DNA of 64,000 bases from a virus, in the IMG/VR virus record IMGVR_UViG_3300045581_000594, positions 1-64,000 of that record, one strand, 5' to 3'. Below are positions 1 to 64,000 of this stretch, piece after piece. A model generated the notes under the pieces. That model was not told the origin of the DNA. It searched no databases and worked only from the letters and a program-made list of their open reading frames with translations. The stretch's first letter is position 1. Each line of letters starts with the position of its first letter. The translations under genes and the position numbers were made by a program.

Positions 1-531
1 AGCTTGTTCAACCTCGCTATCAAATCCAGATGATCGGTAATCAAATGTTCCACCTCTTAGTTTTCCATCCATAAATACAGAGTTATATTGCACTCGATTA
101 AGGAAAAGTTGCAAAGCCTCCGCCAGCCTGTCGCGTTGCTCCCAAGCGATCTCTAAATTTTGTGCGAGATCATTGATGTAGATTCCGCTTGACTTGAGTG
201 CCTGCTTAAGCTGGTTGAGCATGAGTTCAAGGTTCATGATTCTTCTCTGTGGTTCTTCGTAGCCTGTGCCAAGGCAGTCAGGGCAATCGAAGTTGTGTCC
301 TAGGTGATAAGCTTCTGCTGTTCCCTTGCATTCTTCGCATGGCTTTAGTTCAAATAGTTTATTGTTCATATGTTTTACTTGTGTTGGTATATTAGATTCC
401 TTGTTGTCTGGCATACCGCATCCCTCGCAGAAGTATCCCATAGGCTCTGATCTACTAAACCAGAAGCCTTTGGTTGATCCACAATGTTTGCAAGGTTCAT
501 CGAAGTAATCTTGTGTTGGTGTATCACTCAT
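1..531 (-). CDS. Zinc-ribbon protein with C-terminal helical motif (partial)
   Basis: The reading frame opens at ATG 531 and runs off the left window edge, so the C-terminus is missing (177 codons seen). It contains two pairs of CxxC motifs. The first is CKHC...CEGC (residues about 14-38). The second is CEEC...CPDC followed by LGTG (about 63-85), which resembles the DnaJ-type CxxCxGxG zinc finger. After the zinc region comes a helix with WEQRDRLAEAL, the motif shared with three small proteins upstream in the same operon. It is probably a zinc-binding accessory protein with no assignable enzyme activity. It is the most downstream visible gene of the minus operon that starts near 6.3 kb. Confidence 0.7.
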   Translation of the reverse strand, partial: MSDTPTQDYFDEPCKHCGSTKGFWFSRSEPMGYFCEGCGMPDNKESNIPTQVKHMNNKLFELKPCEECKGTAEAYHLGHNFDCPDCLGTGYEEPQRRIMNLELMLNQLKQALKSSGIYINDLAQNLEIAWEQRDRLAEALQLFLNRVQYNSVFMDGKLRGGTFDYRSSGFDSEVEQA

Positions 532-546
532 ATCTTAGTTCGTTAG

Positions 547-723
547 TTATTTAATGCAGTTAATTTGCAAGCATGAGCCAATTTTAATAATACCCTGTTG
601 CTGTTTGATCTTCTCTTTGGCTTCCTTAGCTGTCTTGGCAATAACAAAGACCTTGCCTAGATTAGACTTACTCCCAATCCATCCGTTGCCGTGTTCTATT
701 TGGTAGAGGTTTTCTTCACTCAT
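547..723 (-). CDS. Small hypothetical protein (58 aa)
   Basis: A 58-residue protein starts MSEENLYQIE and ends CLQINCIK, with a Lys/Glu-rich helix in the middle. Its ATG at 723 overlaps the stop of the upstream gene by 8 nt in the string CATGAGTGA, the same junction used by its neighbours, which supports it as a real, translationally coupled gene. No domain is recognised. The N-terminal segment with W and aromatic residues could be a small beta domain, but this is a guess. Confidence 0.6.
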   Translation of the reverse strand: MSEENLYQIEHGNGWIGSKSNLGKVFVIAKTAKEAKEKIKQQQGIIKIGSCLQINCIK

Positions 724-1000
724 GGCTCCCTCCTTCCACGGCGGCGAGGGCTTTATCGGCTATTGATACCAACTCTACGCTGCCGCGACATGCACAACAA
801 GAAGATCCTTCTGCAATCTTAAGCAAAGCCTCAGCCAGCCTGTCTCGTTGCTCGGTGACTGCGTTGAGTTCACGCTCTAGCTTTAAGCATAGCTCTGCCA
901 TGCGGTCGTAAGCATATTCGCTCATGTATCCGTCTATGCCGTCGAGGCAGTCGGATTTAATCATCGCATCTGTTCTCGGTGTGTCTGTTTCTGTATTCAT
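716..1000 (-). CDS. TPRTD-family small coiled-coil protein, copy 3
   Basis: A 94-residue protein begins with a TDTPRTDA motif and carries LERELNAVTEQRDRLAEAL in the middle. It is one of three clear paralogues in tandem (with 1377-1799 and 1792-2061). The conserved segment predicts a short amphipathic helix or coiled coil. A CCACR cluster follows (residues about 68-72). Function is unknown. Small proteins of this style are common among phage accessory genes, but no biochemical role is known to me. The start is ATG; the stop overlaps the next gene. Confidence 0.75.
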   Translation of the reverse strand: MNTETDTPRTDAMIKSDCLDGIDGYMSEYAYDRMAELCLKLERELNAVTEQRDRLAEALLKIAEGSSCCACRGSVELVSIADKALAAVEGGSHE

Positions 1001-1033
1001 AATCTAATCGGTTAAATTTTCGAACAGGTCGCA

Positions 1034-1384
1034 TCAGTCGGCCTTTGGCGGCTGTGCTTGGCTGTTGGAGCAAGGAAACGGACGCGAATCAAAACGCCAT
1101 TTCCAAGGAAAAGTCAGCGCGGCGAGGCTGTTTACTTTCCAGTAGCCAACAGGTCCATTCAGAATTATTCCGGGACATACCTCCCACAGTTCCGCTTCAA
1201 TGCCGTTGTCGGTCTTGCCGGGATATTTACTCGCCCACTCCCGATATACGGGGTCTTCATCCATCATGCGGGAGACCCACTTCTTGGCTATCGCCACATC
1301 ATTAGGCGGTAAAAAAGCTCCAACAATGCGATCCAGCGAATCGGCACCCGCTGGGCTCTCAGTGGTTTTCAGGTCATTACTCAT
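1034..1384 (-). CDS. Hypothetical protein (116 aa)
   Basis: The start ATG at 1384 overlaps the stop of the upstream gene by 8 nt, indicating coupling. The protein is soluble and acidic, with no membrane segment, and has several Trp residues (KKWVSRMMDEDP, REWASKYPG, YWKVN, FPWKWRFD). It does not share the TPRTD motif of its neighbours. I do not recognise a family. Two plus-strand frames across it are shadows. Confidence 0.65.
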   Translation of the reverse strand: MSNDLKTTESPAGADSLDRIVGAFLPPNDVAIAKKWVSRMMDEDPVYREWASKYPGKTDNGIEAELWEVCPGIILNGPVGYWKVNSLAALTFPWKWRFDSRPFPCSNSQAQPPKAD

Positions 1385-1799
1385 TTGATAGGTTCCTTTC
1401 TTCGGCAGAGTTGGTTGAGGGTGCCGATCCCTGATCGCTGACGTTCGTGGTTAGGGATTGGATGGCTTCGCGGGCATCACTGTATTCTCCGCAACCGTCG
1501 CCAGTAATGAACGGCAGACAGTTCCGCAGTGCCTTTGCCAGCCTGTCGCGCTGCTCGGTGACTTCCTTAATGGTATTCTCCAAGTGCTGATATTTTTCAC
1601 ACTGCCTTTCCATCCATTCTTCTTTAGACTCACCGTTGGCATACCAAGGCATCTCGGCACGGGCGGCGGTTAGTTCGCGTTCTATGGTGCGGCATAAGAA
1701 AGCATCTACTAATTGACGATCATCACGCATGATTTCCATGCGCGTATCTTTCACGGTAAATACTCCTACGTCCGTCCTCGGTGTGTCTGATTCACTCAT
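1377..1799 (-). CDS. TPRTD-family small coiled-coil protein, copy 2
   Basis: A 140-residue paralogue with ESDTPRTD at the N-terminus and KEVTEQRDRLAKALR near residue 80-95. Compared with copies 1 and 3 it has an insert of about 45 residues containing MPWYANGESKEEWMERQ, and a longer C-terminal tail containing IQSLTTN, a string also present at the end of copy 1. The duplication is visible at DNA level in the segment encoding QRDRL. It probably forms helical oligomers; the function is unknown. Confidence 0.75.
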   Translation of the reverse strand: MSESDTPRTDVGVFTVKDTRMEIMRDDRQLVDAFLCRTIERELTAARAEMPWYANGESKEEWMERQCEKYQHLENTIKEVTEQRDRLAKALRNCLPFITGDGCGEYSDAREAIQSLTTNVSDQGSAPSTNSAEERNLSNE

Positions 1800-2061
1800 G
1801 GTCTTTAGTGGTTAGGGATTGAATTTCAGGATGTGCCGCGAGGAATCCATCAATAGTCATTTGCACTAAGACTCCACGTTTACACGCATCTGAAGTAACT
1901 GCCATCAATAAGCCACGGACATCCTCAGCCAGCCTGTCGCGCTGCTCGGTGACGGCGTTTAGTTCTCGCTCAAGTTGTCGCCCTACATGGACTGACATTC
2001 CTGATCCTGCGTATGGCCATGCAGCCCATGCTTCATCTGTTCTCGGTGTGTCTGTTTTCAT
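1792..2061 (-). CDS. TPRTD-family small coiled-coil protein, copy 1
   Basis: An 89-residue paralogue. KTDTPRTDEAW opens the protein, VGRQLERELNAVTEQRDRLAE lies in the middle and IQSLTTKD at the end. The stop overlaps the start of copy 2 by 8 nt. Three copies in a row with partly shared C-termini suggest tandem gene duplication followed by divergence. No catalytic motif is visible. Confidence 0.75.
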   Translation of the reverse strand: MKTDTPRTDEAWAAWPYAGSGMSVHVGRQLERELNAVTEQRDRLAEDVRGLLMAVTSDACKRGVLVQMTIDGFLAAHPEIQSLTTKDHE

Positions 2062-2249
2062 AAATCAATTATGTTGGTTATCATTACGGCGAAAGTGGAC
2101 GATGCAAGCAGCGTCATAGCCACATGAAAGCCAACCTCTGATCCGCGCTGGTCAAAATTAAATCCGCAACACCATGCGATAAACGCAGCGATGCAGCAGA
2201 AAAACACGAATAGAAAAATACCAAGCAGTATTCTGTATTTGAGGTTCAT
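2058..2249 (-). CDS. Small two-transmembrane protein
   Basis: I choose ATG 2249 (MNLKYR), which overlaps the stop of the preceding gene in ATGA and has a purine-rich GGGAGGAG just upstream. An in-frame ATG 18 nt earlier is less likely. The 63-residue product has a first membrane segment (ILLGIFLFVFFCCIAAFIAW) and a second (VAMTLLASSTFAVMITNII). It is a plausible inner-membrane accessory protein. A holin role is less likely because the lysis cassette is at 50-52 kb. Confidence 0.6.
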   Translation of the reverse strand: MNLKYRILLGIFLFVFFCCIAAFIAWCCGFNFDQRGSEVGFHVAMTLLASSTFAVMITNIIDL

Positions 2250-2431
2250 GGATCTCCTCCCTCCCATCGCAGCCCTACTTTCGAGAGGTAGCTGAGTAGT
2301 AAACTCTTGATCTTATTGATGCGCTCGCGTTTTCGTAGTTCTCGTTCCCGCCGATTGGCGATAGCGTTCAGGAGTTGATAGGTCTCTATTTCGTCGCGTC
2401 CGAAGACAATCAATGGTTTGTTGATGCTCAT
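2246..2431 (-). CDS. Small basic hypothetical protein (61 aa)
   Basis: The product starts MSINKPLIVFGRDE and has a strongly basic helix (NRRERELRKRERINKIK) in the middle. It overlaps the next gene by 4 nt (ATGA). It may bind nucleic acid through the basic helix, but no family is recognised. Confidence 0.6.
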   Translation of the reverse strand: MSINKPLIVFGRDEIETYQLLNAIANRRERELRKRERINKIKSLLLSYLSKVGLRWEGGDP

Positions 2432-2481
2432 ATTATTTTAGGTTACAAGGTTTGGTGTTTATTGGTTAGTTTGTTTTTCAA

Positions 2482-3558
2482 TTAGATCTTATCAGCTGCC
2501 TCTGGGGCGTTCACGAGGGTGGGCTTGATAAAGACGAGGCGTGTCTCTATCCTCCCCTTCCCGCAGCGGCGTCGAGCCATGTGCCCCCTTCTCCAGTGCA
2601 TCTGCACAGATCCGCTGCCGCTCTCTCCGCTTTTTCTGTCGGAGCTAATGGAGCGGATACGCACTCCCAGCCAACGTGGTTGGAGAAACAGTAACTCACG
2701 TTTGCCATTCTTAGCCTTCCGGTGTTTTAATTTTTCAAGCCCGTCCACTAGCTCGATCTCGGCATTCATGGCGGTGAGTAGCTTTAACGCCCAGCCTACC
2801 GCTAAGGTTGCGGCGTTGATGCTTTCCTCGCGGCGGGCTTTGTCTTCATCTATGGTAAGACCATCAGCACTGTAAAGAGTGAAGGTATGGGTAGACGGGT
2901 CGGACACGACCCCCTCGGGAGTCACCAATAGCTTCGAGTAAAGACACGCCCCTTTGTTCGTGTAAGCAGTAACATAGAAGCGCGTTTTGTCGTCGCTTTG
3001 GTCTTTCGGAACAGTGAACCCGCAGGCTTCTATGTCCTTCAGACTCAAATGGGCACATCCGATCACAGTGATGTATTCATCTTCGCCTACCTGAATCGTG
3101 TCGTTCGGAATTACGAAGTAGCAGGACTTGAACGGGAGGCAAGCCTCGTTCTTGATGTTCGGGTCGGCCAAAGAATCGGTGCGCCCGAGCATCTCACACA
3201 GTCCCCTGCTCACTACCCAGAAAGGGAACTCACAAGGCGCAGCGTAGCGGGAGACACACGTGGATGCTGTATGAGCTGTCAGGGCGTCAGCTAAGCGCAC
3301 CCGATCTTCGTCAGTCATAGCCAGATCAGCAATCTGAACCATCGCCTCGACAGACGCATATCCAATAGTGAACAAATCACGTAAGGCTGGCCATGAGATA
3401 TACGAAGCAGGGATGCGGTAGTTGATGCCGGACAATCGTTTCAGAGGCGGAGTCGAGTCCACGATAACGTCGATGGTCGAAGCTACGACCTGTGTGAAAG
3501 CGGGATATGGCACTTTCGAGGCCGTGGCCATGAAGTCTAGGATGGGGTCTTTAGTCAT
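2482..3558 (-). CDS. Phage protein with C-terminal RGH(W/M) motif, distantly AcrVA2-like
   Basis: A 358-residue protein. The N-terminal two thirds is of unknown fold. The C-terminus carries VQMHWRRGHMARRRCGKGR followed by a hydrophobic strand (TRLVFIKPTLVN). A HW-RGHW-R-x-x-G-x-G-R-R block followed by W(I)xPxxVG closes many uncharacterised phage proteins and, as I remember, homologues of the anti-Cas12a protein AcrVA2. Here the second Trp is Met. The start overlaps the helicase stop by 8 nt, so the two are co-translated. Anti-CRISPR activity is not implied by this motif alone. Confidence 0.6.
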   Translation of the reverse strand: MTKDPILDFMATASKVPYPAFTQVVASTIDVIVDSTPPLKRLSGINYRIPASYISWPALRDLFTIGYASVEAMVQIADLAMTDEDRVRLADALTAHTASTCVSRYAAPCEFPFWVVSRGLCEMLGRTDSLADPNIKNEACLPFKSCYFVIPNDTIQVGEDEYITVIGCAHLSLKDIEACGFTVPKDQSDDKTRFYVTAYTNKGACLYSKLLVTPEGVVSDPSTHTFTLYSADGLTIDEDKARREESINAATLAVGWALKLLTAMNAEIELVDGLEKLKHRKAKNGKRELLFLQPRWLGVRIRSISSDRKSGESGSGSVQMHWRRGHMARRRCGKGRIETRLVFIKPTLVNAPEAADKI

Positions 3559-4891
3559 TGGTGATGCGGTGTAGGTTGTTGTATTTGGCGTGGTATTTGT
3601 CTAAGGCTTTCATCACGGATTCCTCGACGGAACCTGCGGCAACGAGAACCCGTTGAAGGGCTGGAGACTTTGCTCCGGCACGATGGATGCGACCGAGCAC
3701 TTGTCTGTAGGATTTGTAGTCGAAGGTCGGGGAGATCAGGCTGACCCTAGGGTGGCCCCCGTGAATGTCGTGGAGGGAGACTCCCACTCCACCCGCTGCG
3801 ATGTTACAGATGATGATCCGCGTGAGGTTGTTCTGGAACGATTGCACATGACGCTCACGTGAATCAGGATCTTGTCCTCCCACTACAACCGAGACATCGA
3901 TCTTTCTCGTCTGGAACACATCAAGCAGGGCGGCTACCGAATCTTTGAAATTCACGAAGATCGCAACGCTGTAGCCCTCTTCTCGGAGATCCATTGTCAT
4001 CGTTTCGATCTCAGGGATTTTCGCAATCTCCGCATACTGACGAGCGCGAAGGATCTCGGTGAGCGTGTGCGCTGAAGTAGGAGCTTCTCCCCCTGCTTCT
4101 TCGATCTGCTCACGCTCGATCATGGTTTCAACGATCTCAGGGGTGACGCCCAGCAATTCGTAATACTTCTGTATCTCTTTGGCAGAAGCGAAATCCAGCG
4201 GTTCGGTGATAATGTGGTTCTCGGTAAACGCATTAGGCAGGTCGGCAGCAGAAAGCCTACGGCAGTTCTTGCTGTAGAGTTGTTCTCCGAGCTGCTTGAT
4301 CTTGTTTGGGATTCCACCCTTCCAGTTGTTCCAAGGGTCACGGCGACAACCAAGCTCTTTCATCCAGCTGAACCAGCTGGGTTTGCCGTTGTGGGCTTTT
4401 TGAAGGCTATGCAGCCCAAGGGCATATCCGATAGCCCTCATCTCCGGAGGGGAGACGCATGCCGTTGCGCTGAGCATCAGGTTGTAACACCCGCCATCCA
4501 CAGCGGCGATAAGCATCGCCGAGTTCTGGGTGAAGGCTCCGGCACATTTGTGCACCTCGTCCCAGATCACCAGACAGTTTGAAGGTCCGGCCCATTTGAA
4601 CGAACGTCTGCCGACTTTGGTGAACACGGAGTTTCCTCGGCGGAGTTTCTCGTAATTCGACACGACGACGACGTTCTTGACTCCGCGCTCGGCAAGCTCT
4701 CGCTTCCATTGCGGGATGACGATCTTCATACAAACGACAACAACGGGCAGCCCTAGCTCAACGGCGACCGCAGCCGATATGACAGTCTTGCCTACGCCAG
4801 TTGCGGAGGTGTCGAGTGATGAGTTGTACCACAAAAGATTTTTCTTGTGGGCGTCGACGGAATCGCGCTGTGCTTGGAAGAGTTGTTTCAT
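3551..4891 (-). CDS. SF2 DEAD/SNF2-like helicase
   Basis: A 446-residue ATPase with the superfamily 2 motifs in order: Q-like start (FQAQRDSVDA), Walker A TGVGKT (31-36), motif II DEVH (111-114), motif III SAT (141-143), and a C-terminal RecA lobe ending in motif VI GRIHRAG (about 405). The layout matches phage SNF2-like translocases that act in recombination or replication restart. Adjacent genes are small accessory proteins on the same operon. The start ATG lies at the 3' end of the upstream 107-aa gene with a 4-nt overlap. Confidence 0.9.
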   Translation of the reverse strand: MKQLFQAQRDSVDAHKKNLLWYNSSLDTSATGVGKTVISAAVAVELGLPVVVVCMKIVIPQWKRELAERGVKNVVVVSNYEKLRRGNSVFTKVGRRSFKWAGPSNCLVIWDEVHKCAGAFTQNSAMLIAAVDGGCYNLMLSATACVSPPEMRAIGYALGLHSLQKAHNGKPSWFSWMKELGCRRDPWNNWKGGIPNKIKQLGEQLYSKNCRRLSAADLPNAFTENHIITEPLDFASAKEIQKYYELLGVTPEIVETMIEREQIEEAGGEAPTSAHTLTEILRARQYAEIAKIPEIETMTMDLREEGYSVAIFVNFKDSVAALLDVFQTRKIDVSVVVGGQDPDSRERHVQSFQNNLTRIIICNIAAGGVGVSLHDIHGGHPRVSLISPTFDYKSYRQVLGRIHRAGAKSPALQRVLVAAGSVEESVMKALDKYHAKYNNLHRITND

Positions 4892-5211
4892 GCGCTGATC
4901 GTTTCTTTTTGGTAGGTATTGAACCCGAACTCACTGATGGTGTTGAGTGCGCTTTTGGTAAGCTCGCCCTTGCGCCAACTTCTGGCGTTGTCCACGACCT
5001 CTTTGAGAGCCGCCAATCTCTCCACCGCATCCTCAAGGGCAGCCTGTCTGCGATCTCTGGCTGTTCCTGCTACGGCTTCGGAGTATCTGGGACGCTTTGC
5101 CGAGGATACATATTGGATGAATCGATAACCATTACGGCTAAGTCGAATGGAGAAGCCATCGAAAGAGTGCTTCTTTTCTGTCATTTCAGTGATATTTCTT
5201 GGGGTAGTCAT
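4888..5211 (-). CDS. Hypothetical protein, possibly DNA-binding (107 aa)
   Basis: The N-terminal half (FDGFSIRLSRNGYRFIQYVS) looks like a short three-stranded sheet. It is followed by a basic/acidic helix (AKRPRYSEAVAGTARDRRQ). This layout resembles AP2-like DNA-binding modules, but the similarity is weak. It precedes and overlaps the SF2 helicase gene by 4 nt. No catalytic residues are evident. Confidence 0.55.
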   Translation of the reverse strand: MTTPRNITEMTEKKHSFDGFSIRLSRNGYRFIQYVSSAKRPRYSEAVAGTARDRRQAALEDAVERLAALKEVVDNARSWRKGELTKSALNTISEFGFNTYQKETISA

Positions 5212-5252
5212 GTTTGTTGGTTTGGTTGTTTGTAATGTGTCTGGGTTTGAAA

Positions 5253-5462
5253 TCAGTTCGCCAGATGCGGAGGATGCTCTGAGAGCGGATTGGGTATGGA
5301 GATACCAGTAAGTTGGAACACCATAACCTGCTGCTGGGTTTGGTCTGCTACCAACGCGGACGTTATCATAGCCTTGTCCAAGGTCATAAGGGGGGATGTG
5401 GTTTGCTGGTCTTTTGTCATTAAGATGAAAATACCATCGGGTGCTTTGTCAAAACTCGCCAT
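5253..5462 (-). CDS. Hypothetical protein (69 aa)
   Basis: The protein contains alternating hydrophobic strands (IFILMTKD, QQVMVFQLTG) and could be a small beta domain. It has no known family. It is the first gene after a good sigma70-like promoter at 5509-5537, which argues that it is expressed and heads the operon that continues to the left edge. Confidence 0.5.
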   Translation of the reverse strand: MASFDKAPDGIFILMTKDQQTTSPLMTLDKAMITSALVADQTQQQVMVFQLTGISIPNPLSEHPPHLAN

Positions 5463-5508
5463 AGATTTAAGATGTTAGATTTGTTGATTCGGATTTGATT
5501 GAGAGACC

Positions 5509-5537
5509 TTGATACTGGGCTAACATCGATCCGTCAA
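5509..5537 (-). promoter_or_regulatory. sigma70-like promoter
   Basis: On the minus strand TTGACG is followed by 17 nt and then TATCAA, with an AT-rich stretch (AAATTATT) directly upstream of the -35 box. The first start codon downstream is at 5462, 47 nt away. It lies between the small-terminase gene and the left operon. Confidence 0.5.
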
Positions 5538-5582
5538 ATAATTTCTCCAATTATTTTTCACAAGCTAACACCACCCCCGTTC

Positions 5583-5604
5583 CGGATACAGGATACAGGG
5601 TTCA
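5583..5604. repeat. Heptamer repeat cluster
   Basis: Units GGATACA, GGATACA, GGGTTCA follow each other without gaps. The last unit supplies the TGA stop (minus strand) of the small-terminase gene. It is one of several such clusters in the window. Confidence 0.7.
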
Positions 5605-6294
5605 GTCGTCGGTAACCTCGGCTTCGTATACAACCGAGTTCGCACCGCCCTTGGTGGCTTTGACGTTATTGAGAATGTTTACATCTATGGTAAGGGAGCT
5701 GCCCGCGCCACCCCCGCTGCCGTTATTGGACAAGCCCATAGAACGGCGAATGATCGCATCAAGCTCACCCAACTCCTTGACAGTTCGCGGGGGGCGGATG
5801 TTGCCCATGCTGTCCCGCAGGATACGGATACCCTGAGCAGCCACGTACGCCTGATACTGTTCTTGAGGCGAGCATTGCTTTTCCGCCATGTCCGTGATCT
5901 CTTTGTCCTCCAGTTGCTGGGCGATCTCTTTGGCAACCTCAACCGCCGCCTTCGCTTCGTTGGATAGTTTCGCCCTGAACGCATCGGGGTCTGGTTGGGT
6001 CTCTGGGATCTCAGGCTGTACCTCAACCTTGTGTTTCTTCTTCCAGTTGCTGATCGTCTGGGGGTCGACGTTGAGCTCTTTGGCGATGTCGGTAAGTTTG
6101 CGCCCCTCCTTAATCATCCGCAATGCGTCTGCTAACTGCTTGGCTCTGGCTCGGCGTTTTGCTAGACGCTCCTCGTCCTTGGACATCGGCGGCCCATCGA
6201 TGCCTAACTTGAGCAGCAGTTTCTTGCTTTTGGCTGACCGCTTCTCCTTGGCTACGATGTTCTTGTTGCGAAAGGTATTAGTTGACACGACCAT
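5602..6294 (-). CDS. Terminase small subunit-like HTH protein
   Basis: A 230-residue protein with a clear helix-turn-helix, LTDIAKELNVDPQTISNW (residues 67-84), preceded by a Lys/Arg-rich helix. A long helical region follows (about 105-150), which would suit oligomerisation. The C-terminus carries a Gly/Ser-rich linker (NNGSGGGAGSS) and a final strand. HTH plus central oligomerisation helices plus adjacency to the large terminase is typical of small terminases. It is divergent from the large subunit rather than upstream in the same operon, which is unusual. A transcription regulator is the alternative. Confidence 0.65.
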   Translation of the reverse strand: MVVSTNTFRNKNIVAKEKRSAKSKKLLLKLGIDGPPMSKDEERLAKRRARAKQLADALRMIKEGRKLTDIAKELNVDPQTISNWKKKHKVEVQPEIPETQPDPDAFRAKLSNEAKAAVEVAKEIAQQLEDKEITDMAEKQCSPQEQYQAYVAAQGIRILRDSMGNIRPPRTVKELGELDAIIRRSMGLSNNGSGGGAGSSLTIDVNILNNVKATKGGANSVVYEAEVTDD

Positions 6295-6318
6295 ATACTG
6301 GCATCTAATCTAAAATCT

Positions 6319-6324
6319 TGTCAA
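6319..6324 (-). promoter_or_regulatory. TTGACA promoter-like box for the small terminase gene
   Basis: TTGACA on the minus strand lies 25 nt upstream of the ATG at 6294, with a TATATG 21 nt downstream of it. The spacing is long for sigma70, so the -10 box is uncertain. Confidence 0.3.
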
Positions 6325-6352
6325 ATCATTTGATGTACTAGAATTACTTATC

Positions 6353-8161
6353 ATGGGACGCCGCAAAAAAGAAAATCCCGAGAAAACCACTCGATCCGTA
6401 CTAGAGCCGTTCTTCGACAAAGACGCACAGATGATGGACGTCGGCGGCTACTTAATCCCGCAATGCGCCACTCTAACCGCATGTCTGTGGGGTTTTGCCA
6501 ACCACCCCACTGTCAAGGCCAAGGAGTTCTACTTCTGGAGGTGCGCCGATATTCTATGGAACAGAGACGATCTGCCCGAGCCGATGTTCATCAAGCACAT
6601 GTGGGCGGAGAAGATCATTCGGGAGTGTCTGGAGAACAAATACCTCGCCATCGGCGGGGCGGCTTCGTCCTCGAAGTCACACACGCTAGGCGGCTACGGG
6701 ATCATTTCCTTCCTTGCCCAGCCCCGAGACGTGCTGGTTCTGATGACCTCAACCTCGCTGAGGGAAGCCCGTAAGCGGATCTGGGGATCGGTCATCAACC
6801 TGCTTTCGGTAATTGACGGAGCTCCCGTGAACATTCGGGACTCGATCGGTAGTGCCAACTACGTGGATCAGAAGGGGGTCACCTACAACACGGCAGGATT
6901 GTCCCTGATCGCCGCTGAGAAGTCCCGAACACGGGAAGCCATCGGTCGGTTCATCGGTCTCAAGCAGAAGAAAGTGATCCTGATCGGTGACGAGCTGGGC
7001 GAACTGAGTCCGGCCATCACGCAGGCCGCACTGTCCAACTTGTCGAAAAACCCGCAGTTCGAATACAAGGGTCTGAGCAACCCCGCATCCCGATTCGACG
7101 CCTTCGGCGACTGGGCTACCCCAGAGAACGGCTGGGAGTCCGTGACAATCGAGACCGACGATGAGTGGAAGACCAAATGGGGTGGGAAGTATATCCGCCT
7201 CGACGGGGAACGCAGCCCGAACATCCTCCTTGGTGAGGAGCGTTATCCGTTCCTCCCCACTCAGGCAAAGATCGACGAGGACAAAGCCCTGCTCGGTGAG
7301 AAGTCCAGAGCCTACTACCGAATGGTTCGGGCGGTCTTCTTTGACAGTGACGAGGCTGAAGGGATCTACGGCGAGAATGAAATCGTCGCAGCTGGGGCAA
7401 TGCAGCGGACGCAGTTTGTAGGCCCCATCACCCGTATCGTCGGGGTCGACCCCGCGTTTACCAACGGCGGCGACCGGACAGTGCTGTTCACAGCGGAGGT
7501 TGGGACGGATCAGAGCGGGCAATACGTTATTCAGTTTGGAGACTATCACTATTTGAATGATGACACCACCAACAAAGCCGTCCCCCGAACGTATCAGATT
7601 GTGCACGCCATCAAGGACATGTGTGCCAAACTCGGGGTGAAGCCGGAGAACGTAGCGGTGGACGCCACGGGGGCAGGCTCTCCGTTTTGCGACGTTCTTG
7701 CGGGTGAGTGGAGTAACGAGTTCCTGCGGGTCACCTTCGGCGGCTCCGCTTCCGACAAACGGGTCAGTATGAATAGCCAGCTTGTTGGTGACGAGCTGTA
7801 TGTGAACAGGGTCAGCGAGCTGTGGATGACAGGCAAGGAGTTTCTCCGCACCCGTCAGATCCGTGGTATCTGTGCCGACTTGGCCAAGGAGATGTGCATG
7901 CGTCGCTACGACATGGTCAAGGGGACACGGCTGCGGGTGAAAATTGAGACGAAATCCGAGCTCAAGCAGCGGGTAGGGTTCTCCCCCGACTTGGCTGATG
8001 CCGCGTTCGTGGCACTGGAGCTTGCTCGCCAACGCCTCGGTATGATTGCCATCGACATGCCCAAGGAAGGGGAATCAGGGTTCGGGAAACAGGGTCCACT
8101 TATCACGATGAAGGATCTCGACGTGGTGTCCCGCACTGACCACTCGACTCTTTACGACTAA
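6353..8161 (+). CDS. Terminase large subunit
   Basis: A 602-residue DNA packaging motor. The ATPase domain has a variant Walker A GGAASSSKSH (101-110) and Walker B VILIGDELGE with D213/E214. The RNase H-fold nuclease domain has D366 in GVDPAF, D437 in DATGAG and the third acidic site in SPDLADAAF (D546/D549). Length and motif order are normal for the family. It pumps DNA into the prohead through the portal (41359-43644) and cuts the concatemer. The ATG has no Shine-Dalgarno sequence. Confidence 0.95.
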   Translation: MGRRKKENPEKTTRSVLEPFFDKDAQMMDVGGYLIPQCATLTACLWGFANHPTVKAKEFYFWRCADILWNRDDLPEPMFIKHMWAEKIIRECLENKYLAIGGAASSSKSHTLGGYGIISFLAQPRDVLVLMTSTSLREARKRIWGSVINLLSVIDGAPVNIRDSIGSANYVDQKGVTYNTAGLSLIAAEKSRTREAIGRFIGLKQKKVILIGDELGELSPAITQAALSNLSKNPQFEYKGLSNPASRFDAFGDWATPENGWESVTIETDDEWKTKWGGKYIRLDGERSPNILLGEERYPFLPTQAKIDEDKALLGEKSRAYYRMVRAVFFDSDEAEGIYGENEIVAAGAMQRTQFVGPITRIVGVDPAFTNGGDRTVLFTAEVGTDQSGQYVIQFGDYHYLNDDTTNKAVPRTYQIVHAIKDMCAKLGVKPENVAVDATGAGSPFCDVLAGEWSNEFLRVTFGGSASDKRVSMNSQLVGDELYVNRVSELWMTGKEFLRTRQIRGICADLAKEMCMRRYDMVKGTRLRVKIETKSELKQRVGFSPDLADAAFVALELARQRLGMIAIDMPKEGESGFGKQGPLITMKDLDVVSRTDHSTLYD

Positions 8162-8166
8162 TGTGT

Positions 8167-8172
8167 TTGACA
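8167..8172 (+). promoter_or_regulatory. TTGACA promoter-like box
   Basis: TTGACA lies just after the large-terminase stop, 46 nt upstream of the next ATG (8218). A TATCCC lies 20 nt downstream. The -10 box is weak. Confidence 0.3.
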
Positions 8173-8217
8173 TGAGATTCGGTAAGAACGAATATCCCAG
8201 CACAAACCTAAAAAGTT

Positions 8218-8400
8218 ATGCCCAAACCAAAATCAACAGTAAATGCCGCTGGCAACTACACAAAGCCAGAGATGCGTAAGACCCTGTTCAAGAGAATCAA
8301 AGCTGGTAGCTCCGGCGGCGATGCAGGTGAGTGGTCAGCCCGAAAGGCGCAACTTCTCGCCAAAGAGTATAAAGCCAAAGGCGGCGGTTACACCTCATGA
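8218..8400 (+). CDS. Small basic protein with GEWSARKAQLLAKEYK motif
   Basis: A 60-residue Lys-rich protein. The motif GEWSARKAQLLAKEYK and a Gly-rich SSGGDAG loop match a small conserved family that I remember from phages and from large eukaryotic DNA viruses, often near structural genes. A role in binding or compacting DNA is plausible from the charge but not shown. It overlaps the next gene by 4 nt (ATGA). Confidence 0.75.
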   Translation: MPKPKSTVNAAGNYTKPEMRKTLFKRIKAGSSGGDAGEWSARKAQLLAKEYKAKGGGYTS

Positions 8401-8627
8401 AGAAGTCCCAGAAATCACTGAAGGATTGGATGGAGCAGAAATGGCGTACGGCGGACGGCTCCCCCAGCGAAGGCAAGAAACGCTACCTACCTGACAAAGC
8501 GTGGGATGCGCTCACTCCCAGTGAGAAGAGAGCGACCAATCAGGCAAAAGCCAGAGGCAACGCCCAAGGCAAGCAGTTTGTAGCCCAGCCCAAGGCGATT
8601 GCCAAAAAAACATCCAGATACCGATAA
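8397..8627 (+). CDS. DUF5872-like small basic protein
   Basis: A 76-residue, strongly basic protein. The block order KSLKDWMEQKWRT, GKKRYLPDKAWDAL, ATNQAKARGNAQGKQFV and PKAIAKKTSRYR matches what I remember of the DUF5872 family, found in phages and nucleocytoplasmic large DNA viruses. The function is unknown; a virion-associated DNA-binding role fits the charge and the position between terminase and structural genes. It is coupled to the preceding basic protein. Confidence 0.75.
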   Translation: MKKSQKSLKDWMEQKWRTADGSPSEGKKRYLPDKAWDALTPSEKRATNQAKARGNAQGKQFVAQPKAIAKKTSRYR

Positions 8628-8682
8628 GGCGTGTATCTCATAATCCTTTTGACTAGTAATGGAATAAGTGGTAAAGCAGGGT

Positions 8683-9129
8683 ATGAACTACCCCATGCCG
8701 CCTGTTGACTTTGACGAACTCGAAAAAGATGCTCTCGGCAGTGTGAAGGAGGAACTGGCCGAATCCACTGTAGCTGAGATTCTCAAGCAAGGCATATCCC
8801 TAGGTATGCTGCTCGGTAAGAGCTACAAAAAGAAAGAGGAAGCCGACGACGAAGAGGAGGACGAGGACGAGGAAGAGGAAGAGGAAGGTAAGGAAGACGA
8901 CGAGATGCCTGAGGGGTGTGGTCACCCGTCCCCCAAACACGATCTCGTCGCCATGTTGCTCGGACGCAGGGGGCAGGGTATGTTCCCGATGAAACCGAAG
9001 TCCTACCAAGACCCAACGGGCGAACCTCAAATGGTTCCTGTCGATGAGAAAAAAAGGAGCAAGTCATCCCCTATGATGGTGATCGCTATCTCACCGAAGA
9101 AAAGAAAACAAGGCGGGTTCTTCGGCTAA
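8683..9129 (+). CDS. Hypothetical protein with long acidic run
   Basis: I choose ATG 8683; a GTG 15 nt upstream is in frame. The 148-residue protein has an N-terminal helix with a short hydrophobic part (ILKQGISLGMLLG), then a KKKEE segment and about 25 consecutive acidic residues, then a basic C-terminus ending KKRKQGGFFG. The acidic-then-basic layout could suit a charge-masking partner for the two basic proteins upstream. Its stop overlaps the convergent SET gene by 4 nt. Confidence 0.65.
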   Translation: MNYPMPPVDFDELEKDALGSVKEELAESTVAEILKQGISLGMLLGKSYKKKEEADDEEEDEDEEEEEEGKEDDEMPEGCGHPSPKHDLVAMLLGRRGQGMFPMKPKSYQDPTGEPQMVPVDEKKRSKSSPMMVIAISPKKRKQGGFFG

Positions 9130-9539
9130 ACCCAATCGATCTCATCTGGGTCGTATACACACGTAAGCTCCTCCCCGATCCGGATATCCCTTGCGGCGTA
9201 GTAAACGTCACTGCCCCTGTCGTGGGTCAGGTTGGGTTTCAAGGAATGGTTCACGAAGTAGGCAGCCCCGACCTCATTGAGATGACAGTCAAGATGAAAA
9301 CCTTCTGCATCATGATTGCAGATTTGCTTGACGTAACCTGTAACCGAATCCGGTAGCCCCGCAAGTTCACTCCACCTGACGAAGTGGTTATGCCTCGGGG
9401 CAAACACGACCTGCCCGCTGCGGATCTCCGTGAGGGTCACGACACCGACTCCGGCTCCAGCGATCGAGCTAGGCACTAGCTTCACCGACGGGCCTCGGAG
9501 AATCCTGTTTATCAGATCGGTCCTATCGAGCGGGGTCAT
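9126..9539 (-). CDS. SET-domain protein lysine methyltransferase
   Basis: A compact 137-residue SET domain. It has the N-SET strand with SIAGAGVGVVTLTEIRSGQVV, the cofactor and pseudoknot motif AAYFVNHSLKPN (NHSxxPN, about residues 92-103), and the closing ARDIRIGEELTCVYD segment with the usual GEELxxxY tyrosine. There are no pre-SET or post-SET cysteine clusters, as in the viral vSET. It would transfer methyl groups from S-adenosylmethionine to a lysine of a host or virion protein. Its start lies inside the 3' end of the upstream gene (17-nt overlap), so it is translated together with that protein. The orientation opposes the flanking late genes. Confidence 0.85.
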   Translation of the reverse strand: MTPLDRTDLINRILRGPSVKLVPSSIAGAGVGVVTLTEIRSGQVVFAPRHNHFVRWSELAGLPDSVTGYVKQICNHDAEGFHLDCHLNEVGAAYFVNHSLKPNLTHDRGSDVYYAARDIRIGEELTCVYDPDEIDWV

Positions 9540-10173
9540 TCGGTTCTTGGGGGATGTCCGTAAACTCGGTCATGTAGCTGTAGTCCGTGAAAAGCGTGCG
9601 TTTGTTCTCCACGCTGTAGACAGTCATATCGATCCGATAGCCCGGATTTTTGTCGATCGGCTTGTCTACCCATGCGTTGTCATGCCAGACGATCCGGTTG
9701 TTCGGGTAGGCGTAGAAGTTCCCATTGTCCATTTTGAATACGTGGGCACACTTATGCTCAGGCGTCTCGGAGAAATTGGTGTCGAGGATGCTCTTGTTCT
9801 CCCAGCCCCAGTCCAAGGTGAACAGATACTCCCCTGCCTCCTTCGTATTGGTGGGAGTAATGAGCAATGCCCGCAGGCCTCGCATCCGCGCCCGCACCTG
9901 AACGTCGATATAGGGGCTGAAGCAATCCCAATACATCGCGTGCTCCAGAGGCACAGGAGCACAGGGCTTCCAGCAGAACGCGGAGATAGGGCGACGTGTC
10001 CAGTTTACCCCGTTGGATAGGAAAGCCTCGAACAGCGGAACTCGTTTCTCGATGGAGGCGACAGAGTGAACATCACACGGAGTATACTCGCCATGTCCGC
10101 TCTCGTGGTTGAAAAGATACTCATTACGCAGCAGGCAGGTAATGGTTGGGATGTTGTGGTTGAGATAAGGCAC
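9523..10173 (-). CDS. Unknown protein coupled to the SET methyltransferase (216 aa)
   Basis: The only plausible start is GTG 10173; the frame is closed a few codons upstream without an ATG. The protein is rich in aromatic residues (WTRRPISAFCWKPC, AMYWDCFSPYIDVQV, LDWGWENKS, NNRIVWHDNAWVD), has no membrane segment and looks like a globular beta-rich fold. No catalytic motif is recognised. It heads a two-gene minus operon with the SET gene, suggesting it is the substrate, adaptor or partner of the methyltransferase; this is inference. Confidence 0.65.
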   Translation of the reverse strand: MPYLNHNIPTITCLLRNEYLFNHESGHGEYTPCDVHSVASIEKRVPLFEAFLSNGVNWTRRPISAFCWKPCAPVPLEHAMYWDCFSPYIDVQVRARMRGLRALLITPTNTKEAGEYLFTLDWGWENKSILDTNFSETPEHKCAHVFKMDNGNFYAYPNNRIVWHDNAWVDKPIDKNPGYRIDMTVYSVENKRTLFTDYSYMTEFTDIPQEPNDPAR

Positions 10174-10277
10174 GCTCCGTATTACACTCTCAAGGCGGAT
10201 AAGTCACCCGCTTTTTTCCAGTGTGGCGACGCGCCAGCGGCCGTATCGGTGAGATCCTTAATGCGAATAAGTTGCCG
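10174..10277. other. Intergenic leader upstream of duplicated element
   Basis: This is non-coding sequence between the GTG start of the minus operon and the 166-bp repeated element. A plus-strand frame starting at 10066 crosses the region, but it overlaps the 216-aa gene and has no support. Confidence 0.5.
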
Positions 10278-10443
10278 TTTTGACGTCTCAGAAAAGTTCG
10301 AAAAGTTTTTACAAACCTATGTAATGTAGGTAATGTATGTAATTCTATTAAGATATGTTAAAGGAATTACATGAATTACATACATTACCTATATATAGAG
10401 AATTTTTATAAGTAGGATTTTCAGGAATTGGAAGATTCAAACG
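10278..10443 (+). repeat. 166-bp duplicated regulatory/origin-like element, copy 1
   Basis: It is about 93% identical to 40735-40901. It holds GTAATGTA-type iterated words and a perfect 19-bp inverted repeat (10327-10345 with 10373-10391, loop 27 nt), then TATATATA and an AT-rich tail. It lies just upstream of the plus-strand operon that starts at 10630, as the other copy lies upstream of the portal operon. It is likely a late-gene control site or a replication origin; the sequence cannot separate these. Confidence 0.8.
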
Positions 10444-10451
10444 ATTGTTCT

Positions 10452-10543
10452 ATTCCTGTATCCTGTGACCTGTTTCCTGTGAAAGTTGATTCATGAAAAA
10501 TAAGTCATGCTACATGTTGCAGGATACAGGTTACAGGGCTCAC
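10452..10543. repeat. Heptamer repeat clusters
   Basis: Two short runs: CCTGTATCCTG/TGACC/TGTTTCC units near 10455-10482, and GGATACA/GGTTACA/GGGCTCA units near 10522-10545, in opposite orientations and separated by AT-rich DNA. They are of the same heptamer family as elsewhere in the window. Confidence 0.6.
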
Positions 10544-10604
10544 CGCTGGGGCGTTCCGTGGGGTGAAAGTTATTCTTGCGTTTGTCTTGTTTCTGTATTA
10601 GAAA

Positions 10605-10610
10605 TTGACA
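10605..10610 (+). promoter_or_regulatory. TTGACA promoter-like box
   Basis: TTGACA preceded by an A-rich GAAA lies only 19 nt from ATG 10630. TATGGC lies 18 nt downstream but overlaps the start codon, so transcription from here would give a very short or leaderless message. Confidence 0.3.
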
Positions 10611-10629
10611 GGTCTAACATTTGAACCCT

Positions 10630-12453
10630 ATGGCTGAGAAACTTTCTTACACACGTGAAGCTGCCCGTGCTCGGACAGGTGGAACCGGAATCCGCACCGA
10701 ACGGGACCGCGAGCTGGAAGAAGAGAACCGCAGAGCCCTTCAATTTTCTCAAGCTGTTGATGCAGGTTATGATCCTGTGCAATATGGTTACGACCCCGTC
10801 ACACGGGTCAAGGTAGGAAGAGATGCCGCCCTTCGGTCTGTTGCGGCTCGTGAGGCTGAAACAGCTAAGCTGAAGGTCCAACGTGATGAAGCCACCAAAG
10901 CAGCCATGCTGCGTGCGGGGCTTACTGAAGATGGCAAGGCACGGGCTCCTAAAACAAGCAGCATGGATAACAGGCGTGTGATGTTAGCCCCGCCTGCGAG
11001 ATCTTCGTTTAGTGTCGGAGAAAATGGCGAACCTGTTTGGACGGGCGGCTACATCGACGGGAGGATCGCAGGGCAAGTCATGAAAGAGGAGCGAGCCAAA
11101 GCTGAGAAAGCTGGCTTACAGCCTTTCGGACCATCGAAGAGCGAGCGTGAGTATGATGCTTACATGGCTGCGATGGACAAATACAAGGCTTCTCAGAAAC
11201 CTGCTGAAAGTTCATCCACAGTTGCTCCAGCTACTACCGCCGACCCCACGACTGCGCTTGACAATGTCGACACGGATTCAACCCCAGCTGCTCCGGCTTC
11301 CGCTGCAGCCCCTACAGCTGCTGCTACTGCTACTGAAGGCGGGGCTGATATGAGGGGACAGGCTGAGACCGAAGTGACCCCTGCGACCAGATCTGCTTTG
11401 GGTGATACGGCTCGGTTGTTCAACACAGCCACCAAAGCCGCATCGGTAGGAGGTGTTGCTGCTAACAGATTTATTCAAAACACGGCTCAGGCTACCAAGA
11501 ACTTGGCTGAGATCTCAAAAGCAGCCGATGATGTTTCCATCGCTAGTGCTGCACGTAAGTCAGCGGAGGCAACTTCAAAAGGGCTTTACAAGGCTGGCGT
11601 AAAACTGGGTGCTGCTGAAAATAAACTCAACACTCTGCTTCAGGCATCCGGTCAGACCCTTTCGGATTTCCCCAATGCGAACGCGGTAAGAACTCAGGCA
11701 GTCGCCGAAGCCGCCCAAGTGGCTGCGAGAAGCAAGTCACCTCTTGGCAAACTCGCCAACGTCGCCTCTCGTGCGGCGAACTCAAAGGCGGGGACTGGCG
11801 TCGGTAAAGCAGCCACTGGTCTGGGGGCTGCTATGGATGTCGTTGATTCCGTCTCTGCTGTTAAGAGTGTTTACAAAGATGATTATGACTCCAACACACC
11901 GGAGGCCGCTGCTTACAGAAAACGACTGGAAGAGGCTGAACAAGGAGGCGTAGGCGGAGCTGCTAAGTTTCTCGCTTCTGAGACGTACAACCTGACTCCT
12001 GCGGTCCTAGGAGGAGGCGGTAATACTGTCAGCGGAGTGAAGAATATCATCGACACTCAGACCAACCTGAAGACGGAGATTCAAGAGGGTGAAGGGGAGA
12101 TTGCCGCCGACAAGCTCAGGGCCAGTATTGCTGATCGTAGGGCTTCCCAGCGTCAACCTTACCTTGAGCCTTTGCTGCCCGCCGCAGATCCGAACCTCCC
12201 CCCAGCGGAGCGCAAAGCCGCCCAGCAACGGGCGTTTGCCAAGCTACCAAGCGAGGACAGATCCAAAATCCTTGAGCAGGCAGAGGTCAACATGCGTGTG
12301 GATCAGATGCTTTCCAAAGACCCTACCCTCAGACAGTTCATCGAGTCCTCTGACCCTGAGCGTGCTTCTCAGATGATGGACGAGCTTAGAACTCAGGCTT
12401 CCGAGCAGCGTCGATTATTCAACGAAAAACGTAAAAACGCTGGTCGTCCTTAA
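10630..12453 (+). CDS. Putative internal virion protein (Ala-rich, helical)
   Basis: I choose ATG 10630 over an in-frame TTG 9 nt earlier. The 607-residue product is highly helical and Ala-rich. A Pro/Ala/Thr low-complexity linker spans about residues 193-240. A hydrophobic Ala/Gly-rich stretch spans about 250-430, and the C-terminus is charged (MDELRTQASEQRRLFNEK). There are no enzymatic motifs. It is the first gene of the operon that ends with the 4,486-aa protein, so it is likely an internal core or ejection protein, as in T7 or N4. This rests on position and composition only. Confidence 0.6.
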   Translation: MAEKLSYTREAARARTGGTGIRTERDRELEEENRRALQFSQAVDAGYDPVQYGYDPVTRVKVGRDAALRSVAAREAETAKLKVQRDEATKAAMLRAGLTEDGKARAPKTSSMDNRRVMLAPPARSSFSVGENGEPVWTGGYIDGRIAGQVMKEERAKAEKAGLQPFGPSKSEREYDAYMAAMDKYKASQKPAESSSTVAPATTADPTTALDNVDTDSTPAAPASAAAPTAAATATEGGADMRGQAETEVTPATRSALGDTARLFNTATKAASVGGVAANRFIQNTAQATKNLAEISKAADDVSIASAARKSAEATSKGLYKAGVKLGAAENKLNTLLQASGQTLSDFPNANAVRTQAVAEAAQVAARSKSPLGKLANVASRAANSKAGTGVGKAATGLGAAMDVVDSVSAVKSVYKDDYDSNTPEAAAYRKRLEEAEQGGVGGAAKFLASETYNLTPAVLGGGGNTVSGVKNIIDTQTNLKTEIQEGEGEIAADKLRASIADRRASQRQPYLEPLLPAADPNLPPAERKAAQQRAFAKLPSEDRSKILEQAEVNMRVDQMLSKDPTLRQFIESSDPERASQMMDELRTQASEQRRLFNEKRKNAGRP

Positions 12454-12480
12454 CCATTTACTGTATATTCCCATCATCTT

Positions 12481-13593
12481 ATGGCTGACCCACTTTCTTA
12501 TTTCATCCCCCGTGAGATGGATGATTTTTCTGCGTCGCGGTTTGCGACCGGAGATGAGGCGGCTCCAGTCTATCAAGCTCCAAGCTATCAGTCTCCTACA
12601 ACCACGACTGTGACGGAACCTCCGTTGGAGCCTACGCCTGAACTCGGCGACCCTCTTTCTTATGAGCGGGACATCCGCCCTATGAAGAAGATGTTCTTCC
12701 GTTCGGCATATCAGGCTGGCGCACGTGACCCTGCATCCTTGTATGCGAGGAACACCGCAATGGTGGATGCTTCGTTCAATGCCGAGATGCAATCCCGTGC
12801 TAATGAGTATCGCCTATATCAGCAGAAGATGGGACTTGATATCGCTAACTTGCAACTCCAGAAAGCCCGCGAAGAAGCAGAGCGCGATCGTAACATGGCC
12901 GCGAACATGCGCCCATTGGTGGCCGAGCTCGACGCGTTGACCTCTGACCCTAACCTGACTCAGGAGCAAGCCACCATGTTGTATGGTCGGATCGGAATGA
13001 AATATGCCGAAGAGCTTGCCATGAACAAAGGTGCGGCCAATGCCTATACAGCGACTGGTCGAGCCATCACAGGGTTGGAGCCCAAAGTCAAGGAGGGTGT
13101 CGAGATCAACAGTGTTCTGAATGTTGTTGGGTCTAGCCCCAAAGGCATGGGCGTCATTAATAAATACATTACCGAGAATCCTGATTATGGTAATCGTGTC
13201 CCGCCTTCGGTTGTAGGCGAGGCGATGCAGCTCTCATCTAAGGAGCGTAAGGAGAGTGAATCGGCGGCCGAGCAGAGCACGCTGATGACTAGAACTCAGA
13301 TCAATCTGCTTCAAAAATCTCTCGATGATGTGGGGGAAGCCAAGCTGTTTGAGAACCCTAACACGAAGAAGGTAGACCCAACTAAGTTTGCTTCCCCTCA
13401 AGATGAGTCCCGTGTAGCTTCTGTCATCTCAACATATGCCCCAGAAATGGTGGAGCAGATGCAGAATGCCACAGCCGAGCAGCGACTCAAAGTAGCCTCC
13501 GATATCGTTCAGGCTATAAATACTGGAAAAATTTCTTTGATCCCCCGCAATAGACCAAAAGCAAAACCTGCTGGTGCTTCGTGGATGGAGTGA
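12481..13593 (+). CDS. Putative virion protein upstream of giant protein (370 aa)
   Basis: The N-terminus carries two copies of a DPLSY word (MADPLSYFIPREMDD and GDPLSYERDIRPM). A long central helix follows (QQKMGLDIANLQLQKAREEAERDRNMA, about 115-145), and the C-terminus is basic (RNRPKAKPAG). It is a soluble helical protein with no known domain. It lies 27 nt after the previous gene and 72 nt before the giant gene, and is probably part of the same ejected or internal protein set. Confidence 0.6.
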   Translation: MADPLSYFIPREMDDFSASRFATGDEAAPVYQAPSYQSPTTTTVTEPPLEPTPELGDPLSYERDIRPMKKMFFRSAYQAGARDPASLYARNTAMVDASFNAEMQSRANEYRLYQQKMGLDIANLQLQKAREEAERDRNMAANMRPLVAELDALTSDPNLTQEQATMLYGRIGMKYAEELAMNKGAANAYTATGRAITGLEPKVKEGVEINSVLNVVGSSPKGMGVINKYITENPDYGNRVPPSVVGEAMQLSSKERKESESAAEQSTLMTRTQINLLQKSLDDVGEAKLFENPNTKKVDPTKFASPQDESRVASVISTYAPEMVEQMQNATAEQRLKVASDIVQAINTGKISLIPRNRPKAKPAGASWME

Positions 13594-13621
13594 ACCCCGT
13601 ATCCTGTTTCCTAAACTAACA
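13594..13621. repeat. Heptamer repeat remnant
   Basis: The string CCCCGTATCCTGTTTCC directly follows the stop of the 370-aa gene, with two to three TGNNNCC units. Confidence 0.45.
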
Positions 13622-13665
13622 CCCTAATTAACTAACATACAACCGCCCACTCGGGTATTTTCACC

Positions 13666-16600
13666 ATGCTGGAAATCAAACCATTTAGCGTCTGGTCGCA
13701 AGACCACTCCGACACCCCACCTACTGAGCAATATCGTGGATACTCCACCTACTTACGCTCGTCCCACTTCAAGAACGGAACGCTAAATGAGCAGACCGAG
13801 AATGAAATTAACGAGGGCATGTATCAGAAAGCTGTTGCTGACGGCTTGATTGCTGAGGACGCACCTGATGAGGAGAAGGAAACTGTCTTCAGATCTTTGA
13901 CTGGGGCTGAGCCAACTGATCCCAGTTTTACGAACGCTCAGTTCTTACCTGATTACTTGAGAAGTAAGTTTGATCGCAACTCCGCCGAGTATGCCCAAGC
14001 CGGATTGGTCGAGACCTACTTGTCAGCTAAACGGGTAAATTCTCCACTTGCCGAGCAGCACAAGGCGTCGATTGAGCCGCTGCTGGCGAATCAGGAAATG
14101 ATTACCGCCGCTCGGAAAGCTGCTGTTGATCGTGGGGATATGCAGGTTGTGTCCTACACCAAGCCTGATGGGTCGAAAGGTTTTCATTTCGGGGCAGACA
14201 CCACTCGTGAGTCTCTTTCGGGTAAGGTGGATTCCTTGCTGGCGTTGGGGGCACTCGATGCGACAGATCTGAAAGAGGTCAATAGCTATCTTGATCCGCT
14301 GAACGGAGGGGTCGCCAACAATGCCCAAGCTGTTCGGGCTGATGCCGCTTTCAGATTCTTGGACGAGACAATCAAGTCCGACCCTGCCCTCAAGAATAAT
14401 TTCAACAACGCCGTTCAGAAAAGGCGTCGCCGTGAGCAGGTGGCAGGCATGACCACAGGGGAGCGTATTTTCGACGTTGCCAAACAGGCAATCGCCATCC
14501 CGTTTGAGGCTGCTGCGAATCTTGTCGTCGGGACAGGACAGGCTGTAGGTGAGGCTTTTGGAGCCGAGTATGCACCCGAAGAGGCCCCAGCCTCTGCCGA
14601 TCTCACGAAGGCCAAAGATGCCCTTCGTTCCAATGGTTACTCGGATGCGGAGATCGAGCGATATGTGACCGATTATACCAAGCATATGACGGGCCCTGTC
14701 TTTCGTGCGGACAACCCTGCTTCGGGTATCGACACTGATAGTCTTGGAAACGTGCTGCTCGCCCCTGAGCTAATCAATCAGGCGGTGTTTGACAAGGCTC
14801 TGGAAAGTGCCCCACTGAACGAAGCACAGAAGGCTCAGGCTCCCGAACAGCGTAAGCTGATGCTGGAGAGAATGACCCCCGAATACATGGATTTGATTGT
14901 GGGCGAGTCTACGGAGGCGTTGGATGCCTACACTAAGGCTAAGGCCAGCGGGATCTCTGATTCGGCATTTGTGGAGTCATGGTTGAATGACCCCAATAAC
15001 TACAGCGGTTTCTCCGAGCGACTCCAGCAATTCGGTTTGTCTACTGTTTCCGCAGTTGCCCAACCCCTGCTTGGTGTATTTGCTCTGGGTGGGTCTGAAA
15101 GTGCTGCCAAAGGTTTGGCTGCGCTCAATCGTGAGGCTGGTCAGCGTCAGAAGTATTCTCGCCTTTTCGGTGATGAGTACGGTCTCGGGTTCCAAGTTGC
15201 AAACACCCTCCCTCAAGTTGGTGCGGACATCCTTCTGTCTGTCGGAACGGGTGCTGCTTATACGGCGGCCAAGACAACAGCTTCCACAGGCATTAAGAGT
15301 GTCCTCCGCAGTGCAGCTAAACAGGCTGTGGCTGATGTCGGAGAAGATGCCGCGTTGGCGGTATCTCGTGCGTCTACCTTGACGGGTAGCACTTCGGAAG
15401 CGTTCAGTAAAATGTCCCAAGGGTTGACCAAGACTTTGGGGCTTACGGAGGCATATGCCCCGATTGCGGCGTCATCGTTCATGCGGTCCGCCTCTTCTAC
15501 TTACGGCCAGTTGTATGACGAACTGCCCGAAGGCATGTCCCATGAGGAGAAACATAAGGCGGTCTTGGGGACTTCTATGCTATCTGGTATGTCTACTATG
15601 CTGACAGTCGTTGGCATGGGCTTGATCGGCCGAGGTGGTGTGGAGGATCTCGCTACTGGCGGCGTACGTATCGGAGGCAAGACTGTGCCGATGGACAAGC
15701 TGACCTATCGCCAGATGAAAATGCTGGCTGATGAGACGACCCCCGTTATCAATAGGCTTACCGACAAGGCGTTCCAGCAGGCTCTTCGTGGGTCAATGGG
15801 TAACGCTTACCGAAACTTCTTCAACCAAACACTCAAGGGTGGTTTTGACGAGTCGGTCGAGGAGATGCTCGATCAGGCTATCCAGATGAAAATCACGGAT
15901 GCCTACAAGAATCAGGACACCCCATTCCACGAGTTTGCCAATCAGCTGTGGGTTGCGGGAGTTGTCGGTGGTGCTCTCGGTGGAGGCATGGGGGCAGGGG
16001 CTCAGCTCTTGTCTCGCCCTACAGAGAATGACGCTATCCGTGCGGCAAGCGCACGTTACGATCTATTGAGCCGCGCCACAGAGCGGTTGAAGGCTTCTGG
16101 CTCTCCCGTCACCGCATCCTTGCTTGAGGAGCGTATGAACGAGGCGGCTCAACGTCTCGCTGAGGAGCGCACAGCCAAGGCTACCAGTGACGCTCAGGCT
16201 TTGCAGAACGCTGCCGCCACACCTGCATCCTCTACTCTGAATCCTGATTTCGGTGTAGCGACGGAAGATCCGGATATCCCACGCCCTGCCTATACCGAAC
16301 TGCTCACGGATCTTGAGGGGGAGCAGGTCATGCACGGCCACTACAAAGGACGCGTCGTGCTTGAGGAGGATCAGGCTTATCTCGAATTGGACAAACCTGA
16401 ATTGGACGCTAACAAACAACAGTTCACCCGCATTCATTTAGGTAACGCAGTCGATGTCGCTTCCAAGCATGTGTCCCGTTCTTCAAAGTTCAGGGTGACC
16501 GATGCTCCTGTCGGCAGTATACCAGCAGGCACTCCGTTCTACCAATATGGTAAAGGCGTAAAGGGCAGATATGCCCTACCTGACCCTGCAGCAACTAACT

Positions 16601-19600
16601 TGGATGCGGATTTCACGTTCCATCGAGATGAGAATGGTGAGATCAAGTCTGTTGTTATCAACACCGCTCGTAACTTTGACAGACCGGATGTCGTGTTCCC
16701 TCGCACGATCACTGCTCCTGCGGAACTACGTGTGCTCGGACGCATTTACGGGTTCGAAGTAAGCCCCAATACGGGAGCTGCTTCCAGACCTACGGCCGGA
16801 ACTGCTGACTTCAGGTCTGTCAGGGCGGTAGCTAAGCCTGCTCAGTTGGAGTTCTCATACGACCCAGTTGCCGCCAAGCAAGGCAAGAAAGCTGCGCCTT
16901 CGTGGTCTATCGGGCAGAATAAAGACGATCAACCGATCATCTCAATCCCCCGTGCTAAACAGGGGGATAAAGTCATTCTATTACCACCAACAGGAGAACA
17001 AAGACCCGGTGCTGTTCAGGTTGTCTACAAAGAAGATAATACAGTAGACTACCTTTTCTTTCCGAACACCTTGACTGCAGGGCAAAACCAACCCACTGCT
17101 TATTTCGAGACCGACCCTGAGCGTATCCAACAACTTGCTTCCTTGTATAACCTCCGGCTTTCCGAGACCGATGGCCCGTCAGAAGCATTGATCGATGATG
17201 GCCACGCCCGTTTCGCTTTCCTCGACACTATGGCAGGAGCCCAGCTACCTCCACTTCCTGTAGTTAACCCAGAGGCGGGAGCCGCCCCAGAGGAAGCCGC
17301 TCCAGCTGTCATTCCAGTCGGCGAGGGTCAGATGGAATTGGGGCTTGATGGCGACGTTCCTGATTATGCCGATCGGGTTTCTAAAGCGGGCATGGCGAAA
17401 GCTGTTGTCGCCGCTGCTCGTCGTGTTGAAGAGCTCAAAGCGAAAATGCCTGCATCTGCGAAGGCCGATGCGGCGGCACTTACTGCCGCTGAAAATGGGG
17501 TAACCCGTGCTCGTGCTTCTTTGCTAACTGCACAAACTCAGTTGGAGAAGGCTACGGATAAAACCCGTGATGCGCGTGAGGCTACTGTGGCTACTCGTTT
17601 GAAACAACTTACGGACGCAGAGCAGAAACTTGCTGCAGCACAGCAGGCTCCTAGCTTAGTGATGACTCGTGCGATCAAAGAAGCTGAACGCCGTCTGAAA
17701 GATCTTCAAGATGCGTCAGCCAGAACAGAGGCTGGAGAAGTAATTCATTTATTAGGCGAACGTCTCACTCCTGAGCAGAAAATCGAATACAGCTCGGCGG
17801 TCGCTGCGGCGTATCCTGTTGAAGAAAGTTCGGAAGCGATAATTAATACTATCCTGAGACTCGACCCGACCTCCAGAACCCGCACGGCTCGTCGCATTGC
17901 TCAGCAGACTTACGCCGACTTCACCCCAGAGCAGATCGGGGGTGCATTGGCACGAGCAGAAGCCATGATTGATTTCGGTGTAGCCCGTGCGGAGGACGGC
18001 AGTGTCCCTATCGAGGTTGCCCGTGAGATCGTATCCGCAGGTGAAACTATCAAATCTCGTATCGCTGCTTTTCAAGGGATTGCCGTTGATGAAGAGGCTC
18101 GCCGTATAGCCAAGCTGGTAGAAGATGCTGGGCAGGCGTTGCTTGCTCAGTACAACGCTGATGTAGAGAAGGCTAACCCAACACCTTCGGCTCCCGCCGA
18201 TACTACACCAGAAGAGACCTCTCCAGAAGAAGGGGTAGCGATCACTGTCGATTCCTTCCCAGAGGTTCTCGCTCGTTTCAACTCGCTGATTCAAGAGTAT
18301 AAAGAAGCTGTGCTTTACGCTGAGGGGGCTGCTATTGCTGAAGGTAAGTCGCCGAACGCTAGGGGTCGTGCTGTTACCAAGGTTAGAATACCTATTCAGC
18401 AGGAGCTCAGAGCTGAGGCTAATCGTATTATTAACCTAATCAGACAGAACGACGACCTTGAAGAGAGTATCCGTGCTGAATTCGAGACCGAAGTGTTACG
18501 CACACTAGGCCGTAACTTCGATAAGGCGTTGAGTAATCTGCTTCAAACCAAGCGGGAACTTGTCACTATGCGTGGGGAGAAAGCAGTAAAAGGCGTGGTC
18601 CGTGAGACAGGAAAAGGCTTCCGTACGAAACAGGAGAAAGCCGTGTTTGAAATGCTGGCTGCGAATGGTCACGTTGTATCCGACCTTACCTCCACGGGGG
18701 CTATGTTCCCCGACCATCGCGCTGTAATCAACGACGTTGTCTACAACGCCTTCACGATGTCCACCCCCGATCTTCAGGAGGCAGGAGATAAATACTACAA
18801 ACCATCTGAGTACATCAAGACGAAGAACCGCATGCTCGCCGAGCGTGTGCAGGAGCTTTACCCTGAAGTGGGTTACTTGAGTCCGGCGGGAGCTGGTGGC
18901 TACTACTATGTAGTAGGCAAAAACAAATTCCCCACTGTGTATGCAACGGGAGTCAAGGGGTCGATGCGCGTCTTGAAAAAAGATGGAGACCCAAAGAATG
19001 CGGCAGACTTCACGTACGTCAAAGGTGCATATGCTCCATATGTGTCTTCAAATCGTTACACGGATTCGACTGAGGTATCTGGGATCTTTACTAATAACCC
19101 AGTAGCTGTTCGTGCCCAGTTGGCGATGAGGATGTCTATCGCCCCTGCTCCCACATCGTTTGCTAAAGGCAAACTGAATCCATCTATTGTTCTAAACGGA
19201 AGACAAGCTGTTGGTTATTACATGCCGTGGGATTCTGAAAGGACTAACCCGTTTTATGGAGACTCCAAACCCGTCGATCCTCGTTTCACTCATAACTCGG
19301 AGACTTCCGACGAACCCCAAGCCCGTGTTCGTAAATCACGGCGTGCCGCCGAGGCTTTGTTCCTACTAGGAATGAAGGAGCCGTCTCGCAGGTCTGTGTG
19401 GTCTACTCAGTTTAGTGAAGAAACGAATAAGCTGTATAAAAGGACTTCTGGAAAACTTGATCTCAACGCAGGCTCTAAAGGCTCGGTGGATACAAGACTC
19501 CCACTCACCGCTACCGGAATGGATAATACGGTTATCGGGGTGCTCAAGGAGTATACTGTTCAATTCAACGAGTTCAGACTTGCCCAACTGCTGACGCAGT

Positions 19601-22600
19601 ACGTGGCTAAGCAGTTAGTGAAGCAAGTTCGTAAGGGGCAGGAACTCTCTCCGGACATGCAGGCTTATATGGAGGCCAAGGATCTGGGTGCTATCTCAAC
19701 AAAACCATCCGAACTTAAACGGATTGTTGAGATGTACGCCAAAGGACCAGACGGGTCGTTCGCTCCTGCTGCCTCGTCGGTAAACATCACAGCATTTCTG
19801 AAAGATATTTTTTCTAGGATGACTATCGAAGAGGTAGCAGATCACGTAACTACGATGTATCCGGATACAACGCACCCAGAAGTAACTGGAGTGTTGATGA
19901 ACTACGCCATGAAATTGCTGAAGTCCACCGCTGTGGACGGGGCTTACTACGCTGCACCTACAGCGGACGACACGATGCGAAGATCCTTCAACCGCATTGC
20001 TAACACTCAGGCAAAAAGAGAACAGCGCAGCTTCTGGAAGGAAGGAGAGCAAGTTTCATTCGATGAGTTGTTTGATGACGAGCTGTTTGGGATGGAGAAC
20101 TCCAATGCTATTCAATCTGAGTTCAGAGGGGACGCCCCTCCCGTGGCGCAGCCTTTGAAAGGCAGCGTCGGTAGGGCGTTTGAAGCGGCTGGGTTTAATG
20201 TAGACCCAGTATGGGATGGGGTATCTTCCATTGAACCGATTCGCTTACCCGCAGAGTCGGAAGATCCTATTTACTACACCCGCAGCGAACTTTTGACAGA
20301 CGATTTCCGCAAAGCGGTAAGGGAGAATCCTACCATTGCTTCGCTAGTAAAACAACTGGCACTGAAACTTGATCCCGAGTTGGCTGTATTGAGTGGTGTC
20401 GAACTCCTGTCGAAGTTGAGTGCCAAGGTATATGAAGGCGTACTCAAAGGAGACCCGACAGCCTATCAATTCGTAGCCAACCTCCAGTCGGAGCAAACAG
20501 GAACGGGGGCGATCGGTAAGAAACTGGCCGCTCACTTGGTTCTTTCGGGATGGCTACCTCCATCGAAAATCTATCAAGCCGCCTATGTCGGTCGCTCAGG
20601 AGCTACTGCAGGTATTAGAGTTGCTGGGTCGCAGATCACCCGTCTCGGGTTCCTGTCTCCCTCGGAGCATGAGGTTTACGTGGGGGCCACGTCTGATATG
20701 ACGACAGAGGAGATCCTTGCTCGGGGGGCTCGTGCCCGAACAGCGTCGGAGATTGAACAGAAAAATGTGAAGGATCGGTTTACCGCAGCCTACGGGGTAA
20801 ACGAATCCGAAGCCGCCCGCCAGAATGACGCGTTTATGGACGCGGCCAGACTTGCTCAGTCCACTGTGATGTCGCTCAATCGCGAGAGGTATCAAGCGAT
20901 GGCGGAAGCCAGTGTCGCCCAACGTCGGGTCGAAGGTCTGCGTGAGCGTTTAGTCTTGCTCGCAGGCAGTGACACGTTCACGAATGCGGCCGAAGCTATC
21001 CAAGCCGCTGAGGCCAATAAGCAAAACGTCCTCCGCAGCTTGCGTAAGGAGTCGGCTGACCTTTACGGACGTGCCAGAAAACTCGACAAACAGATTAAGG
21101 AAGCCTCCGAAAGCGGAGCAACTTTGCCCAGACTTCTCCAACGTCGCAAGGAGTTCTCGGCCATGCTGGCTGGGACACGTAAGATTCCTAAGAACTCCAA
21201 CGCAGAAGATGTTGCCGCCCGCATCAGCGGATTGGATCAGGTGATTCTCCGTGTGGAGGCTATGTCTCACCCAGAGAAGATGGCCTCGATGAGAGCGGAA
21301 GCCCGCAGTTTGAGAGCGGAAGGTAGGACTAAGGCCAATCAGGTGTCTGAGTTTAAGAATATGGATACCAGATCCGTATTGCTGAGAACAGTACAGGAGT
21401 TGAGCGAGTTCAACAAGAAGGCCGTAATGTCGGAGCTTGCTGTCAACATGCTCACCAAAGAGGCGAAGGAAGTATTGCTTCTAGCCCGCACCCGTCCTTA
21501 CCAACTGCTCGCCGATCTAGCGAAGAACGACCCCGACTACCTGAAAGCTAAAGCTAAGATATCTCCGCTTACCAGTGAGGAGCGGGGCATCCTGCAACGT
21601 GCGGCCGTCGAAAAGTTGGACGCCGTTAGGTCGAACGAGAATCTTTCTAAAGCTCATTCAGCACTAGGTAAACTGCTCCGTGAAGCGGGGTATAATGTAA
21701 GAACTACACAAAGACAACAAGGTGCTACTGAAGATCTGTTTGTCGTTCCTGACGCTCCTGTTATCCCGCCACCACCAGCGGGAGTCACTGAGTTTATTTC
21801 CCCGAGTCTTGGGGTCCCCGCAGAAGGGGTTGTTTTCCAATCACCTGTGATCGTTCGACCAGAGTGGGAGACCAGAGAAAAAGGGTTTATGTGGGACCGC
21901 CGAGAAGTTACCCATTCGGTTGACGAGGATGGTTTCATCTCGGCAAGGGTTGTCTACACATATCCTTCTGGTGAGACATCGGAGGAGACGCTCCGTGGAG
22001 CGAAAGCTTCTGATATCTTGGTGAAACGGGAAGTCAGAGCGGAAGGGGAGCAGACTGTCATTGAGTATACGTACTTTGATGGGTCTACCGAATCCGAGAT
22101 CATGGATGGACTCCCGAGCACTGGTATCGAAGACTCCGATTTCACGTTGCCGCCGACAGACACCAACCCCAACTTCAGGTCGGAGGCGAGGACTTTGGGC
22201 GTCCAAAGAGCCAGAACCGCAGAGGCTGCTGAAAGAGAAGCCGCCTTAGCGCGTGCCGCTCAGGTCGACCAAGAACAACCAGCAGATACCGAACAGCCCG
22301 CCGAACAAGCTGAAGAGCAGCAAGAGCCTTACTTCAATCAAAGGCAAGCAGCTGCGCTGAGTAATCCTGAAAACTTTAGACCTCAATTAGGCAGGGTTGA
22401 AGGAGAGCTGACTGGCGGATTGACTTACGATGAGTGGCAGTTTGTGTATGACTACTACACGCAGGAAAGAGAGGATGCGATTCAACGTGAGAACCCTGAA
22501 GCATTCGCTCCTCGTTTAGGCAGAATCGACACCGAAGCACTGGCGAAGCGTCTGAAAAAGAACGATCAAGTAACTTCCAGAAACGGATTGTTCTTCTCCG

Positions 22601-25600
22601 CTGGCGTGTTCACCAAACAAACCCAAGCCGAGATCGTCGCAGCCAACAAAGCCGAGGCTTCTCGTCTCGGACTGGTAAATGGGGATGCCTCCAGTGTCGT
22701 AACTGCCCTTCGCAACATTGCTAAATCCGGCGGAGTGATTCAGAAAGCGGTTGCTAATATGTTACTAGCCAATGGGGATATCGTTGCTGGCACGAAGTTT
22801 GTAATGACTGAACTCAACAGCTCCGAGGCAGGGTTCTATTCTCCGGAAGATAACACAGTCGTTATCAACCTAGACGGCACAAACGGCCGAGGTCTTGCGG
22901 ATGTTCTGCTCCATGAGTATACCCATGCGGGAACAATCGAGTTGCTCACACGCCCACGCACCGCTGCTCAGCGTGATGCGATCCAGCGTCTTACCGCTCT
23001 TAGAAACTTGACTTCTCAGATAGCGGCTGAGCGAGGCATCGACTCCGCTGTGTTCCGTGCTGGTCTGGCGAACAACGCAGAGTTCATCTCTTACGCCCTG
23101 ACTGCTCCTGAGTTTCAATCGATCCTCGTGAACATGAGTCCTCCGTCCCAGCGTTCGGTATGGCGTCGTATCCTCGACACCATCGCTGACTTCTTCGGTG
23201 TGTCGAGGGAGCAAGTGAATGCTCTCGATGAGATTCTTAACTTCGCTACTATGGCGTTCACTACTCCGAACACTTTCGGAACCACGTCCACCCTGCAATC
23301 TGCTCGTGATGAAGATCGCCGAGCTGATGAGATGAACCACGACGTAATGATCGCCCAGTCGAATCGCTTCACCACAGCGTTTGATGTGCGCGAGCCATCG
23401 ACTCCTTCGGTGGAGGAGCAACAACTAGCCACGCAAGGAGATCTCGTATTCGATACCATAGGGGCTGCCCGTAGTGCATTACCACAAGGTGTGGAGCTGG
23501 TCGAAGACCAGCAGCTCGAAGGGATCGCTGGGTTCTCCCGTGCAAATCCTACTCAGATAGTTGTCAATCCTGATTACTTGGCACAAGCAGTCAGAGGACT
23601 GCCCGCCCATAGAGCTGCGGCAGTTGTCCGCTCTACGATCGACGAGGAGGTAGCGCACATGGCATCCGATGCTGTATTCTCAGAAGCAGACTATGCGGAT
23701 ATCGCAGAGATGCTCGGGAACAGCGGCCTCAACCTTGTGGCCCATGAGTATTACTCACTCAAGTATCCGTCCTTCGCCGAGCGTTCCGCTGCGATCAGAG
23801 CTGATCGGGATTCCGGTATCCTGTCCGATGTGACCCTAGCCTCCGAGTGGACTCGGATGCAGGTATCGCGTATGGCTACAGGCACTACCCGTGAGCGTGA
23901 TCTGGACATGATCCTAGATAATAAATCATTAGTAGATAAACTGATTACTGCGCTACTGCGTTTCGTTGAAACTCTTCGTGAAAGATTTGCGCTTTCCCCT
24001 ACCGCTTCCACAGCGGCGAAGATCTCACAGGCTTCTCGCATGATGCGTCGCCTTCAGAATGACGGAGCCATCCCTGCCCCTGAGTCCTCACCCGAAGGTG
24101 AGATGGGCGACACTACCTACCTGCTTGCGGCTCTGAGCAATCAGACAGTCGAAGGACAGGAAGATAGAACATCGTTCGCTGCCCCCATCGCAGCCATAGA
24201 CCCAGATAAGAAGTCGTTCATCGAACGCTTCTGGGATAAACTCGGTGAGCGTGGGCGCATCTACAACATGCCGACCGCCTTACGTGAAGTGTATAATAAT
24301 CGTGCAGGCGTGCTCAGCACCGCCCAGTACGACATTCAACTCTTCAACAAGAAGTTCTCCAAACTGCGTGACTCCGCACTGGCAGACGGGATACCTATGG
24401 AGGATCTCATGGTTGTGCTCGGGACCACTGAGCCGATCATTAAGACCCCCGTCCGTGCGAAGATCGCTTCCGATCTGCGTGCGTTCGGTAGAACCCTCAG
24501 CCCACAAGACCCTGCCCGTGAGGACAAGATGCGTGAGAAAGAGAACGAGCTATACCAACAAGCAGCCCACGAGTTTGCCGCAGACTTCCGCCTCAAGCAA
24601 GAGGAGATGGAGAAAAGGCTCCGCAGCAGGGGTCACTCCGAAGTTGTGGACCTGATGGTAGAGTTCAGGAAACAAATGAACAAGCAGAAAACCATTGTCA
24701 ACTGGGACTCCACGAATGATGTGTATCTAACAAGACACTATCGTTACTACGATACCCCCGGCTGGCACATGGCTGTACGCAACGGGACAGTGTTCACCGA
24801 TGACACGGGAACCGAGGTTGACTTCGGTGCTCGCAGGCTGGTCGCTGCCAGAAGTTTGTATATGGAAGAAGCAATGGCTGACCTGAGCAGGGAGGGTATT
24901 AAACCAACTCAAGATCTGCTGGACCAGCGTGTGCTTGTCAAACTGGACGAACACCTAGATAGCTTGGACAAGATGCACGCGGAGGAGTATTCCGAGAGCA
25001 TGGCAACCAGCATCAGGCAAGACCCGAACCTTCTCAAGAAGAAAAACGAGGTCGACGCCTCGCTCAGGGGGCTACTCGGTGAGGTCAAAGACCCGCTTGA
25101 GGTTGCCGTGAGAACGATGCACAGCCTGAGCCGTATGGCAGCGAACAAAACGTTCTACGAGAACTTCGAGAAGATCGCCATCAAGCAGGGGCTCGCTTCC
25201 TATACACCACAGGATGGAATGGTTTTGCTATTCCCTTCCCGTCAGTCCGATAGGTACGGCACGCTCGCTGGGCTGCATGTACGCAACGATATTGCGGCAG
25301 CTCTGCGTGAGGAACTTCAACTTCAGCTTGGACAGGGAGAAGCCAACGCTACGAAGGCTATCTCAGGACTCACCAAAGGGTTCGCAACCTTCTCCGGTTT
25401 GTCTATCACAGCCAAGACGGCCCTCGGTGTGGGTTACTGGACACGTAACATCATCGGTGGTGGTGTGTTGAGCATTACTCAAGGACTGTCACCTCTTTCC
25501 CGAGACTCCATTGCCAGCTTCAAGGCTGCGTTTAAGGGCAACTTCCTTGGGGCTGAGTCCGACGAGAATCAGCGTGAAGTTATCCGCCGTCTGACTGAGC

Positions 25601-27126
25601 TTCAGATCCTCCGTGATGATTCCCAAGGGCGTATCATCACTGACATGATGAGAGGGTTCATGACCAACTCCGATCAGGCGTTGGACGAGGCTCTTCAAAT
25701 GATCCTGAAGTCCCAAGCGACTGGCAGCATGGCTGAGATCAAGTCTGTGTGGAGCAAACTATTCTCCGTACCTCTTGAGAAGGTCCCTGCGGCAGCGGCT
25801 ACCCTTAACAACTTTGTAGACAGTTACTTTAAGGCGAACGCTTACTTCCAAGAGTTAAGATTCCTCCAGAACAAGTTCGGGGAAACCCATTCGGCTGCGG
25901 AGTTGGAGCAACGTGCGGCTCACAAAGTCAAGCTGACGTTCCCGACTCACTCGCAGACGTTGGACATCACCCGTGCATTCAACCGCTCACCTTGGGCACA
26001 GTTGTTCATGCCTTTCCTCAGGTATAAAACGGAGATCATCAGGACGATGATAAACACTCCGTTGCTGGCGGCCAGCGAGATGAAGAACGGAGAGTTCTCT
26101 CGTGGGCTCCGTCGACTGACGGGCTACTCCACTGTCATGATTGGTGGGGCTTCGATCCTCGGGCACACGATCAGCATGATCTTCAGTCTTCTCGGAGATG
26201 ACGACGAAGAGAAGCGAAAGCTAACCGAAGAGGAGCAAGAGCAGATCCGCATGGGTCTTCCGAAATGGCAGAGACTTCACGCCCTGCACATGACGAAGAT
26301 TGGCGGTAAGATTCAGGTAGTCGACATGAACTACATCATGCCGCACTCCATTGTTACAGGTATCTTCTCCATCGCAATGAACGGAGCAGTATCAGGTAAT
26401 GGTGTGTCCGGTAGGGATGTTGCAGCGTTCATAAAGTCTGAGTTGCTCGGAGCAAACATTGCAGCTACAGCTGTCAATGAGGTTCTCTCCAACAGAGATG
26501 ACTTCGGACGCGAGATCTACAGCAGTTCCGACAATGCTCTGGAAGTCTTCCGCAAGTCCATGACTCACCTCGGGGCAGGGACCCTACTCCCAGCCTCGAT
26601 CGACAAGGGGCGTAAGATCTTCCGCAAGGGAGAGAAGAACCGCTTGGAGCTGATTCTTGGGGAGTTCACCGGAACCAGACCGCAGCTGCACGAACTTGAT
26701 ACAGTGCTTGATCGTGGTATGCGGACAGTCAAGGAGGGCATCGATGCTGCCGTTTCCGAGCGCAGCCCGTTCACCAGCGGTAAGTATCTGGATACCGCTG
26801 AGATCCCCGACATCTTCGACAGACAACAGCGTATGCTTAACGCCAATCAGAAGAGACTCAGTGATCTTCTCCGCGTGATGCAGTCGCTGGGTGTTGAGGA
26901 GTCTACGATCTTTGAGAAATCCAAGGACACCCAGATCAGCAAGCAGACAATCGCTCTGGCAATGGACGGGCAGCAACTAAGGTACACCCCGAACGCTGCA
27001 GTTTACCAGAAGATGGACGCTAACATCAAAGCTCTGGGGGAGGAGGCGAGTGCCGATCCCAGATTCCAAGCCCTGATTGATTATGCTGAGAAGCAGCCTG
27101 AGATCTACGACGTAAGCTCCTACTGA
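13666..27126 (+). CDS. Giant 4,486-aa polyvalent virion protein with zincin domain
   Basis: One uninterrupted 13.5-kb frame, about a fifth of the window. Visible parts in order: an amphipathic hydrophobic segment (about 265-305) and Gly/Ala-rich segments (about 500-540, 765-785); coiled coils (about 1245-1330 and 2400-2560); a repeated word NPE(N/A)F(R/A)P(Q/R)LGR (about 2900-2955); and a metallopeptidase motif HEYTH (3083-3087) with a likely third ligand E3139 in NAEFISYALTAPEF. Then a second, degenerate site EEVAH (3327-3331), where the first His is Glu; a hydrophobic segment (about 3912-3940); and a C-terminal LPD38-like region (FNRSPWAQLFMPFLRYKTE, from 4105) with a membrane-like helix (about 4152-4176). 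Giant multi-domain phage proteins of this kind are probably packaged and injected. No T7/N4-type RNA polymerase motifs were found by eye. Confidence 0.85.
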   Translation: MLEIKPFSVWSQDHSDTPPTEQYRGYSTYLRSSHFKNGTLNEQTENEINEGMYQKAVADGLIAEDAPDEEKETVFRSLTGAEPTDPSFTNAQFLPDYLRSKFDRNSAEYAQAGLVETYLSAKRVNSPLAEQHKASIEPLLANQEMITAARKAAVDRGDMQVVSYTKPDGSKGFHFGADTTRESLSGKVDSLLALGALDATDLKEVNSYLDPLNGGVANNAQAVRADAAFRFLDETIKSDPALKNNFNNAVQKRRRREQVAGMTTGERIFDVAKQAIAIPFEAAANLVVGTGQAVGEAFGAEYAPEEAPASADLTKAKDALRSNGYSDAEIERYVTDYTKHMTGPVFRADNPASGIDTDSLGNVLLAPELINQAVFDKALESAPLNEAQKAQAPEQRKLMLERMTPEYMDLIVGESTEALDAYTKAKASGISDSAFVESWLNDPNNYSGFSERLQQFGLSTVSAVAQPLLGVFALGGSESAAKGLAALNREAGQRQKYSRLFGDEYGLGFQVANTLPQVGADILLSVGTGAAYTAAKTTASTGIKSVLRSAAKQAVADVGEDAALAVSRASTLTGSTSEAFSKMSQGLTKTLGLTEAYAPIAASSFMRSASSTYGQLYDELPEGMSHEEKHKAVLGTSMLSGMSTMLTVVGMGLIGRGGVEDLATGGVRIGGKTVPMDKLTYRQMKMLADETTPVINRLTDKAFQQALRGSMGNAYRNFFNQTLKGGFDESVEEMLDQAIQMKITDAYKNQDTPFHEFANQLWVAGVVGGALGGGMGAGAQLLSRPTENDAIRAASARYDLLSRATERLKASGSPVTASLLEERMNEAAQRLAEERTAKATSDAQALQNAAATPASSTLNPDFGVATEDPDIPRPAYTELLTDLEGEQVMHGHYKGRVVLEEDQAYLELDKPELDANKQQFTRIHLGNAVDVASKHVSRSSKFRVTDAPVGSIPAGTPFYQYGKGVKGRYALPDPAATNLDADFTFHRDENGEIKSVVINTARNFDRPDVVFPRTITAPAELRVLGRIYGFEVSPNTGAASRPTAGTADFRSVRAVAKPAQLEFSYDPVAAKQGKKAAPSWSIGQNKDDQPIISIPRAKQGDKVILLPPTGEQRPGAVQVVYKEDNTVDYLFFPNTLTAGQNQPTAYFETDPERIQQLASLYNLRLSETDGPSEALIDDGHARFAFLDTMAGAQLPPLPVVNPEAGAAPEEAAPAVIPVGEGQMELGLDGDVPDYADRVSKAGMAKAVVAAARRVEELKAKMPASAKADAAALTAAENGVTRARASLLTAQTQLEKATDKTRDAREATVATRLKQLTDAEQKLAAAQQAPSLVMTRAIKEAERRLKDLQDASARTEAGEVIHLLGERLTPEQKIEYSSAVAAAYPVEESSEAIINTILRLDPTSRTRTARRIAQQTYADFTPEQIGGALARAEAMIDFGVARAEDGSVPIEVAREIVSAGETIKSRIAAFQGIAVDEEARRIAKLVEDAGQALLAQYNADVEKANPTPSAPADTTPEETSPEEGVAITVDSFPEVLARFNSLIQEYKEAVLYAEGAAIAEGKSPNARGRAVTKVRIPIQQELRAEANRIINLIRQNDDLEESIRAEFETEVLRTLGRNFDKALSNLLQTKRELVTMRGEKAVKGVVRETGKGFRTKQEKAVFEMLAANGHVVSDLTSTGAMFPDHRAVINDVVYNAFTMSTPDLQEAGDKYYKPSEYIKTKNRMLAERVQELYPEVGYLSPAGAGGYYYVVGKNKFPTVYATGVKGSMRVLKKDGDPKNAADFTYVKGAYAPYVSSNRYTDSTEVSGIFTNNPVAVRAQLAMRMSIAPAPTSFAKGKLNPSIVLNGRQAVGYYMPWDSERTNPFYGDSKPVDPRFTHNSETSDEPQARVRKSRRAAEALFLLGMKEPSRRSVWSTQFSEETNKLYKRTSGKLDLNAGSKGSVDTRLPLTATGMDNTVIGVLKEYTVQFNEFRLAQLLTQYVAKQLVKQVRKGQELSPDMQAYMEAKDLGAISTKPSELKRIVEMYAKGPDGSFAPAASSVNITAFLKDIFSRMTIEEVADHVTTMYPDTTHPEVTGVLMNYAMKLLKSTAVDGAYYAAPTADDTMRRSFNRIANTQAKREQRSFWKEGEQVSFDELFDDELFGMENSNAIQSEFRGDAPPVAQPLKGSVGRAFEAAGFNVDPVWDGVSSIEPIRLPAESEDPIYYTRSELLTDDFRKAVRENPTIASLVKQLALKLDPELAVLSGVELLSKLSAKVYEGVLKGDPTAYQFVANLQSEQTGTGAIGKKLAAHLVLSGWLPPSKIYQAAYVGRSGATAGIRVAGSQITRLGFLSPSEHEVYVGATSDMTTEEILARGARARTASEIEQKNVKDRFTAAYGVNESEAARQNDAFMDAARLAQSTVMSLNRERYQAMAEASVAQRRVEGLRERLVLLAGSDTFTNAAEAIQAAEANKQNVLRSLRKESADLYGRARKLDKQIKEASESGATLPRLLQRRKEFSAMLAGTRKIPKNSNAEDVAARISGLDQVILRVEAMSHPEKMASMRAEARSLRAEGRTKANQVSEFKNMDTRSVLLRTVQELSEFNKKAVMSELAVNMLTKEAKEVLLLARTRPYQLLADLAKNDPDYLKAKAKISPLTSEERGILQRAAVEKLDAVRSNENLSKAHSALGKLLREAGYNVRTTQRQQGATEDLFVVPDAPVIPPPPAGVTEFISPSLGVPAEGVVFQSPVIVRPEWETREKGFMWDRREVTHSVDEDGFISARVVYTYPSGETSEETLRGAKASDILVKREVRAEGEQTVIEYTYFDGSTESEIMDGLPSTGIEDSDFTLPPTDTNPNFRSEARTLGVQRARTAEAAEREAALARAAQVDQEQPADTEQPAEQAEEQQEPYFNQRQAAALSNPENFRPQLGRVEGELTGGLTYDEWQFVYDYYTQEREDAIQRENPEAFAPRLGRIDTEALAKRLKKNDQVTSRNGLFFSAGVFTKQTQAEIVAANKAEASRLGLVNGDASSVVTALRNIAKSGGVIQKAVANMLLANGDIVAGTKFVMTELNSSEAGFYSPEDNTVVINLDGTNGRGLADVLLHEYTHAGTIELLTRPRTAAQRDAIQRLTALRNLTSQIAAERGIDSAVFRAGLANNAEFISYALTAPEFQSILVNMSPPSQRSVWRRILDTIADFFGVSREQVNALDEILNFATMAFTTPNTFGTTSTLQSARDEDRRADEMNHDVMIAQSNRFTTAFDVREPSTPSVEEQQLATQGDLVFDTIGAARSALPQGVELVEDQQLEGIAGFSRANPTQIVVNPDYLAQAVRGLPAHRAAAVVRSTIDEEVAHMASDAVFSEADYADIAEMLGNSGLNLVAHEYYSLKYPSFAERSAAIRADRDSGILSDVTLASEWTRMQVSRMATGTTRERDLDMILDNKSLVDKLITALLRFVETLRERFALSPTASTAAKISQASRMMRRLQNDGAIPAPESSPEGEMGDTTYLLAALSNQTVEGQEDRTSFAAPIAAIDPDKKSFIERFWDKLGERGRIYNMPTALREVYNNRAGVLSTAQYDIQLFNKKFSKLRDSALADGIPMEDLMVVLGTTEPIIKTPVRAKIASDLRAFGRTLSPQDPAREDKMREKENELYQQAAHEFAADFRLKQEEMEKRLRSRGHSEVVDLMVEFRKQMNKQKTIVNWDSTNDVYLTRHYRYYDTPGWHMAVRNGTVFTDDTGTEVDFGARRLVAARSLYMEEAMADLSREGIKPTQDLLDQRVLVKLDEHLDSLDKMHAEEYSESMATSIRQDPNLLKKKNEVDASLRGLLGEVKDPLEVAVRTMHSLSRMAANKTFYENFEKIAIKQGLASYTPQDGMVLLFPSRQSDRYGTLAGLHVRNDIAAALREELQLQLGQGEANATKAISGLTKGFATFSGLSITAKTALGVGYWTRNIIGGGVLSITQGLSPLSRDSIASFKAAFKGNFLGAESDENQREVIRRLTELQILRDDSQGRIITDMMRGFMTNSDQALDEALQMILKSQATGSMAEIKSVWSKLFSVPLEKVPAAAATLNNFVDSYFKANAYFQELRFLQNKFGETHSAAELEQRAAHKVKLTFPTHSQTLDITRAFNRSPWAQLFMPFLRYKTEIIRTMINTPLLAASEMKNGEFSRGLRRLTGYSTVMIGGASILGHTISMIFSLLGDDDEEKRKLTEEEQEQIRMGLPKWQRLHALHMTKIGGKIQVVDMNYIMPHSIVTGIFSIAMNGAVSGNGVSGRDVAAFIKSELLGANIAATAVNEVLSNRDDFGREIYSSSDNALEVFRKSMTHLGAGTLLPASIDKGRKIFRKGEKNRLELILGEFTGTRPQLHELDTVLDRGMRTVKEGIDAAVSERSPFTSGKYLDTAEIPDIFDRQQRMLNANQKRLSDLLRVMQSLGVEESTIFEKSKDTQISKQTIALAMDGQQLRYTPNAAVYQKMDANIKALGEEASADPRFQALIDYAEKQPEIYDVSSY

Positions 27127-27217
27127 CTTCGACGATGATGCCCCCTACGAATAGGAGGTACACCCCGAGAATTGAAGCAGCGAACAGAACGGAAAGGGCG
27201 GCGACCAAAGAGGTCAT
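27026..27217 (-). CDS. Small membrane protein (63 aa)
   Basis: ATG 27217 overlaps the stop of the upstream gene (ATGA) and has a strong AAGGAGG 4 nt before it, rare in this window. The product has one N-terminal membrane segment (VAALSVLFAASILGVYLLFVGGIIVEV) and a basic tail. Its 3' part overlaps the end of the giant gene on the other strand by 101 nt, which is unusual for phage genes. Confidence 0.5.
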   Translation of the reverse strand: MTSLVAALSVLFAASILGVYLLFVGGIIVEVSRSLRRRSQAASQHNQSGLGIWDRHSPPPPEL

Positions 27218-27426
27218 GCGTCCTCCTTCTTCATTACGAATTTGCACTGTCCTCTTTCGGTGGAGCCTGATTGGTGCAGATACCATCTGCCCATCTTCGG
27301 TTTGTTCAGCACCTCAGGGTTGCACTTACATCGTTTGGTAGCCCTGTGGGTATGAACCCCATACAAGGGGATCACGTGGGTTACTGTTATCTGTCTCTTG
27401 GTTTGTTTCTTTGTTTGTTTTGTCAT
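27214..27426 (-). CDS. Small phage protein with HVIPL...CNPE motif
   Basis: A 70-residue basic protein. The block HVIPLYGVHTHRATKRCKCNPEV matches the pattern HVxPLxDxxxH...CxCNP that I remember from small phage proteins. The Cys/His arrangement (H, H, C-x-C) could bind a metal. The function is unknown. It is the upstream partner of the small membrane protein. Confidence 0.65.
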   Translation of the reverse strand: MTKQTKKQTKRQITVTHVIPLYGVHTHRATKRCKCNPEVLNKPKMGRWYLHQSGSTERGQCKFVMKKEDA

Positions 27427-27429
27427 AGA

Positions 27430-27855
27430 TTAGGAATGCTTGAAGTTGATGAATGAGATTGCGAGTTTGTTGATACTGTCAAGGATGACGGATACGGGCA
27501 TGGATTCATACGCAGCGGCTACCTCATACGAGTCTTGGTCTTTGTCCTCGTAAGCCATCAGCTCGCTCAATTCCTCCATACTCAGCGTGTCATCCCAGTT
27601 GTGAAGATAGTGGCTGGCTGCCTCGTTGAACGCCTCGGCATGCAGGGGTTTTGAAAGATCCAGTCTTGATGGATTCTTTCTGTCACTCACCTCATAGCTT
27701 AGGTCAACGATGGATACGCCGGATGCCTCCCTCCCCGTGTACGCTTCACTGCAAAGGTTGGGCGGTATCCGGTTCAGTTGTTCCATCAGCACACCTACGT
27801 GCTCTGGAAAGCAGGAGTAGGTCACGTCTATTGTCAGTCTGAGTTTTGATTTCAT
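27430..27855 (-). CDS. Hypothetical protein (141 aa)
   Basis: An acidic soluble protein with an N-terminal beta strand pair (KLRLTIDVTYSCFPEHVGVLMEQLNR) and a helical C-terminus. It is in series with the small genes on either side. No domain is recognised. Confidence 0.6.
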   Translation of the reverse strand: MKSKLRLTIDVTYSCFPEHVGVLMEQLNRIPPNLCSEAYTGREASGVSIVDLSYEVSDRKNPSRLDLSKPLHAEAFNEAASHYLHNWDDTLSMEELSELMAYEDKDQDSYEVAAAYESMPVSVILDSINKLAISFINFKHS

Positions 27856-27867
27856 TGTGGTTCGGGG

Positions 27868-28125
27868 TCATAGGTTAGCCTCGTCCAGCTTGTCGATTAC
27901 CCAGTCGTTGAGTTCGTTACGAAGAGCGGAGTCATTGCTCTGGGCGGCGGCCATGATGCTGTCAAGAAACGTCTGCCTGAGTCTCGGCAACATGAGCTCC
28001 ACTCCTTTGATGGATATGGTGTTCACGTAAGCGATGATGGCGAGGTGTCCTGTTGTGCGGTGGGCTATTCTCTCAAGGGTGATTAGGCATACGCCTGCGT
28101 CGAATGTTTGTTTAATCTGAGTCAT
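27868..28125 (-). CDS. Hypothetical protein (85 aa)
   Basis: A small mixed alpha/beta protein; its C-terminal half (LPRLRQTFLDSIMAAAQ...DKLDEANL) is helical. The leader before the ATG is A-rich (AACAACCAAAAACATT), with no Shine-Dalgarno sequence. The function is unknown. Confidence 0.55.
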   Translation of the reverse strand: MTQIKQTFDAGVCLITLERIAHRTTGHLAIIAYVNTISIKGVELMLPRLRQTFLDSIMAAAQSNDSALRNELNDWVIDKLDEANL

Positions 28126-28139
28126 AATGTTTTTGGTTG

Positions 28140-28949
28140 TTAATAGGATTGGAATTTGGACATGTGTGCTAAGGCTTTGCCCAGAGCGTTATCTGGGTAG
28201 CCGTATTTTTCTGTCATACGAATCATGTTCTTTATGGCTTCTGATTCGAAATGTTTCAAGCCCCGAACTAAGAATTGATCGGTGCTTAGTTTATCTACAT
28301 GGGCGGGGTCGTCTCCACGAGGGGATACCCAGTTGTGGGGTCCCTCAGCGGTAGCACGATCGAGCCATATCGATTGTAGCAGTCTGATGGTGCGAGACCT
28401 GTTCTCCGAACTCAGATCATTCACCTCCTTTCTACTTATGTAGAGCAGCAGATCCATCGATAGCGTGAGCGGGGTAGCCGCCGCATCGAAACGATCATAC
28501 TGAAATGCCAGAGGGAACGTGGAGCCTATCGTATCCAGTTTGTTTAGCTGCGCTATAGTCTCAGGAGACCACGCCCTGAACCACGACTGACCTATCGCCA
28601 CTAGAGAAGTCGTACCTGACTGCTGCCCGACGGAGTACGGGTTCACGATTAGCTTGCCGTGTCTTCGGGAGAATATGCCTAGGACTGTTGTTTCATGGGG
28701 GTGCACCCATATCAAGCAAGAGCCGGAGCAGACCAGCGAGCATCCGGAATATGCAGCTGTTTTTCCTTTGGCTCGTCTCTTTAGGGCGGATATCCATATG
28801 TCTTTGGCCGGAAACTCCAGAAGCATATTGGCAGAAGATGCTTCGTCGAGAAGCATCGAGGCCCATAGCCTGACGCGTTCCTCGTCGCACTCGCGTTTCG
28901 CATACTTCTGGAAGATATCGGCGGATGGTATGTTGTGTGGTCGGCTCAT
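28140..28949 (-). CDS. Hypothetical protein downstream of the VWA gene (269 aa)
   Basis: A soluble protein with central beta-rich segments around a Cys-containing stretch (YSGCSLVCSGSCLIWVHPHE, about 83-102). It is immediately downstream of the VWA-metallopeptidase gene (3-nt gap) and carries the AGACAAA leader box shared across this region. It may be a partner or substrate of the MoxR-VWA module; no motif supports more than that. Confidence 0.6.
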   Translation of the reverse strand: MSRPHNIPSADIFQKYAKRECDEERVRLWASMLLDEASSANMLLEFPAKDIWISALKRRAKGKTAAYSGCSLVCSGSCLIWVHPHETTVLGIFSRRHGKLIVNPYSVGQQSGTTSLVAIGQSWFRAWSPETIAQLNKLDTIGSTFPLAFQYDRFDAAATPLTLSMDLLLYISRKEVNDLSSENRSRTIRLLQSIWLDRATAEGPHNWVSPRGDDPAHVDKLSTDQFLVRGLKHFESEAIKNMIRMTEKYGYPDNALGKALAHMSKFQSY

Positions 28950-28952
28950 ATC

Positions 28953-30389
28953 TTATTTGTCTTGTAGTTCAATTACTTCTCCGAACGGATAGTCGCCCGC
29001 CGTCAGACCTGTGGACAGCCACAGGACGGGGTAGTCAGGGGACACCAAGTATCTGAGATCATCGGCGTAGCCGTCCGTGAGGTAGACCAACACGTCGGGA
29101 GTGTCGACATGGTCCCTGACCCAGTCGAACGCTGGCTGGAACTTTGTACCGCCACCGCCCTTGAGCGACGCAGGCACGGGGTCTCCGGTCTGCAATGACA
29201 CCGAGTCACACACGACATGGGACACGGACAGGAGGTGCATGTTCTCTGGGTGCAGCTCATCGAGACAGTCGGACGCTGCCGAAAGGAAGCGTGAGTAGGT
29301 GTCTTGACCGATCGAGCCGGACGTATCTAGGACGAACACGATGTCACCACACTTCTTGCCACGACGTCCGCATGAGATGAGCTTGGTCGTGATGAATGAC
29401 GGGACATCCATAGGTGAGTTCCAACCCTGCGCGGATCTCTTATGCAGCCACTCGCGTAACTGGTTGGCCCAGTCGAGTGCGGAGAATGCCTTGCGGTGAT
29501 CGGCGACACGTGTCCCGAGCGACCCCGAAGATGAACGCTGGGCATGGTCGATCATGTCGGCAATGAAGATGCGCTCGTTGTCGGCTTCCGTCTCGGCGAT
29601 GACTGTTTCCCTGTCCTCGTCGTCAGGTAAGTCCATCGTGTCTTCACTTCCAGTGCCCGGAAATTTGGACATGTCAACGGAGTCATCGTCTGCATCGGCC
29701 TCGCCTGAGCCACCGCTCTGTGAGTCGGTGTCAGCGTCAGCATCAGCATCAGCATCAGCATCCGCCCCCTCCGTGGTATCGGTATCGGTATCATCGTCCC
29801 CGTCACAGGAATCAGGGTACAGGTTGCCGTCATCGTCGCCAGCCTCTGAGTCGTCGGCGTCATCCTCGTCAGGCAGAGGCGGGGCAGGCGGTGGAGGGGG
29901 CTGGTTCGCCTGCTCTCTACGCTTCTCCGATTGGAGCTTGCGGTACAACTCCTCGGCCGACATCTCCTTGGGGAGGGTGCGGTCGAGCAGTGCGCCCTCG
30001 ATGATAGGGAATACCTCCCGACCGATCGTCTTGTTCTGCTCGTCGATCAGCAGGTTGATGATGTAGTCGGCAGCCACGTTGGCCAGCTTCCTGTCGGAGA
30101 GCGGCATCAAACGCCAGCTGTGACCGAGCAGTCCGTGCAACGCCTCGTGGACGAGCAGGAAAGCGATGAGCCCTGATCCGTTAGGCATCTTGGAGAGATG
30201 GTCTATCGCCTTGGGGTTGAGGTATAGCGTCTTCCCGTTCGTTGCGCCGAAGGGAACTGTCGATGTCCACTCCCATTGGAAGGACATGAGTTTGGCGTAA
30301 GCCACTTGGTAGTATCGCGCCGTCGTGCGAAGTGCGGTTGCCATAGCACTCTCACGGGGGAACGATGATGGATCTATTATCTTATTCAT
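28953..30389 (-). CDS. Metallopeptidase-like plus VWA domain protein (DUF2201/CoxE-like)
   Basis: A 478-residue protein. The N-terminal domain has a zincin signature HEALH (81-85) with a further His at 90, as in the DUF2201 putative metallopeptidase domain. A Pro/acidic low-complexity linker (about 165-275) includes Asp-Ala repeats encoded by a 6-bp tandem repeat (29739-29762). The C-terminal VWA domain has a MIDAS start DTSGS (from D355) and a YLTDG strand. Proteins of this type work with MoxR AAA ATPases, and such a gene lies two genes upstream. Comparable MoxR/VWA pairs are found in N4-like phages. The exact target is unknown. Confidence 0.85.
   Translation of the reverse strand: MNKIIDPSSFPRESAMATALRTTARYYQVAYAKLMSFQWEWTSTVPFGATNGKTLYLNPKAIDHLSKMPNGSGLIAFLLVHEALHGLLGHSWRLMPLSDRKLANVAADYIINLLIDEQNKTIGREVFPIIEGALLDRTLPKEMSAEELYRKLQSEKRREQANQPPPPPAPPLPDEDDADDSEAGDDDGNLYPDSCDGDDDTDTDTTEGADADADADADADTDSQSGGSGEADADDDSVDMSKFPGTGSEDTMDLPDDEDRETVIAETEADNERIFIADMIDHAQRSSSGSLGTRVADHRKAFSALDWANQLREWLHKRSAQGWNSPMDVPSFITTKLISCGRRGKKCGDIVFVLDTSGSIGQDTYSRFLSAASDCLDELHPENMHLLSVSHVVCDSVSLQTGDPVPASLKGGGGTKFQPAFDWVRDHVDTPDVLVYLTDGYADDLRYLVSPDYPVLWLSTGLTAGDYPFGEVIELQDK
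29739..29762. repeat. AGCATC hexamer microsatellite inside the VWA gene
   Basis: Four consecutive AGCATC units flanked by one AGCGTC variant encode alternating Asp-Ala. Changes of copy number stay in frame, so the acidic linker length could vary between strains. Confidence 0.8.
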
Positions 30390-30445
30390 TTTGTTTACTT
30401 TTTATTTGTCTTATTCATTTAGGCAGGACAGCCTGCCCGTCTCTA

Positions 30446-31315
30446 TTACAGCCCCAAACTGGCCAATGTGGCATCAGCCTGCTTGACAATCTGGTCTGCC
30501 TTCGAAGCGATCGTCCCACGGGAGGACTCGTCGACTCCGCCAGTGCCTGCAGCGATCACCTCGGCAGAGGAGTCGAGCAGATCATTGATCTCGGGCAGAT
30601 CCATGACGTTGAGATCACGCACACGGCGGACTTCGTCACGCAGCTTGTCGAACTGCGAGAGGTGCAGTCGCTTGGCGTTACGCAGGCGGTCGATGAACTC
30701 AACCAAGGTGTCACGCAGGTCAAGGACAGGACCGCTGTGTGCTTGACGCAGCATGTCGTCGATGTGTGCCTGTGATTCGGCACGTACCCTGTTGGCTACC
30801 TCGTCGGCCACACCCTTGAGGACACTGTCCTGCAGGGAGACGTGGCTGTTGACGATGGTGAGGGTCATCGTGAACTTGGAAGCAACCTCGGTGGCGGACG
30901 GGATGGTCACCTCGTCGGCGAACTTGCCGAGACGTAGACGCAGTCCGTTCATCAGGGTGGGGTAGGTTGCCACGATGTCCTCACGCACAGTGTCAAGCTC
31001 AAGCATGGCATCGTCGTAGATATTCTGGGCTGTGGCAATTTCCTTGACAGGCAGGTAGAACCCGCCCGTCCGACACGGCAACCCGAGGCGACGGAGGCTG
31101 ACCCCTGTGCGTTGCAGCAGGGAGATAGCACGTCCGATCGCTGTTCCTCTCGCCGTGAGTACGGTGTTGTAGACCCGAGCAGCTTGACGCTCTGCTCCCG
31201 CATCGGTCGTGACCCGAGCGGTGGCTGAGCGGTTCAGTGCGTTGGTCGCAGGTGCGCTGGTATTGTAGTAGGCAAGCACGAGGCTGTGCACTTTGTTTAT
31301 CTGGTTGTCTTTCAT
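30446..31315 (-). CDS. Helical protein between MoxR and VWA genes (DUF3150-like?)
   Basis: A 289-residue, almost entirely helical protein with a long heptad-rich central region (HIDDMLRQAHSGP, RLRNAKRLHLSQFDKLRDEVRR). It sits between the AAA ATPase and the VWA gene, where DUF3150 proteins are found in other phages; the resemblance is in position and helical character, not checked by alignment. It is likely the third component of the AAA-VWA machine, perhaps a scaffold linking the two. Confidence 0.65.
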   Translation of the reverse strand: MKDNQINKVHSLVLAYYNTSAPATNALNRSATARVTTDAGAERQAARVYNTVLTARGTAIGRAISLLQRTGVSLRRLGLPCRTGGFYLPVKEIATAQNIYDDAMLELDTVREDIVATYPTLMNGLRLRLGKFADEVTIPSATEVASKFTMTLTIVNSHVSLQDSVLKGVADEVANRVRAESQAHIDDMLRQAHSGPVLDLRDTLVEFIDRLRNAKRLHLSQFDKLRDEVRRVRDLNVMDLPEINDLLDSSAEVIAAGTGGVDESSRGTIASKADQIVKQADATLASLGL

Positions 31316-31355
31316 AATGTTGGTTCAGTCTTATTGGTTTAGGATAGATGTTTGA

Positions 31356-32450
31356 TTAGCCGACGATCAGGTCATGGCTGCGGGCATGCTCATCGAGCGG
31401 GATACCACGACGGACACTTGCCCGTGCGCCGTATTCGCGGATGTCACCACGGCAGCGGAGCAGCAGCGACACGAGCCAATCGAACTTGCCACCAGCCACA
31501 GCCACACCGAGGTCATCGAAGCCGACGTGGGCAGACGCAAGGCAGCAGCTCACCAAGGCGAACTGTGCGGCGGCATCCTCGGGGATGACGAACGAGTCGG
31601 GATCTTTACGCAGGGAGGCAATGTCAGGTAGCTTGTCCACGTGCTGGAGGAATCCACGGAAGGCGAGGGTGGTCGCCTTGCCTACGCAGGATTCCACGTG
31701 CTTGAAGTATGCCTCCTTGTGGGTCAAACGGTAAGGCTCGGCGAGGGCTACCTTCTCCCATTGGCGGGGGCATGGGTGGGGTGAGCCATCGTAGGGCATC
31801 TTGGTCGGAGGACAGAAGTGATCGACGTTCTCCCCGTAGTTGTGGGTGAACTTGAGGAAGGCCATCACATGAGACCCTGAGTTGACGAGAGCGGGCTGTG
31901 TCTCAGCCCACGCCAACCAGTCGCCGATGTCGGGAAGCAGGGTGTACTTGGCGCAACGTGTGGTAAATGGGGCTTCCTCCACCTTGGCTGCCGTTCCGTC
32001 AATCCGTCTGTTGCCAAGAGCAACGACACGGATGTTGCTGCCTAAGACGTGAGTGCCCACCCTTGGCTTACCCTGTGCAGGATACAGGGATCGGAGCAGG
32101 GCACGAACCTCACGCTCGTAGTCATTGATCTCGTCGAGCACAAGCAGGACGGGGCGGTCACCGACACGTGCTTCGGTCGGCCATTGGACGGGAGCATAGA
32201 ACTCCATGTCGCCGTTGTCCTGCGGGTTACCATAACCGAGGCACTCGGTCGGGGCTGCGCCGTTGAGGTTGACATACCAGAGCTCACGACCTGTCAGGTC
32301 AGGGAGCACCTTGCATGCGATGGATGTCTTGCCTGCGCCGCCGGGCCCTTCAAGGAACAGGAAGTTGCCGACTTCGAAGGCGATCTGTGCCTGCAATGGG
32401 ACTTGGGCGGGGGTAATAACTGGGGCTGTATTTACTGTATTGGTATTCAT
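31356..32450 (-). CDS. MoxR-family AAA ATPase
   Basis: I choose ATG 32450 (MNTNTVNT), preceded by the A-rich leader AAACAAA; a longer frame starts at 32531. The 364-residue protein has Walker A GPGGAGKT (35-42) and Walker B VLLVLDE (101-107), followed by a sensor-like VVALGNRR. MoxR ATPases remodel partner proteins together with VWA proteins, here very likely 28953-30389. A short sequence resembling the heptamer repeat lies inside the coding region near 32083 (encoding LYPAQG). Confidence 0.85.
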   Translation of the reverse strand: MNTNTVNTAPVITPAQVPLQAQIAFEVGNFLFLEGPGGAGKTSIACKVLPDLTGRELWYVNLNGAAPTECLGYGNPQDNGDMEFYAPVQWPTEARVGDRPVLLVLDEINDYEREVRALLRSLYPAQGKPRVGTHVLGSNIRVVALGNRRIDGTAAKVEEAPFTTRCAKYTLLPDIGDWLAWAETQPALVNSGSHVMAFLKFTHNYGENVDHFCPPTKMPYDGSPHPCPRQWEKVALAEPYRLTHKEAYFKHVESCVGKATTLAFRGFLQHVDKLPDIASLRKDPDSFVIPEDAAAQFALVSCCLASAHVGFDDLGVAVAGGKFDWLVSLLLRCRGDIREYGARASVRRGIPLDEHARSHDLIVG

Positions 32451-32538
32451 TTTGTTTTGTTTTTGTCTTTTGAAGTGCCCTTGGCGGGATGCCTCGGGCT
32501 GAGATTTGCATATGGTATTGGGTTTGTCCAATTATTTT

Positions 32539-33789
32539 TTACTCGGTGATGACTTCCCCGTCAACAGAGGCAATGCCAGCGTCGCAGGAGTTGGCCAGCC
32601 GACCGAGGAGCTGGTTGGATAGGGTGTTGAGCCCGTCGAAGTCCTCGTCGTAGCCATAGGTTACGAGCAGGTCGATGACGGCTGTCCTAGACAGGTCAAG
32701 GTTACGGAAGATATCTCTGCCGATGTAGTCGGGGATACCATCGTCGATGGTGCATGCCTTCGGGGGCAACAGATCCTCCTCGAACGCCCACGAACGGGAG
32801 CTGGGCTGTCGAAGCTCCATAGAGGCGAGCCTCTGCTGGATCGTGCTGGTGTTCGAGTCGGATATCTCTACTCCCCAATTCGATTTCTTCTTGGGGCTGG
32901 AGAAGTAACGGAAGTTATCGACGGGGGTGTGTGCCCAGACCTGACCGCCAAGCAGGGTCGCTGCCTCGTAGGCGAGGGAGCAGGCAACGTCGAGCTGGCT
33001 GAGCAGGACATACTCACTGTCACAGTGGGGCATGTGGTAGCCGGAGCTGATGTTGACCATGCTGACCTGCAGCCCACGATTGGCGAGCTCGCCGATGTCG
33101 GTGATGCTGCCATACGCCTCCGAGTGGTTGTTGTCGATGGCTGTCGGCAGGTTGAGCATGGCAGCAAAGAACTCGTCGCTCGAACAATCCATGCCGTTGG
33201 TCTCACGGATGATGTCCATCGTGCGGTTGTTGCGGTCGGCTTGGATGACGAAGGACGCATGCTTGAACCACGACAGTGGCACACTACCGCTGCCGAGACA
33301 CCCGACTTCCTCGTCACGGACAAACACCACAGTCACATGGTCGAGGCGGTGGAGCATCTGCATGGCTACGTAGATACCGCACTTGTCGTCACCGCCGACA
33401 CCTGCAGGGGCATCGTTGGCATCGATGGCAGACAGCTCGTCGCCGTCAACCACCAGCTCCATGAACGGGGCATAGTCGTGCACCTGATCGAGGTGGGCTA
33501 GGAAGTAGGGGTGAGGGCCTGATGCGTCACCCTTGCGGATGAGCATGTTGCCCGCCTTCCTGACCACAGTGCACCCCTCGGGGGCGAGGGCAGTCAGGGC
33601 AGCGATCATGTGATCGTTGCACTTCTTCATCTTGCTGGGGTTCTGGAGGATGAAGATGTCGTTAATCATCTGCATGTCGATGAACTCCATAGACTGGGTA
33701 GTCCGTTGGATGAAACGCTTGCCCGCACTACGTTCGTTACGGCGGGAGAACAGGCGATGTTTTGATTTTGATTTTGATTTCTTGTACAT
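32539..33789 (-). CDS. M20/M28-like zinc metallopeptidase
   Basis: A 416-residue protein with what looks like a complete co-catalytic zinc site: HLDQVHD (H99, D101), GVGGDDKCG (D134), the catalytic and ligand pair DEEVG (E160, E161), D185 in IQADRN, and SSGYHMPHCDSEY (H252/H255). The order H, D, EE, D, H is that of M20/M28/M42 aminopeptidases, with the best feel for PepT-like tripeptidases. The first 30 residues are very basic (KKSKSKSKHRLFSRR), which is not part of the usual enzyme. Metabolic peptidases are uncommon in phages. It lies directly upstream of the MoxR gene on the same strand. Confidence 0.85.
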   Translation of the reverse strand: MYKKSKSKSKHRLFSRRNERSAGKRFIQRTTQSMEFIDMQMINDIFILQNPSKMKKCNDHMIAALTALAPEGCTVVRKAGNMLIRKGDASGPHPYFLAHLDQVHDYAPFMELVVDGDELSAIDANDAPAGVGGDDKCGIYVAMQMLHRLDHVTVVFVRDEEVGCLGSGSVPLSWFKHASFVIQADRNNRTMDIIRETNGMDCSSDEFFAAMLNLPTAIDNNHSEAYGSITDIGELANRGLQVSMVNISSGYHMPHCDSEYVLLSQLDVACSLAYEAATLLGGQVWAHTPVDNFRYFSSPKKKSNWGVEISDSNTSTIQQRLASMELRQPSSRSWAFEEDLLPPKACTIDDGIPDYIGRDIFRNLDLSRTAVIDLLVTYGYDEDFDGLNTLSNQLLGRLANSCDAGIASVDGEVITE

Positions 33790-33815
33790 ATTTTTGTTTG
33801 TTTAGTTGTAAGATA

Positions 33816-33866
33816 GGCTCGCTCTGACGCTGTGCCTCCCAGCGTTAATCACTTCGGGGTGATTAG
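33816..33866 (+). repeat. Two-stem repeat element, copy 1
   Basis: In plus orientation: GGCTCGCTCTG, stem ACGCTG-N7-CAGCGT, then TAATCAC-N6-GTGATTA (33846-33865). The TTA at 33863 is the stop codon of the 514-aa gene. The next minus-strand gene starts 27 nt further on. Confidence 0.8.
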
Positions 33867-35407
33867 GCATCCGCTTCTGTGTTACCGCAGATCAGTACGA
33901 TCTCGTTGTCCTCGGTGCGGGTCAGTGAGTGGTGGAACACCCGTCCGTCGGCGAGTGTGACACTGTCATCAACAAGCACCATCTGCTCGTCCGCAGTCAT
34001 GATCGCATTGTCCATGTGGCAGGACTCCCTTGTGTAATGCAGAGGGGAGAGATAGACGAGGTGGTCGTCGTGGATACGACCATCCCTAGTTGAGAGGGTC
34101 GTGTCGCCAAACCTGACGTACCCTTCATAGTAGGGGACGTAGACTGCTTGGCTCTCCTCTATCTCCTCACCGAAGATATCCTCTACCATCGACTCAGGCT
34201 CCTCAACATCAAGCGAGCCGTCGGTGTTGTCAAGCTCGGAGAGTTTGTGGCAAGGCCTGTCATCCCTGTTGGAGAGCATGCCATCGTCATACCAGTGACG
34301 GAGGGAGTCAATGTATGGGACATTGTCGTAGACGCATAGGGTGCTCGGTGTCGGGATAGACAGCAAGCGATAGGACAGATCGTTGGCAAAACCATCGGTG
34401 TGATACACACACTTGACGATGTTCTCGTCACGGAGGAACTGCCTGACGGCATCGATCGCCTTCTGTGGGTGGCAGGAGTTGATACGCACACAGTAGACCC
34501 GATCAAGGTGATACTGCCCGTTGTCGTGCCATACCAGAGCACGCCCGCAGTGTGCACCATTGACCTTGATGAGCATCATGGACAAACGACCAGCACGTTG
34601 GAGGTCGTCATACAGGGCGAAGTAGGTGTAATCCTTGCCTGACATGCAGCTGCCCAGATCTATCTCCTCGTCTGCTTCCCAGTCGGAATAGACTTCACTG
34701 ATGCAAGTCCCGTCAGGTATCCACTCCGCAGTGTATTGCTTGACCGCAAGGATAGAGTCAATCTGAGACAGCCAGAGGTTGGTGGCTGCCGTGTCAAGCG
34801 GTGGTAGTTCGTAACGCTTGAGCCACTTGTTGATTGTGGCAACCGGACGCCCCGCACAGGCTACAGGAATGTGATGGGAGTATGACGGGTATTGGAGGGT
34901 AGCCTCGACAGGTCGGAATCCCCGCATGGTCTTCGAGTCGAAGACAGAAGGAGGCAGATCAGGCAGCATGGTAGTGAGCTGCTTGAGTCCTTCTTCGGAG
35001 GAGATCAGGCTGTCCAGATCCACGCCCTGCTTGACACTACCAGCCCTGTCACCCGTTGGCTCGATGGGTGGCATCAAACGCAAGGTCATATCCCCACCTC
35101 GTGGATGAGCGAGCCGGATGGAGGTGATCGGCGTGATGGGCTGCCATCCGTCATTGTGACTCTCGGCGTCGATGGTTGTGCGGACAGTGAACGGGGCGAG
35201 CAGGGTGTCCTTGTTCTTGAAGACAAAGGGCTGCTTCCTCGCCAGTGCGTAGACATGGCAGTAAGTGCCCAGCTCCGGTTTGGTCGAGCGGATATGCCTA
35301 GCTAGGTGGTTAGTGAGCATGTCCCATGTCACCTCGGAGGCTTGGGTGATGGCTTCTTCATCTTCGGCGTTGCGTTTGGCGTTTTCGTATTCTTCAATGA
35401 TGTTCAT
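33863..35407 (-). CDS. Unknown phage protein with SCM...GRALVW...DRVY motif (514 aa)
   Basis: The C-terminal half contains SCMSGKDY, then about 30 residues later GRALVWHDNGQYHLDRVYCV. This block order is one I remember from many uncharacterised phage proteins, usually with a following helix as here (AIDAVRQFLRDENI). The C-terminal region is beta-rich and acidic. No catalytic site is recognised. The leader has two AGACAAA boxes, and the stop codon is inside the two-stem repeat. Confidence 0.65.
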   Translation of the reverse strand: MNIIEEYENAKRNAEDEEAITQASEVTWDMLTNHLARHIRSTKPELGTYCHVYALARKQPFVFKNKDTLLAPFTVRTTIDAESHNDGWQPITPITSIRLAHPRGGDMTLRLMPPIEPTGDRAGSVKQGVDLDSLISSEEGLKQLTTMLPDLPPSVFDSKTMRGFRPVEATLQYPSYSHHIPVACAGRPVATINKWLKRYELPPLDTAATNLWLSQIDSILAVKQYTAEWIPDGTCISEVYSDWEADEEIDLGSCMSGKDYTYFALYDDLQRAGRLSMMLIKVNGAHCGRALVWHDNGQYHLDRVYCVRINSCHPQKAIDAVRQFLRDENIVKCVYHTDGFANDLSYRLLSIPTPSTLCVYDNVPYIDSLRHWYDDGMLSNRDDRPCHKLSELDNTDGSLDVEEPESMVEDIFGEEIEESQAVYVPYYEGYVRFGDTTLSTRDGRIHDDHLVYLSPLHYTRESCHMDNAIMTADEQMVLVDDSVTLADGRVFHHSLTRTEDNEIVLICGNTEADA

Positions 35408-35540
35408 TGTGTTTGTCTTTCTATTTGTATTTGTCTAGTTTCTGATTACACACCATGTGTCATCAGACAGGAAGGCACATCGGGGGATATGCCCTCGTGT
35501 CTGATCCTTAATCACCCAGAAGTGATTAAGGATACAGGGT
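35408..35540. other. Intergenic region with leader, hairpin and heptamers
   Basis: It contains the AGACAAA leader of the 514-aa gene, the hairpin 35506-35531 and a heptamer cluster. It has no coding potential on either strand. Confidence 0.6.
35506..35531 (+). repeat. Stem-2-only hairpin with perfect 10-bp stem
   Basis: CCTTAATCAC and GTGATTAAGG pair perfectly around a 6-nt loop. It is the second stem of the two-stem element without the first. It abuts heptamers GGATACA GGGTTCA. Confidence 0.8.
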
Positions 35541-35807
35541 TCAGGGTTTTCTTCTCATCATTGATTCCACCGAAGTGATAGCCACCAACAGGGAGTCGGC
35601 GGATGTCACTTCGTAGACGGCGGGGACTTCACCCAAGCAGCAGAATCCACTTGTATTTCCGACACCTACGTAGAACGTATCGTCGGAGTAGAGGTGGATG
35701 ATTACTTCTTCATGGGCATCTGATCGTGTCTCCCTCAGCTGAAGGAGCAGGCGGTTCATGACTTTGCGAATGAGCCATGAGGCTAATACATTTTGTAGGT
35801 ATCTCAT
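35541..35807 (-). CDS. Hypothetical protein (88 aa)
   Basis: The long frame open in this region is mostly a shadow of the 212-aa gene. I take the start as ATG 35807 (MRYLQNVLASW). The protein has a helical N-terminus (IRKVMNRLLLQLRET) and beta strands (EVIIHLYSDDTFYVGVG). Heptamer repeats lie directly upstream of the ATG (CCTGAACCCTGTAACC), and the TGA stop is formed by another heptamer unit. Confidence 0.6.
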   Translation of the reverse strand: MRYLQNVLASWLIRKVMNRLLLQLRETRSDAHEEVIIHLYSDDTFYVGVGNTSGFCCLGEVPAVYEVTSADSLLVAITSVESMMRRKP

Positions 35808-35810
35808 ATA

Positions 35811-35832
35811 GGTTACAGGGTTCAGGTTACGG
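35811..35832. repeat. Heptamer repeat cluster between two genes
   Basis: The units GGTTACA GGGTTCA GGTTACG fill the gap between two minus genes. The TTA of the last unit is the stop of the 212-aa gene. Confidence 0.75.
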
Positions 35833-36465
35833 TTTGGGGTTGAGGATGTGGAATATCTGTGCAGCAACGTGCGCCCCGTGATCGGGGTGAGTAGCCACAT
35901 AGGTGAGAAACGCGGCGTCAAACATCGGGATGTAGGTGAACGCTCCCTCGTATGATTGCGAGGTCGTGTCCCTGTATACGTCCCAGTCGTCGGCTCCGAC
36001 CTCGACAGGTCCACACTTCTCAAGCAGATGGTAGATGCTATCAGCCGTGGCAACCTCGTGGGGCTTGAGGTTTCCCCATGGTGCTGGGTTGTTACGCACC
36101 CTGTAGTGACCAATGGCACACGAAAGTGCAACTTGACGTGCCTCGATGGATGCATCCTCCAGATCGCTTTCAGTATACTTGAAGAGGCAGATGGCTTTAT
36201 CGTAATTCCGTCGATGATCTTCGGAGATGAGGAACTCAAGCATGGTGTCCGCCCAATCATCACCTTGCTGCCAGTCCTCGTCTCCCGCCGTGATGTTGCC
36301 GTTCGAGTCGATCTTGTAGGAACACTCCACATCCCAGTGACGGGGGGAGTAGTGGTCTGCGTTGCGGCACACCCAATCATCTCCGATTAAGGAGGCGCGG
36401 CGTATCTTGTCATGCCAACCTGCTTCGAGGAGTCGTTGCTGTAATGGTTTTAGGTCTTGTTTCAT
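35827..36465 (-). CDS. Hypothetical protein (212 aa)
   Basis: An acidic soluble protein rich in Trp, His and Tyr (GDDWVCRNADHYSPRHWDVEC, EDWQQGDDWADTMLEF). The end (AAQIFHILNPKP) reaches into the heptamer repeat that supplies its stop. The leader is TTACAAGACAAAGACATT, the shared box. No family is recognised. Confidence 0.65.
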   Translation of the reverse strand: MKQDLKPLQQRLLEAGWHDKIRRASLIGDDWVCRNADHYSPRHWDVECSYKIDSNGNITAGDEDWQQGDDWADTMLEFLISEDHRRNYDKAICLFKYTESDLEDASIEARQVALSCAIGHYRVRNNPAPWGNLKPHEVATADSIYHLLEKCGPVEVGADDWDVYRDTTSQSYEGAFTYIPMFDAAFLTYVATHPDHGAHVAAQIFHILNPKP

Positions 36466-36494
36466 AATGTCTTTGTCTTGTAATACAGTAGTTC

Positions 36495-36530
36495 AGCTCA
36501 CTTGATACGCTGTGCTGTTCAGCGTTAGGC
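36495..36530 (+). repeat. Stem-1-only copy of the two-stem element
   Basis: GCTCACTTGAT is followed by ACGCTG-N7-CAGCGT. The second stem is missing and is replaced by a short TAGGCTAATA and heptamers. In this copy the stem has a T-A pair where most copies have T-G. Confidence 0.7.
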
Positions 36531-36535
36531 TAATA

Positions 36536-36553
36536 GGATACAGGGTTCAGGCT
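36536..36553. repeat. Heptamer repeat cluster
   Basis: The units GGATACA GGGTTCA supply the TGA stop (36547-36549, minus strand) of the 49-aa gene. Confidence 0.7.
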
Positions 36554-36696
36554 GGTATTACTCTGGCAATCTTCCACCCGAAGAAGGTATTCGGATTGGA
36601 AACCTCACGGAAGAATCCAAAACGCTTGTCGTCTTGGTATCCGAGGAAGACAGCCAGTGTGCCATCGTCTAGGGTAACTGTGTCGTTGATGTTCAT
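36547..36696 (-). CDS. Small hypothetical protein (49 aa)
   Basis: I take ATG 36696 (MNINDTVTLDD), 5 nt after the previous stop. The product is a small SH3-like beta domain by eye (GTLAVFLGYQDDKRFGFFREV, then FFGWKIARVIPA). A longer frame starts at 36873 but its N-terminal part overlaps the upstream gene in another frame. The stop lies in a heptamer repeat. Confidence 0.55.
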   Translation of the reverse strand: MNINDTVTLDDGTLAVFLGYQDDKRFGFFREVSNPNTFFGWKIARVIPA

Positions 36697-36700
36697 GGGT

Positions 36701-37213
36701 TCAGATGTTTCTCCATCCATAGGTGCGGACAGCAATGCGACCACCCGACAGCGAGCGGGTCGAGGCGATAGATGACGAGACGCACCCACAGCAGTCATGC
36801 TCGTGGTGGCATCGGTATCTGAAGTGGTCTTCAATGTCCTCCTGATTGGCTGCAGGGATGATGGCAATGGCACGGAACGAATCGCCTGAGCGATCCCATT
36901 TGGTTTTCTCTTTGATGATGGTCATAGGGTTCAGGGCACAGGGTTCGTCATGGCATTGGCTACTCCGCCTCGTTACGGCTTCTGCCAGCACCTCGCTGAG
37001 ATGGTAGTTCATGACGTCCCAGTTCAGACCGATGTTGCAGTCCTTGTGGTGATCCATGCGGCGGAGGACTTCCTCTGCTTGCTCCTGAGTTACCTCAGAT
37101 TCGGCATAGCGGTTGCCTGTTCGTCTCACGTCGTCAACCTGCCACAGATCGTAGGCAATGACGTCGTCGGGGTTGTAGTCCAATAGGTGGTTGATTAGTT
37201 CTTTAACTGTCAT
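36701..37213 (-). CDS. In-frame fusion of two small phage proteins across a repeat
   Basis: A 170-residue frame. Residues 1-90 (MTVKELINHLLDYNPDDVIAY..., LRRMDHHKDCNIGLNWDVM) resemble a small phage family that I remember ending near a HxxEVL motif. The linker EPCALNP is translated from heptamer repeats. Residues 97-170 begin with their own Met (MTIIKEKTKW, ATG 36925) and contain HHEHDCCGCVSSS and a final YGWRN, typical of a second separate small protein with Cys/His metal ligands. It is either expressed as a fusion or as two proteins by internal initiation at 36925. Confidence 0.65.
   Translation of the reverse strand: MTVKELINHLLDYNPDDVIAYDLWQVDDVRRTGNRYAESEVTQEQAEEVLRRMDHHKDCNIGLNWDVMNYHLSEVLAEAVTRRSSQCHDEPCALNPMTIIKEKTKWDRSGDSFRAIAIIPAANQEDIEDHFRYRCHHEHDCCGCVSSSIASTRSLSGGRIAVRTYGWRNI
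36926..36950. repeat. Heptamer repeat inside the fused frame
   Basis: The units GGGTTCA GGGCACA GGGTTCG are translated on the minus strand as EPCALNP. They sit exactly between two recognisable small proteins. Confidence 0.7.
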
Positions 37214-37237
37214 ATGCGTTTGTCTTGTAATTCAATA

Positions 37238-37290
37238 GGCTCACTTGAAACGCTGTGCCTCACGGCGTTAATTACTTCCATGTGATTAAG
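37238..37290 (+). repeat. Two-stem repeat element, copy 2
   Basis: GGCTCACTTGAA, stem ACGCTG-N7-CGGCGT, then TTAATTAC-N6-GTGATTAA (37268-37289). It holds the TAA stop of the 167-aa gene. Both stems contain one T-G wobble in plus orientation. Confidence 0.85.
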
Positions 37291-37789
37291 CAGGCTCAGT
37301 GTCTTCGATGCCTGCCATCTCTTTGGCTTCGTCTTCTTCGTAGCCCATCTCGTTCACGAGGAACGCAACGTGCAACTCAGGGTCGTCGATATTGGAACAG
37401 GTGTCGGAGACTTCCCCGCCGAGGAGTTCAGCGATACCATAGAAGGCACAGCCCTGCTCGTAGTAAGCGAGACTGAGCTGGACTTCAGGGAACATCTCCG
37501 ATAGGGCACAGAGAGCCCCCAATGGAGGACTCCAAGCGGTATGGAAGGATGCCATCCCGTAACCGAGTAGCGTTCTGGCTGCTTCCTTTGCGTCGTCCGC
37601 TTCGAGATCCCACTTCGTCCCCCAAGCGTCAGCTTGAGCAGATACAGTGTCCCATCCATGTTCACCAGTTTCGGGACGGCTTGGCTTTACCATCCGCTCG
37701 AAGCTGAACCCACCTTCGCCTTCGAGGAAGGACTTGAAAGCGGGGGTCATGTTTGTAATTGTCAATTTGTTTTCGCACCAGTTTGGCAT
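37286..37789 (-). CDS. DUF1281/Api92-like protein
   Basis: I take ATG 37789. The 167-residue product begins MPNWCENKLTITN, the hallmark of the DUF1281 (YubB-like, Api92-like ferredoxin fold) family found on plasmids and phages. The middle holds a typical W-x-T-K-W-D block (AWGTKWDLEADD) and PPLGALCALSEMFP. Function is unknown; family members sit among anti-restriction genes. The leader has the AGACAAA box; the stop lies in the repeat. Confidence 0.85.
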   Translation of the reverse strand: MPNWCENKLTITNMTPAFKSFLEGEGGFSFERMVKPSRPETGEHGWDTVSAQADAWGTKWDLEADDAKEAARTLLGYGMASFHTAWSPPLGALCALSEMFPEVQLSLAYYEQGCAFYGIAELLGGEVSDTCSNIDDPELHVAFLVNEMGYEEDEAKEMAGIEDTEPA

Positions 37790-37823
37790 AATGTTTGTTC
37801 TTTCTTTGTCTTGTAATTCAATA

Positions 37824-37876
37824 GGCTCACTTGAAACGCTGTGCCTTACGGCGTTAATTACCTGCAAGTGATTAAG
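37824..37876 (+). repeat. Two-stem repeat element, copy 3
   Basis: Stem ACGCTG-N7-CGGCGT and TTAATTAC-N6-GTGATTAAG. No gene stops in this copy; the next gene (37914) is on the opposite strand, as if a minus gene had been replaced by an inverted one. Confidence 0.85.
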
Positions 37877-37913
37877 ACTTGCGGGACAATGGAGATGTAT
37901 GTAGTGTGCTGCC

Positions 37914-38204
37914 ATGAAAGATGCTATCGCACGCAACGCCATCAAACGGGCAATGGTCGAGGGGTTCAACCGCCCGAAACGCACACCGAACCATCCGACC
38001 AAGAGTCACATCGTTGTAGCCAAGGAAGGCAACAAGGTGAAGACAATAAGGTTCGGACAGCAGGGCGTATCGGGTAGCCCGAAGAAGGCGGGGGAGTCAG
38101 CTTCATATGCAGCAAGACGCAGGTCATTCAAAGCCCGCCACGCCAAGAACATTGCCAAGGGCAAGATGTCGGCGGCGTATTGGGCTGACAAGGTGAAGTG
38201 GTAA
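37914..38204 (+). CDS. Basic phage protein with RRRSFKARHAKNI motif (96 aa)
   Basis: The only plus-strand gene inside the minus array. The second half holds SHIVVAKEGNKVKTIRFGQQG, then RRRSFKARHAKNIAKGKMSAAYWADK. This combination is a conserved small family in phages and large DNA viruses (I recall a DUF6321-like label). The KARH/YW pattern suggests a small beta domain with basic surface, probably DNA or RNA binding. A hairpin follows its stop within 3 nt. Confidence 0.75.
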   Translation: MKDAIARNAIKRAMVEGFNRPKRTPNHPTKSHIVVAKEGNKVKTIRFGQQGVSGSPKKAGESASYAARRRSFKARHAKNIAKGKMSAAYWADKVKW

Positions 38205-38206
38205 GC

Positions 38207-38230
38207 CTTAATCACTTCGAGGTGATTAAG
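38207..38230. repeat. Bidirectional hairpin between convergent genes (stem 2 only)
   Basis: CTTAATCAC and GTGATTAAG pair perfectly (9 bp, loop TTCGAG). It lies between the convergent stops of 37914-38204 and 38226-38555; it supplies the TAA of the latter. It could act as a terminator in both directions, but there is no T-run. Confidence 0.75.
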
Positions 38231-38555
38231 CAAAGGCGGCGACTTCACGATCCAGCTCATCGCCGTCAAGGATGTTACGCTCATCTGCGATCATCTCCGA
38301 GTGAGCGGCAAGGATCTCCGAGTAGACTCCGATGTCATCGAAGTTCCAGAACGACAGCATCGGGAAGATCTCCGACGCAAGCTGGGCGGGGATGGTGTCA
38401 TAAACACGGCAGATCATCACGATCTCGACGAAGCGACGAACGAACGGACGGCGATCATCGCCGTCATTTGCCCCGAACAGCTCACCGACTTGCGTCTTGC
38501 AAGCGGCGGCTAGGATGGATCTCCGATGAACGGAGCATAGGTTATGGTATCTCAT
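38226..38555 (-). CDS. Hypothetical protein (109 aa)
   Basis: A mainly helical protein (RRSILAAACKTQVGELFG, FVEIVMICRVYDTIPAQLASEIFPML). The start ATG 38555 overlaps the previous stop (ATGA), so it is coupled to the 105-aa gene. Its own stop lies in a hairpin. Confidence 0.6.
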   Translation of the reverse strand: MRYHNLCSVHRRSILAAACKTQVGELFGANDGDDRRPFVRRFVEIVMICRVYDTIPAQLASEIFPMLSFWNFDDIGVYSEILAAHSEMIADERNILDGDELDREVAAFA

Positions 38556-38869
38556 ACGTTAATTACTTTCAGGTGATTAAGGTTTAAGGGCTTGAGTTGG
38601 ATGCGTTTGCCCCAACTGCTGAGGCTAACGATTTCGTAAGTGTCAGGTATTAACGGCAGTGGCATAGCCACAGCTTCATACCATTCCCCGTCTATCACTG
38701 TACCTCCATTGTAACGGATAGTTTGCCCGTATTGAGGGTAGGGCGAGGCATTGCTTGCGATGATGCCTTTCGGCGGTCTATCGCCATAGGCATTGGGGGG
38801 TGCATGCCTTGCCCTTTTAGCACATTCTGCTTCATCCCAAATCTGTTGAGGATAAGTGTATGTTTGCAT
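38552..38869 (-). CDS. Hypothetical protein whose C-terminus is translated repeat (105 aa)
   Basis: I take ATG 38869 (MQTYTYPQQIWDEAE). The last residues NLNHLKVINV are the translation of a stem-2 hairpin (38559-38580): here the frame reads through the repeat and stops in the ATGA of the next gene. Elsewhere the same hairpin ends the gene. The middle is Pro/Tyr-rich (PPNAYGDRPPKG). Function is unknown. Confidence 0.6.
   Translation of the reverse strand: MQTYTYPQQIWDEAECAKRARHAPPNAYGDRPPKGIIASNASPYPQYGQTIRYNGGTVIDGEWYEAVAMPLPLIPDTYEIVSLSSWGKRIQLKPLNLNHLKVINV
38559..38580 (+). repeat. Stem-2 hairpin inside coding sequence
   Basis: TTAATTAC-N6-GTGATTAA, translated on the minus strand as LNHLKVIN at the C-terminus of the 105-aa protein. 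Confidence 0.75.
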
Positions 38870-38895
38870 AATCGTATTTGTTTTGTTAATAGGTA

Positions 38896-38948
38896 GGCTC
38901 ACTTGATACGCTGTGCCTCTCGGCGTTAATCACTTCCATGTGATTAAG
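38896..38948 (+). repeat. Two-stem repeat element, copy 4
   Basis: GGCTCACTTGAT, ACGCTG-N7-CGGCGT, TTAATCAC-N6-GTGATTAAG. It gives the stop of 38944-39171. Confidence 0.85.
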
Positions 38949-39171
38949 GATGTTTGACGAACGATGAGCGAGCATGCTCGACATCGCAGTGATACTTGCC
39001 CTGCAGGGGGGCGGTGTCGCCGAACACGATGACACGATTCCGTTTGACGACAACGGCGGTGCGTCGATCGATGAAGGCACAAACCAGCTCAACGATCAAG
39101 CCGAGCAGGTAGAGGGAACAGAGGGCGATAACAAACGCACTCCCGACGATGGTGTAGATAGCGAGGTTCAT
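38944..39171 (-). CDS. Small membrane protein (75 aa)
   Basis: The N-terminus is one long membrane segment (YTIVGSAFVIALCSLYLLGLIVELVCAFI). It is followed by a basic cytoplasmic tail (DRRTAVVVKRNRV). The start overlaps the stop of the upstream gene (ATGA). It is probably an inner membrane accessory protein of unknown function. Confidence 0.6.
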   Translation of the reverse strand: MNLAIYTIVGSAFVIALCSLYLLGLIVELVCAFIDRRTAVVVKRNRVIVFGDTAPLQGKYHCDVEHARSSFVKHP

Positions 39172-39377
39172 AGTCTTGAGATAACAGGGTTGAGTTCAGT
39201 GAGACGGAATCCTGATACAGGTTTCAGGATAACGGATACATTGCCCTCCGTCATGCGGATGGCAGTGGCGATTGCTTCAGCCATTATTTCCCGCTGTTGG
39301 GCGGGGCTGAGCGAGATGCGACGCAAGGTCGCAAGTTGACGACCGACTTGCATCGGTGTGATCGTTTCGGTTTTCAT
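39168..39377 (-). CDS. Hypothetical protein (69 aa)
   Basis: I take ATG 39377 (MKTETITPMQVGRQLATL), which follows the leader ACTAGACAAAGACAT. The frame is open further upstream only because the repeat is open in that frame. The protein is helical (RRISLSPAQQREIMAEAIATAI), then a strand (VSVILKPVSGF). A DNA-binding helix pair is possible. Confidence 0.6.
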   Translation of the reverse strand: MKTETITPMQVGRQLATLRRISLSPAQQREIMAEAIATAIRMTEGNVSVILKPVSGFRLTELNPVISRL

Positions 39378-39405
39378 ATGTCTTTGTCTAGTTATGGAAT
39401 AAGAC

Positions 39406-39458
39406 GGCTCACTTGATACGCTGTGCCGTTCGGCGTTAATTACTTTCAGGTGATTAAG
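39406..39458 (+). repeat. Two-stem repeat element, copy 5
   Basis: GGCTCACTTGAT, ACGCTG-N7-CGGCGT, TTAATTAC-N6-GTGATTAAG. It gives the stop of 39454-39873. Confidence 0.85.
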
Positions 39459-39873
39459 CGAGGTTGGCGATGATTGCCTTGCGGTCGGCATCGTTGAGTT
39501 TGAGGGTTGCGATGTAAGCCAACGCCTTGCTGGCTTTCGGGGTCAGAGCAACCTTACGTCCATTACCACTACGCTTGTCGTTACCAGAGGACTGGCGGAG
39601 ACGCAAGCCAGCATCACGGAGGATGCGTTGGACGTATGCTTTGACGTATCCTGCTTTGAGCAGGAGCTTCTCGACTTGGCGATAGGCGGTTGCCATATCG
39701 ACTTTGTCTTTCGACTTGCCGACGACTTGCTTCACTCTATCGGCAAGTGATGTCTTGGCTTTGTCAAACGCTTCATCGGCATTGAAGTATGCCAAGGCAA
39801 GAGTTTCAAGCTCTGCAAGGACTTCTTTGCTCAAGGACTTAACGACTGCATTGGATTTAGTATTCTTTTTCAT
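39454..39873 (-). CDS. Basic helical hypothetical protein (139 aa)
   Basis: A Lys-rich helical protein with an N-terminal coiled-coil-like part (SLSKEVLAELETLALAYFNADEAF), a central predicted helix-turn-helix-like stretch (MATAYRQVEKLLLKAGYVKAYVQRIL) and a Ser/Gly/Arg linker (QSSGNDKRSGNGRK). It may bind DNA. The leader is AAAGACAAAGACATATG directly next to a stem-2 hairpin. Confidence 0.6.
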   Translation of the reverse strand: MKKNTKSNAVVKSLSKEVLAELETLALAYFNADEAFDKAKTSLADRVKQVVGKSKDKVDMATAYRQVEKLLLKAGYVKAYVQRILRDAGLRLRQSSGNDKRSGNGRKVALTPKASKALAYIATLKLNDADRKAIIANLA

Positions 39874-39887
39874 ATGTCTTTGTCTTT

Positions 39888-39911
39888 CTTAATTACTTGA
39901 AGGTGATTAAG
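39888..39911 (+). repeat. Stem-2-only hairpin at the array end
   Basis: CTTAATTAC-N6-GTGATTAAG, the last element of the array. It is placed 15 nt upstream of the 139-aa start with no first stem. Confidence 0.75.
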
Positions 39912-40264
39912 CGGATCGCATCGTCCGATCGGATACCAGCGAATCTGCATCCTGAAACAGGAATCAGGATACAGGGTTCAATCTCCCTTCACAAGTAAGG
40001 GACTACACCTACCCGCAATCCTTTCCCGTATCCTGTATCCTGCACCCTGATTCCTGATTCCTGAACCACTAGATATGGTAGAGGATACAGGATACAGGCT
40101 ACGGGTGGGGGGTCAAATTTTTCTGGAAACAGGTATAAATACAACCATGTGTGTAAAAAATAATTGAAGATACCCATACCTTGTGCTATCAAGGGGTGTG
40201 TCCACACCATATGTGGGGGTGTACCGATGATTTTCCTTATTTCACACCAAGACCAATCCAAATT
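39912..40264. other. Non-coding region with dense heptamer repeats
   Basis: Heptamer runs occur at 39951-39980 (GGAATCA GGATACA GGGTTCA) and 40024-40101 (TGTATCC TGTATCC TGCACCC TGATTCC TGATTCC, then GGATACA GGATACA GGCTACG in reverse orientation). They make a large imperfect inverted repeat. After this come the promoter-like AAAATAATTGAAG near 40156 and a CACACC/GGGGTGT inverted repeat near 40204-40222. No convincing gene is present. Confidence 0.6.
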
Positions 40265-40555
40265 ATGAGCGATCAACCCACACCAGATACCAAAAACGGC
40301 ACGTATTACGCCAAGAATCGAGAAGCAAGGAAGGCGTATCAGCTGAAAAGATACCATGCGCTCAAGAAAATGATTGCCAGACAGCGGAAACTCGCACGGG
40401 AACTGGAGCCTGAGAAGATGCAGGCCTACGACGAATATCAACGGCAGTATTATCGCAAGCATCGGGAGCGCATTTTAGCCCGAAAGAAGGAAATTTACGC
40501 CCAAAAACAACCTCGGCGGAGCCTCATTTCCCGTATCCGGAATCCTGAATCCTGA
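40265..40555 (+). CDS. Basic coiled-coil protein (96 aa)
   Basis: I take ATG 40265 (MSDQPTPD). The protein is very basic and helical (REARKAYQLKRYHALKKMI, YYRKHRERILARKKEIYAQ). Its C-terminus RIRNPES is translated from a heptamer repeat, and TGA is formed by it. It resembles small phage proteins with repeated YYxKHREKIL words; a nucleic acid binding role is likely from charge. Confidence 0.6.
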   Translation: MSDQPTPDTKNGTYYAKNREARKAYQLKRYHALKKMIARQRKLARELEPEKMQAYDEYQRQYYRKHRERILARKKEIYAQKQPRRSLISRIRNPES

Positions 40556-40734
40556 CTCAGGTAGCATTTACAGGAGCAATTTCGAGCTCCGATTTCGACA
40601 TGTAAAGTTGTTAGGTTGCGATATCGAATGGCAACTTTCAAAGGGCGAGCTTGCAGGTTACAGGGTGCAACTTACGACTCGAATGTCGTATGTTTAGCCC
40701 TGAAAAGCAGATCCCTAGATTTTCCGTTTGCTCT
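40556..40734. other. Intergenic region with operator-like palindrome
   Basis: This non-coding stretch upstream of the second 166-bp element contains a heptamer remnant (TTGCAGGTTACAGGGTGCA, near 40651) and a palindrome TACGAC-N6-GTCGTA at 40673-40690 that could be an operator. No gene is seen. Confidence 0.45.
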
Positions 40735-40901
40735 TTTTGACGTCCCAGAGAAGTTTGAAAAGTTTTTAGAAACCTATGTAATGTAAGTAATGTATGTAAT
40801 TCTATTAAGATATGTTAAAGGAATTACATGAATTACTTACATTACCTATATATAGAGAATTTTTATAAGTAAGATTTTTCAGGAATAGGGAAATTCAAAC
40901 G
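40735..40901 (+). repeat. 166-bp duplicated regulatory/origin-like element, copy 2
   Basis: It shares all but about ten or eleven positions with 10278-10443. The palindrome is kept in a slightly different register: GTAATGTAAGTAAT (40778-40791) pairs perfectly with 40832-40845. It lies upstream of the portal-scaffold-capsid operon. Confidence 0.8.
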
Positions 40902-40932
40902 CTTGCTTTAATTCATGTAATGCAAAAAAGAA

Positions 40933-40961
40933 TTGACAACTGGATTTTCGGGGTCTACGTT
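40933..40961 (+). promoter_or_regulatory. sigma70-like promoter upstream of the portal operon
   Basis: TTGACA, 17 nt, then TACGTT, with an A-rich AAAAAAG just upstream. It is 32 nt downstream of the duplicated element, and ATG 40968 follows closely. The -10 match is weak (3 of 6). Confidence 0.4.
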
Positions 40962-40967
40962 CGGGGC

Positions 40968-41315
40968 ATGTCTGACACAACGATCGAACCTAACAACTCT
41001 TCGTGCAATGCGGCTGTCGCCGCGACAACCCGCTACGAGCCGAAACGGCTTCCTGAATCCTGTATCCCGATTCCGGACTATCCTGACTTTGCCCTTGACC
41101 CTGAGACCTACCTCATCTGGCGGGCGAAGCCATCGAAGAAAGGCCACCGCGCTGGGGAGGTCTACCCCCTCAACCCGTGCATCCACCCAAGGGGCAGATT
41201 GTGGAGCGTGATGATGGTCGACGCCGAGGGCAAACGGAAACGGGTTGCCATCTCGAAAGTGATCCGTGAACTGACGGGAGAACTCGATACGCCGATGGGG
41301 CGTTTGGAGGCTTGA
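40968..41315 (+). CDS. NUMOD4/HNH-associated-like DNA-binding protein (115 aa)
   Basis: I take ATG 40968. The segment IPDYPDFALDPETYLIWR...GEVYPLNPCIHPRGRLWSVMMVD...KRKRVAISKVIREL follows the pattern of NUMOD4-type modules found at the N-terminus of HNH homing endonucleases (a beta hairpin, a W-S-V strand, then a helix). No HNH nuclease motif follows, so it is either a stand-alone DNA-binding protein or a truncated endonuclease. A heptamer-like stretch (TTCCTGAATCCTGTATCCC) is inside the coding region (LPESCIPIPD). Confidence 0.55.
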   Translation: MSDTTIEPNNSSCNAAVAATTRYEPKRLPESCIPIPDYPDFALDPETYLIWRAKPSKKGHRAGEVYPLNPCIHPRGRLWSVMMVDAEGKRKRVAISKVIRELTGELDTPMGRLEA

Positions 41316-41358
41316 CCTTGCCTGCTTTTTAGACTAATCGTAAATACCACACGCCGCT

Positions 41359-43644
41359 ATGTCCTCATACGTCACCCCACCATCCGCCGTCGCCGCAGCT
41401 CTCAACGAGTTGGAGCTTGCCACTCTCGACAAGGATGGCAACCCGCCCAAGGAGAGCCGGATGACCTCCGTGAAGAACGCCGCGAGCCTCTACGTCAAGC
41501 TCGTTCAGGCTGACGAGGAGAGTGCCCGCAAGCGTTCGAAACTTGACGCCATGTTCGATGGTGTTTCGCCCTACGATCAGGCTGTGTTGAAATCCACAGG
41601 ACAGGGGGCTCGCACAAACGTGAACTTCGGTGAGGCTCAGCGTTTGCTTGACGTCGGACTGAGTTCGTTTGTCGACCTCTACTCCTCCCTCAAGCGACTG
41701 GTCAATGTTAGAATCAAACGCAGTGCGGCGGGCGAGTTCGATCGCACGGCCGCCGAGCAGATCATCGGCGAGGAGATCTCCGACGCCGTTCGCAAGTGGC
41801 CTGAGTTCCACTCCCACTACCTGAGACTGGCTACCGAATACACGAAACATGGTGCAGGATTCGTTTACTTCGACAACGCCGTTGACTGGCGTTTCCGTGT
41901 TAGCGGTCTTGCCGACTTCCTTTTCCCCCGTCAGTCCCGCGCCAGCGAAGAAGCCCTTGAGGTTTGCTGCGTGAAGTTCCCCTACATGTTGCACGAACTC
42001 TATCGCTACATCGATAGCGAGAACCGCGTGGCGGGCAGTGCCTCGTCGCAGAACTGGAACCTTGAGGAGATCAAGCGGGTGATTGTTCGCAACGCCAAGA
42101 CCGACTCACGCACCTCCGGTGTGATGGGTTACGACTGGGAGCGGGCAGCTCGTGAGTTCAAGAACAACGACCTCTACATGGGCATGGAGAACACCACTGT
42201 CGACATCGTCCACATGTGGGTCAAGGAGTTTGACGGCTCGATCTCGTTCTTCATTTTCGCCGCTGACAATCCGCAGGAGTTCCTCCTGAAAGAGGTGTCC
42301 GTGTTCAAGTCGGCACAACAGGCATACATCGCCTTCACCCAAGGGGTCGGCCCTAACGGGACGTTCCATTCGATCCGTGGTCTCGGACAGCGGATCTTTG
42401 CTCACATCCAGATGTCCAACCGCCTGCGTTGCCAGATGGTCGACAGTGCGATGCTGGCAGGCAGCGTGATGTTGCAGCCCGACAGCGAACGTTCGCTCCA
42501 GAAGCTGTCCTACACGATGTACGGACCCTACTCGATCCTGCCTCCCCAGCTGAATGTTGTGGACAAGACTCCGCCTAACCTGAGCTCGGCGATGCAGCCA
42601 GCTCTTACGGACGTGAGCACCCAACTCGCCCTCAACGCCGATCCGTCAACTGTTTACCAGCAGCAGTCAAGCCCCTACCGCAACGAGCGTCAGGTGGAGA
42701 ACGATGTTGCCATCTCGACCCGTCTAACAGGTAGCACGTTGAACCTGTTCTATGCCGCGTGGTCGCGCCTGTGGCAGGAGATCGTCCGGCGCATGGTTGA
42801 GAATCAGGATGACCCGTATGTCCAACGCATCCTCCAGAACATGGAGGAGCGGGGCATCGATCCGAAACTTTTTTCCGCAATCGACACTGACCTCACCTTC
42901 GCTGTCAAGGCGATCGGCAACGGCAGCGCGATTGCCCGTCTGGCCAACCTCCGCGATCTCTACACTGTCGCAGGCAACTTCGACGATGTTGGTAACCTGA
43001 ACCTTACCCGCGACATCACCTCCGAACTTGTCGGCTTCGATCTTGTCGATCGCTACGCACCGCCGACACCAGAGCCACGCACCACCAACGCCACGAAGAT
43101 CGCCCTCATCGAGAACGCTCACATGGAGCAGGGCATGCCCCTCCCTGTGCTCTCCGAGGAGCCACACGGCGAACACATCCGTGCCCACCTGCCACGCCTC
43201 AACGAGATCATCGCTGGCATCGACAGCGGCGAGATCGATCCGATGCAGGCACTCTCACAGGCGACAGTCTTCCACGAGCACATCACCCAGCACAATGCTG
43301 CGCTGGCCAACTCGAAGAACGCCCAAGGGCTCTACAAGTCGACCAAGCAGATTCTCCAGCAGAGCGGCGAGATCATCGCCAACTTCTCCAAGCGTCTCAT
43401 GAAGATGCAGCGTGAAGCAGCCCAGCAGCAACAGGAAGCTGTTGGCGGGGAGGCAATGCAGGGCGGACAGCCACAAGCCGCTCCCGTCCCGACTCCGGCC
43501 GAGCTGAAGTATCAGGAACATCAGGTGCGCATGCGGATCGCCGAAGAGGTGGCCATGCAGGAAATGCGCCTCAAAGAGCTCAAACAGCAGCAGGAATTGG
43601 CTCTCAGAGACGCCAAAGAGGCTGCTTCGATGGGGCCTGCGTAA
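41359..43644 (+). CDS. Portal protein
   Basis: A 761-residue protein immediately upstream of scaffold and capsid genes, with the length and composition of N4-/T7-type portals. It has a mixed alpha/beta body, a central stretch (YGPYSILPPQLNVVDKTPPNLSSAM) typical of the clip/wing region, a conserved-looking YRNERQVENDVAISTRLTGS helix, and a long Gln-rich C-terminal coiled coil (from about 670). It forms the dodecameric channel through which the terminase pumps DNA. The ATG has no Shine-Dalgarno sequence. Confidence 0.85.
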   Translation: MSSYVTPPSAVAAALNELELATLDKDGNPPKESRMTSVKNAASLYVKLVQADEESARKRSKLDAMFDGVSPYDQAVLKSTGQGARTNVNFGEAQRLLDVGLSSFVDLYSSLKRLVNVRIKRSAAGEFDRTAAEQIIGEEISDAVRKWPEFHSHYLRLATEYTKHGAGFVYFDNAVDWRFRVSGLADFLFPRQSRASEEALEVCCVKFPYMLHELYRYIDSENRVAGSASSQNWNLEEIKRVIVRNAKTDSRTSGVMGYDWERAAREFKNNDLYMGMENTTVDIVHMWVKEFDGSISFFIFAADNPQEFLLKEVSVFKSAQQAYIAFTQGVGPNGTFHSIRGLGQRIFAHIQMSNRLRCQMVDSAMLAGSVMLQPDSERSLQKLSYTMYGPYSILPPQLNVVDKTPPNLSSAMQPALTDVSTQLALNADPSTVYQQQSSPYRNERQVENDVAISTRLTGSTLNLFYAAWSRLWQEIVRRMVENQDDPYVQRILQNMEERGIDPKLFSAIDTDLTFAVKAIGNGSAIARLANLRDLYTVAGNFDDVGNLNLTRDITSELVGFDLVDRYAPPTPEPRTTNATKIALIENAHMEQGMPLPVLSEEPHGEHIRAHLPRLNEIIAGIDSGEIDPMQALSQATVFHEHITQHNAALANSKNAQGLYKSTKQILQQSGEIIANFSKRLMKMQREAAQQQQEAVGGEAMQGGQPQAAPVPTPAELKYQEHQVRMRIAEEVAMQEMRLKELKQQQELALRDAKEAASMGPA

Positions 43645-43671
43645 TTTTTTACATTACTTTTCTGGAAATAA

Positions 43672-43677
43672 TTGACA
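43672..43677 (+). promoter_or_regulatory. TTGACA promoter-like box
   Basis: GGAAATAATTGACAAAA lies between the portal gene and the 133-aa gene, 30 nt from its ATG. The same AAATAATTGACA context is seen before the resolvase block at 63645. Confidence 0.4.
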
Positions 43678-43706
43678 AAATTGCTTCACTCAGCGATCTT
43701 CAACTC

Positions 43707-44108
43707 ATGTTTTTCTCATGGCGTTCACTACTCGCCCTTCCCAGAAGGGTGTCTAACAAAGTAAAAACCGACGGAGCAACCTCCGCTTCCCGCGCTCACT
43801 CCTCATATGCTCATGTCATTTATGAGCGGTGGCCGATGGCAAAGCGGATGAGGCTGTCCACCCTGCTCAACGATCCTGTCATGCTTGACGCGATCGGCAC
43901 ACTGCAGGTCAGAGCCGCTCAGGTATCCCCCAAAGTGGATGCGGCTCAGGCGTTGGCTTCCATCAATCACCTCAACGGGTACATGGCTATGGCTCATGAC
44001 CTTATCGCTCTCTCCACTCCGATCGAGTCTCAACACGACAGCTTGCAAGAGTGGGCTTACATCGAAGATGATGCGAGTCCTGTGTCGGGATCTCCTCCGA
44101 TGGAGTGA
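43707..44108 (+). CDS. Hypothetical protein between portal and scaffold (133 aa)
   Basis: The N-terminal 40 residues are basic (SWRSLLALPRRVSNKVK) and the rest is helical and neutral (AAQALASINHLNGYMAMAHDLIAL). An internal ATG at 43836 (MAKRMRLST) could be the true start, giving 90 residues. No family is recognised. The position suggests a head assembly accessory protein. Confidence 0.55.
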   Translation: MFFSWRSLLALPRRVSNKVKTDGATSASRAHSSYAHVIYERWPMAKRMRLSTLLNDPVMLDAIGTLQVRAAQVSPKVDAAQALASINHLNGYMAMAHDLIALSTPIESQHDSLQEWAYIEDDASPVSGSPPME

Positions 44109-44115
44109 ATACGTA

Positions 44116-44121
44116 TTGACA
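44116..44121 (+). promoter_or_regulatory. TTGACA promoter-like box before scaffold
   Basis: TATTGACAAAAATC lies 54 nt upstream of the scaffold start. No clear -10 box is visible. Confidence 0.35.
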
Positions 44122-44174
44122 AAAATCAAATACCCACGTCCTGTCTTTTCCATTAACTAGAGTAACCAAATAAT

Positions 44175-45380
44175 ATGTCCACCTCAGCCACACCCGCCCC
44201 TACCGCCGACAGCCCATCAACCGACACCGCCCCAGCTTCGTTTGGTAGCGGTCTTGTTGACGCCATCAACGCCGCCTTCCTGCCGAGCAACGACCCCTCG
44301 ATGGCTCAGCAGATTGCTGCCCCTTCACTTGAGCCGGATGCCCCTGCATCTCCAGCCGACACCCCCGACCCGCTGGACCAAGCCCTCGACCCTCTTGACA
44401 CCGCTGCGGAGGATCAGGCTGCTGCCGACGCTGGTGATGACCCGCTCTCGGCTCTCGACGATGTGGTCGGCAAAGACTGGACGGCTCAGGCCGCTCATGC
44501 GTTCAAGGAGGTCAAGTCCCGCCTCAAAGAGGTGGAGCCCAAATACAAGGAGACCCTCTCCCTGCTTGAGCAGCGTGAGGCGCGTATCCGTGAGCTGGAG
44601 GCTCTGGCGTCCGACCCGAAGATCGAGGAGCTCCAGACTCGTGTTGCGGAGTATGAGAAGAAACTTCTGATTCAGGACTTGGAGTCCAGTTCGGTCTACC
44701 AAGAGCAGATCGCCCAACCCCTGCGTGAGCTCGGAGGAATTGTGGAGACGATCGCCGAACGCTACCAGATCCCCGCTGAGAAGCTGGTGGAGGCGGTATC
44801 GCTCTCCGACGAGGTTGCTCAGGACGAGGCTCTCACGGAACTCCTTGCGGGTGCATCCGACAGGGACAAAGCCCGCATCTACTCTGTGGTCGACCAGCTG
44901 ACTCCCCTGATGCGTCAGCGTGAGGAGATCCTTGCCAACGCAGAAGCGGCTGCCCTTGAGGTCAAGGAGCTTGAGCGTGAGCGTGAGATGGCGACTCTGG
45001 CAGAGCGTGCTGCCGAACGTCAACGCGCCGCCAACATGGTCGCCGATCGTATCGCCGAGAAACTCCCGTTCGTCCGTAGCTTCGATGGGTTTGATTTCTC
45101 CGAGGCCGCCAAGGAGGTTTCACAAGTCGACCCTACCACCCTCGACGCTGTCAACCACACCTACAACGCGATCGCAGCAAAACTGCTGCCTCAGTTCGCC
45201 AAGCAGTTTATCGGCCTTCAGCGCGAGAGGGACTCTCTGGTGGAGAAACTCGCCGCCTACGATAAGTCCCGCCCACGTGCGGGAGGTCCGTCCGGAGGCT
45301 CCGGAGCAGCTACCCCAATGGGCGACTCCTCGCCGGAAGGTTTGTCCTTCGCTCAGGCGGTCGCTTCTCGGATCGGGTGA
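44175..45380 (+). CDS. Capsid scaffolding-like protein
   Basis: A 401-residue, acidic, highly helical protein. Residues 1-100 are Pro/Ala/Asp-rich and disordered. Coiled coils span about 105-185 and 250-300 (NAEAAALEVKELEREREMATLAERAAERQ). A Gly/Ser/Pro-rich stretch precedes the C-terminus. Its position between portal and major capsid and its composition are typical of scaffolds of T7 gp9 type. No protease is evident. Confidence 0.7.
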   Translation: MSTSATPAPTADSPSTDTAPASFGSGLVDAINAAFLPSNDPSMAQQIAAPSLEPDAPASPADTPDPLDQALDPLDTAAEDQAAADAGDDPLSALDDVVGKDWTAQAAHAFKEVKSRLKEVEPKYKETLSLLEQREARIRELEALASDPKIEELQTRVAEYEKKLLIQDLESSSVYQEQIAQPLRELGGIVETIAERYQIPAEKLVEAVSLSDEVAQDEALTELLAGASDRDKARIYSVVDQLTPLMRQREEILANAEAAALEVKELEREREMATLAERAAERQRAANMVADRIAEKLPFVRSFDGFDFSEAAKEVSQVDPTTLDAVNHTYNAIAAKLLPQFAKQFIGLQRERDSLVEKLAAYDKSRPRAGGPSGGSGAATPMGDSSPEGLSFAQAVASRIG

Positions 45381-45646
45381 CCTTAATCAAATAGTTTATT
45401 TTTGCAGTTGACGATTTGCATTTCTTATGCAATTAGTTGTGCAACCTAATACTGATTCAGGCAGCTCACTGCCAGCAAAGATTCTAACCAGTCCTGCAAA
45501 AGTGTTCTAATAGTAGTCAGAGGAAGGGATATCAGAAGCTATTCGGGGCTTGCCCCACCATCGCTCGCTTCGGCGGTGACAAACAATCGCTTGGTGTGCT
45601 TCGCACACTTTCCACTCTTATCCAACAATTCAACTAACTTACTACT
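45381..45646. other. Leader of the major capsid gene
   Basis: A 266-nt gap with TTGACG near 45409, a possible 27-residue frame (45427-45510, MQLVVQPNTDSG...), and GC-rich hairpins (GGGGCTTGCCCC near 45545-45556, then GCTTCGGC). The long structured leader may stabilise the capsid message. The tiny frame has no independent support. Confidence 0.4.
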
Positions 45647-46975
45647 ATGGCTGTTCAAGCAGGACAAACTCACGTTGTGGACAACTCCACAACCGTAATC
45701 GATACCATTCTCACCCAAGAGGCAGGACGCCTTAATGGTGATATTCATCGTCGGACCGTTCACATCACCCCGTGGATGGATCTTATCAAGCAAACCGCCT
45801 TCCCTGAAGGCATGGGCTACACCCTCGGCACGGTCATCTATGACCGCGCACTCCCTACCACTGCCGCTAACGGCAGCACGCTGGGCGTTTCGTGGCAGGA
45901 TATCGGCGGAGCACACCCCGCATCCAGCACTGTTGGTGACACCAGCTCTCTCGATCAGCTGATCGCCGGAGCACAGGACACCATGAACGTTCCTACAAAG
46001 TCGTTCATTCAGTTCGCTCGCATGCTGAAACAATACTCGCTGAAACGCGCCGTTATCGAGTCCCCACGGATCAACGTGGAAGACCTCCGTTTCGCCGCTT
46101 ATCGTGACGAGCAGCTTTCAGCTGTTGTTGATGCGATGACCGAATCCACTCGCTACACTTGGGAAGAGCGTAACCGCGACGAGTATGATCGTCTCTGCGG
46201 TAACTACGTTCTTTGCAAAACTGCAGGCACGGCTATCACCAGCGGTGCATCTGAAGTGAAGCAGTCGTTCGCTGCCCCAGCCGCTGCTGCCTCCACCACC
46301 AAGATCGGTGATGTGGACAGCAACAACGACGACACTTGCGACATCAACGCGAACATCTCGAACAAGGTCATGGACATGATCTACTATCGTTTGGTTCGCA
46401 ATGGTGCAGGTCTCAACGCCTATGGTCGCGAGAACGCCCGCCCAGTGTTCGCTGCTGTGATGAGCTCCGAAGCATCCAACACCCTCATCCTTGAGGCCGG
46501 AATCCGTGATGACTATCGCTACAACAACGCCAAAGTCAGCGAGCTTATCGCTCCTCTCGGTGTTGAGCGTTCGCACAAAGGTTTCTACCATCTCGTCGAT
46601 GACCTTGCTCCTCGTTACACGTTCAACGCTACTACCGACGCCCTTGAGCGCGTGTATCCTTACACCGCATCCAGTGGCATCGTTACGCCGAACAGTGCTT
46701 ATGAGACCGCTTCCTTCGAGGCAATCTACATCCTTCACCAAGACGTGATGCAGATCCAAGTCCCTAACCCGATCTCGGGAGCCAAAGGACTGGCCTTCGA
46801 CCCACTTACCTATCGCGGTAAGTATACGTGGAAGAATATCATGAATGAGGTCACCAACCCAGATGGAACGATTGGTTACTTCCGTGGCGTTCTCGCCTCG
46901 GCATCCAAACCAATCAAAACCGAGTTTGGTTACGTCATCATCTTCAAGCGTGACACCTCGGCGATCGCCGCTTAA
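45647..46975 (+). CDS. Major capsid protein
   Basis: A 442-residue protein after the scaffold gene and before a strong terminator. It has an N-terminal helical arm, a long A-domain-like region and internal features of HK97-fold capsids of podoviruses (for example the segment SFIQFARMLKQYSLKRAVIESPRINVEDLR, split here across the spine helix, and the closing TEFGYVIIFKRD strand). Assignment rests on context, length and fold impression. A strong codon bias towards C-ending codons suits high expression. Confidence 0.85.
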   Translation: MAVQAGQTHVVDNSTTVIDTILTQEAGRLNGDIHRRTVHITPWMDLIKQTAFPEGMGYTLGTVIYDRALPTTAANGSTLGVSWQDIGGAHPASSTVGDTSSLDQLIAGAQDTMNVPTKSFIQFARMLKQYSLKRAVIESPRINVEDLRFAAYRDEQLSAVVDAMTESTRYTWEERNRDEYDRLCGNYVLCKTAGTAITSGASEVKQSFAAPAAAASTTKIGDVDSNNDDTCDINANISNKVMDMIYYRLVRNGAGLNAYGRENARPVFAAVMSSEASNTLILEAGIRDDYRYNNAKVSELIAPLGVERSHKGFYHLVDDLAPRYTFNATTDALERVYPYTASSGIVTPNSAYETASFEAIYILHQDVMQIQVPNPISGAKGLAFDPLTYRGKYTWKNIMNEVTNPDGTIGYFRGVLASASKPIKTEFGYVIIFKRDTSAIAA

Positions 46976-46984
46976 ACCCTAAAC

Positions 46985-47022
46985 CCAGTGCCCCTGCTCC
47001 GGTGGGGGCACTGGTTCTTTTA
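46985..47022 (+). terminator. Rho-independent terminator after the capsid gene
   Basis: CCAGTGCCCC (46985-46994) pairs perfectly with GGGGCACTGG (47005-47014) around a 10-nt loop, followed by TTCTTTTA. Confidence 0.9.
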
Positions 47023-47040
47023 GCCCTAACCTTCAATCAT

Positions 47041-47430
47041 ATGCCTACTCTCGACGATCTCCCAACTCTCGCCCCTACCACACCAACTGGTGATGACCTG
47101 CTCCCTATCTACGATCTGACGGCCGATGGCTCGTCAAAAGTACGTAAGGTCGCGTTGAACCAGATCAGTGGTCTTAGCTCTGCCGACGTAGTGACCGATG
47201 CTGATGCTGGTAGCATCACCATCAGCTCACGCGTATTGGTTATCTCTGGTGGCTCTACGAGCACCCTCACTCTGCCTGCCGCTTCTGGTTCGCTCCGTGA
47301 GGTGTTTGTCATCAACGATGGCTCCGGAACGGCTACCCTGCCTAGCCTTGCTGCTGGGACAGAAGCAATCACCACAGGAACCTCGGCCCGCCTTCTCAGC
47401 GATGGGACTGGCTGGTATCGTGTATCCTGA
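47041..47430 (+). CDS. Head decoration or fibre-like protein (129 aa)
   Basis: I take ATG 47041 (MPTLDDLPTLAPTTPTGDDLLPIYD). The motif G-D-D-L-L-P-I-Y-D, followed by a Ser/Gly/Thr-rich beta pattern ending GTSARLLSDGTGWYRV, is typical of phage tail fibre or decoration proteins. It is the first gene after the capsid terminator and is followed by its own terminator, so it forms a monocistronic unit. Confidence 0.6.
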   Translation: MPTLDDLPTLAPTTPTGDDLLPIYDLTADGSSKVRKVALNQISGLSSADVVTDADAGSITISSRVLVISGGSTSTLTLPAASGSLREVFVINDGSGTATLPSLAAGTEAITTGTSARLLSDGTGWYRVS

Positions 47431-47448
47431 ACGCCAATCATAAACCCT

Positions 47449-47506
47449 TAGCCCCCGATACTTCTCATGCTTTGTTGTGAGGATGTCGGGGGTTAGTTTT
47501 TGTCTC
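47449..47506 (+). terminator. Rho-independent terminator
   Basis: CCCCCGA (47452-47458) pairs with TCGGGGG, with a second CTCA/TGAG stem in the upper part, followed by TTAGTTTTTGTC. Confidence 0.75.
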
Positions 47507-47569
47507 GTTTTGAGGGCTGTGGATACCCGCCTAGCCCTATCAGGACGTCGAAAATCCTTAATTGCTTAG

Positions 47570-47575
47570 TTGACA
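47570..47575 (+). promoter_or_regulatory. TTGACA promoter-like box
   Basis: TTGACA lies between the terminator and the small beta-protein gene at 47619. GATACA lies 20 nt downstream. It is a likely start of the fibre/lysis operon. Confidence 0.4.
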
Positions 47576-47618
47576 TTTCGGGTCTTATCGTAGAGGATAC
47601 ACCCAGCCAATCAACATT

Positions 47619-47906
47619 ATGAACGCAAACACCTCCAAACAGATGTTTTCCGAGTCTGGAACAGTTACCTTAACAAGCAGCAGCGGAGTTGTCTCTGGTG
47701 AGTTTGTGGCTCTGCAATGTGTTGCGGATACTGTGTTCTCTACCCTAACGGATATTGTGGAGGTAGCTCCTTCTGCTCTAGGTGGATCGGGTTCTTCTCC
47801 GGCTTTGTCCCTCACTTACCCTGCGGGGTTTGTTCTTTTCGGACGTTTCACCGAGGTCGGTGTTACGTCGGGCGCAGTTCGCGTCACCCAAGCCGTACTA
47901 ATCTAA
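47619..47906 (+). CDS. Small beta-rich structural protein (95 aa)
   Basis: A Ser/Val/Thr-rich protein without charged clusters (GTVTLTSSSGVVSGEFVALQ, FGRFTEVGVTSGAVRV). The style is of small phage head or fibre proteins. It is followed after 12 nt by a 50-aa gene. It has no catalytic motif. Confidence 0.6.
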   Translation: MNANTSKQMFSESGTVTLTSSSGVVSGEFVALQCVADTVFSTLTDIVEVAPSALGGSGSSPALSLTYPAGFVLFGRFTEVGVTSGAVRVTQAVLI

Positions 47907-47918
47907 CACTGAATAACG

Positions 47919-48071
47919 ATGCCTCCATATCTCGGTTTAGGACTAACCCTTCCCTCTACTGAGGGGGGAGCGTTGGATTCTTTTCCGGTAGTTCCGCCTA
48001 CCATAGCTTTGCGAGACGAGGCAGGTAACGCAGTGGTAGACGAAAATGACAACCGTATCTTATCGCCATGA
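47919..48071 (+). CDS. Small protein coupled to next gene (50 aa)
   Basis: The frame MPPYLGLGLTLPSTEGG...DENDNRILSP is 50 residues and overlaps the next ATG (ATGA), which supports translation. The short Gly/Pro-rich N-terminus and a charged DEAGNAVVDENDN end look like a small fibre or adaptor peptide. Homologues of such short phage proteins are often left unannotated. Confidence 0.6.
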   Translation: MPPYLGLGLTLPSTEGGALDSFPVVPPTIALRDEAGNAVVDENDNRILSP

Positions 48072-48478
48072 CACTCGCCAACATCCTAGCCCTAGGGGCT
48101 GACAGTTCCCCACGTCTTATCCTCGCTACTGATGAGGGTAAGTTTTACTACATCGCGGCTGGTGCTGCGGGGTCTACGGCTACGTGGATCGCCAACGGGG
48201 CTGAGCTTCTGCAAGAGGCAATCCTCGTTGAGCCTACGACCGCTTACGAGCTTCCTGATCCGGCTGATGGGGACTACATCGGGCAACGCCTGAAGTATCA
48301 CATTGTGCCTGACGGAACCAACGTCGACTTAACGATCAACGCAGCAATTACGATTCCATCAGATTCATTGGTGTCTTTTCCAAAGACCCTCACGGCAGAC
48401 CTAGTCTACATCGTTGGTCTTGAGTGGATCGGATCGAAGTGGATGCTTACAACCATTGTGGGAGGAGGGGCAGCATAA
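48068..48478 (+). CDS. Fibre-like structural protein (136 aa)
   Basis: An Ala/Thr/Leu-rich beta protein. The segment DYIGQRLKYHIVPDGTNVDLTIN and the ending WIGSKWMLTTIVGGGA are typical of C-terminal domains of phage fibres or decoration proteins. It overlaps the 50-aa gene by 4 nt and precedes the beta-solenoid gene by 3 nt. Confidence 0.55.
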   Translation: MTLANILALGADSSPRLILATDEGKFYYIAAGAAGSTATWIANGAELLQEAILVEPTTAYELPDPADGDYIGQRLKYHIVPDGTNVDLTINAAITIPSDSLVSFPKTLTADLVYIVGLEWIGSKWMLTTIVGGGAA

Positions 48479-48481
48479 TTT

Positions 48482-49411
48482 ATGGATCTCTATTTCAAAG
48501 ACGTAAACGCAACGGGAAGCTGGAACGACCCAGATCATTGGTTTGAGGACGCAGCAGCTACAATCCCATACAACGCCGTGCCTTGGGTTACTGACGATGC
48601 CACAAAAGCGTATGACCTGCATCGAAGCACCGACAGCGTAGCGAATGGTGAAATTGTTTATATCGACGCAGACATTGGAAATGGGTTCACCATCACTGGA
48701 ACTTGTAGTATTGGTTATGAAGCTGGGGCTACTAATTTAGGTTTCCTGCAAAACAATTACAATATTTACAGTGGAACATTTACTGGGGGGTCTTTTTACA
48801 ACTCAGGCTCGATTTATGATGGTTCATTTACTGGGGATTATTTTAGTAACAACTCAACTATCGAGGGAGGAACATTTACCTGTCCAACTTTTTATAATTC
48901 GAGCGGTGGATACATTAATTATATAGATTACAACGGAGATCAGTTTAATAATAATAGCGGGAATATATACGCTGGAACATTTACCGCAACTTACTGTAAC
49001 AATGACGCTGGCGGAAATATTTATGGAGGTAGATTTAATGTAGATTACTTTTATAATAATTATAGTACCTATATTTACGGAGGTTACTTTGCTGGTAGTG
49101 AAATGAATAATTACTCTTACATTTACAATGGAGTTTTTGTAAGTGATTTTTTTAATGATTCTGGTGGATATATCTATAGCGGAATTTTTGCTCCAAGCAG
49201 TTCTAACTTTGGATTCGCTATTTACGGCGGATCTTTTCTAGAAAGCGGAACTATGGATGTTGATTTTGTTGAATATATCAACGGCAGTTATGAATCTTTT
49301 GTTTTTTCGATAACTGGAAAAACAACTAACCCATACCCAGTTAATAATGGGATTGGACTGGTTACAATGCGTATCAGAGGACAAGACGTTCTTGGAACAG
49401 GACTACTTTAA
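48482..49411 (+). CDS. AT-rich beta-solenoid repeat protein, probable receptor-binding or fibre protein
   Basis: A 309-residue protein. From about residue 95 to 265 it is built of short repeats like IYxGxFxxxxFxNN with Gly, Tyr, Asn and Phe at regular spacing, as in right-handed beta-solenoids. The N-terminus (FKDVNATGSWNDPDHWFEDA) looks like a bacterial surface or fibre repeat cap. The coding region is clearly AT-rich compared with its neighbours and uses A/T-ending codons, a sign of recent acquisition. It could be a host-binding tip or a host-derived adhesin. Confidence 0.7.
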   Translation: MDLYFKDVNATGSWNDPDHWFEDAAATIPYNAVPWVTDDATKAYDLHRSTDSVANGEIVYIDADIGNGFTITGTCSIGYEAGATNLGFLQNNYNIYSGTFTGGSFYNSGSIYDGSFTGDYFSNNSTIEGGTFTCPTFYNSSGGYINYIDYNGDQFNNNSGNIYAGTFTATYCNNDAGGNIYGGRFNVDYFYNNYSTYIYGGYFAGSEMNNYSYIYNGVFVSDFFNDSGGYIYSGIFAPSSSNFGFAIYGGSFLESGTMDVDFVEYINGSYESFVFSITGKTTNPYPVNNGIGLVTMRIRGQDVLGTGLL

Positions 49412-49423
49412 CAAACAAAACAT

Positions 49424-49882
49424 ATGGCTACTATCATCAACCCAACCCCAGTGACTCCACAAACCTTCGACGGGATGTGGATTCAATCGTTAAACATTCA
49501 CCCAGCTACCGAAGGTAAACCAAGAGGATTTCTCCAATCCAAGCTGCTCCCCTATGACGGGGCAAACCTGCTTGTGCATGGCGGTAAGGATGTCCGTAAA
49601 CCGCTTCCAGATCGCGACAGTAAAACCAACGAAATGGTTGATGCGCTTGTTGCTGAGGTTCAGAGATTGTCTGGCAAGACCGAAGAGATCATCAACATCA
49701 GCTTGTCAGCGTTTGATCCAAGTAAGCCTGTAAAAGCGTTTGCTCGGTTTGTAGATGGCAAGTTCCACATCATCGAAGACTGCTTCGCTCTCGCAGCCGA
49801 AGACAGCACTTTCGCTGGTGTCCTTAGCCTGACGCTTGCTGAGATCGCTAGGCTCGCCGACCTTCAAGTCAGAATAGAATGA
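49424..49882 (+). CDS. Hypothetical virion-type protein (152 aa)
   Basis: A soluble protein with an N-terminal Pro/Thr part (IINPTPVTPQTFDGMWIQSLNIHP), an alpha/beta core and a helical end (LSLTLAEIARLADLQVRIE). It normalises in codon usage after the AT-rich gene. Function is unknown. It is coupled to the next gene by ATGA. Confidence 0.55.
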   Translation: MATIINPTPVTPQTFDGMWIQSLNIHPATEGKPRGFLQSKLLPYDGANLLVHGGKDVRKPLPDRDSKTNEMVDALVAEVQRLSGKTEEIINISLSAFDPSKPVKAFARFVDGKFHIIEDCFALAAEDSTFAGVLSLTLAEIARLADLQVRIE

Positions 49883-50076
49883 AACCGCCAACCATTATAC
49901 GGATCAAGATGAAACGATCAGGTGAGCCTCACAGCTTGCCTATTCGTGTTTCTAGGCGCAATCGCCAGCTTCCGTTTTCCTATAGATCTCGCTACAAATC
50001 GCCTGATCTCCTTTCAGATCTTTGTATGGTTCTATGCTTCACAATAGTGGTGGTGCTGGCCATAACTAAGCTCTGA
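49879..50076 (+). CDS. Small C-terminal membrane protein (65 aa)
   Basis: A basic N-terminal half and one C-terminal membrane segment (LCMVLCFTIVVVLAI). It overlaps the previous stop and lies just before the holin candidate, so it may belong to the lysis cassette as an accessory protein, but spanin-type lipobox or coiled coil features are absent. Confidence 0.55.
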   Translation: MKPPTIIRIKMKRSGEPHSLPIRVSRRNRQLPFSYRSRYKSPDLLSDLCMVLCFTIVVVLAITKL

Positions 50077-50090
50077 TTAACTAAAAAAAT

Positions 50091-50528
50091 ATGCACGATA
50101 CCCTATTAACCTTATCAGCGAAGCTGACCATGTCGTTCGTGGGGGCCCTCTTATCCTTTATGTCTACTCCTATTTTAGCCGCTGCAGAAAACTTCCCATC
50201 ATGGTTCTCCGAATATGGGGCACTTGGTTTGATGTGTAGTTTCCTGATCTACGCGCTGAAGATTATGCACGGGATAAACCAGCAGCTTCAAAAAGACTGG
50301 AGAGAGGATCGGCGTAAGTCGGAGGTGGAGCGTCTGGCCGACCGAGATCGATTTTACGGGAAGATTGAAGACCTGTTCCGCGACTCGGCAGAGTCGAGGG
50401 AAAGACTGGTAAAAAGTTTCGAGACCTTGTCGGACAGCATCGATGCTTCTTGCCGGAAGCACGCCGAGGGCTTAGACAGCTTGGAGCGGACGATCAAGAA
50501 CCAAACCCTACACCACCACATCTCATGA
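50091..50528 (+). CDS. Putative holin with coiled-coil tail
   Basis: A 145-residue protein. Residues about 10-32 (LTMSFVGALLSFMSTPILAAA) and about 42-60 (YGALGLMCSFLIYALKIM) are membrane segments. The first could also be a signal peptide ending at AAA. A long charged helix follows (NQQLQKDWREDRRKSEVERLADRDRF) to the C-terminus. It is two genes upstream of the endolysin, which supports a holin; an Rz-like spanin is the alternative. Confidence 0.6.
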   Translation: MHDTLLTLSAKLTMSFVGALLSFMSTPILAAAENFPSWFSEYGALGLMCSFLIYALKIMHGINQQLQKDWREDRRKSEVERLADRDRFYGKIEDLFRDSAESRERLVKSFETLSDSIDASCRKHAEGLDSLERTIKNQTLHHHIS

Positions 50529-50989
50529 TTCCTGTCGGAACCAAAATGGAAGTCCCACTCTCTGGGCCGTTTCGCAGCAAATTGCATTTCTTAGCCGTGA
50601 AGCGCGAGAGCGACGGGGAGATTTTCGTCGAGTTGCTTTCGCCGCTCCTTGTCATGACCCGTATCGGGCTGGTGGAGATCCCGAAGGGGTTCATCTCAGA
50701 TGGAGCATCGATCCCCAAGATGGCCCGAGGCATCGTGGGTGATCCTTTCGAGCTGGAATACCTCGCCCCAGCCGTTGTGCATGATGCCTTCTACCGCAAG
50801 GGATTTCTGGATCATGTCTCCCGTGGGGTGGCCGATGGCATCTTCAAGGATTTGCTTTGGGACACAGGTGTTCCGAAGTGGAAAGTCCCGCCGTTCTATG
50901 CAGCCGTTCGGGCTGGGGGTTGGCGGGCATACAAGAAGGTGTCTACGATCTCGGTCATCCCAAAAGCCATACTTCTCCGTGAATCATGA
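50525..50989 (+). CDS. DUF1353-family protein
   Basis: ATG 50525 overlaps the previous stop. The protein contains VEIPKGFISDGASIPKMARGIVGDP and then PAVVHDAFYRKG, the two hallmark blocks of DUF1353 (IPxGFxxDxASIP and AAxxHDxLY). The family is common in phage tails and lysis regions; some think it has a metal site based on H and D residues. 154 residues long. Confidence 0.85.
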   Translation: MIPVGTKMEVPLSGPFRSKLHFLAVKRESDGEIFVELLSPLLVMTRIGLVEIPKGFISDGASIPKMARGIVGDPFELEYLAPAVVHDAFYRKGFLDHVSRGVADGIFKDLLWDTGVPKWKVPPFYAAVRAGGWRAYKKVSTISVIPKAILLRES

Positions 50990-51363
50990 ATCCTCTACTC
51001 AAAGCCTTGTTCGAGAACAGAGGTAGCCGTAAGGCTTCGGGGAAGAAAGTGTTTCCGACGAACCACCCAATGGTGAAGAATGAGGATGGTTCGGTGAGTA
51101 ACGTGATCCTGAGTGGGGAGGATATCATGAACCCAGATGGCACATACAGCTATACAGTGGCTTTCCCTACTATGGTAGAGGGAAAGAAATACGAGAAAGA
51201 TGAGGCTTTCGAAATTGCCAAAAAGAATGGACTTGAGAACTACCCGCGATTCGGTAGCGTCAAGGATATGAACAAGTGGGCGGAGAAGAATCACGGACGT
51301 ATCGATGAGGCTGGGTATCTGAAACGCGGTCTTTTAAGTGGACGCCGACCTCCTTTTAAGTGA
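50986..51363 (+). CDS. Hypothetical protein upstream of endolysin (125 aa)
   Basis: A basic protein; the body has FPTNHPMVKNEDGSVSNVIL, FPTMVEGKKYEKDEAFEIAKKN and MNKWAEKNHGRIDEAGYLKRG. The last part resembles helix-rich termini of phage structural proteins that I cannot name. It overlaps the DUF1353 gene (ATGA) and precedes the endolysin by 9 nt. Confidence 0.6.
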   Translation: MNPLLKALFENRGSRKASGKKVFPTNHPMVKNEDGSVSNVILSGEDIMNPDGTYSYTVAFPTMVEGKKYEKDEAFEIAKKNGLENYPRFGSVKDMNKWAEKNHGRIDEAGYLKRGLLSGRRPPFK

Positions 51364-51372
51364 TCTTGCTTT

Positions 51373-51924
51373 ATGGATTTACCTATTCAATACCAGTGGC
51401 TGACTTCTCTTCGGGGCCTGCCGAACACAATCAAGGTGGCTTTGGCTGAGTATGGAGTGCAGGAGGTGATTGGGCGGGGGGACAATAAGACCATTCTGTC
51501 TTGGCGGGATGAGCTGAATCTGGCGGGCGCGAAAGTCGTCGGTTACTCAGGGGATGATATCCCGTGGTGCGGGCTGTTTGCTGCCATCGTTTGCTACCGC
51601 CGGAAGAAGAACGCCAGTGAGGTGGTCAAAGATCCGCTCTGGGCTCGGAACTGGGCGAAGTACGGGGTCAAGGCCGATCGGGCGATCCTCGGGGATATCC
51701 TTGTGTTTTCTAGGGGGAGCAGCGGGCATGTCGGTTTTTACGTAGGGGAGGACTCCTCCTGCTACCACGTCCTCGGCGGGAACCAAAGCGACAAGGTCTG
51801 TATCACCCGCATCTTGAAATCTCGCTGTATTGCAGTTCGCCGCCCACCATACATCACTGTACCAAAAGCTGCCAAACCTTACCAGCTGGCGGCCACAGGC
51901 TCTGTCTCGGCGAACGAGGCTTAA
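51373..51924 (+). CDS. CHAP/NlpC-P60-type endolysin (TIGR02594-like)
   Basis: A 183-residue cysteine peptidase or amidase. The catalytic motif DDIPWCGLFA gives Cys66; GHVGFYVGE gives His119; and GGNQ gives Asn137. The order Cys-His-Asn and the words PWCGxF, GDILVF and GGNQ follow the TIGR02594 family. It would cleave peptidoglycan cross-bridges at lysis. There is no signal peptide, so it needs the holin upstream. It is the last gene of the lysis cluster before a hairpin. Confidence 0.85.
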   Translation: MDLPIQYQWLTSLRGLPNTIKVALAEYGVQEVIGRGDNKTILSWRDELNLAGAKVVGYSGDDIPWCGLFAAIVCYRRKKNASEVVKDPLWARNWAKYGVKADRAILGDILVFSRGSSGHVGFYVGEDSSCYHVLGGNQSDKVCITRILKSRCIAVRRPPYITVPKAAKPYQLAATGSVSANEA

Positions 51925-51933
51925 ATTAAACTT

Positions 51934-51950
51934 CCCTATTCTGAATAGGG
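51934..51950 (+). terminator. Small hairpin after endolysin
   Basis: CCCTATT and AATAGGG pair (7 bp, loop CTG). No T-run follows, so it is a weak or rho-assisted terminator, or an mRNA stabiliser. Confidence 0.45.
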
Positions 51951-51981
51951 TGGTATACTGCGAGGGCAAGCATATTACCTT

Positions 51982-53943
51982 ATGGCTACCGAAGATCCTC
52001 CATCCATGATCCCTAGAATTGTGGGGATTCTCGACCCAGAAACTGGCCACTACTCCGTAGTCGTCAGGGTTCCTGTTGACTTGAAACTCAAGTATCCCGA
52101 TGAGCCTTGGAGGACGGGGATCGCTGATATCGGGCTACCTAAGCGGGAGTCCGATAAGTATGATGGGTATGTCTTGGTTGATTTCCTTCCGGCCAGCCCG
52201 ACTGGTGAATCCTCTGACATACTTTGGGTATTCGAGAAATTGGATAGCCCGCATTGGAACACTCGTACTCACTCAAGGGCTGGACTCATCCCCAATAAAT
52301 TCCAGTCGTTTGTCACGGAAACCAAGACTGAGTATGATACGTCTCCATTGGCCGACCTTACACCTCTGACGGGGGATGTGGTTTTTTCCCGTATTGAAGA
52401 CAAAGAGGCTACAGGGAAGGCCAGAAAGACCGACGTGACGGAGGAGATCAGTGAGGATATCAGCCCTCTGGAAGGCGAGCTCACGGACACGTGGGGCGTC
52501 AATACCACTGAGGAATCTTTGGTAGTGGACGGAACACCCACGGACTCCGGTTACGGGGTGAAAGATGCGAGAGTCGTCCCTTTGGGTAATGGCAAGTCCA
52601 TCAAGTTCACCGAACGATATCCTGCGGACGAGGATGAGGACGGGATCATTTATACCCTTGAAGGGGAGAGTTACGACGAATCGTCCGAGGCAGTTGTTTA
52701 TGTCCGGAAGAGCTTAGTTGACGCGTCTCAGGCGGATACTCTGGCTGACGCCGCACGTGCCGACGATTATATTGTAGAGATTCAACCGCTGGATAAGTGG
52801 CACTCGATCATGGTCTCGTCTAAGATCGTTGATCTGCCTCCTGCTTCTTTGGGAGAGCTCACAGATACATGGGGCGTAAATACCACGGAAAAAGAACTCG
52901 TTGATGATGGGACACCGACCGAATATGGTTTCGGGGTTAAGGAAGGCAGAGTCGTTCCGCTGAGCAACGGCAAGTCTGTCAAGTTCACCGAACGATACCC
53001 TGAGCCAGCTGAAGAGGATGTGATCTATACGCTTGAGGGGCAGGACTATGACGAGTCCTCGAAGGCGGTGATCGATGTAACGAAGAGTTTGGTATCCGCT
53101 ACAGCTGCGGAGTCGCTGGCAAATGCTAGACGGGATGACGGGGAGATTGTGGAAATTCGTCCGTTGGACAAATGGCACTCGATCCTCATATCTTCAAAGA
53201 TCGCAGACCTTCCTGAGATGCAGGAATGGGATGAGACGATCCGTATAGACTTACCAAACAAATTGCTTAGTGTGGGGGTTGTGTGGGATGCGAAAGACGG
53301 AGGCTATGAGAACGCCAGCGGTGTTGATAACATCCCACTCATTCAGGCGGATAACCTGCCATGGAAGATGGCCGCACAAGCGCAGGCAAGTGCGTCCTGC
53401 TTCGGGTCTCCGTTTATCGAGATCGAGCCCGGATATAACGGACCTGCAGTCGCCCGTGTCACACGTGAGTTTTTCGATGATCCTCCTATCCTGACAGCTG
53501 GGGATATCCATATCTTCCGTCCTGTTACGGGAATACTAACCATCCGAGGATTCAGTATCGACTCCTCTCAAGTCTCAACGAAGTCGGGTATTGGTTCGAT
53601 CGCGTTCGGCTCGGACATATCCAATAGGCTCGACAAAGACAACAAACTGTCGATCACGAATTTTGGTCCATTTGAGCATGACGGGTTGTCCCCCATAGTA
53701 GTTGATCTAGGAGATAGCCCCAACGTAGTGGTCACCAAATCCGCATCCGCAGGAAGTTCACCAGCTTCGGGTGTTTTCCCCGCCGCCACTGTGACTATTA
53801 ACGAAACCGCTTCCGCCACTGTGGAGTTCGCTGCAAGTTCTATACCACTTGTGACGGGTGATACCTACGTAGCCAATATCATTGTTCGCCCTTGGCGTGC
53901 GGGCAAATGGGTCCGTGAGACCTACACTGTAACTGTACCATAA
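51982..53943 (+). CDS. Putative tail/nozzle protein with internal tandem duplication
   Basis: A 653-residue beta-rich protein. Residues 165-290 and 291-413 are two copies of one domain: both start GELTDTWGVNTTE, share GNGKS(I/V)KFTERYP and YTLEG, and end LDKWHSI(M/L)xSSKIxDLP. The C-terminus (SAGSSPASGVFPAATVTINETASATVEF) is fibre-like. No metal or catalytic motif is visible. Because the window lacks another nozzle-like gene, it is a candidate for the distal tail tube or an appendage; this is inference. Confidence 0.6.
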   Translation: MATEDPPSMIPRIVGILDPETGHYSVVVRVPVDLKLKYPDEPWRTGIADIGLPKRESDKYDGYVLVDFLPASPTGESSDILWVFEKLDSPHWNTRTHSRAGLIPNKFQSFVTETKTEYDTSPLADLTPLTGDVVFSRIEDKEATGKARKTDVTEEISEDISPLEGELTDTWGVNTTEESLVVDGTPTDSGYGVKDARVVPLGNGKSIKFTERYPADEDEDGIIYTLEGESYDESSEAVVYVRKSLVDASQADTLADAARADDYIVEIQPLDKWHSIMVSSKIVDLPPASLGELTDTWGVNTTEKELVDDGTPTEYGFGVKEGRVVPLSNGKSVKFTERYPEPAEEDVIYTLEGQDYDESSKAVIDVTKSLVSATAAESLANARRDDGEIVEIRPLDKWHSILISSKIADLPEMQEWDETIRIDLPNKLLSVGVVWDAKDGGYENASGVDNIPLIQADNLPWKMAAQAQASASCFGSPFIEIEPGYNGPAVARVTREFFDDPPILTAGDIHIFRPVTGILTIRGFSIDSSQVSTKSGIGSIAFGSDISNRLDKDNKLSITNFGPFEHDGLSPIVVDLGDSPNVVVTKSASAGSSPASGVFPAATVTINETASATVEFAASSIPLVTGDTYVANIIVRPWRAGKWVRETYTVTVP

Positions 53944-53945
53944 CG

Positions 53946-54899
53946 ATGTCTAGCCTAGATAAAAGACCATCTTTGATCCCGAAAGCAAAGACCTACTCAG
54001 GTTTGGGTAGGAGTCAAGACTCCAAGATCAGACAGAGTACTGGATATTCCGGTGTCGGAAAAAGCCCAGAAACTAAAATCAACGAGCAGATCAAGCGCGT
54101 TGACAAATTTCTAGCCGACGAGGCAAGGAAAAAAGGAGAGGACCCACCACCGAAGATTTCCTCAAGGAGCTCCGAGATGACTATGGAGCAGAAGATGGAA
54201 GCCCTGCGTAACGCTCGTGCTGCATATCTCGATAAGTTGGCCGATGATAAGGAGGATGGCGGTGCGCCTGCAGGCACGGAAATGACCCTTGAGGAAAAAG
54301 TGGAGGCTGTCCGTAACTCTAAGTCTCCTGCCTCTGAGAAGACTAGTGAAGAACTTTCTAGGAGACCCGATGCCCCACCCCCAGAGCAACCATCCGGAGC
54401 CCCACAGAAACAGCAGTTTACTGTCACCACTGATGTGGTTGAAGAAAAGCCTGAGCGTCCTGAACTCATAGACGATTCGACTGTCGTGTCGCCTTCAGAT
54501 GAAGAAGATCTGCTTAATTTCCCATTCAGAGTGACTTCTAGTTTTAACCCAGATACTGAAGTATGGGAATATGAGGTATACACGGGGATTGCTGGGGGCA
54601 TAACTATACCGACCACTGCACCAAAATTGGTAGTTACGGATGATGATTACATCTATGTGGAGATCACAAGGGATCTCAGCAGCCGAGTGGTGACTGGTGC
54701 GATATTGTCCTCCGGCAACCTGATCCCTGATTCTGATTACACGTATCAGTTCGTGAACATCGCGCAGGTCAATGCGGGCGATGTGGTGCAACACAGATTC
54801 GAAGATATTCGTGTGAGCGAGTTCCTGATTGCTGAGGCGGGTGAATTGAAGTTGCTTACAGTCTTTGATACAACCAATTCCTACGACCCACCGCCATAA
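53946..54899 (+). CDS. Tail-associated hypothetical protein (317 aa)
   Basis: The N-terminal 160 residues are disordered and charged, with two copies of a word (EMTMEQKMEALRNAR and EMTLEEKVEAVRNSK). The C-terminal half is beta-rich with an E-Y-E-V-Y-T-G-I-A-G-G-I pattern. It overlaps the next gene by 1 nt (TAATG). It probably belongs to the tail or appendage complex; no known domain is visible. Confidence 0.55.
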   Translation: MSSLDKRPSLIPKAKTYSGLGRSQDSKIRQSTGYSGVGKSPETKINEQIKRVDKFLADEARKKGEDPPPKISSRSSEMTMEQKMEALRNARAAYLDKLADDKEDGGAPAGTEMTLEEKVEAVRNSKSPASEKTSEELSRRPDAPPPEQPSGAPQKQQFTVTTDVVEEKPERPELIDDSTVVSPSDEEDLLNFPFRVTSSFNPDTEVWEYEVYTGIAGGITIPTTAPKLVVTDDDYIYVEITRDLSSRVVTGAILSSGNLIPDSDYTYQFVNIAQVNAGDVVQHRFEDIRVSEFLIAEAGELKLLTVFDTTNSYDPPP

Positions 54900-55882
54900 T
54901 GGCCGAACGTGTTACAACCCCCAGTTTGAGATTCCGCTTTGTAGAGAAGACTACCGCACAAGTAGGAAGTCTGACGGATTATCCCGTGCAGATCACACTC
55001 GGTCAAGCGGCTGAGATATTTCACAGGGTAAGAAACGCATCATGGTATAGTGGATCTATAGACATTCAATACGGGACAGCTCCATTTGACGATCATTACG
55101 AGATCTTCATTCCGTCCATTAGCCAGCCTGCGCCATTGATTCAGGAGGTCGTCAATCTTGCGACACCACACGCATCCAAGCGGGGATACGCCTTCAAAAA
55201 GAAAGGTGTGGCAGATGAATTCGGGAATCTGCTCTATGAGCAAACCATGGTGGCTGGGGCTGATGACTATTACGATGCCGACTACCAATCAGGAGCCTAT
55301 GATCCAGATGACGTCTGGAGAGACGGCAAATCAAGGGAGGCATCAATTCACGCCTCGGATCTCGTCGAATGGGACAATCTCGATGGTGGGGTCACAACTG
55401 GATTCTCATTTTTATCAGTCGCAGAAGGTGGAGGGACTGATCCAGCATCGTCAGGAGTTTATGCCTTTGATTCTAGGTTCAACTTTATTGGCAACGAAAA
55501 CACCTTTGCATATGTGATTTTCAGTGGGGAGATCGCCTGGGTGGATGTCAACGGATCAGGAAACCCGATTGATCCACTGAATGAGCTTTATCTAGGCGTC
55601 GAGTTTAAGGCCGTATCAACGCCAATGCTGGATGTCACAAGCATATCAACAAAAGCCAGCGGAGATCCAAACGCAGTCTCAGCTTCGATCAAATTCATTC
55701 TCAGGCTTTCAAATTCTGATCTGGTATGTGACCTTGAAATCTCACCATTTATCTTTATTCTAGGGACTTATGACAGCCATACTGGGACTGATTTTGTTTT
55801 ACTGGCAGACACTTGGTGGCCGTCCGCCAAGAATAGCCCAGCTGTACCTGTATGGGACACTACGACCGGAGCCAAACTCTAG
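54899..55882 (+). CDS. Tail-associated hypothetical protein (327 aa)
   Basis: A beta-rich protein with many Asp, Tyr and Gly (DYYDADYQSGAYDPDDVWRDG) and a late hydrophobic strand region (LVCDLEISPFIFILGTYDS). It has no signal peptide or enzymatic motif. It is likely a structural appendage or head-tail protein by position. Confidence 0.55.
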   Translation: MAERVTTPSLRFRFVEKTTAQVGSLTDYPVQITLGQAAEIFHRVRNASWYSGSIDIQYGTAPFDDHYEIFIPSISQPAPLIQEVVNLATPHASKRGYAFKKKGVADEFGNLLYEQTMVAGADDYYDADYQSGAYDPDDVWRDGKSREASIHASDLVEWDNLDGGVTTGFSFLSVAEGGGTDPASSGVYAFDSRFNFIGNENTFAYVIFSGEIAWVDVNGSGNPIDPLNELYLGVEFKAVSTPMLDVTSISTKASGDPNAVSASIKFILRLSNSDLVCDLEISPFIFILGTYDSHTGTDFVLLADTWWPSAKNSPAVPVWDTTTGAKL

Positions 55883-55948
55883 GCCGAATCAGCCCAATTC
55901 CTGTAACTCGGCTCTTGTAATTCTAAACAAATCCTGTAAGCTACCCTC

Positions 55949-56881
55949 ATGGCCACTACCCTAGCTGAGATAACCGATCTCTTAGAAGATTACACCGAGA
56001 CAAACGGGGCGTTTCTTCCTGCCTTGAATCAGGTTCTTTCGAGGCTTTACAAGATCGGGATCTACAAAGACCTCACTGTGCAGTATAGCCTCCCCGTGTT
56101 CAACGGCCGCATAGTTCTGCCCGAGGACGCAGCCTCGATCATCCACGCTAGGGTGAGCGGAAATCCTACCCCACCCGCCTCTCTTTGGCATGACTACAAG
56201 AGCACGGGCGGAGCCACCACGGGAGTCCCCGTGCTCGTGGATGACGGATACTCCCCTGTCATTGCTGCCCCGCCTGAAGCGGGTGTCACCACCATCGGTC
56301 TGTCCCCCTCCGTCCTTAGCCCTACGACGACAGGACACCCTGCGAACCAAGCCACAATCATTATCGATGGGGATGATGGATCACGGGTGATCCGTGCGGA
56401 GTTCAGCGGACATGACCATGATGACTTTTTCTCTTTTGATGACCCCGTGACAGCTATTCGGTCAATTCGATTCGAAGGGTTCGGGGACACCAGATACGAT
56501 CTCCTCTACACCGTAGGAGACCTCACTTCTTCCTTCGCCACAGTTGGGCCCGATGCTGGGGTTGTCCGCTACCGCCGATATCGCGTCGCCGAGGGCGTCC
56601 AAGACGGGGTCTACGTCCATGTCCTGTGCCGCAGGAAATTTCTCCCCTTGAAGAACGCCGAGGATATCTCCTATGTCGACAACATCGCCTCCATCAAACT
56701 CGGGCTCATGGCTCGGATGTATGAGGACAACGCCGACCTCGAACGCGCCGACGCCTTCTGGGCTCGCTGCGCCGAACGACTCGATGAGGAATCCGACTCT
56801 GAAACGGGGGCTGCCCGTCCTATTTTGAACGTCGACCCCTACGGCCTCGGCGGTCATTCTCCTATTGAGCCAATGCTATGA
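55949..56881 (+). CDS. Head-tail adaptor / tail tubular protein A-like
   Basis: A 310-residue protein. The N-terminus MATTLAEITDLLEDYTETNGAFLPALNQVLSRLYKIG is an alpha-helical start as in T7 gp11-like adaptors, followed by strands with GRIVLPEDAASII, a variable insert with Gly/Pro-rich sequence, and a C-terminal helical region with RKFLPLKNAEDISYVDNIASIKLGLMARMYEDNADLERADAFW. The spacing of these blocks resembles short-tailed phage adaptors. It would bind the portal ring and extend the channel. Confidence 0.6.
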   Translation: MATTLAEITDLLEDYTETNGAFLPALNQVLSRLYKIGIYKDLTVQYSLPVFNGRIVLPEDAASIIHARVSGNPTPPASLWHDYKSTGGATTGVPVLVDDGYSPVIAAPPEAGVTTIGLSPSVLSPTTTGHPANQATIIIDGDDGSRVIRAEFSGHDHDDFFSFDDPVTAIRSIRFEGFGDTRYDLLYTVGDLTSSFATVGPDAGVVRYRRYRVAEGVQDGVYVHVLCRRKFLPLKNAEDISYVDNIASIKLGLMARMYEDNADLERADAFWARCAERLDEESDSETGAARPILNVDPYGLGGHSPIEPML

Positions 56882-56882
56882 A

Positions 56883-57386
56883 ATGCTCCTAGTAAACCCT
56901 ACCTTGAGTCAGATCCAGCGGGCGAAGAAAGAAGCCCAAGAGCTAGGTGTGCTCAAGAACTCGGCTACCAAAGGTGCGGGGAACATGAGCGGCATGCTGG
57001 GAGAGATCTTGTTCCACTCCTACTATGGGGGCAAGCGGGCTCCTAAATCCTGCCGCACGCACGACGTCACGCTGAAGAACGGGTTGAAGGTGGATGTCAA
57101 GTCTCAGCTCACCCAGAACGTGGTAAGTCTGGGTTCCGTGGTTCGGATATACGCCCCGTGGGAAAGCAAGGATTGGCTCACATCTAAATGTGATGTATAC
57201 TATTTCATTAAGATTCAGCGGGGAACATTCTTCTCTGCGTTTATCGGGTGGATATACGCGAGCAGCCTGCTTGACACGTTTGAGTTCACCCCCGTAGGGG
57301 ATATTAACCCCTTCGACGGGAGGAGAGCCAGTGCCGACGAGTTCTCTGCTGAGGCGTCGGCACTGAAATCTGCTGACCTATTCTGA
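56883..57386 (+). CDS. PD-(D/E)XK nuclease-like protein
   Basis: I take ATG 56883 (167 residues); an in-frame TTG 18 nt upstream is less likely. The protein has G-x-x-L-G-E-I-L-F (Glu) then T-H-D-V-T-L-K-N-G-L-K-V-D-V-K-S, which fits the E...D...DxK pattern of the PD-(D/E)XK nuclease fold. The rest is of mixed strands and helices. A restriction-like or recombination nuclease, or a non-catalytic member, is possible. Its 3' end overlaps the convergent primase-helicase stop. Confidence 0.55.
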   Translation: MLLVNPTLSQIQRAKKEAQELGVLKNSATKGAGNMSGMLGEILFHSYYGGKRAPKSCRTHDVTLKNGLKVDVKSQLTQNVVSLGSVVRIYAPWESKDWLTSKCDVYYFIKIQRGTFFSAFIGWIYASSLLDTFEFTPVGDINPFDGRRASADEFSAEASALKSADLF

Positions 57387-59561
57387 CATCACCAGCTCAG
57401 GGAACGCTGCACCGTTCTCGATGTCGTAACTCTGAGACAGGTTGATCTCCCACATCTTCCCACCGCCTACACCGCAGCTGCGGACGGGGCGGAGATGGTC
57501 GTTGTAGCGGCAGTTCTCCTCCAGCACAGTCATGCCCCGACGGATAAACTCCACGTTGTTCGAGTTGCCGACTGACCGCCCGCCGTTGCACTCGTGCAGC
57601 ACAACCTGAAACTCGGTCAAGGTTCCTCTCCAAACGAGCATATCGGGGGCGGATACTCTGACCTTCTTGGCGAAGAACTCGACCATCTCTGCAATAGCCG
57701 ATCGGCTGGAGTTGTCGTAAGCCGCTGCCTCAATGAACGGGTCTATGTAATTCACTACCCCGAAACGATTGGTAGCCTCGATTGAGGAGGGCACACTCCA
57801 GTCGAGAAGCCAGCGCAGCATGTGGGGCATCTCTTGGGAGATGATCTGCTCCACCCGCTGGTTCGACCCGAACTTGACGTTGCTCTTGCCGCTCGCCCTT
57901 AGAGCCATGATCTTGTCCCTATTGGAGGAATCAAGAGTGGGCAGAGCGGCAAGAGAATTGGCGTCGAGGTTCAGGGACATCATTACCCGCCCCGCCCAAG
58001 GGAGGGGGACGGCGTCTGCATACTTCGCATGGAACTCAAGACGGGGGTTTGCCACGCACCGCTTGGTGAGTTCGACGAACTTGCGCTGATCGGAGTAAGT
58101 GGCTGCCGCTGTCTGGTCATCGATAACCCACGCTGCAGATCCGCACAGATCCTTGTTGAAGGTGGTCTTGCCGGACAAATAGTCGGAGGCATCGCTGTAT
58201 CCGCCGACAGAAGTCCCGACGATCCGGTTGGTGAGCAGGGTTTTCCCGAACCCAGTAGGGCCGAGGAGGATAAGCAGATGACCCTGATCGAGGCGGTGGT
58301 TAAGCACCGCTTCGTAGAGACGCTTATACCACGCTAGGAAGTAGGGCAGGGTAGACTTGCCTTCTGAGTCATCGGCGAAGAACTGATGGAAGAAGGAGTG
58401 AATCCACGGCCACATCGCCGGATCTCCGTCGGCCGAAGGCTGAACGGCATGGGCTCGGTTGCTGTTGAGGATATGACGGCCGTTGAAACTGACCATCCGC
58501 TCCTTGGAGAAGACCACAGGGGCGACTTCCTCAACCCGATATTCGTTGGAGATGGTCAGGATCGCCTGATCTACCTCTGACAAAGACTGACCTTTCTTCC
58601 GTTTCATGCTGAAGTTGGCTTGACGCAGCTCAAGGAGCAGCAGCTCTTTGGGGATGGTCACAGGAGTTCCGTTCAGCAGTTTGTAGAAGTTCTTCCCGTT
58701 GAACCAGTAATGACCATAGAGTTTCGACATCTTCTGCAATTCGTATTTCTCTACAAATTGCTTACCGAAAATATCCCTCCACGACATGAAGCCTTTCTCG
58801 GCTCGGTCGGAATAGCAGACGATACCTTCTTCCCGCACCTGACATCCCTGCCGATCGACGCCGTCATCCACCCAGAACAAAGGCCCCCGTGCTCCGATCT
58901 CGAACGTCCCCTTCCATCGGTTCGGGAACTGTTTGTGGATCTGAGCCTCGATGTCTTCGAGGGGGATACTCGTCTCCGAGGTGGTGATAGGTGCGTCATT
59001 GAGCACTTTGAACAGGATGGTCTGAACATGAACCGGATCGAGAGGCTTCCCGATCTGCGTCCAGTCCTCCCCGATCTCGAAGAATCTCCCGATGTTCACG
59101 CTCGTGCGGTCGTATCCGGCGAGCAGCATGGATGCGCGTAGTGAGTCGGACAGTCTTTTCAGGAAGTTCTGAGCGATATCGGGGGAGATTGGCAGCGGCT
59201 CTTGGAACTCCCAGACCAGACGGACACCTCCAGAGAAGGTGCGACTCCTCCACGTGGGGAGAGGGCAGTCAACCGCCCGCGTCTTGATGAGCTCGTCGAT
59301 CTTCGCCCAGTCCTCCGGAGGAGCATCGTAGTCAGCCACCAACCCGTGAAGCCTGTTGATCGGATTGTCTTCATTGACGCGCATGGAGGAGTTCGTCCCC
59401 TCACATATGGAATAGAAACAGTGATCCGTGTCGGGCTTAGACCCCCAAGCCCTGAACTCCGCTTTGCTTTTTAGCACAGGACGGATGCAGGGTCTTTGAG
59501 AGATATCAGGGGACTCAATAACCAACGACTCTTGAAGGTTTTTAACGTAAAAGTATTTCAT
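57378..59561 (-). CDS. Primase-helicase (AEP-like primase plus SF3/D5-like helicase)
   Basis: A 727-residue protein. The N-terminal domain has HGLVADYDAP (D77, D79), then SGGVRLVWEF and VNIGRFFEIGEDWT, which looks like an archaeo-eukaryotic primase (DxD, then the RNA-recognition-like strands). The C-terminal helicase has Walker A GPTGFGKT (from about 434), VIDDQTAA for motif B, and later MMSLNLDANSL (motif C-like). It would open the fork and lay down primers for the polymerase. It is comparable to primase-helicase proteins of N4-like phages. The ATG follows the DNA polymerase stop. Confidence 0.85.
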   Translation of the reverse strand: MKYFYVKNLQESLVIESPDISQRPCIRPVLKSKAEFRAWGSKPDTDHCFYSICEGTNSSMRVNEDNPINRLHGLVADYDAPPEDWAKIDELIKTRAVDCPLPTWRSRTFSGGVRLVWEFQEPLPISPDIAQNFLKRLSDSLRASMLLAGYDRTSVNIGRFFEIGEDWTQIGKPLDPVHVQTILFKVLNDAPITTSETSIPLEDIEAQIHKQFPNRWKGTFEIGARGPLFWVDDGVDRQGCQVREEGIVCYSDRAEKGFMSWRDIFGKQFVEKYELQKMSKLYGHYWFNGKNFYKLLNGTPVTIPKELLLLELRQANFSMKRKKGQSLSEVDQAILTISNEYRVEEVAPVVFSKERMVSFNGRHILNSNRAHAVQPSADGDPAMWPWIHSFFHQFFADDSEGKSTLPYFLAWYKRLYEAVLNHRLDQGHLLILLGPTGFGKTLLTNRIVGTSVGGYSDASDYLSGKTTFNKDLCGSAAWVIDDQTAAATYSDQRKFVELTKRCVANPRLEFHAKYADAVPLPWAGRVMMSLNLDANSLAALPTLDSSNRDKIMALRASGKSNVKFGSNQRVEQIISQEMPHMLRWLLDWSVPSSIEATNRFGVVNYIDPFIEAAAYDNSSRSAIAEMVEFFAKKVRVSAPDMLVWRGTLTEFQVVLHECNGGRSVGNSNNVEFIRRGMTVLEENCRYNDHLRPVRSCGVGGGKMWEINLSQSYDIENGAAFPELVMSE

Positions 59562-59581
59562 CTGTGTCGTAAATGGTTAGA

Positions 59582-61363
59582 TTATTTGGAATAGAAGTCG
59601 GCGATCTGTCCTTCTGCAGCAACGGGAATATCCGGAATCCAGTCCGGCGGTTCACTCATGATACTGAGCGTTTTCGCCAGAGACTCTTCAGCCTCTGTTT
59701 CTGGAACTTCGATGATTACCTCGTCGTGGACGTGCATGATAATAGGCAGACCTGCTCGGTCGAGCCTAAGAAGCATGTCAGAAAAAATATCCCGCGCAAG
59801 AGCTTGGCTCATATTTTCCACCACGTGACCGGAATAGACCTTTGTGTCACGGACACCGCCCATTCTGACGAGCTTCGAGATCAGATTAAAACGGCCGTTT
59901 GCCGCCCTCATCTTACGCAGAACCCCGTAATCCAATACGCGACCCGAAGGCAGCTTTACCCGATACGGGACTCCCAGCGACTGGGACATGTTCATGTCGT
60001 TCCCTGTGGAATGCCACAGATCCACGACAGGCTTCATCTTGCTGCGGTAGGTATCCACCGCCACTGTAGCCTCTTCCAGTGAGATATTGTTCTGCACCGC
60101 AAAACGGGCTGCCGACATCTGATACCCGCACCCAAGGACAGTAGCCTTGATCTTATGGCGGATTCCTCGCCCTGTCTTCTTATCGTATTCGCGTAGTTCT
60201 CCATTAGCCTCGTCGTGCATTCCGAGCAGGATGCCCATGCCGTGGTAGATATCGGAGCTCTCACGGATCAGTTTCATGGCTTTCTTGTCGCCTGACAACC
60301 ACGCCAATGTCCTAACCTCGATCTGGGAAAGGTCGGCGATAATCAACTTGTGGCCCTGCTTGGGGCGGATGAGATGCCTGAAGTTGACCCCGAACATCTC
60401 CTCACGCGGAAGGTTCTGGAGGTTCAAGGACGCACCACCCCCAGAGAAACGACCCGTGGGGTTCGCCCCGAAGTAGAGGAATCCCCCGTAATAACGCCCG
60501 TCGGTCATCGTGCCCATGTCAAACGCTTCGAGCTTGGAGGCGAACGTGTTGATACGGCGGTAGTCGCTCACCGCCTTAGCCCAAGGGCACTGCTCAAGGT
60601 AGGTCTTATACCAAGCGTCCGCATCAGGGTTATCCTGAGCGAGGGACTTCGGTGGGGTAATGCCCTGCTTACGGCATTGAGCGTTGAACGCCTTACGCGA
60701 CAGCGGTGTCTGCTCCCCGACCCAAGGGATCTGGCTTTCTGTGTCGAACAGCACTTGACGGATTTTGATTAGCGACTTCTCCAGAAGAGGAACATCGATG
60801 GGGATTCCCCGTTCACTGACTTCCCTGTTTAACAAACTGATTCGACGCTCCTGCTCTGGCCACTCCGGTGACTTTTCCTGCCAGAGTTTAAGACAGATCT
60901 CGGCGTCGGTAATGGCGTAATCGACGACTCGTTTTCTGAAGTCCTCGTCCATGTTCTCCCAGCGATGACCCCGCATCGCCGAACGGGTATCCTTGTCCAT
61001 TGCGAGTTTGAGCACAGTGGCCGATGCTTTCTTGAGGGAGCGCGGCAGCCCGAGGAAGGCGCACATGTCGGCGGAGCAGAAGGACTCGAACGAAACTTCT
61101 GGATACCAGCCTTGCTCCACGCCATAGTGGTAAAGGGCGATATCGAACTGGGCGTTGTGGCAGACGACGATGTTATCCTTGAGGACGTGCCAGTCAAACT
61201 TGCGGGGGTCTCCCGCGTACTTGTACCCGTTATCCCCTACAACAGTAACCAAGTAGGCATCAAATTCAGGGTGGGAGAAATAACCTCGTGGGCCGAGGGT
61301 TGTTACAGAGACGTCTTTGGAGTAGAATGTCTCGAAGTCGAGAGCGAAGGTAATTTTGGACAT
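59582..61363 (-). CDS. DNA polymerase, family A, with 3'-5' exonuclease
   Basis: A 593-residue replicative polymerase. The exonuclease has DFE (D9, E11), HNAQFD (D74) and YAITD (Y149, D153). Polymerase motif A is ADLSQIEVR (D344), motif B RHKIKATVLGCGY with the O-helix Lys, and motif C HVHDE (H546, D547, E548). All catalytic residues are present. There is no 5'-3' exonuclease domain. Size and motif order fit compact phage PolA enzymes. It works with the primase-helicase 20 nt downstream. Confidence 0.95.
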   Translation of the reverse strand: MSKITFALDFETFYSKDVSVTTLGPRGYFSHPEFDAYLVTVVGDNGYKYAGDPRKFDWHVLKDNIVVCHNAQFDIALYHYGVEQGWYPEVSFESFCSADMCAFLGLPRSLKKASATVLKLAMDKDTRSAMRGHRWENMDEDFRKRVVDYAITDAEICLKLWQEKSPEWPEQERRISLLNREVSERGIPIDVPLLEKSLIKIRQVLFDTESQIPWVGEQTPLSRKAFNAQCRKQGITPPKSLAQDNPDADAWYKTYLEQCPWAKAVSDYRRINTFASKLEAFDMGTMTDGRYYGGFLYFGANPTGRFSGGGASLNLQNLPREEMFGVNFRHLIRPKQGHKLIIADLSQIEVRTLAWLSGDKKAMKLIRESSDIYHGMGILLGMHDEANGELREYDKKTGRGIRHKIKATVLGCGYQMSAARFAVQNNISLEEATVAVDTYRSKMKPVVDLWHSTGNDMNMSQSLGVPYRVKLPSGRVLDYGVLRKMRAANGRFNLISKLVRMGGVRDTKVYSGHVVENMSQALARDIFSDMLLRLDRAGLPIIMHVHDEVIIEVPETEAEESLAKTLSIMSEPPDWIPDIPVAAEGQIADFYSK

Positions 61364-61432
61364 GGTTTAAGATTTGTCGAGGTCGTGTGACGCCCCTCGC
61401 AGCGTATGTTAGTCTGGGGTCATGAGATGAGA

Positions 61433-61464
61433 AAGTGGCACACCAGACCCCTGATGTGCCACTT
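61433..61464. terminator. Strong hairpin between polymerase and SSB-like genes
   Basis: AAGTGGCACA pairs perfectly with TGTGCCACTT (10 bp, loop 12 nt). On the minus strand it is followed by TCTC without a clear T-run. It may reduce read-through from the ssDNA-binding gene into the polymerase gene or protect the 3' end. Confidence 0.6.
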
Positions 61465-61481
61465 GGGTTTATAGGGTCAGA

Positions 61482-62168
61482 TCAGTCTTTGAGACTTTCT
61501 GCGAACTCCAGAACCTCCTGTGGGACTGCCTCCTTGGTGCTCGAAAGCATGGGGACGAACCACGAGTATTTGCCCTTGGCGAAGGGCTCGGAGCTGAATG
61601 TCCAGTAAACGCTGGAGACATCAACAAGTCCCCGATTCACTTTGTGGAAAGTGTACAGTCGCTTGTAGGTCATGCGATAAGCGTCCTTCTGGACAGTGAT
61701 ACGGCCGAGCTGGTAGTTCGTACCAGCGATCTCGTAAGGGAACGCGCTGTCATCCTCACCTGTCTGGGGAATGAGCAACACAATCTCAGCGAACTCGATG
61801 ACTTCGTAAGAGCTGTCTTGGGCGAGGGCTTTCGCTTCCTCATCCGTAGACACCATCTTCGGGGTGTAGTCATCATCGAACGGGACATCTTCCTTGAAGC
61901 GTTTGACCGCCCCGAGAACGATTACTTTGAGTTTGTCCCCCGCCTCAGCGATCACATCTTCCTTATCGAGGACGATAGATCCGGTCGGACCTTCGATCTG
62001 GCTCATCTTTTGTACGATGTTCAGTCGTGGGATCTCCAAGTCCGAGGAGGAAAAGGAAAGCGGTTGGGCTGCATCGACGCTGAGCTCTTGCTTAGGTGCT
62101 TCGGTTACGATTTCGGTTTGTGCCACCACTGCGGTAGCTTCTTCTTTTTTAGCTGCTTTGTTAGACAT
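61482..62168 (-). CDS. Putative ssDNA-binding protein (228 aa)
   Basis: An acidic protein with a Lys/Glu-rich N-terminus, a central region with regular strands (DKLKVIVLGAVKRFKEDVPFDDDYTP, AEIVLLIPQ, TYKRLYTFHKVNRG) and an acidic C-terminus. Position (nuclease upstream, polymerase downstream) and composition fit an SSB of phage type, but no known OB-fold signature is clear by eye. Confidence 0.55.
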   Translation of the reverse strand: MSNKAAKKEEATAVVAQTEIVTEAPKQELSVDAAQPLSFSSSDLEIPRLNIVQKMSQIEGPTGSIVLDKEDVIAEAGDKLKVIVLGAVKRFKEDVPFDDDYTPKMVSTDEEAKALAQDSSYEVIEFAEIVLLIPQTGEDDSAFPYEIAGTNYQLGRITVQKDAYRMTYKRLYTFHKVNRGLVDVSSVYWTFSSEPFAKGKYSWFVPMLSSTKEAVPQEVLEFAESLKD

Positions 62169-62248
62169 ACGATTATTGATTTATGGTTTACGATTTACCG
62201 ATCTTTGCTTGTGCTGTTAGAGGTTTTCGGTGCTTCCCCTTACCCTAC

Positions 62249-63391
62249 CTATTTCGAGGTGAGAGTGAATCTTTGGGTTCCTTTTTCGACAATGTCCAGA
62301 TCAAATGCTTCTTTTTCGAAGGCATCGGCTATTTTTGTCTTCTGCCCTTTAGGGGCTTTGGATTTGAGAACCTCAACCACGGAAGATAGACGCAGCTCGG
62401 ATGCGGCGAATACCTCCTCTTCGGAGAGGCCATGTTGGATGGCGAGCTTTTTCAAATACTCTTGTTCTCGAACAACAGTATTGGCTCCCATTGATTTCAG
62501 CTTGAGCGTGGGGAACTCTGTCCCAGCCAAAGCGACAGTCATAGCCTTGTGCTTGATGCTCGACGCCCAGTTCTCGACGATCTTCGCAACGTGGTAGAGT
62601 TTGTCCAAAGTCTCGACATCCTCCACATCCGAAGAATTTATCGACCCTGCGGGCAGCATGTCTGGGCGGTAGCGTTTGGCTACCTCGATAACGAGGCATC
62701 CCATAGCCGGACAGTTTTCTTCGTGACGACAGAAACGACAGTTCACGTTTGGTGTCAAGGACTCGATCGGTGGTTGTCCCCCGTTCTGCCACAACGGGCG
62801 TGTCACCTCTGCCTCACGGATGATCGTGGAGATCTCATCTCTGAGAGCCCCCATCTCATCGCGGGTGAACTCGTCGAGAAGCACCTGTTCCCTTTGCGGA
62901 ACAAGAAACGCAAAGAAGATCTTCTGAACGTCTGGGAACATTTGGAACGCCGCTAAGGTGTACGCCTTTGCCTGATAGTTCGAGCGAGGAGGGTCAATCA
63001 TTGAGATGCCAGTCTTGTAATCGATCAGGAGACCGACAGAGCCATAAAGAGCCACGATGTCGGATGTACCGAAAGTCGGAGTCTTGCAGTCAAGGTCAAG
63101 CGTGAGACGCATCTCGCGGTAAATCTCAGGGACAAAGGTAGACGGGAACACCGCATTAAACACTTCCGTCTCTTCAGCCAGAAGCGTGTCGTACATTTGT
63201 ATCTCCTCTTCGCTCTCCAGAGCAGAGGGGTCTCGGATTTCAAGGGCTTCGTGGATACGAGTTCCCTTCTCGGCGGCAGCGTTGGAGCCGTCCTTGCCAT
63301 GATATCCCTTACACAGGGCAACATACTTCAAGGAGGACGGACCGAACTCGGCGTGAGCAGGCAGATCAGCGACAGGTGAATTGGTGTCCAT
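62249..63391 (-). CDS. Cas4/RecB-like nuclease with Fe-S cysteines (DUF2800-like)
   Basis: I take ATG 63391 (380 residues). The N-terminal block HAEFGPSSLKYVALCKGYHG...GTRIHEALE is typical of the DUF2800/AddB-like group (with C27 and H47). The nuclease core has FGTSDIVALYG (D111), LLIDYKTG (D124, K126) and YQAKAYTLA (Q140). The C-terminal cysteines C218, C221, C227 and C232 would complete a 4Fe-4S cluster with C27. It degrades or resects DNA ends for recombination. N4-like phages carry related proteins. Confidence 0.85.
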   Translation of the reverse strand: MDTNSPVADLPAHAEFGPSSLKYVALCKGYHGKDGSNAAAEKGTRIHEALEIRDPSALESEEEIQMYDTLLAEETEVFNAVFPSTFVPEIYREMRLTLDLDCKTPTFGTSDIVALYGSVGLLIDYKTGISMIDPPRSNYQAKAYTLAAFQMFPDVQKIFFAFLVPQREQVLLDEFTRDEMGALRDEISTIIREAEVTRPLWQNGGQPPIESLTPNVNCRFCRHEENCPAMGCLVIEVAKRYRPDMLPAGSINSSDVEDVETLDKLYHVAKIVENWASSIKHKAMTVALAGTEFPTLKLKSMGANTVVREQEYLKKLAIQHGLSEEEVFAASELRLSSVVEVLKSKAPKGQKTKIADAFEKEAFDLDIVEKGTQRFTLTSK

Positions 63392-63608
63392 ATTGGTTGA
63401 ATAGCGATTTAACTTTTCCAGCATTGCTCTCGAAGTCGACCAAGCAGTTCTCAACTGCACGGCGCATCTGGGGGGATATGAGGGCAAACAATTCCTTGTC
63501 GGCTTTTACCTGACAGGCGAAGGATGTTAGAACATCCTGTGTGGGTTGTGGGTTCTCTAGGTGGGGGTAACCTGAGCAGTGTATTGGTTCATGTGTAACG
63601 TTTGGCAT
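63366..63608 (-). CDS. Small hypothetical protein (80 aa)
   Basis: The protein starts MPNVTHEPIHCSGYPHLENP and ends in a helical segment (FALISPQMRRAVENCLVDFES). It overlaps the nuclease start by 26 nt. Cys and His residues in the N-terminus could bind zinc. No family is recognised. Confidence 0.55.
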   Translation of the reverse strand: MPNVTHEPIHCSGYPHLENPQPTQDVLTSFACQVKADKELFALISPQMRRAVENCLVDFESNAGKVKSLFNQYGHQFTCR

Positions 63609-63644
63609 AAGATTCGTGATGATAGTGAATTAAGTTCTAACGAC

Positions 63645-63650
63645 TGTCAA
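63645..63650 (-). promoter_or_regulatory. TTGACA promoter-like box after the resolvase gene
   Basis: On the minus strand AAAAATAATTGACAG lies 37 nt upstream of ATG 63608, with TATCAT 20 nt after the hexamer. It has the same AATAATTGACA context as 43672. Confidence 0.4.
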
Positions 63651-63668
63651 TTATTTTTCCAATTATTT

Positions 63669-64000
63669 CTACAAGAAGCGATGAGTCTTCGCTCCGTAAA
63701 GACAAATGAGGCACGCGTCAGCGATTGCATGGGTCATCTTGATGGACGGGATAAGCTCTTGGGCGCGGGCTTTGCTGACATTCTTGTCCCCTCCGGTTTT
63801 ACATTGCATAGCCGTCTGCCACTCGACAGGCCGTATGCGGACAAAAGGAATATCATGGGCAGTCAAGCCCATCTCCAAATGCCCGAAGCCGTTGCCGAAG
63901 GTAAACGCCGAGGTGACGCCCATCTTACGTCCTCCCCCACCGAAAGCTCCCGCATGGACTTGTTCAAGGTAGGCCATTATTTTACCACCAGAGTCCGAAC
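63669..64000 (-). CDS. RuvC-like Holliday junction resolvase (partial)
   Basis: The frame continues past the window's right edge (residues SDSGGKI before the first internal Met at 63977), so the N-terminus is missing. The visible part has AYLEQVHAGAFGGGGRKMGV, TFGNGFGHLEMGLTAHDIPFVRIRPVEWQTAM and a final THAIADACLICLYG, in the order found in RuvC/RNase H-fold resolvases (Glu after the second strand, Asp in the C-terminal helix). It would cut recombination or packaging junctions. Confidence 0.8.
   Translation of the reverse strand, partial: SDSGGKIMAYLEQVHAGAFGGGGRKMGVTSAFTFGNGFGHLEMGLTAHDIPFVRIRPVEWQTAMQCKTGGDKNVSKARAQELIPSIKMTHAIADACLICLYGAKTHRFL

Follow-up and report, generated by a model that had tools for sequence, protein, structure and literature searches.

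The window, that is, the whole 64,000-nucleotide stretch of DNA analysed here, covers a 64,716-base IMG/VR virus record except for 716 bases and derives from a very divergent tailed phage. It encodes a family-A DNA polymerase, a DUF5906 protein, an exonuclease and a helicase, together with a 4486-aa ORF (13666-27126, plus strand) in which only the C-terminal part, residues 3765-4295, matches a virion structural family. No RNA polymerase was matched among the scanned window proteins or in this ORF; the idea that it might be a virion RNA polymerase acting on hairpin promoters was considered and rejected, as the ORF has no such homology and the motif spacing is wrong. The repeats described below are housed in a minus-strand cluster at about 28-40 kb, a hypervariable neighbourhood of small genes whose products include a MoxR-like ATPase, a DUF2201/VWA protein, an M28 peptidase, a DUF1281/Api92-like protein and small unknowns. 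Within this cluster lies a lone plus-strand gene (37914-38204), flanked by a full repeat element on one side and a bare hairpin on the other. It belongs to the widespread small phage family phrog_7595, with the end RHAKNIAKGKMSAAYWADKVKW, and a search with its protein returned 80 phages, none of which has another gene in common with the window phage.

The start regions of the cluster are A-rich and devoid of Shine-Dalgarno sequences: an SD-like 4-mer occurs in 1 of 15 leaders, and the leaders are 51% A and 10% G. The start regions resemble in this those of the Bacteroidota, in which initiation relies on unpaired, A-rich leaders (PMC6847099).

A preliminary description of this locus claimed ten copies of a two-stem repeat, and all ten are present. 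Their numbers confirm that the repeats exist and greatly exceed chance expectation: TTAATYAC-N6-GTGATTA occurs at nine sites against 0.08 matches expected, ACGCTG..CRGCGTTA in six real plus-strand copies against 0.18, and GGCTCACTTGAWACGCTG in five copies against 0.10. One detail required correction, as GGCTCACTTG had been given for every copy and the 33816 copy instead reads GGCTCGCTCTG. In gene sense (minus strand) the layout is 5′ CTTAATCAC-N6-GTRATTA / ACGCYG-nn-[AGGC]-A-CAGCGT-WTCAAGTGA-[GCCT] / A-rich leader / ATG. We call this the C-type element; its hairpin 1 corresponds to stem 2 of the preliminary description, and its pseudoknot stem to stem 1. The features, all C-type copies being read on the minus strand, are:

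33816-33866, minus strand: full element (hairpin 1 and pseudoknot); hairpin 1 holds the TAA of the 514-aa gene 33863-35407, and the ATG of the M28 peptidase gene 32539-33789 lies 26 nt on
35506-35530, minus strand: hairpin 1 only, a 12-bp perfect palindrome, in the leader of gene 33863-35407, with a different hairpin-rich stretch after it
36495-36527, minus strand: pseudoknot only, stem 1 being present and hairpin 1 missing; compensatory variant CAGC/GCTG; 29 nt to the ATG of gene 35827-36465
37238-37290, minus strand: full element; hairpin 1 holds the TAA of the DUF1281/Api92-like gene; 24 nt to the ATG of gene 36701-37213
37824-37876, minus strand: full element, in the gap between divergent genes that lies ahead of the minus-strand DUF1281 gene 37286-37789
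38206-38230, minus strand: hairpin 1 only (copy 38207), between the convergent genes 37914-38204 (plus) and 38226-38555 (minus); holds the TAA of the minus-strand gene
38557-38581, minus strand: hairpin 1 only (copy 38559), ending just 5′ of the ATG of gene 38226-38555, within the last codons of the preceding ORF
38896-38948, minus strand: full element; hairpin 1 holds the TAA of gene 38944-39171; 26 nt to the ATG of gene 38552-38869
39406-39458, minus strand: full element, compensatory variant CGGC/GCCG; hairpin 1 holds the TAA of gene 39454-39873; 28 nt to the ATG of gene 39168-39377
39887-39911, minus strand: hairpin 1 only (copy 39888), in the leader of the cluster's first gene, 39454-39873
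35529-36559, 36913-36957, 39960-40110, 40524-40558 and 41039-41073 in the window, and also in the related phages L112, L118, L131, L133 and L136: another short repeat, CCTGAACCCTGTATCCTG with its variants, which occupies many of the cluster's other gaps

In all six copies that contain stem 1, the next minus-strand ATG follows the GCC end by 24-34 nt, and in five copies (33816, 37238, 38207, 38896 and 39406) the upstream gene's TAA lies inside hairpin 1. Because the stop is within hairpin 1 and the next start is so close to the GCC end, the element makes up nearly the entire intergenic region. Where hairpin 1 stands alone, it can follow a stop with no start after it (38207) or precede a start with no stop before it (39888). 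In the leader of the 514-aa gene, hairpin 1 gives way to a different strongly paired stretch (35410-35505; ATCAGACA...TGTCTGAT), perhaps another module type. The exact C-type patterns had no match outside the window in two scans of viral contigs or in genome contigs, and the six copies bearing stem 1 all come from one genome.

The preliminary description gave the loop of stem 1 as N7. Examination of the copies shows that this loop is not free but complementary to the bases just 3′ of the conserved CAAGTGA, and that the two co-vary: the loop reads AGGC in four copies, CGGC in 39406 and CAGC in 36495, and the corresponding partners read GCCT, GCCG and GCTG. All four pairs of this second helix, S2, are held in 6 of 6 copies, and two of them (12-35 and 13-34) show compensatory changes. 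An equal or better helix arose in 33 of 5000 trials of a relabelling control, which preserves the pattern of sharing among the copies, and in 65 of 5000 permutation trials. In the first helix, S1 (ACGCYG/CAGCGT), the outer pairs are invariant and one column is C-A on the sense strand in four of the six copies, a weak point of the sense model. S1 and S2 interleave, as the helices of an H-type pseudoknot do, and S2 shows compensatory change. In minus-strand RNA the loops would be 2 nt (L1) and 9 nt (L3), lengths like those of classic H-type pseudoknots, and we predict that the element forms an H-type pseudoknot suited to the minus, or mRNA, strand. On the plus strand, the RNA would need a loop of 2 nt to span the shallow groove of a 4-bp helix, which, given known pseudoknot geometry, would be a poor fit.

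This bears on the claim, made in the preliminary description, that the element folds only on the antisense strand. The substitutions behind that claim are real: plus-strand T-G, equivalent to minus-strand C-A, occurs at the stem-1 column noted above and at one stem-2 column (five of nine copies), and the 33816 copy contains a further substitution of this kind, giving three in all. When single strands were folded with the pseudoknot ignored, the plus strand was the more stable by 0.8-7.4 kcal/mol in nine of ten copies. A preference for the plus-strand fold therefore stands, but the word "only" is too strong, because copies 35506 and 38207 are perfect palindromes and stem 2 of 38896 is fully Watson-Crick; in 35506 the sense fold is slightly better. 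Furthermore, because the copies share ancestry, the bias represents about three substitution events rather than ten copies, and the one-sided chance that about three events favour the plus strand is 1/8. The three substitutions may reflect drift or tolerated A+•C pairs, or may indicate that hairpin 1 is a weak DNA palindrome.

Relatives of the window phage were found by using the conserved part of its DNA polymerase as query, and a search with an alignment of the ATPase gave 14 contigs with a syntenic cluster, of which two had been known before. Two proteins of the cluster, each used alone as query, did not find relatives. In about 20 related phages, other repeated structured RNAs fill the same gaps. 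The A-type is a hairpin of ~57 nt, present in 14 copies, that starts at a UGA stop and closes with UCAU; it consists of a 5-bp helix (UCGCU/AGCGG, UAGCG/CGCUG or UUGCC/GGCAG), a small internal loop and a palindromic tip. Its alignment contains 10 pairs with compensatory change on the mRNA strand, and over 13 distinct rows, those from L133 having been put in register manually, the sense-strand cells comprise 253 Watson-Crick pairs, 38 G-U and 1 A-C. Of 13 full copies folded, all 13 are more stable in sense than in antisense. A covariance model of the A-type recovered six independent further copies in L197, L134 and L141, in four of which the sense fold is better, the other two being equal within 0.6 kcal/mol. 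In L141 (7334-7390) and L134 (6612-6666) the A-type hairpin is followed by a structured stretch in which no gene start is evident and which might be a small noncoding RNA.

The B-type is a 25-nt motif, xGCGYAGCTTNCCGCy-nAGNTGnAGC, found in 44 copies, all 44 in mRNA-sense orientation and each about 16-54 nt upstream of an ATG, with an A-rich, G-poor leader between. The end pair of its hairpin varies among U-A, G-C and C-G, its second helix is invariant across copies and its loop positions are almost invariant. Many copies are preceded by a short palindromic hairpin, GTCAAGA-CNG-TCTTGAC, sometimes fused to a TAA stop, giving the same order of stop, hairpin, motif and leader that is seen in the window element. 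The B pattern had no match in genome contigs, so the host was not identified by this route.

Module types can be exchanged at one place, because the DUF1281 gene is preceded by a C-type element in the window and its orthologue by an A-type hairpin in L197; in L131 and L133, A-type modules stand before some genes and B-type before others. Neither covariance model matched the window elements (the best B score, 14 bits, fell elsewhere), and we infer from their position that A-, B- and C-types, as positional analogues, share a function. The sequence at 33816-33866 reads GTGATTAACGCTG where A-type copies in L112 and L119 begin GTGATTCGCTG, and the two types may have a common origin. The first gene of the window cluster (39454-39873) was considered as an orthologue of L112:9463-9810 in G002, an assignment that BLASTP did not support. 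A 35-bp tandem repeat (TGTCACGGGGGACGTGACAAACTCACGGCAAAGCT) lies at the record ends of L118 (4400-4613) and L115 (1-105), possibly a genome end or origin.

The preliminary description would give up its plus-strand reading if homologous copies in related phages broke plus-strand pairing as often as minus-strand pairing. The relatives go further than that, with the 38 G-U against one A-C on the sense strand, but their modules are positional analogues and not sequence homologues of the window element. Because their substitutions preserve sense and not antisense pairing, the plus-strand reading fails in the relatives.

The window has no match in Rfam 15, permissive scans of the window, L112, L118, L131, L138 and L140 returned nothing at gathering score, and the A- and B-type motifs have no Rfam 15 match. 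Phage T7 has intercistronic hairpins that are processed by RNase III, and the relatives' A-type resembles these in being a long intercistronic hairpin (~24 bp) with an internal loop; in contrast, the window element's hairpin 1 is short (8-12 bp) and followed by a pseudoknot, and so differs from a long double-stranded RNase III site. Integron attC sites are imperfect inverted repeats that adjoin small gene cassettes and contain a GTTRRRY core. The window element likewise forms imperfect inverted repeats beside small gene cassettes, but reads GTTAATY, with T as the sixth base, and RNA-strand covariation in the relatives sets it further apart. No integrase was found among the roughly 40 window proteins scanned, and the preliminary description was right to set attC aside. 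We regard it as a new form of phage intercistronic/leader RNA, distinct from RNase III sites, attC and the two systems, PeSLs and put, discussed below.

Several other explanations merit consideration. The main rival holds that the modules are translational operators, on which a phage RNA-binding protein would nucleate before coating the A-rich leader and shutting off or timing a gene set, as gp32 does on T4 gene 32 mRNA. The anatomy agrees, because the T4/T2 gene 32 leader also has an H-type pseudoknot and then an unstructured stretch containing the start region (PMC3014915). The near-invariance of the B loop is what protein recognition predicts, and sequence differences between phages are what a co-evolving binder would produce. 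However, the window element has a stop-codon hairpin ahead of it, lies 24-34 nt from the ATG rather than 67 nt, and recurs before many different, unrelated genes, none a known autoregulated gene; no gene for an SSB or regulator is tied to the modules, and the A-type hairpins that occupy this position have more the look of double-stranded processing sites than of an operator for a single binder. We consider operators unlikely. Promoter modules acting at the DNA level are less likely still. The T4-type promoter early stem-loops, or PeSLs (Arbiol 2010 and Comeau 2014, as cited in PMC4503421), combine early promoters with a terminator hairpin and are the nearest known system in placement, a resemblance that the preliminary description noted: both are repeated composite stem-loop cassettes that stand between the small genes of a variable cluster, in line with those genes. 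B, a compact conserved block before the ATG, could also suit a promoter for PeSL-like or phage RNA polymerase use. The defining promoter was nevertheless not found at the window elements: a scan for sigma-70-like sites, which may not be the host's promoter type, gave one in the cluster where 6.4 would be expected, and this one lies outside the elements. No conserved -10/-35 box was found around or upstream of B, which forms an isolated 25-nt island, and no phage RNA polymerase was matched, as described above. Compensatory changes and sense-biased G-U pairs are not promoter traits, and the window element, from another phage lineage, differs from PeSLs in having a pseudoknot and covarying structure in leader RNA.

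The plus-strand transcript or single-stranded DNA favoured in the preliminary description is improbable. It draws on the three substitutions, which retain plus-strand and break minus-strand pairing, and on the more stable plus-strand folds; against it stand the small number of independent events, the perfect palindromes, positions that track minus-strand stops and starts, the loop lengths and the opposite bias in relatives. Very improbable, too, is a cis-acting antitermination RNA that acts on the passing RNA polymerase. The HK022 put RNA, about 70 nt long, has two stem-loops and is found at two sites downstream of early promoters (PMC9378689), and the window element similarly places two adjacent stem-loops in a nascent phage leader of comparable extent. 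Yet the window modules differ from put in exact size and in sequence, and are multi-copy, recurring before many individual genes and in some cases standing as one hairpin where a gene ends, and there is no excess of terminators to overcome (9 intrinsic terminators against 5.9 expected). Intrinsic terminators at the elements themselves were sought, and only chance-level plus-strand matches, at 39418 and 33857, were seen. We give the slimmest chance to recombination, in which the modules would be mobile homology islands for cassette shuffling with no role in expression; copies are indeed alike within a genome and different between phages, and the surrounding gene content is variable, but structure with compensatory changes persists where sequence does not, and orientation and ATG spacing are strict.

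The explanation we favour, with a probability of roughly 0.57, is that the C-type element is a cis-acting RNA module of the minus-strand mRNA that punctuates a multi-gene message and frames its SD-less, A-rich starts. Each module would span the gap between two genes in gene-sense RNA. Hairpin 1 would close off the upstream gene, often with that gene's TAA inside; next would come the H-type pseudoknot, in which the loop [A/C][G/A]GC of the ACGCYG/CAGCGT stem would pair with GC[C/T][T/G] past CAAGTGA; and the unstructured leader and next ATG would follow. The modules would thereby set the ends of each cistron, through nuclease processing and/or protection of cut ends, and leave the A-rich start region open and insulated, with relatives using A- or B-type RNAs at the same place. 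A structured module that closed one cistron and kept the following leader free would suit such a punctuating role. What is seen directly is where the modules lie, which way they are oriented, that their helices pair with compensatory changes, and that one module type replaces another. The processing and insulation role, like the identity of the factor, we infer. The sense C-A mismatches at three stem positions, the worse sense fold when the pseudoknot is ignored, the confinement of the six stem-1 copies to one genome and the lack of variation in B's second helix count against this explanation.

To our knowledge, structured leader and intercistronic RNAs of phages have been individual cases, such as T4 gene 32, the T7 processing sites and HK022 put. 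Across about 20 related phages, by comparison, position and architecture are constant, and the RNA sequence and even the fold are swapped; the covariance models of B and A can be used on further sequence collections. We suggest, at slightly less than even odds, that a lineage of SD-less phages uses interchangeable, undescribed RNA modules (A, a long hairpin at the stop codon; B, a 25-nt hairpin/pseudoknot; and C, a hairpin with a pseudoknot after it) to punctuate its host-takeover operon, and that a dedicated phage or host factor would recognise them. Because position is kept as sequence and fold are exchanged, these phages offer a natural experiment on intercistronic RNA structure where no usable Shine-Dalgarno sequence exists.
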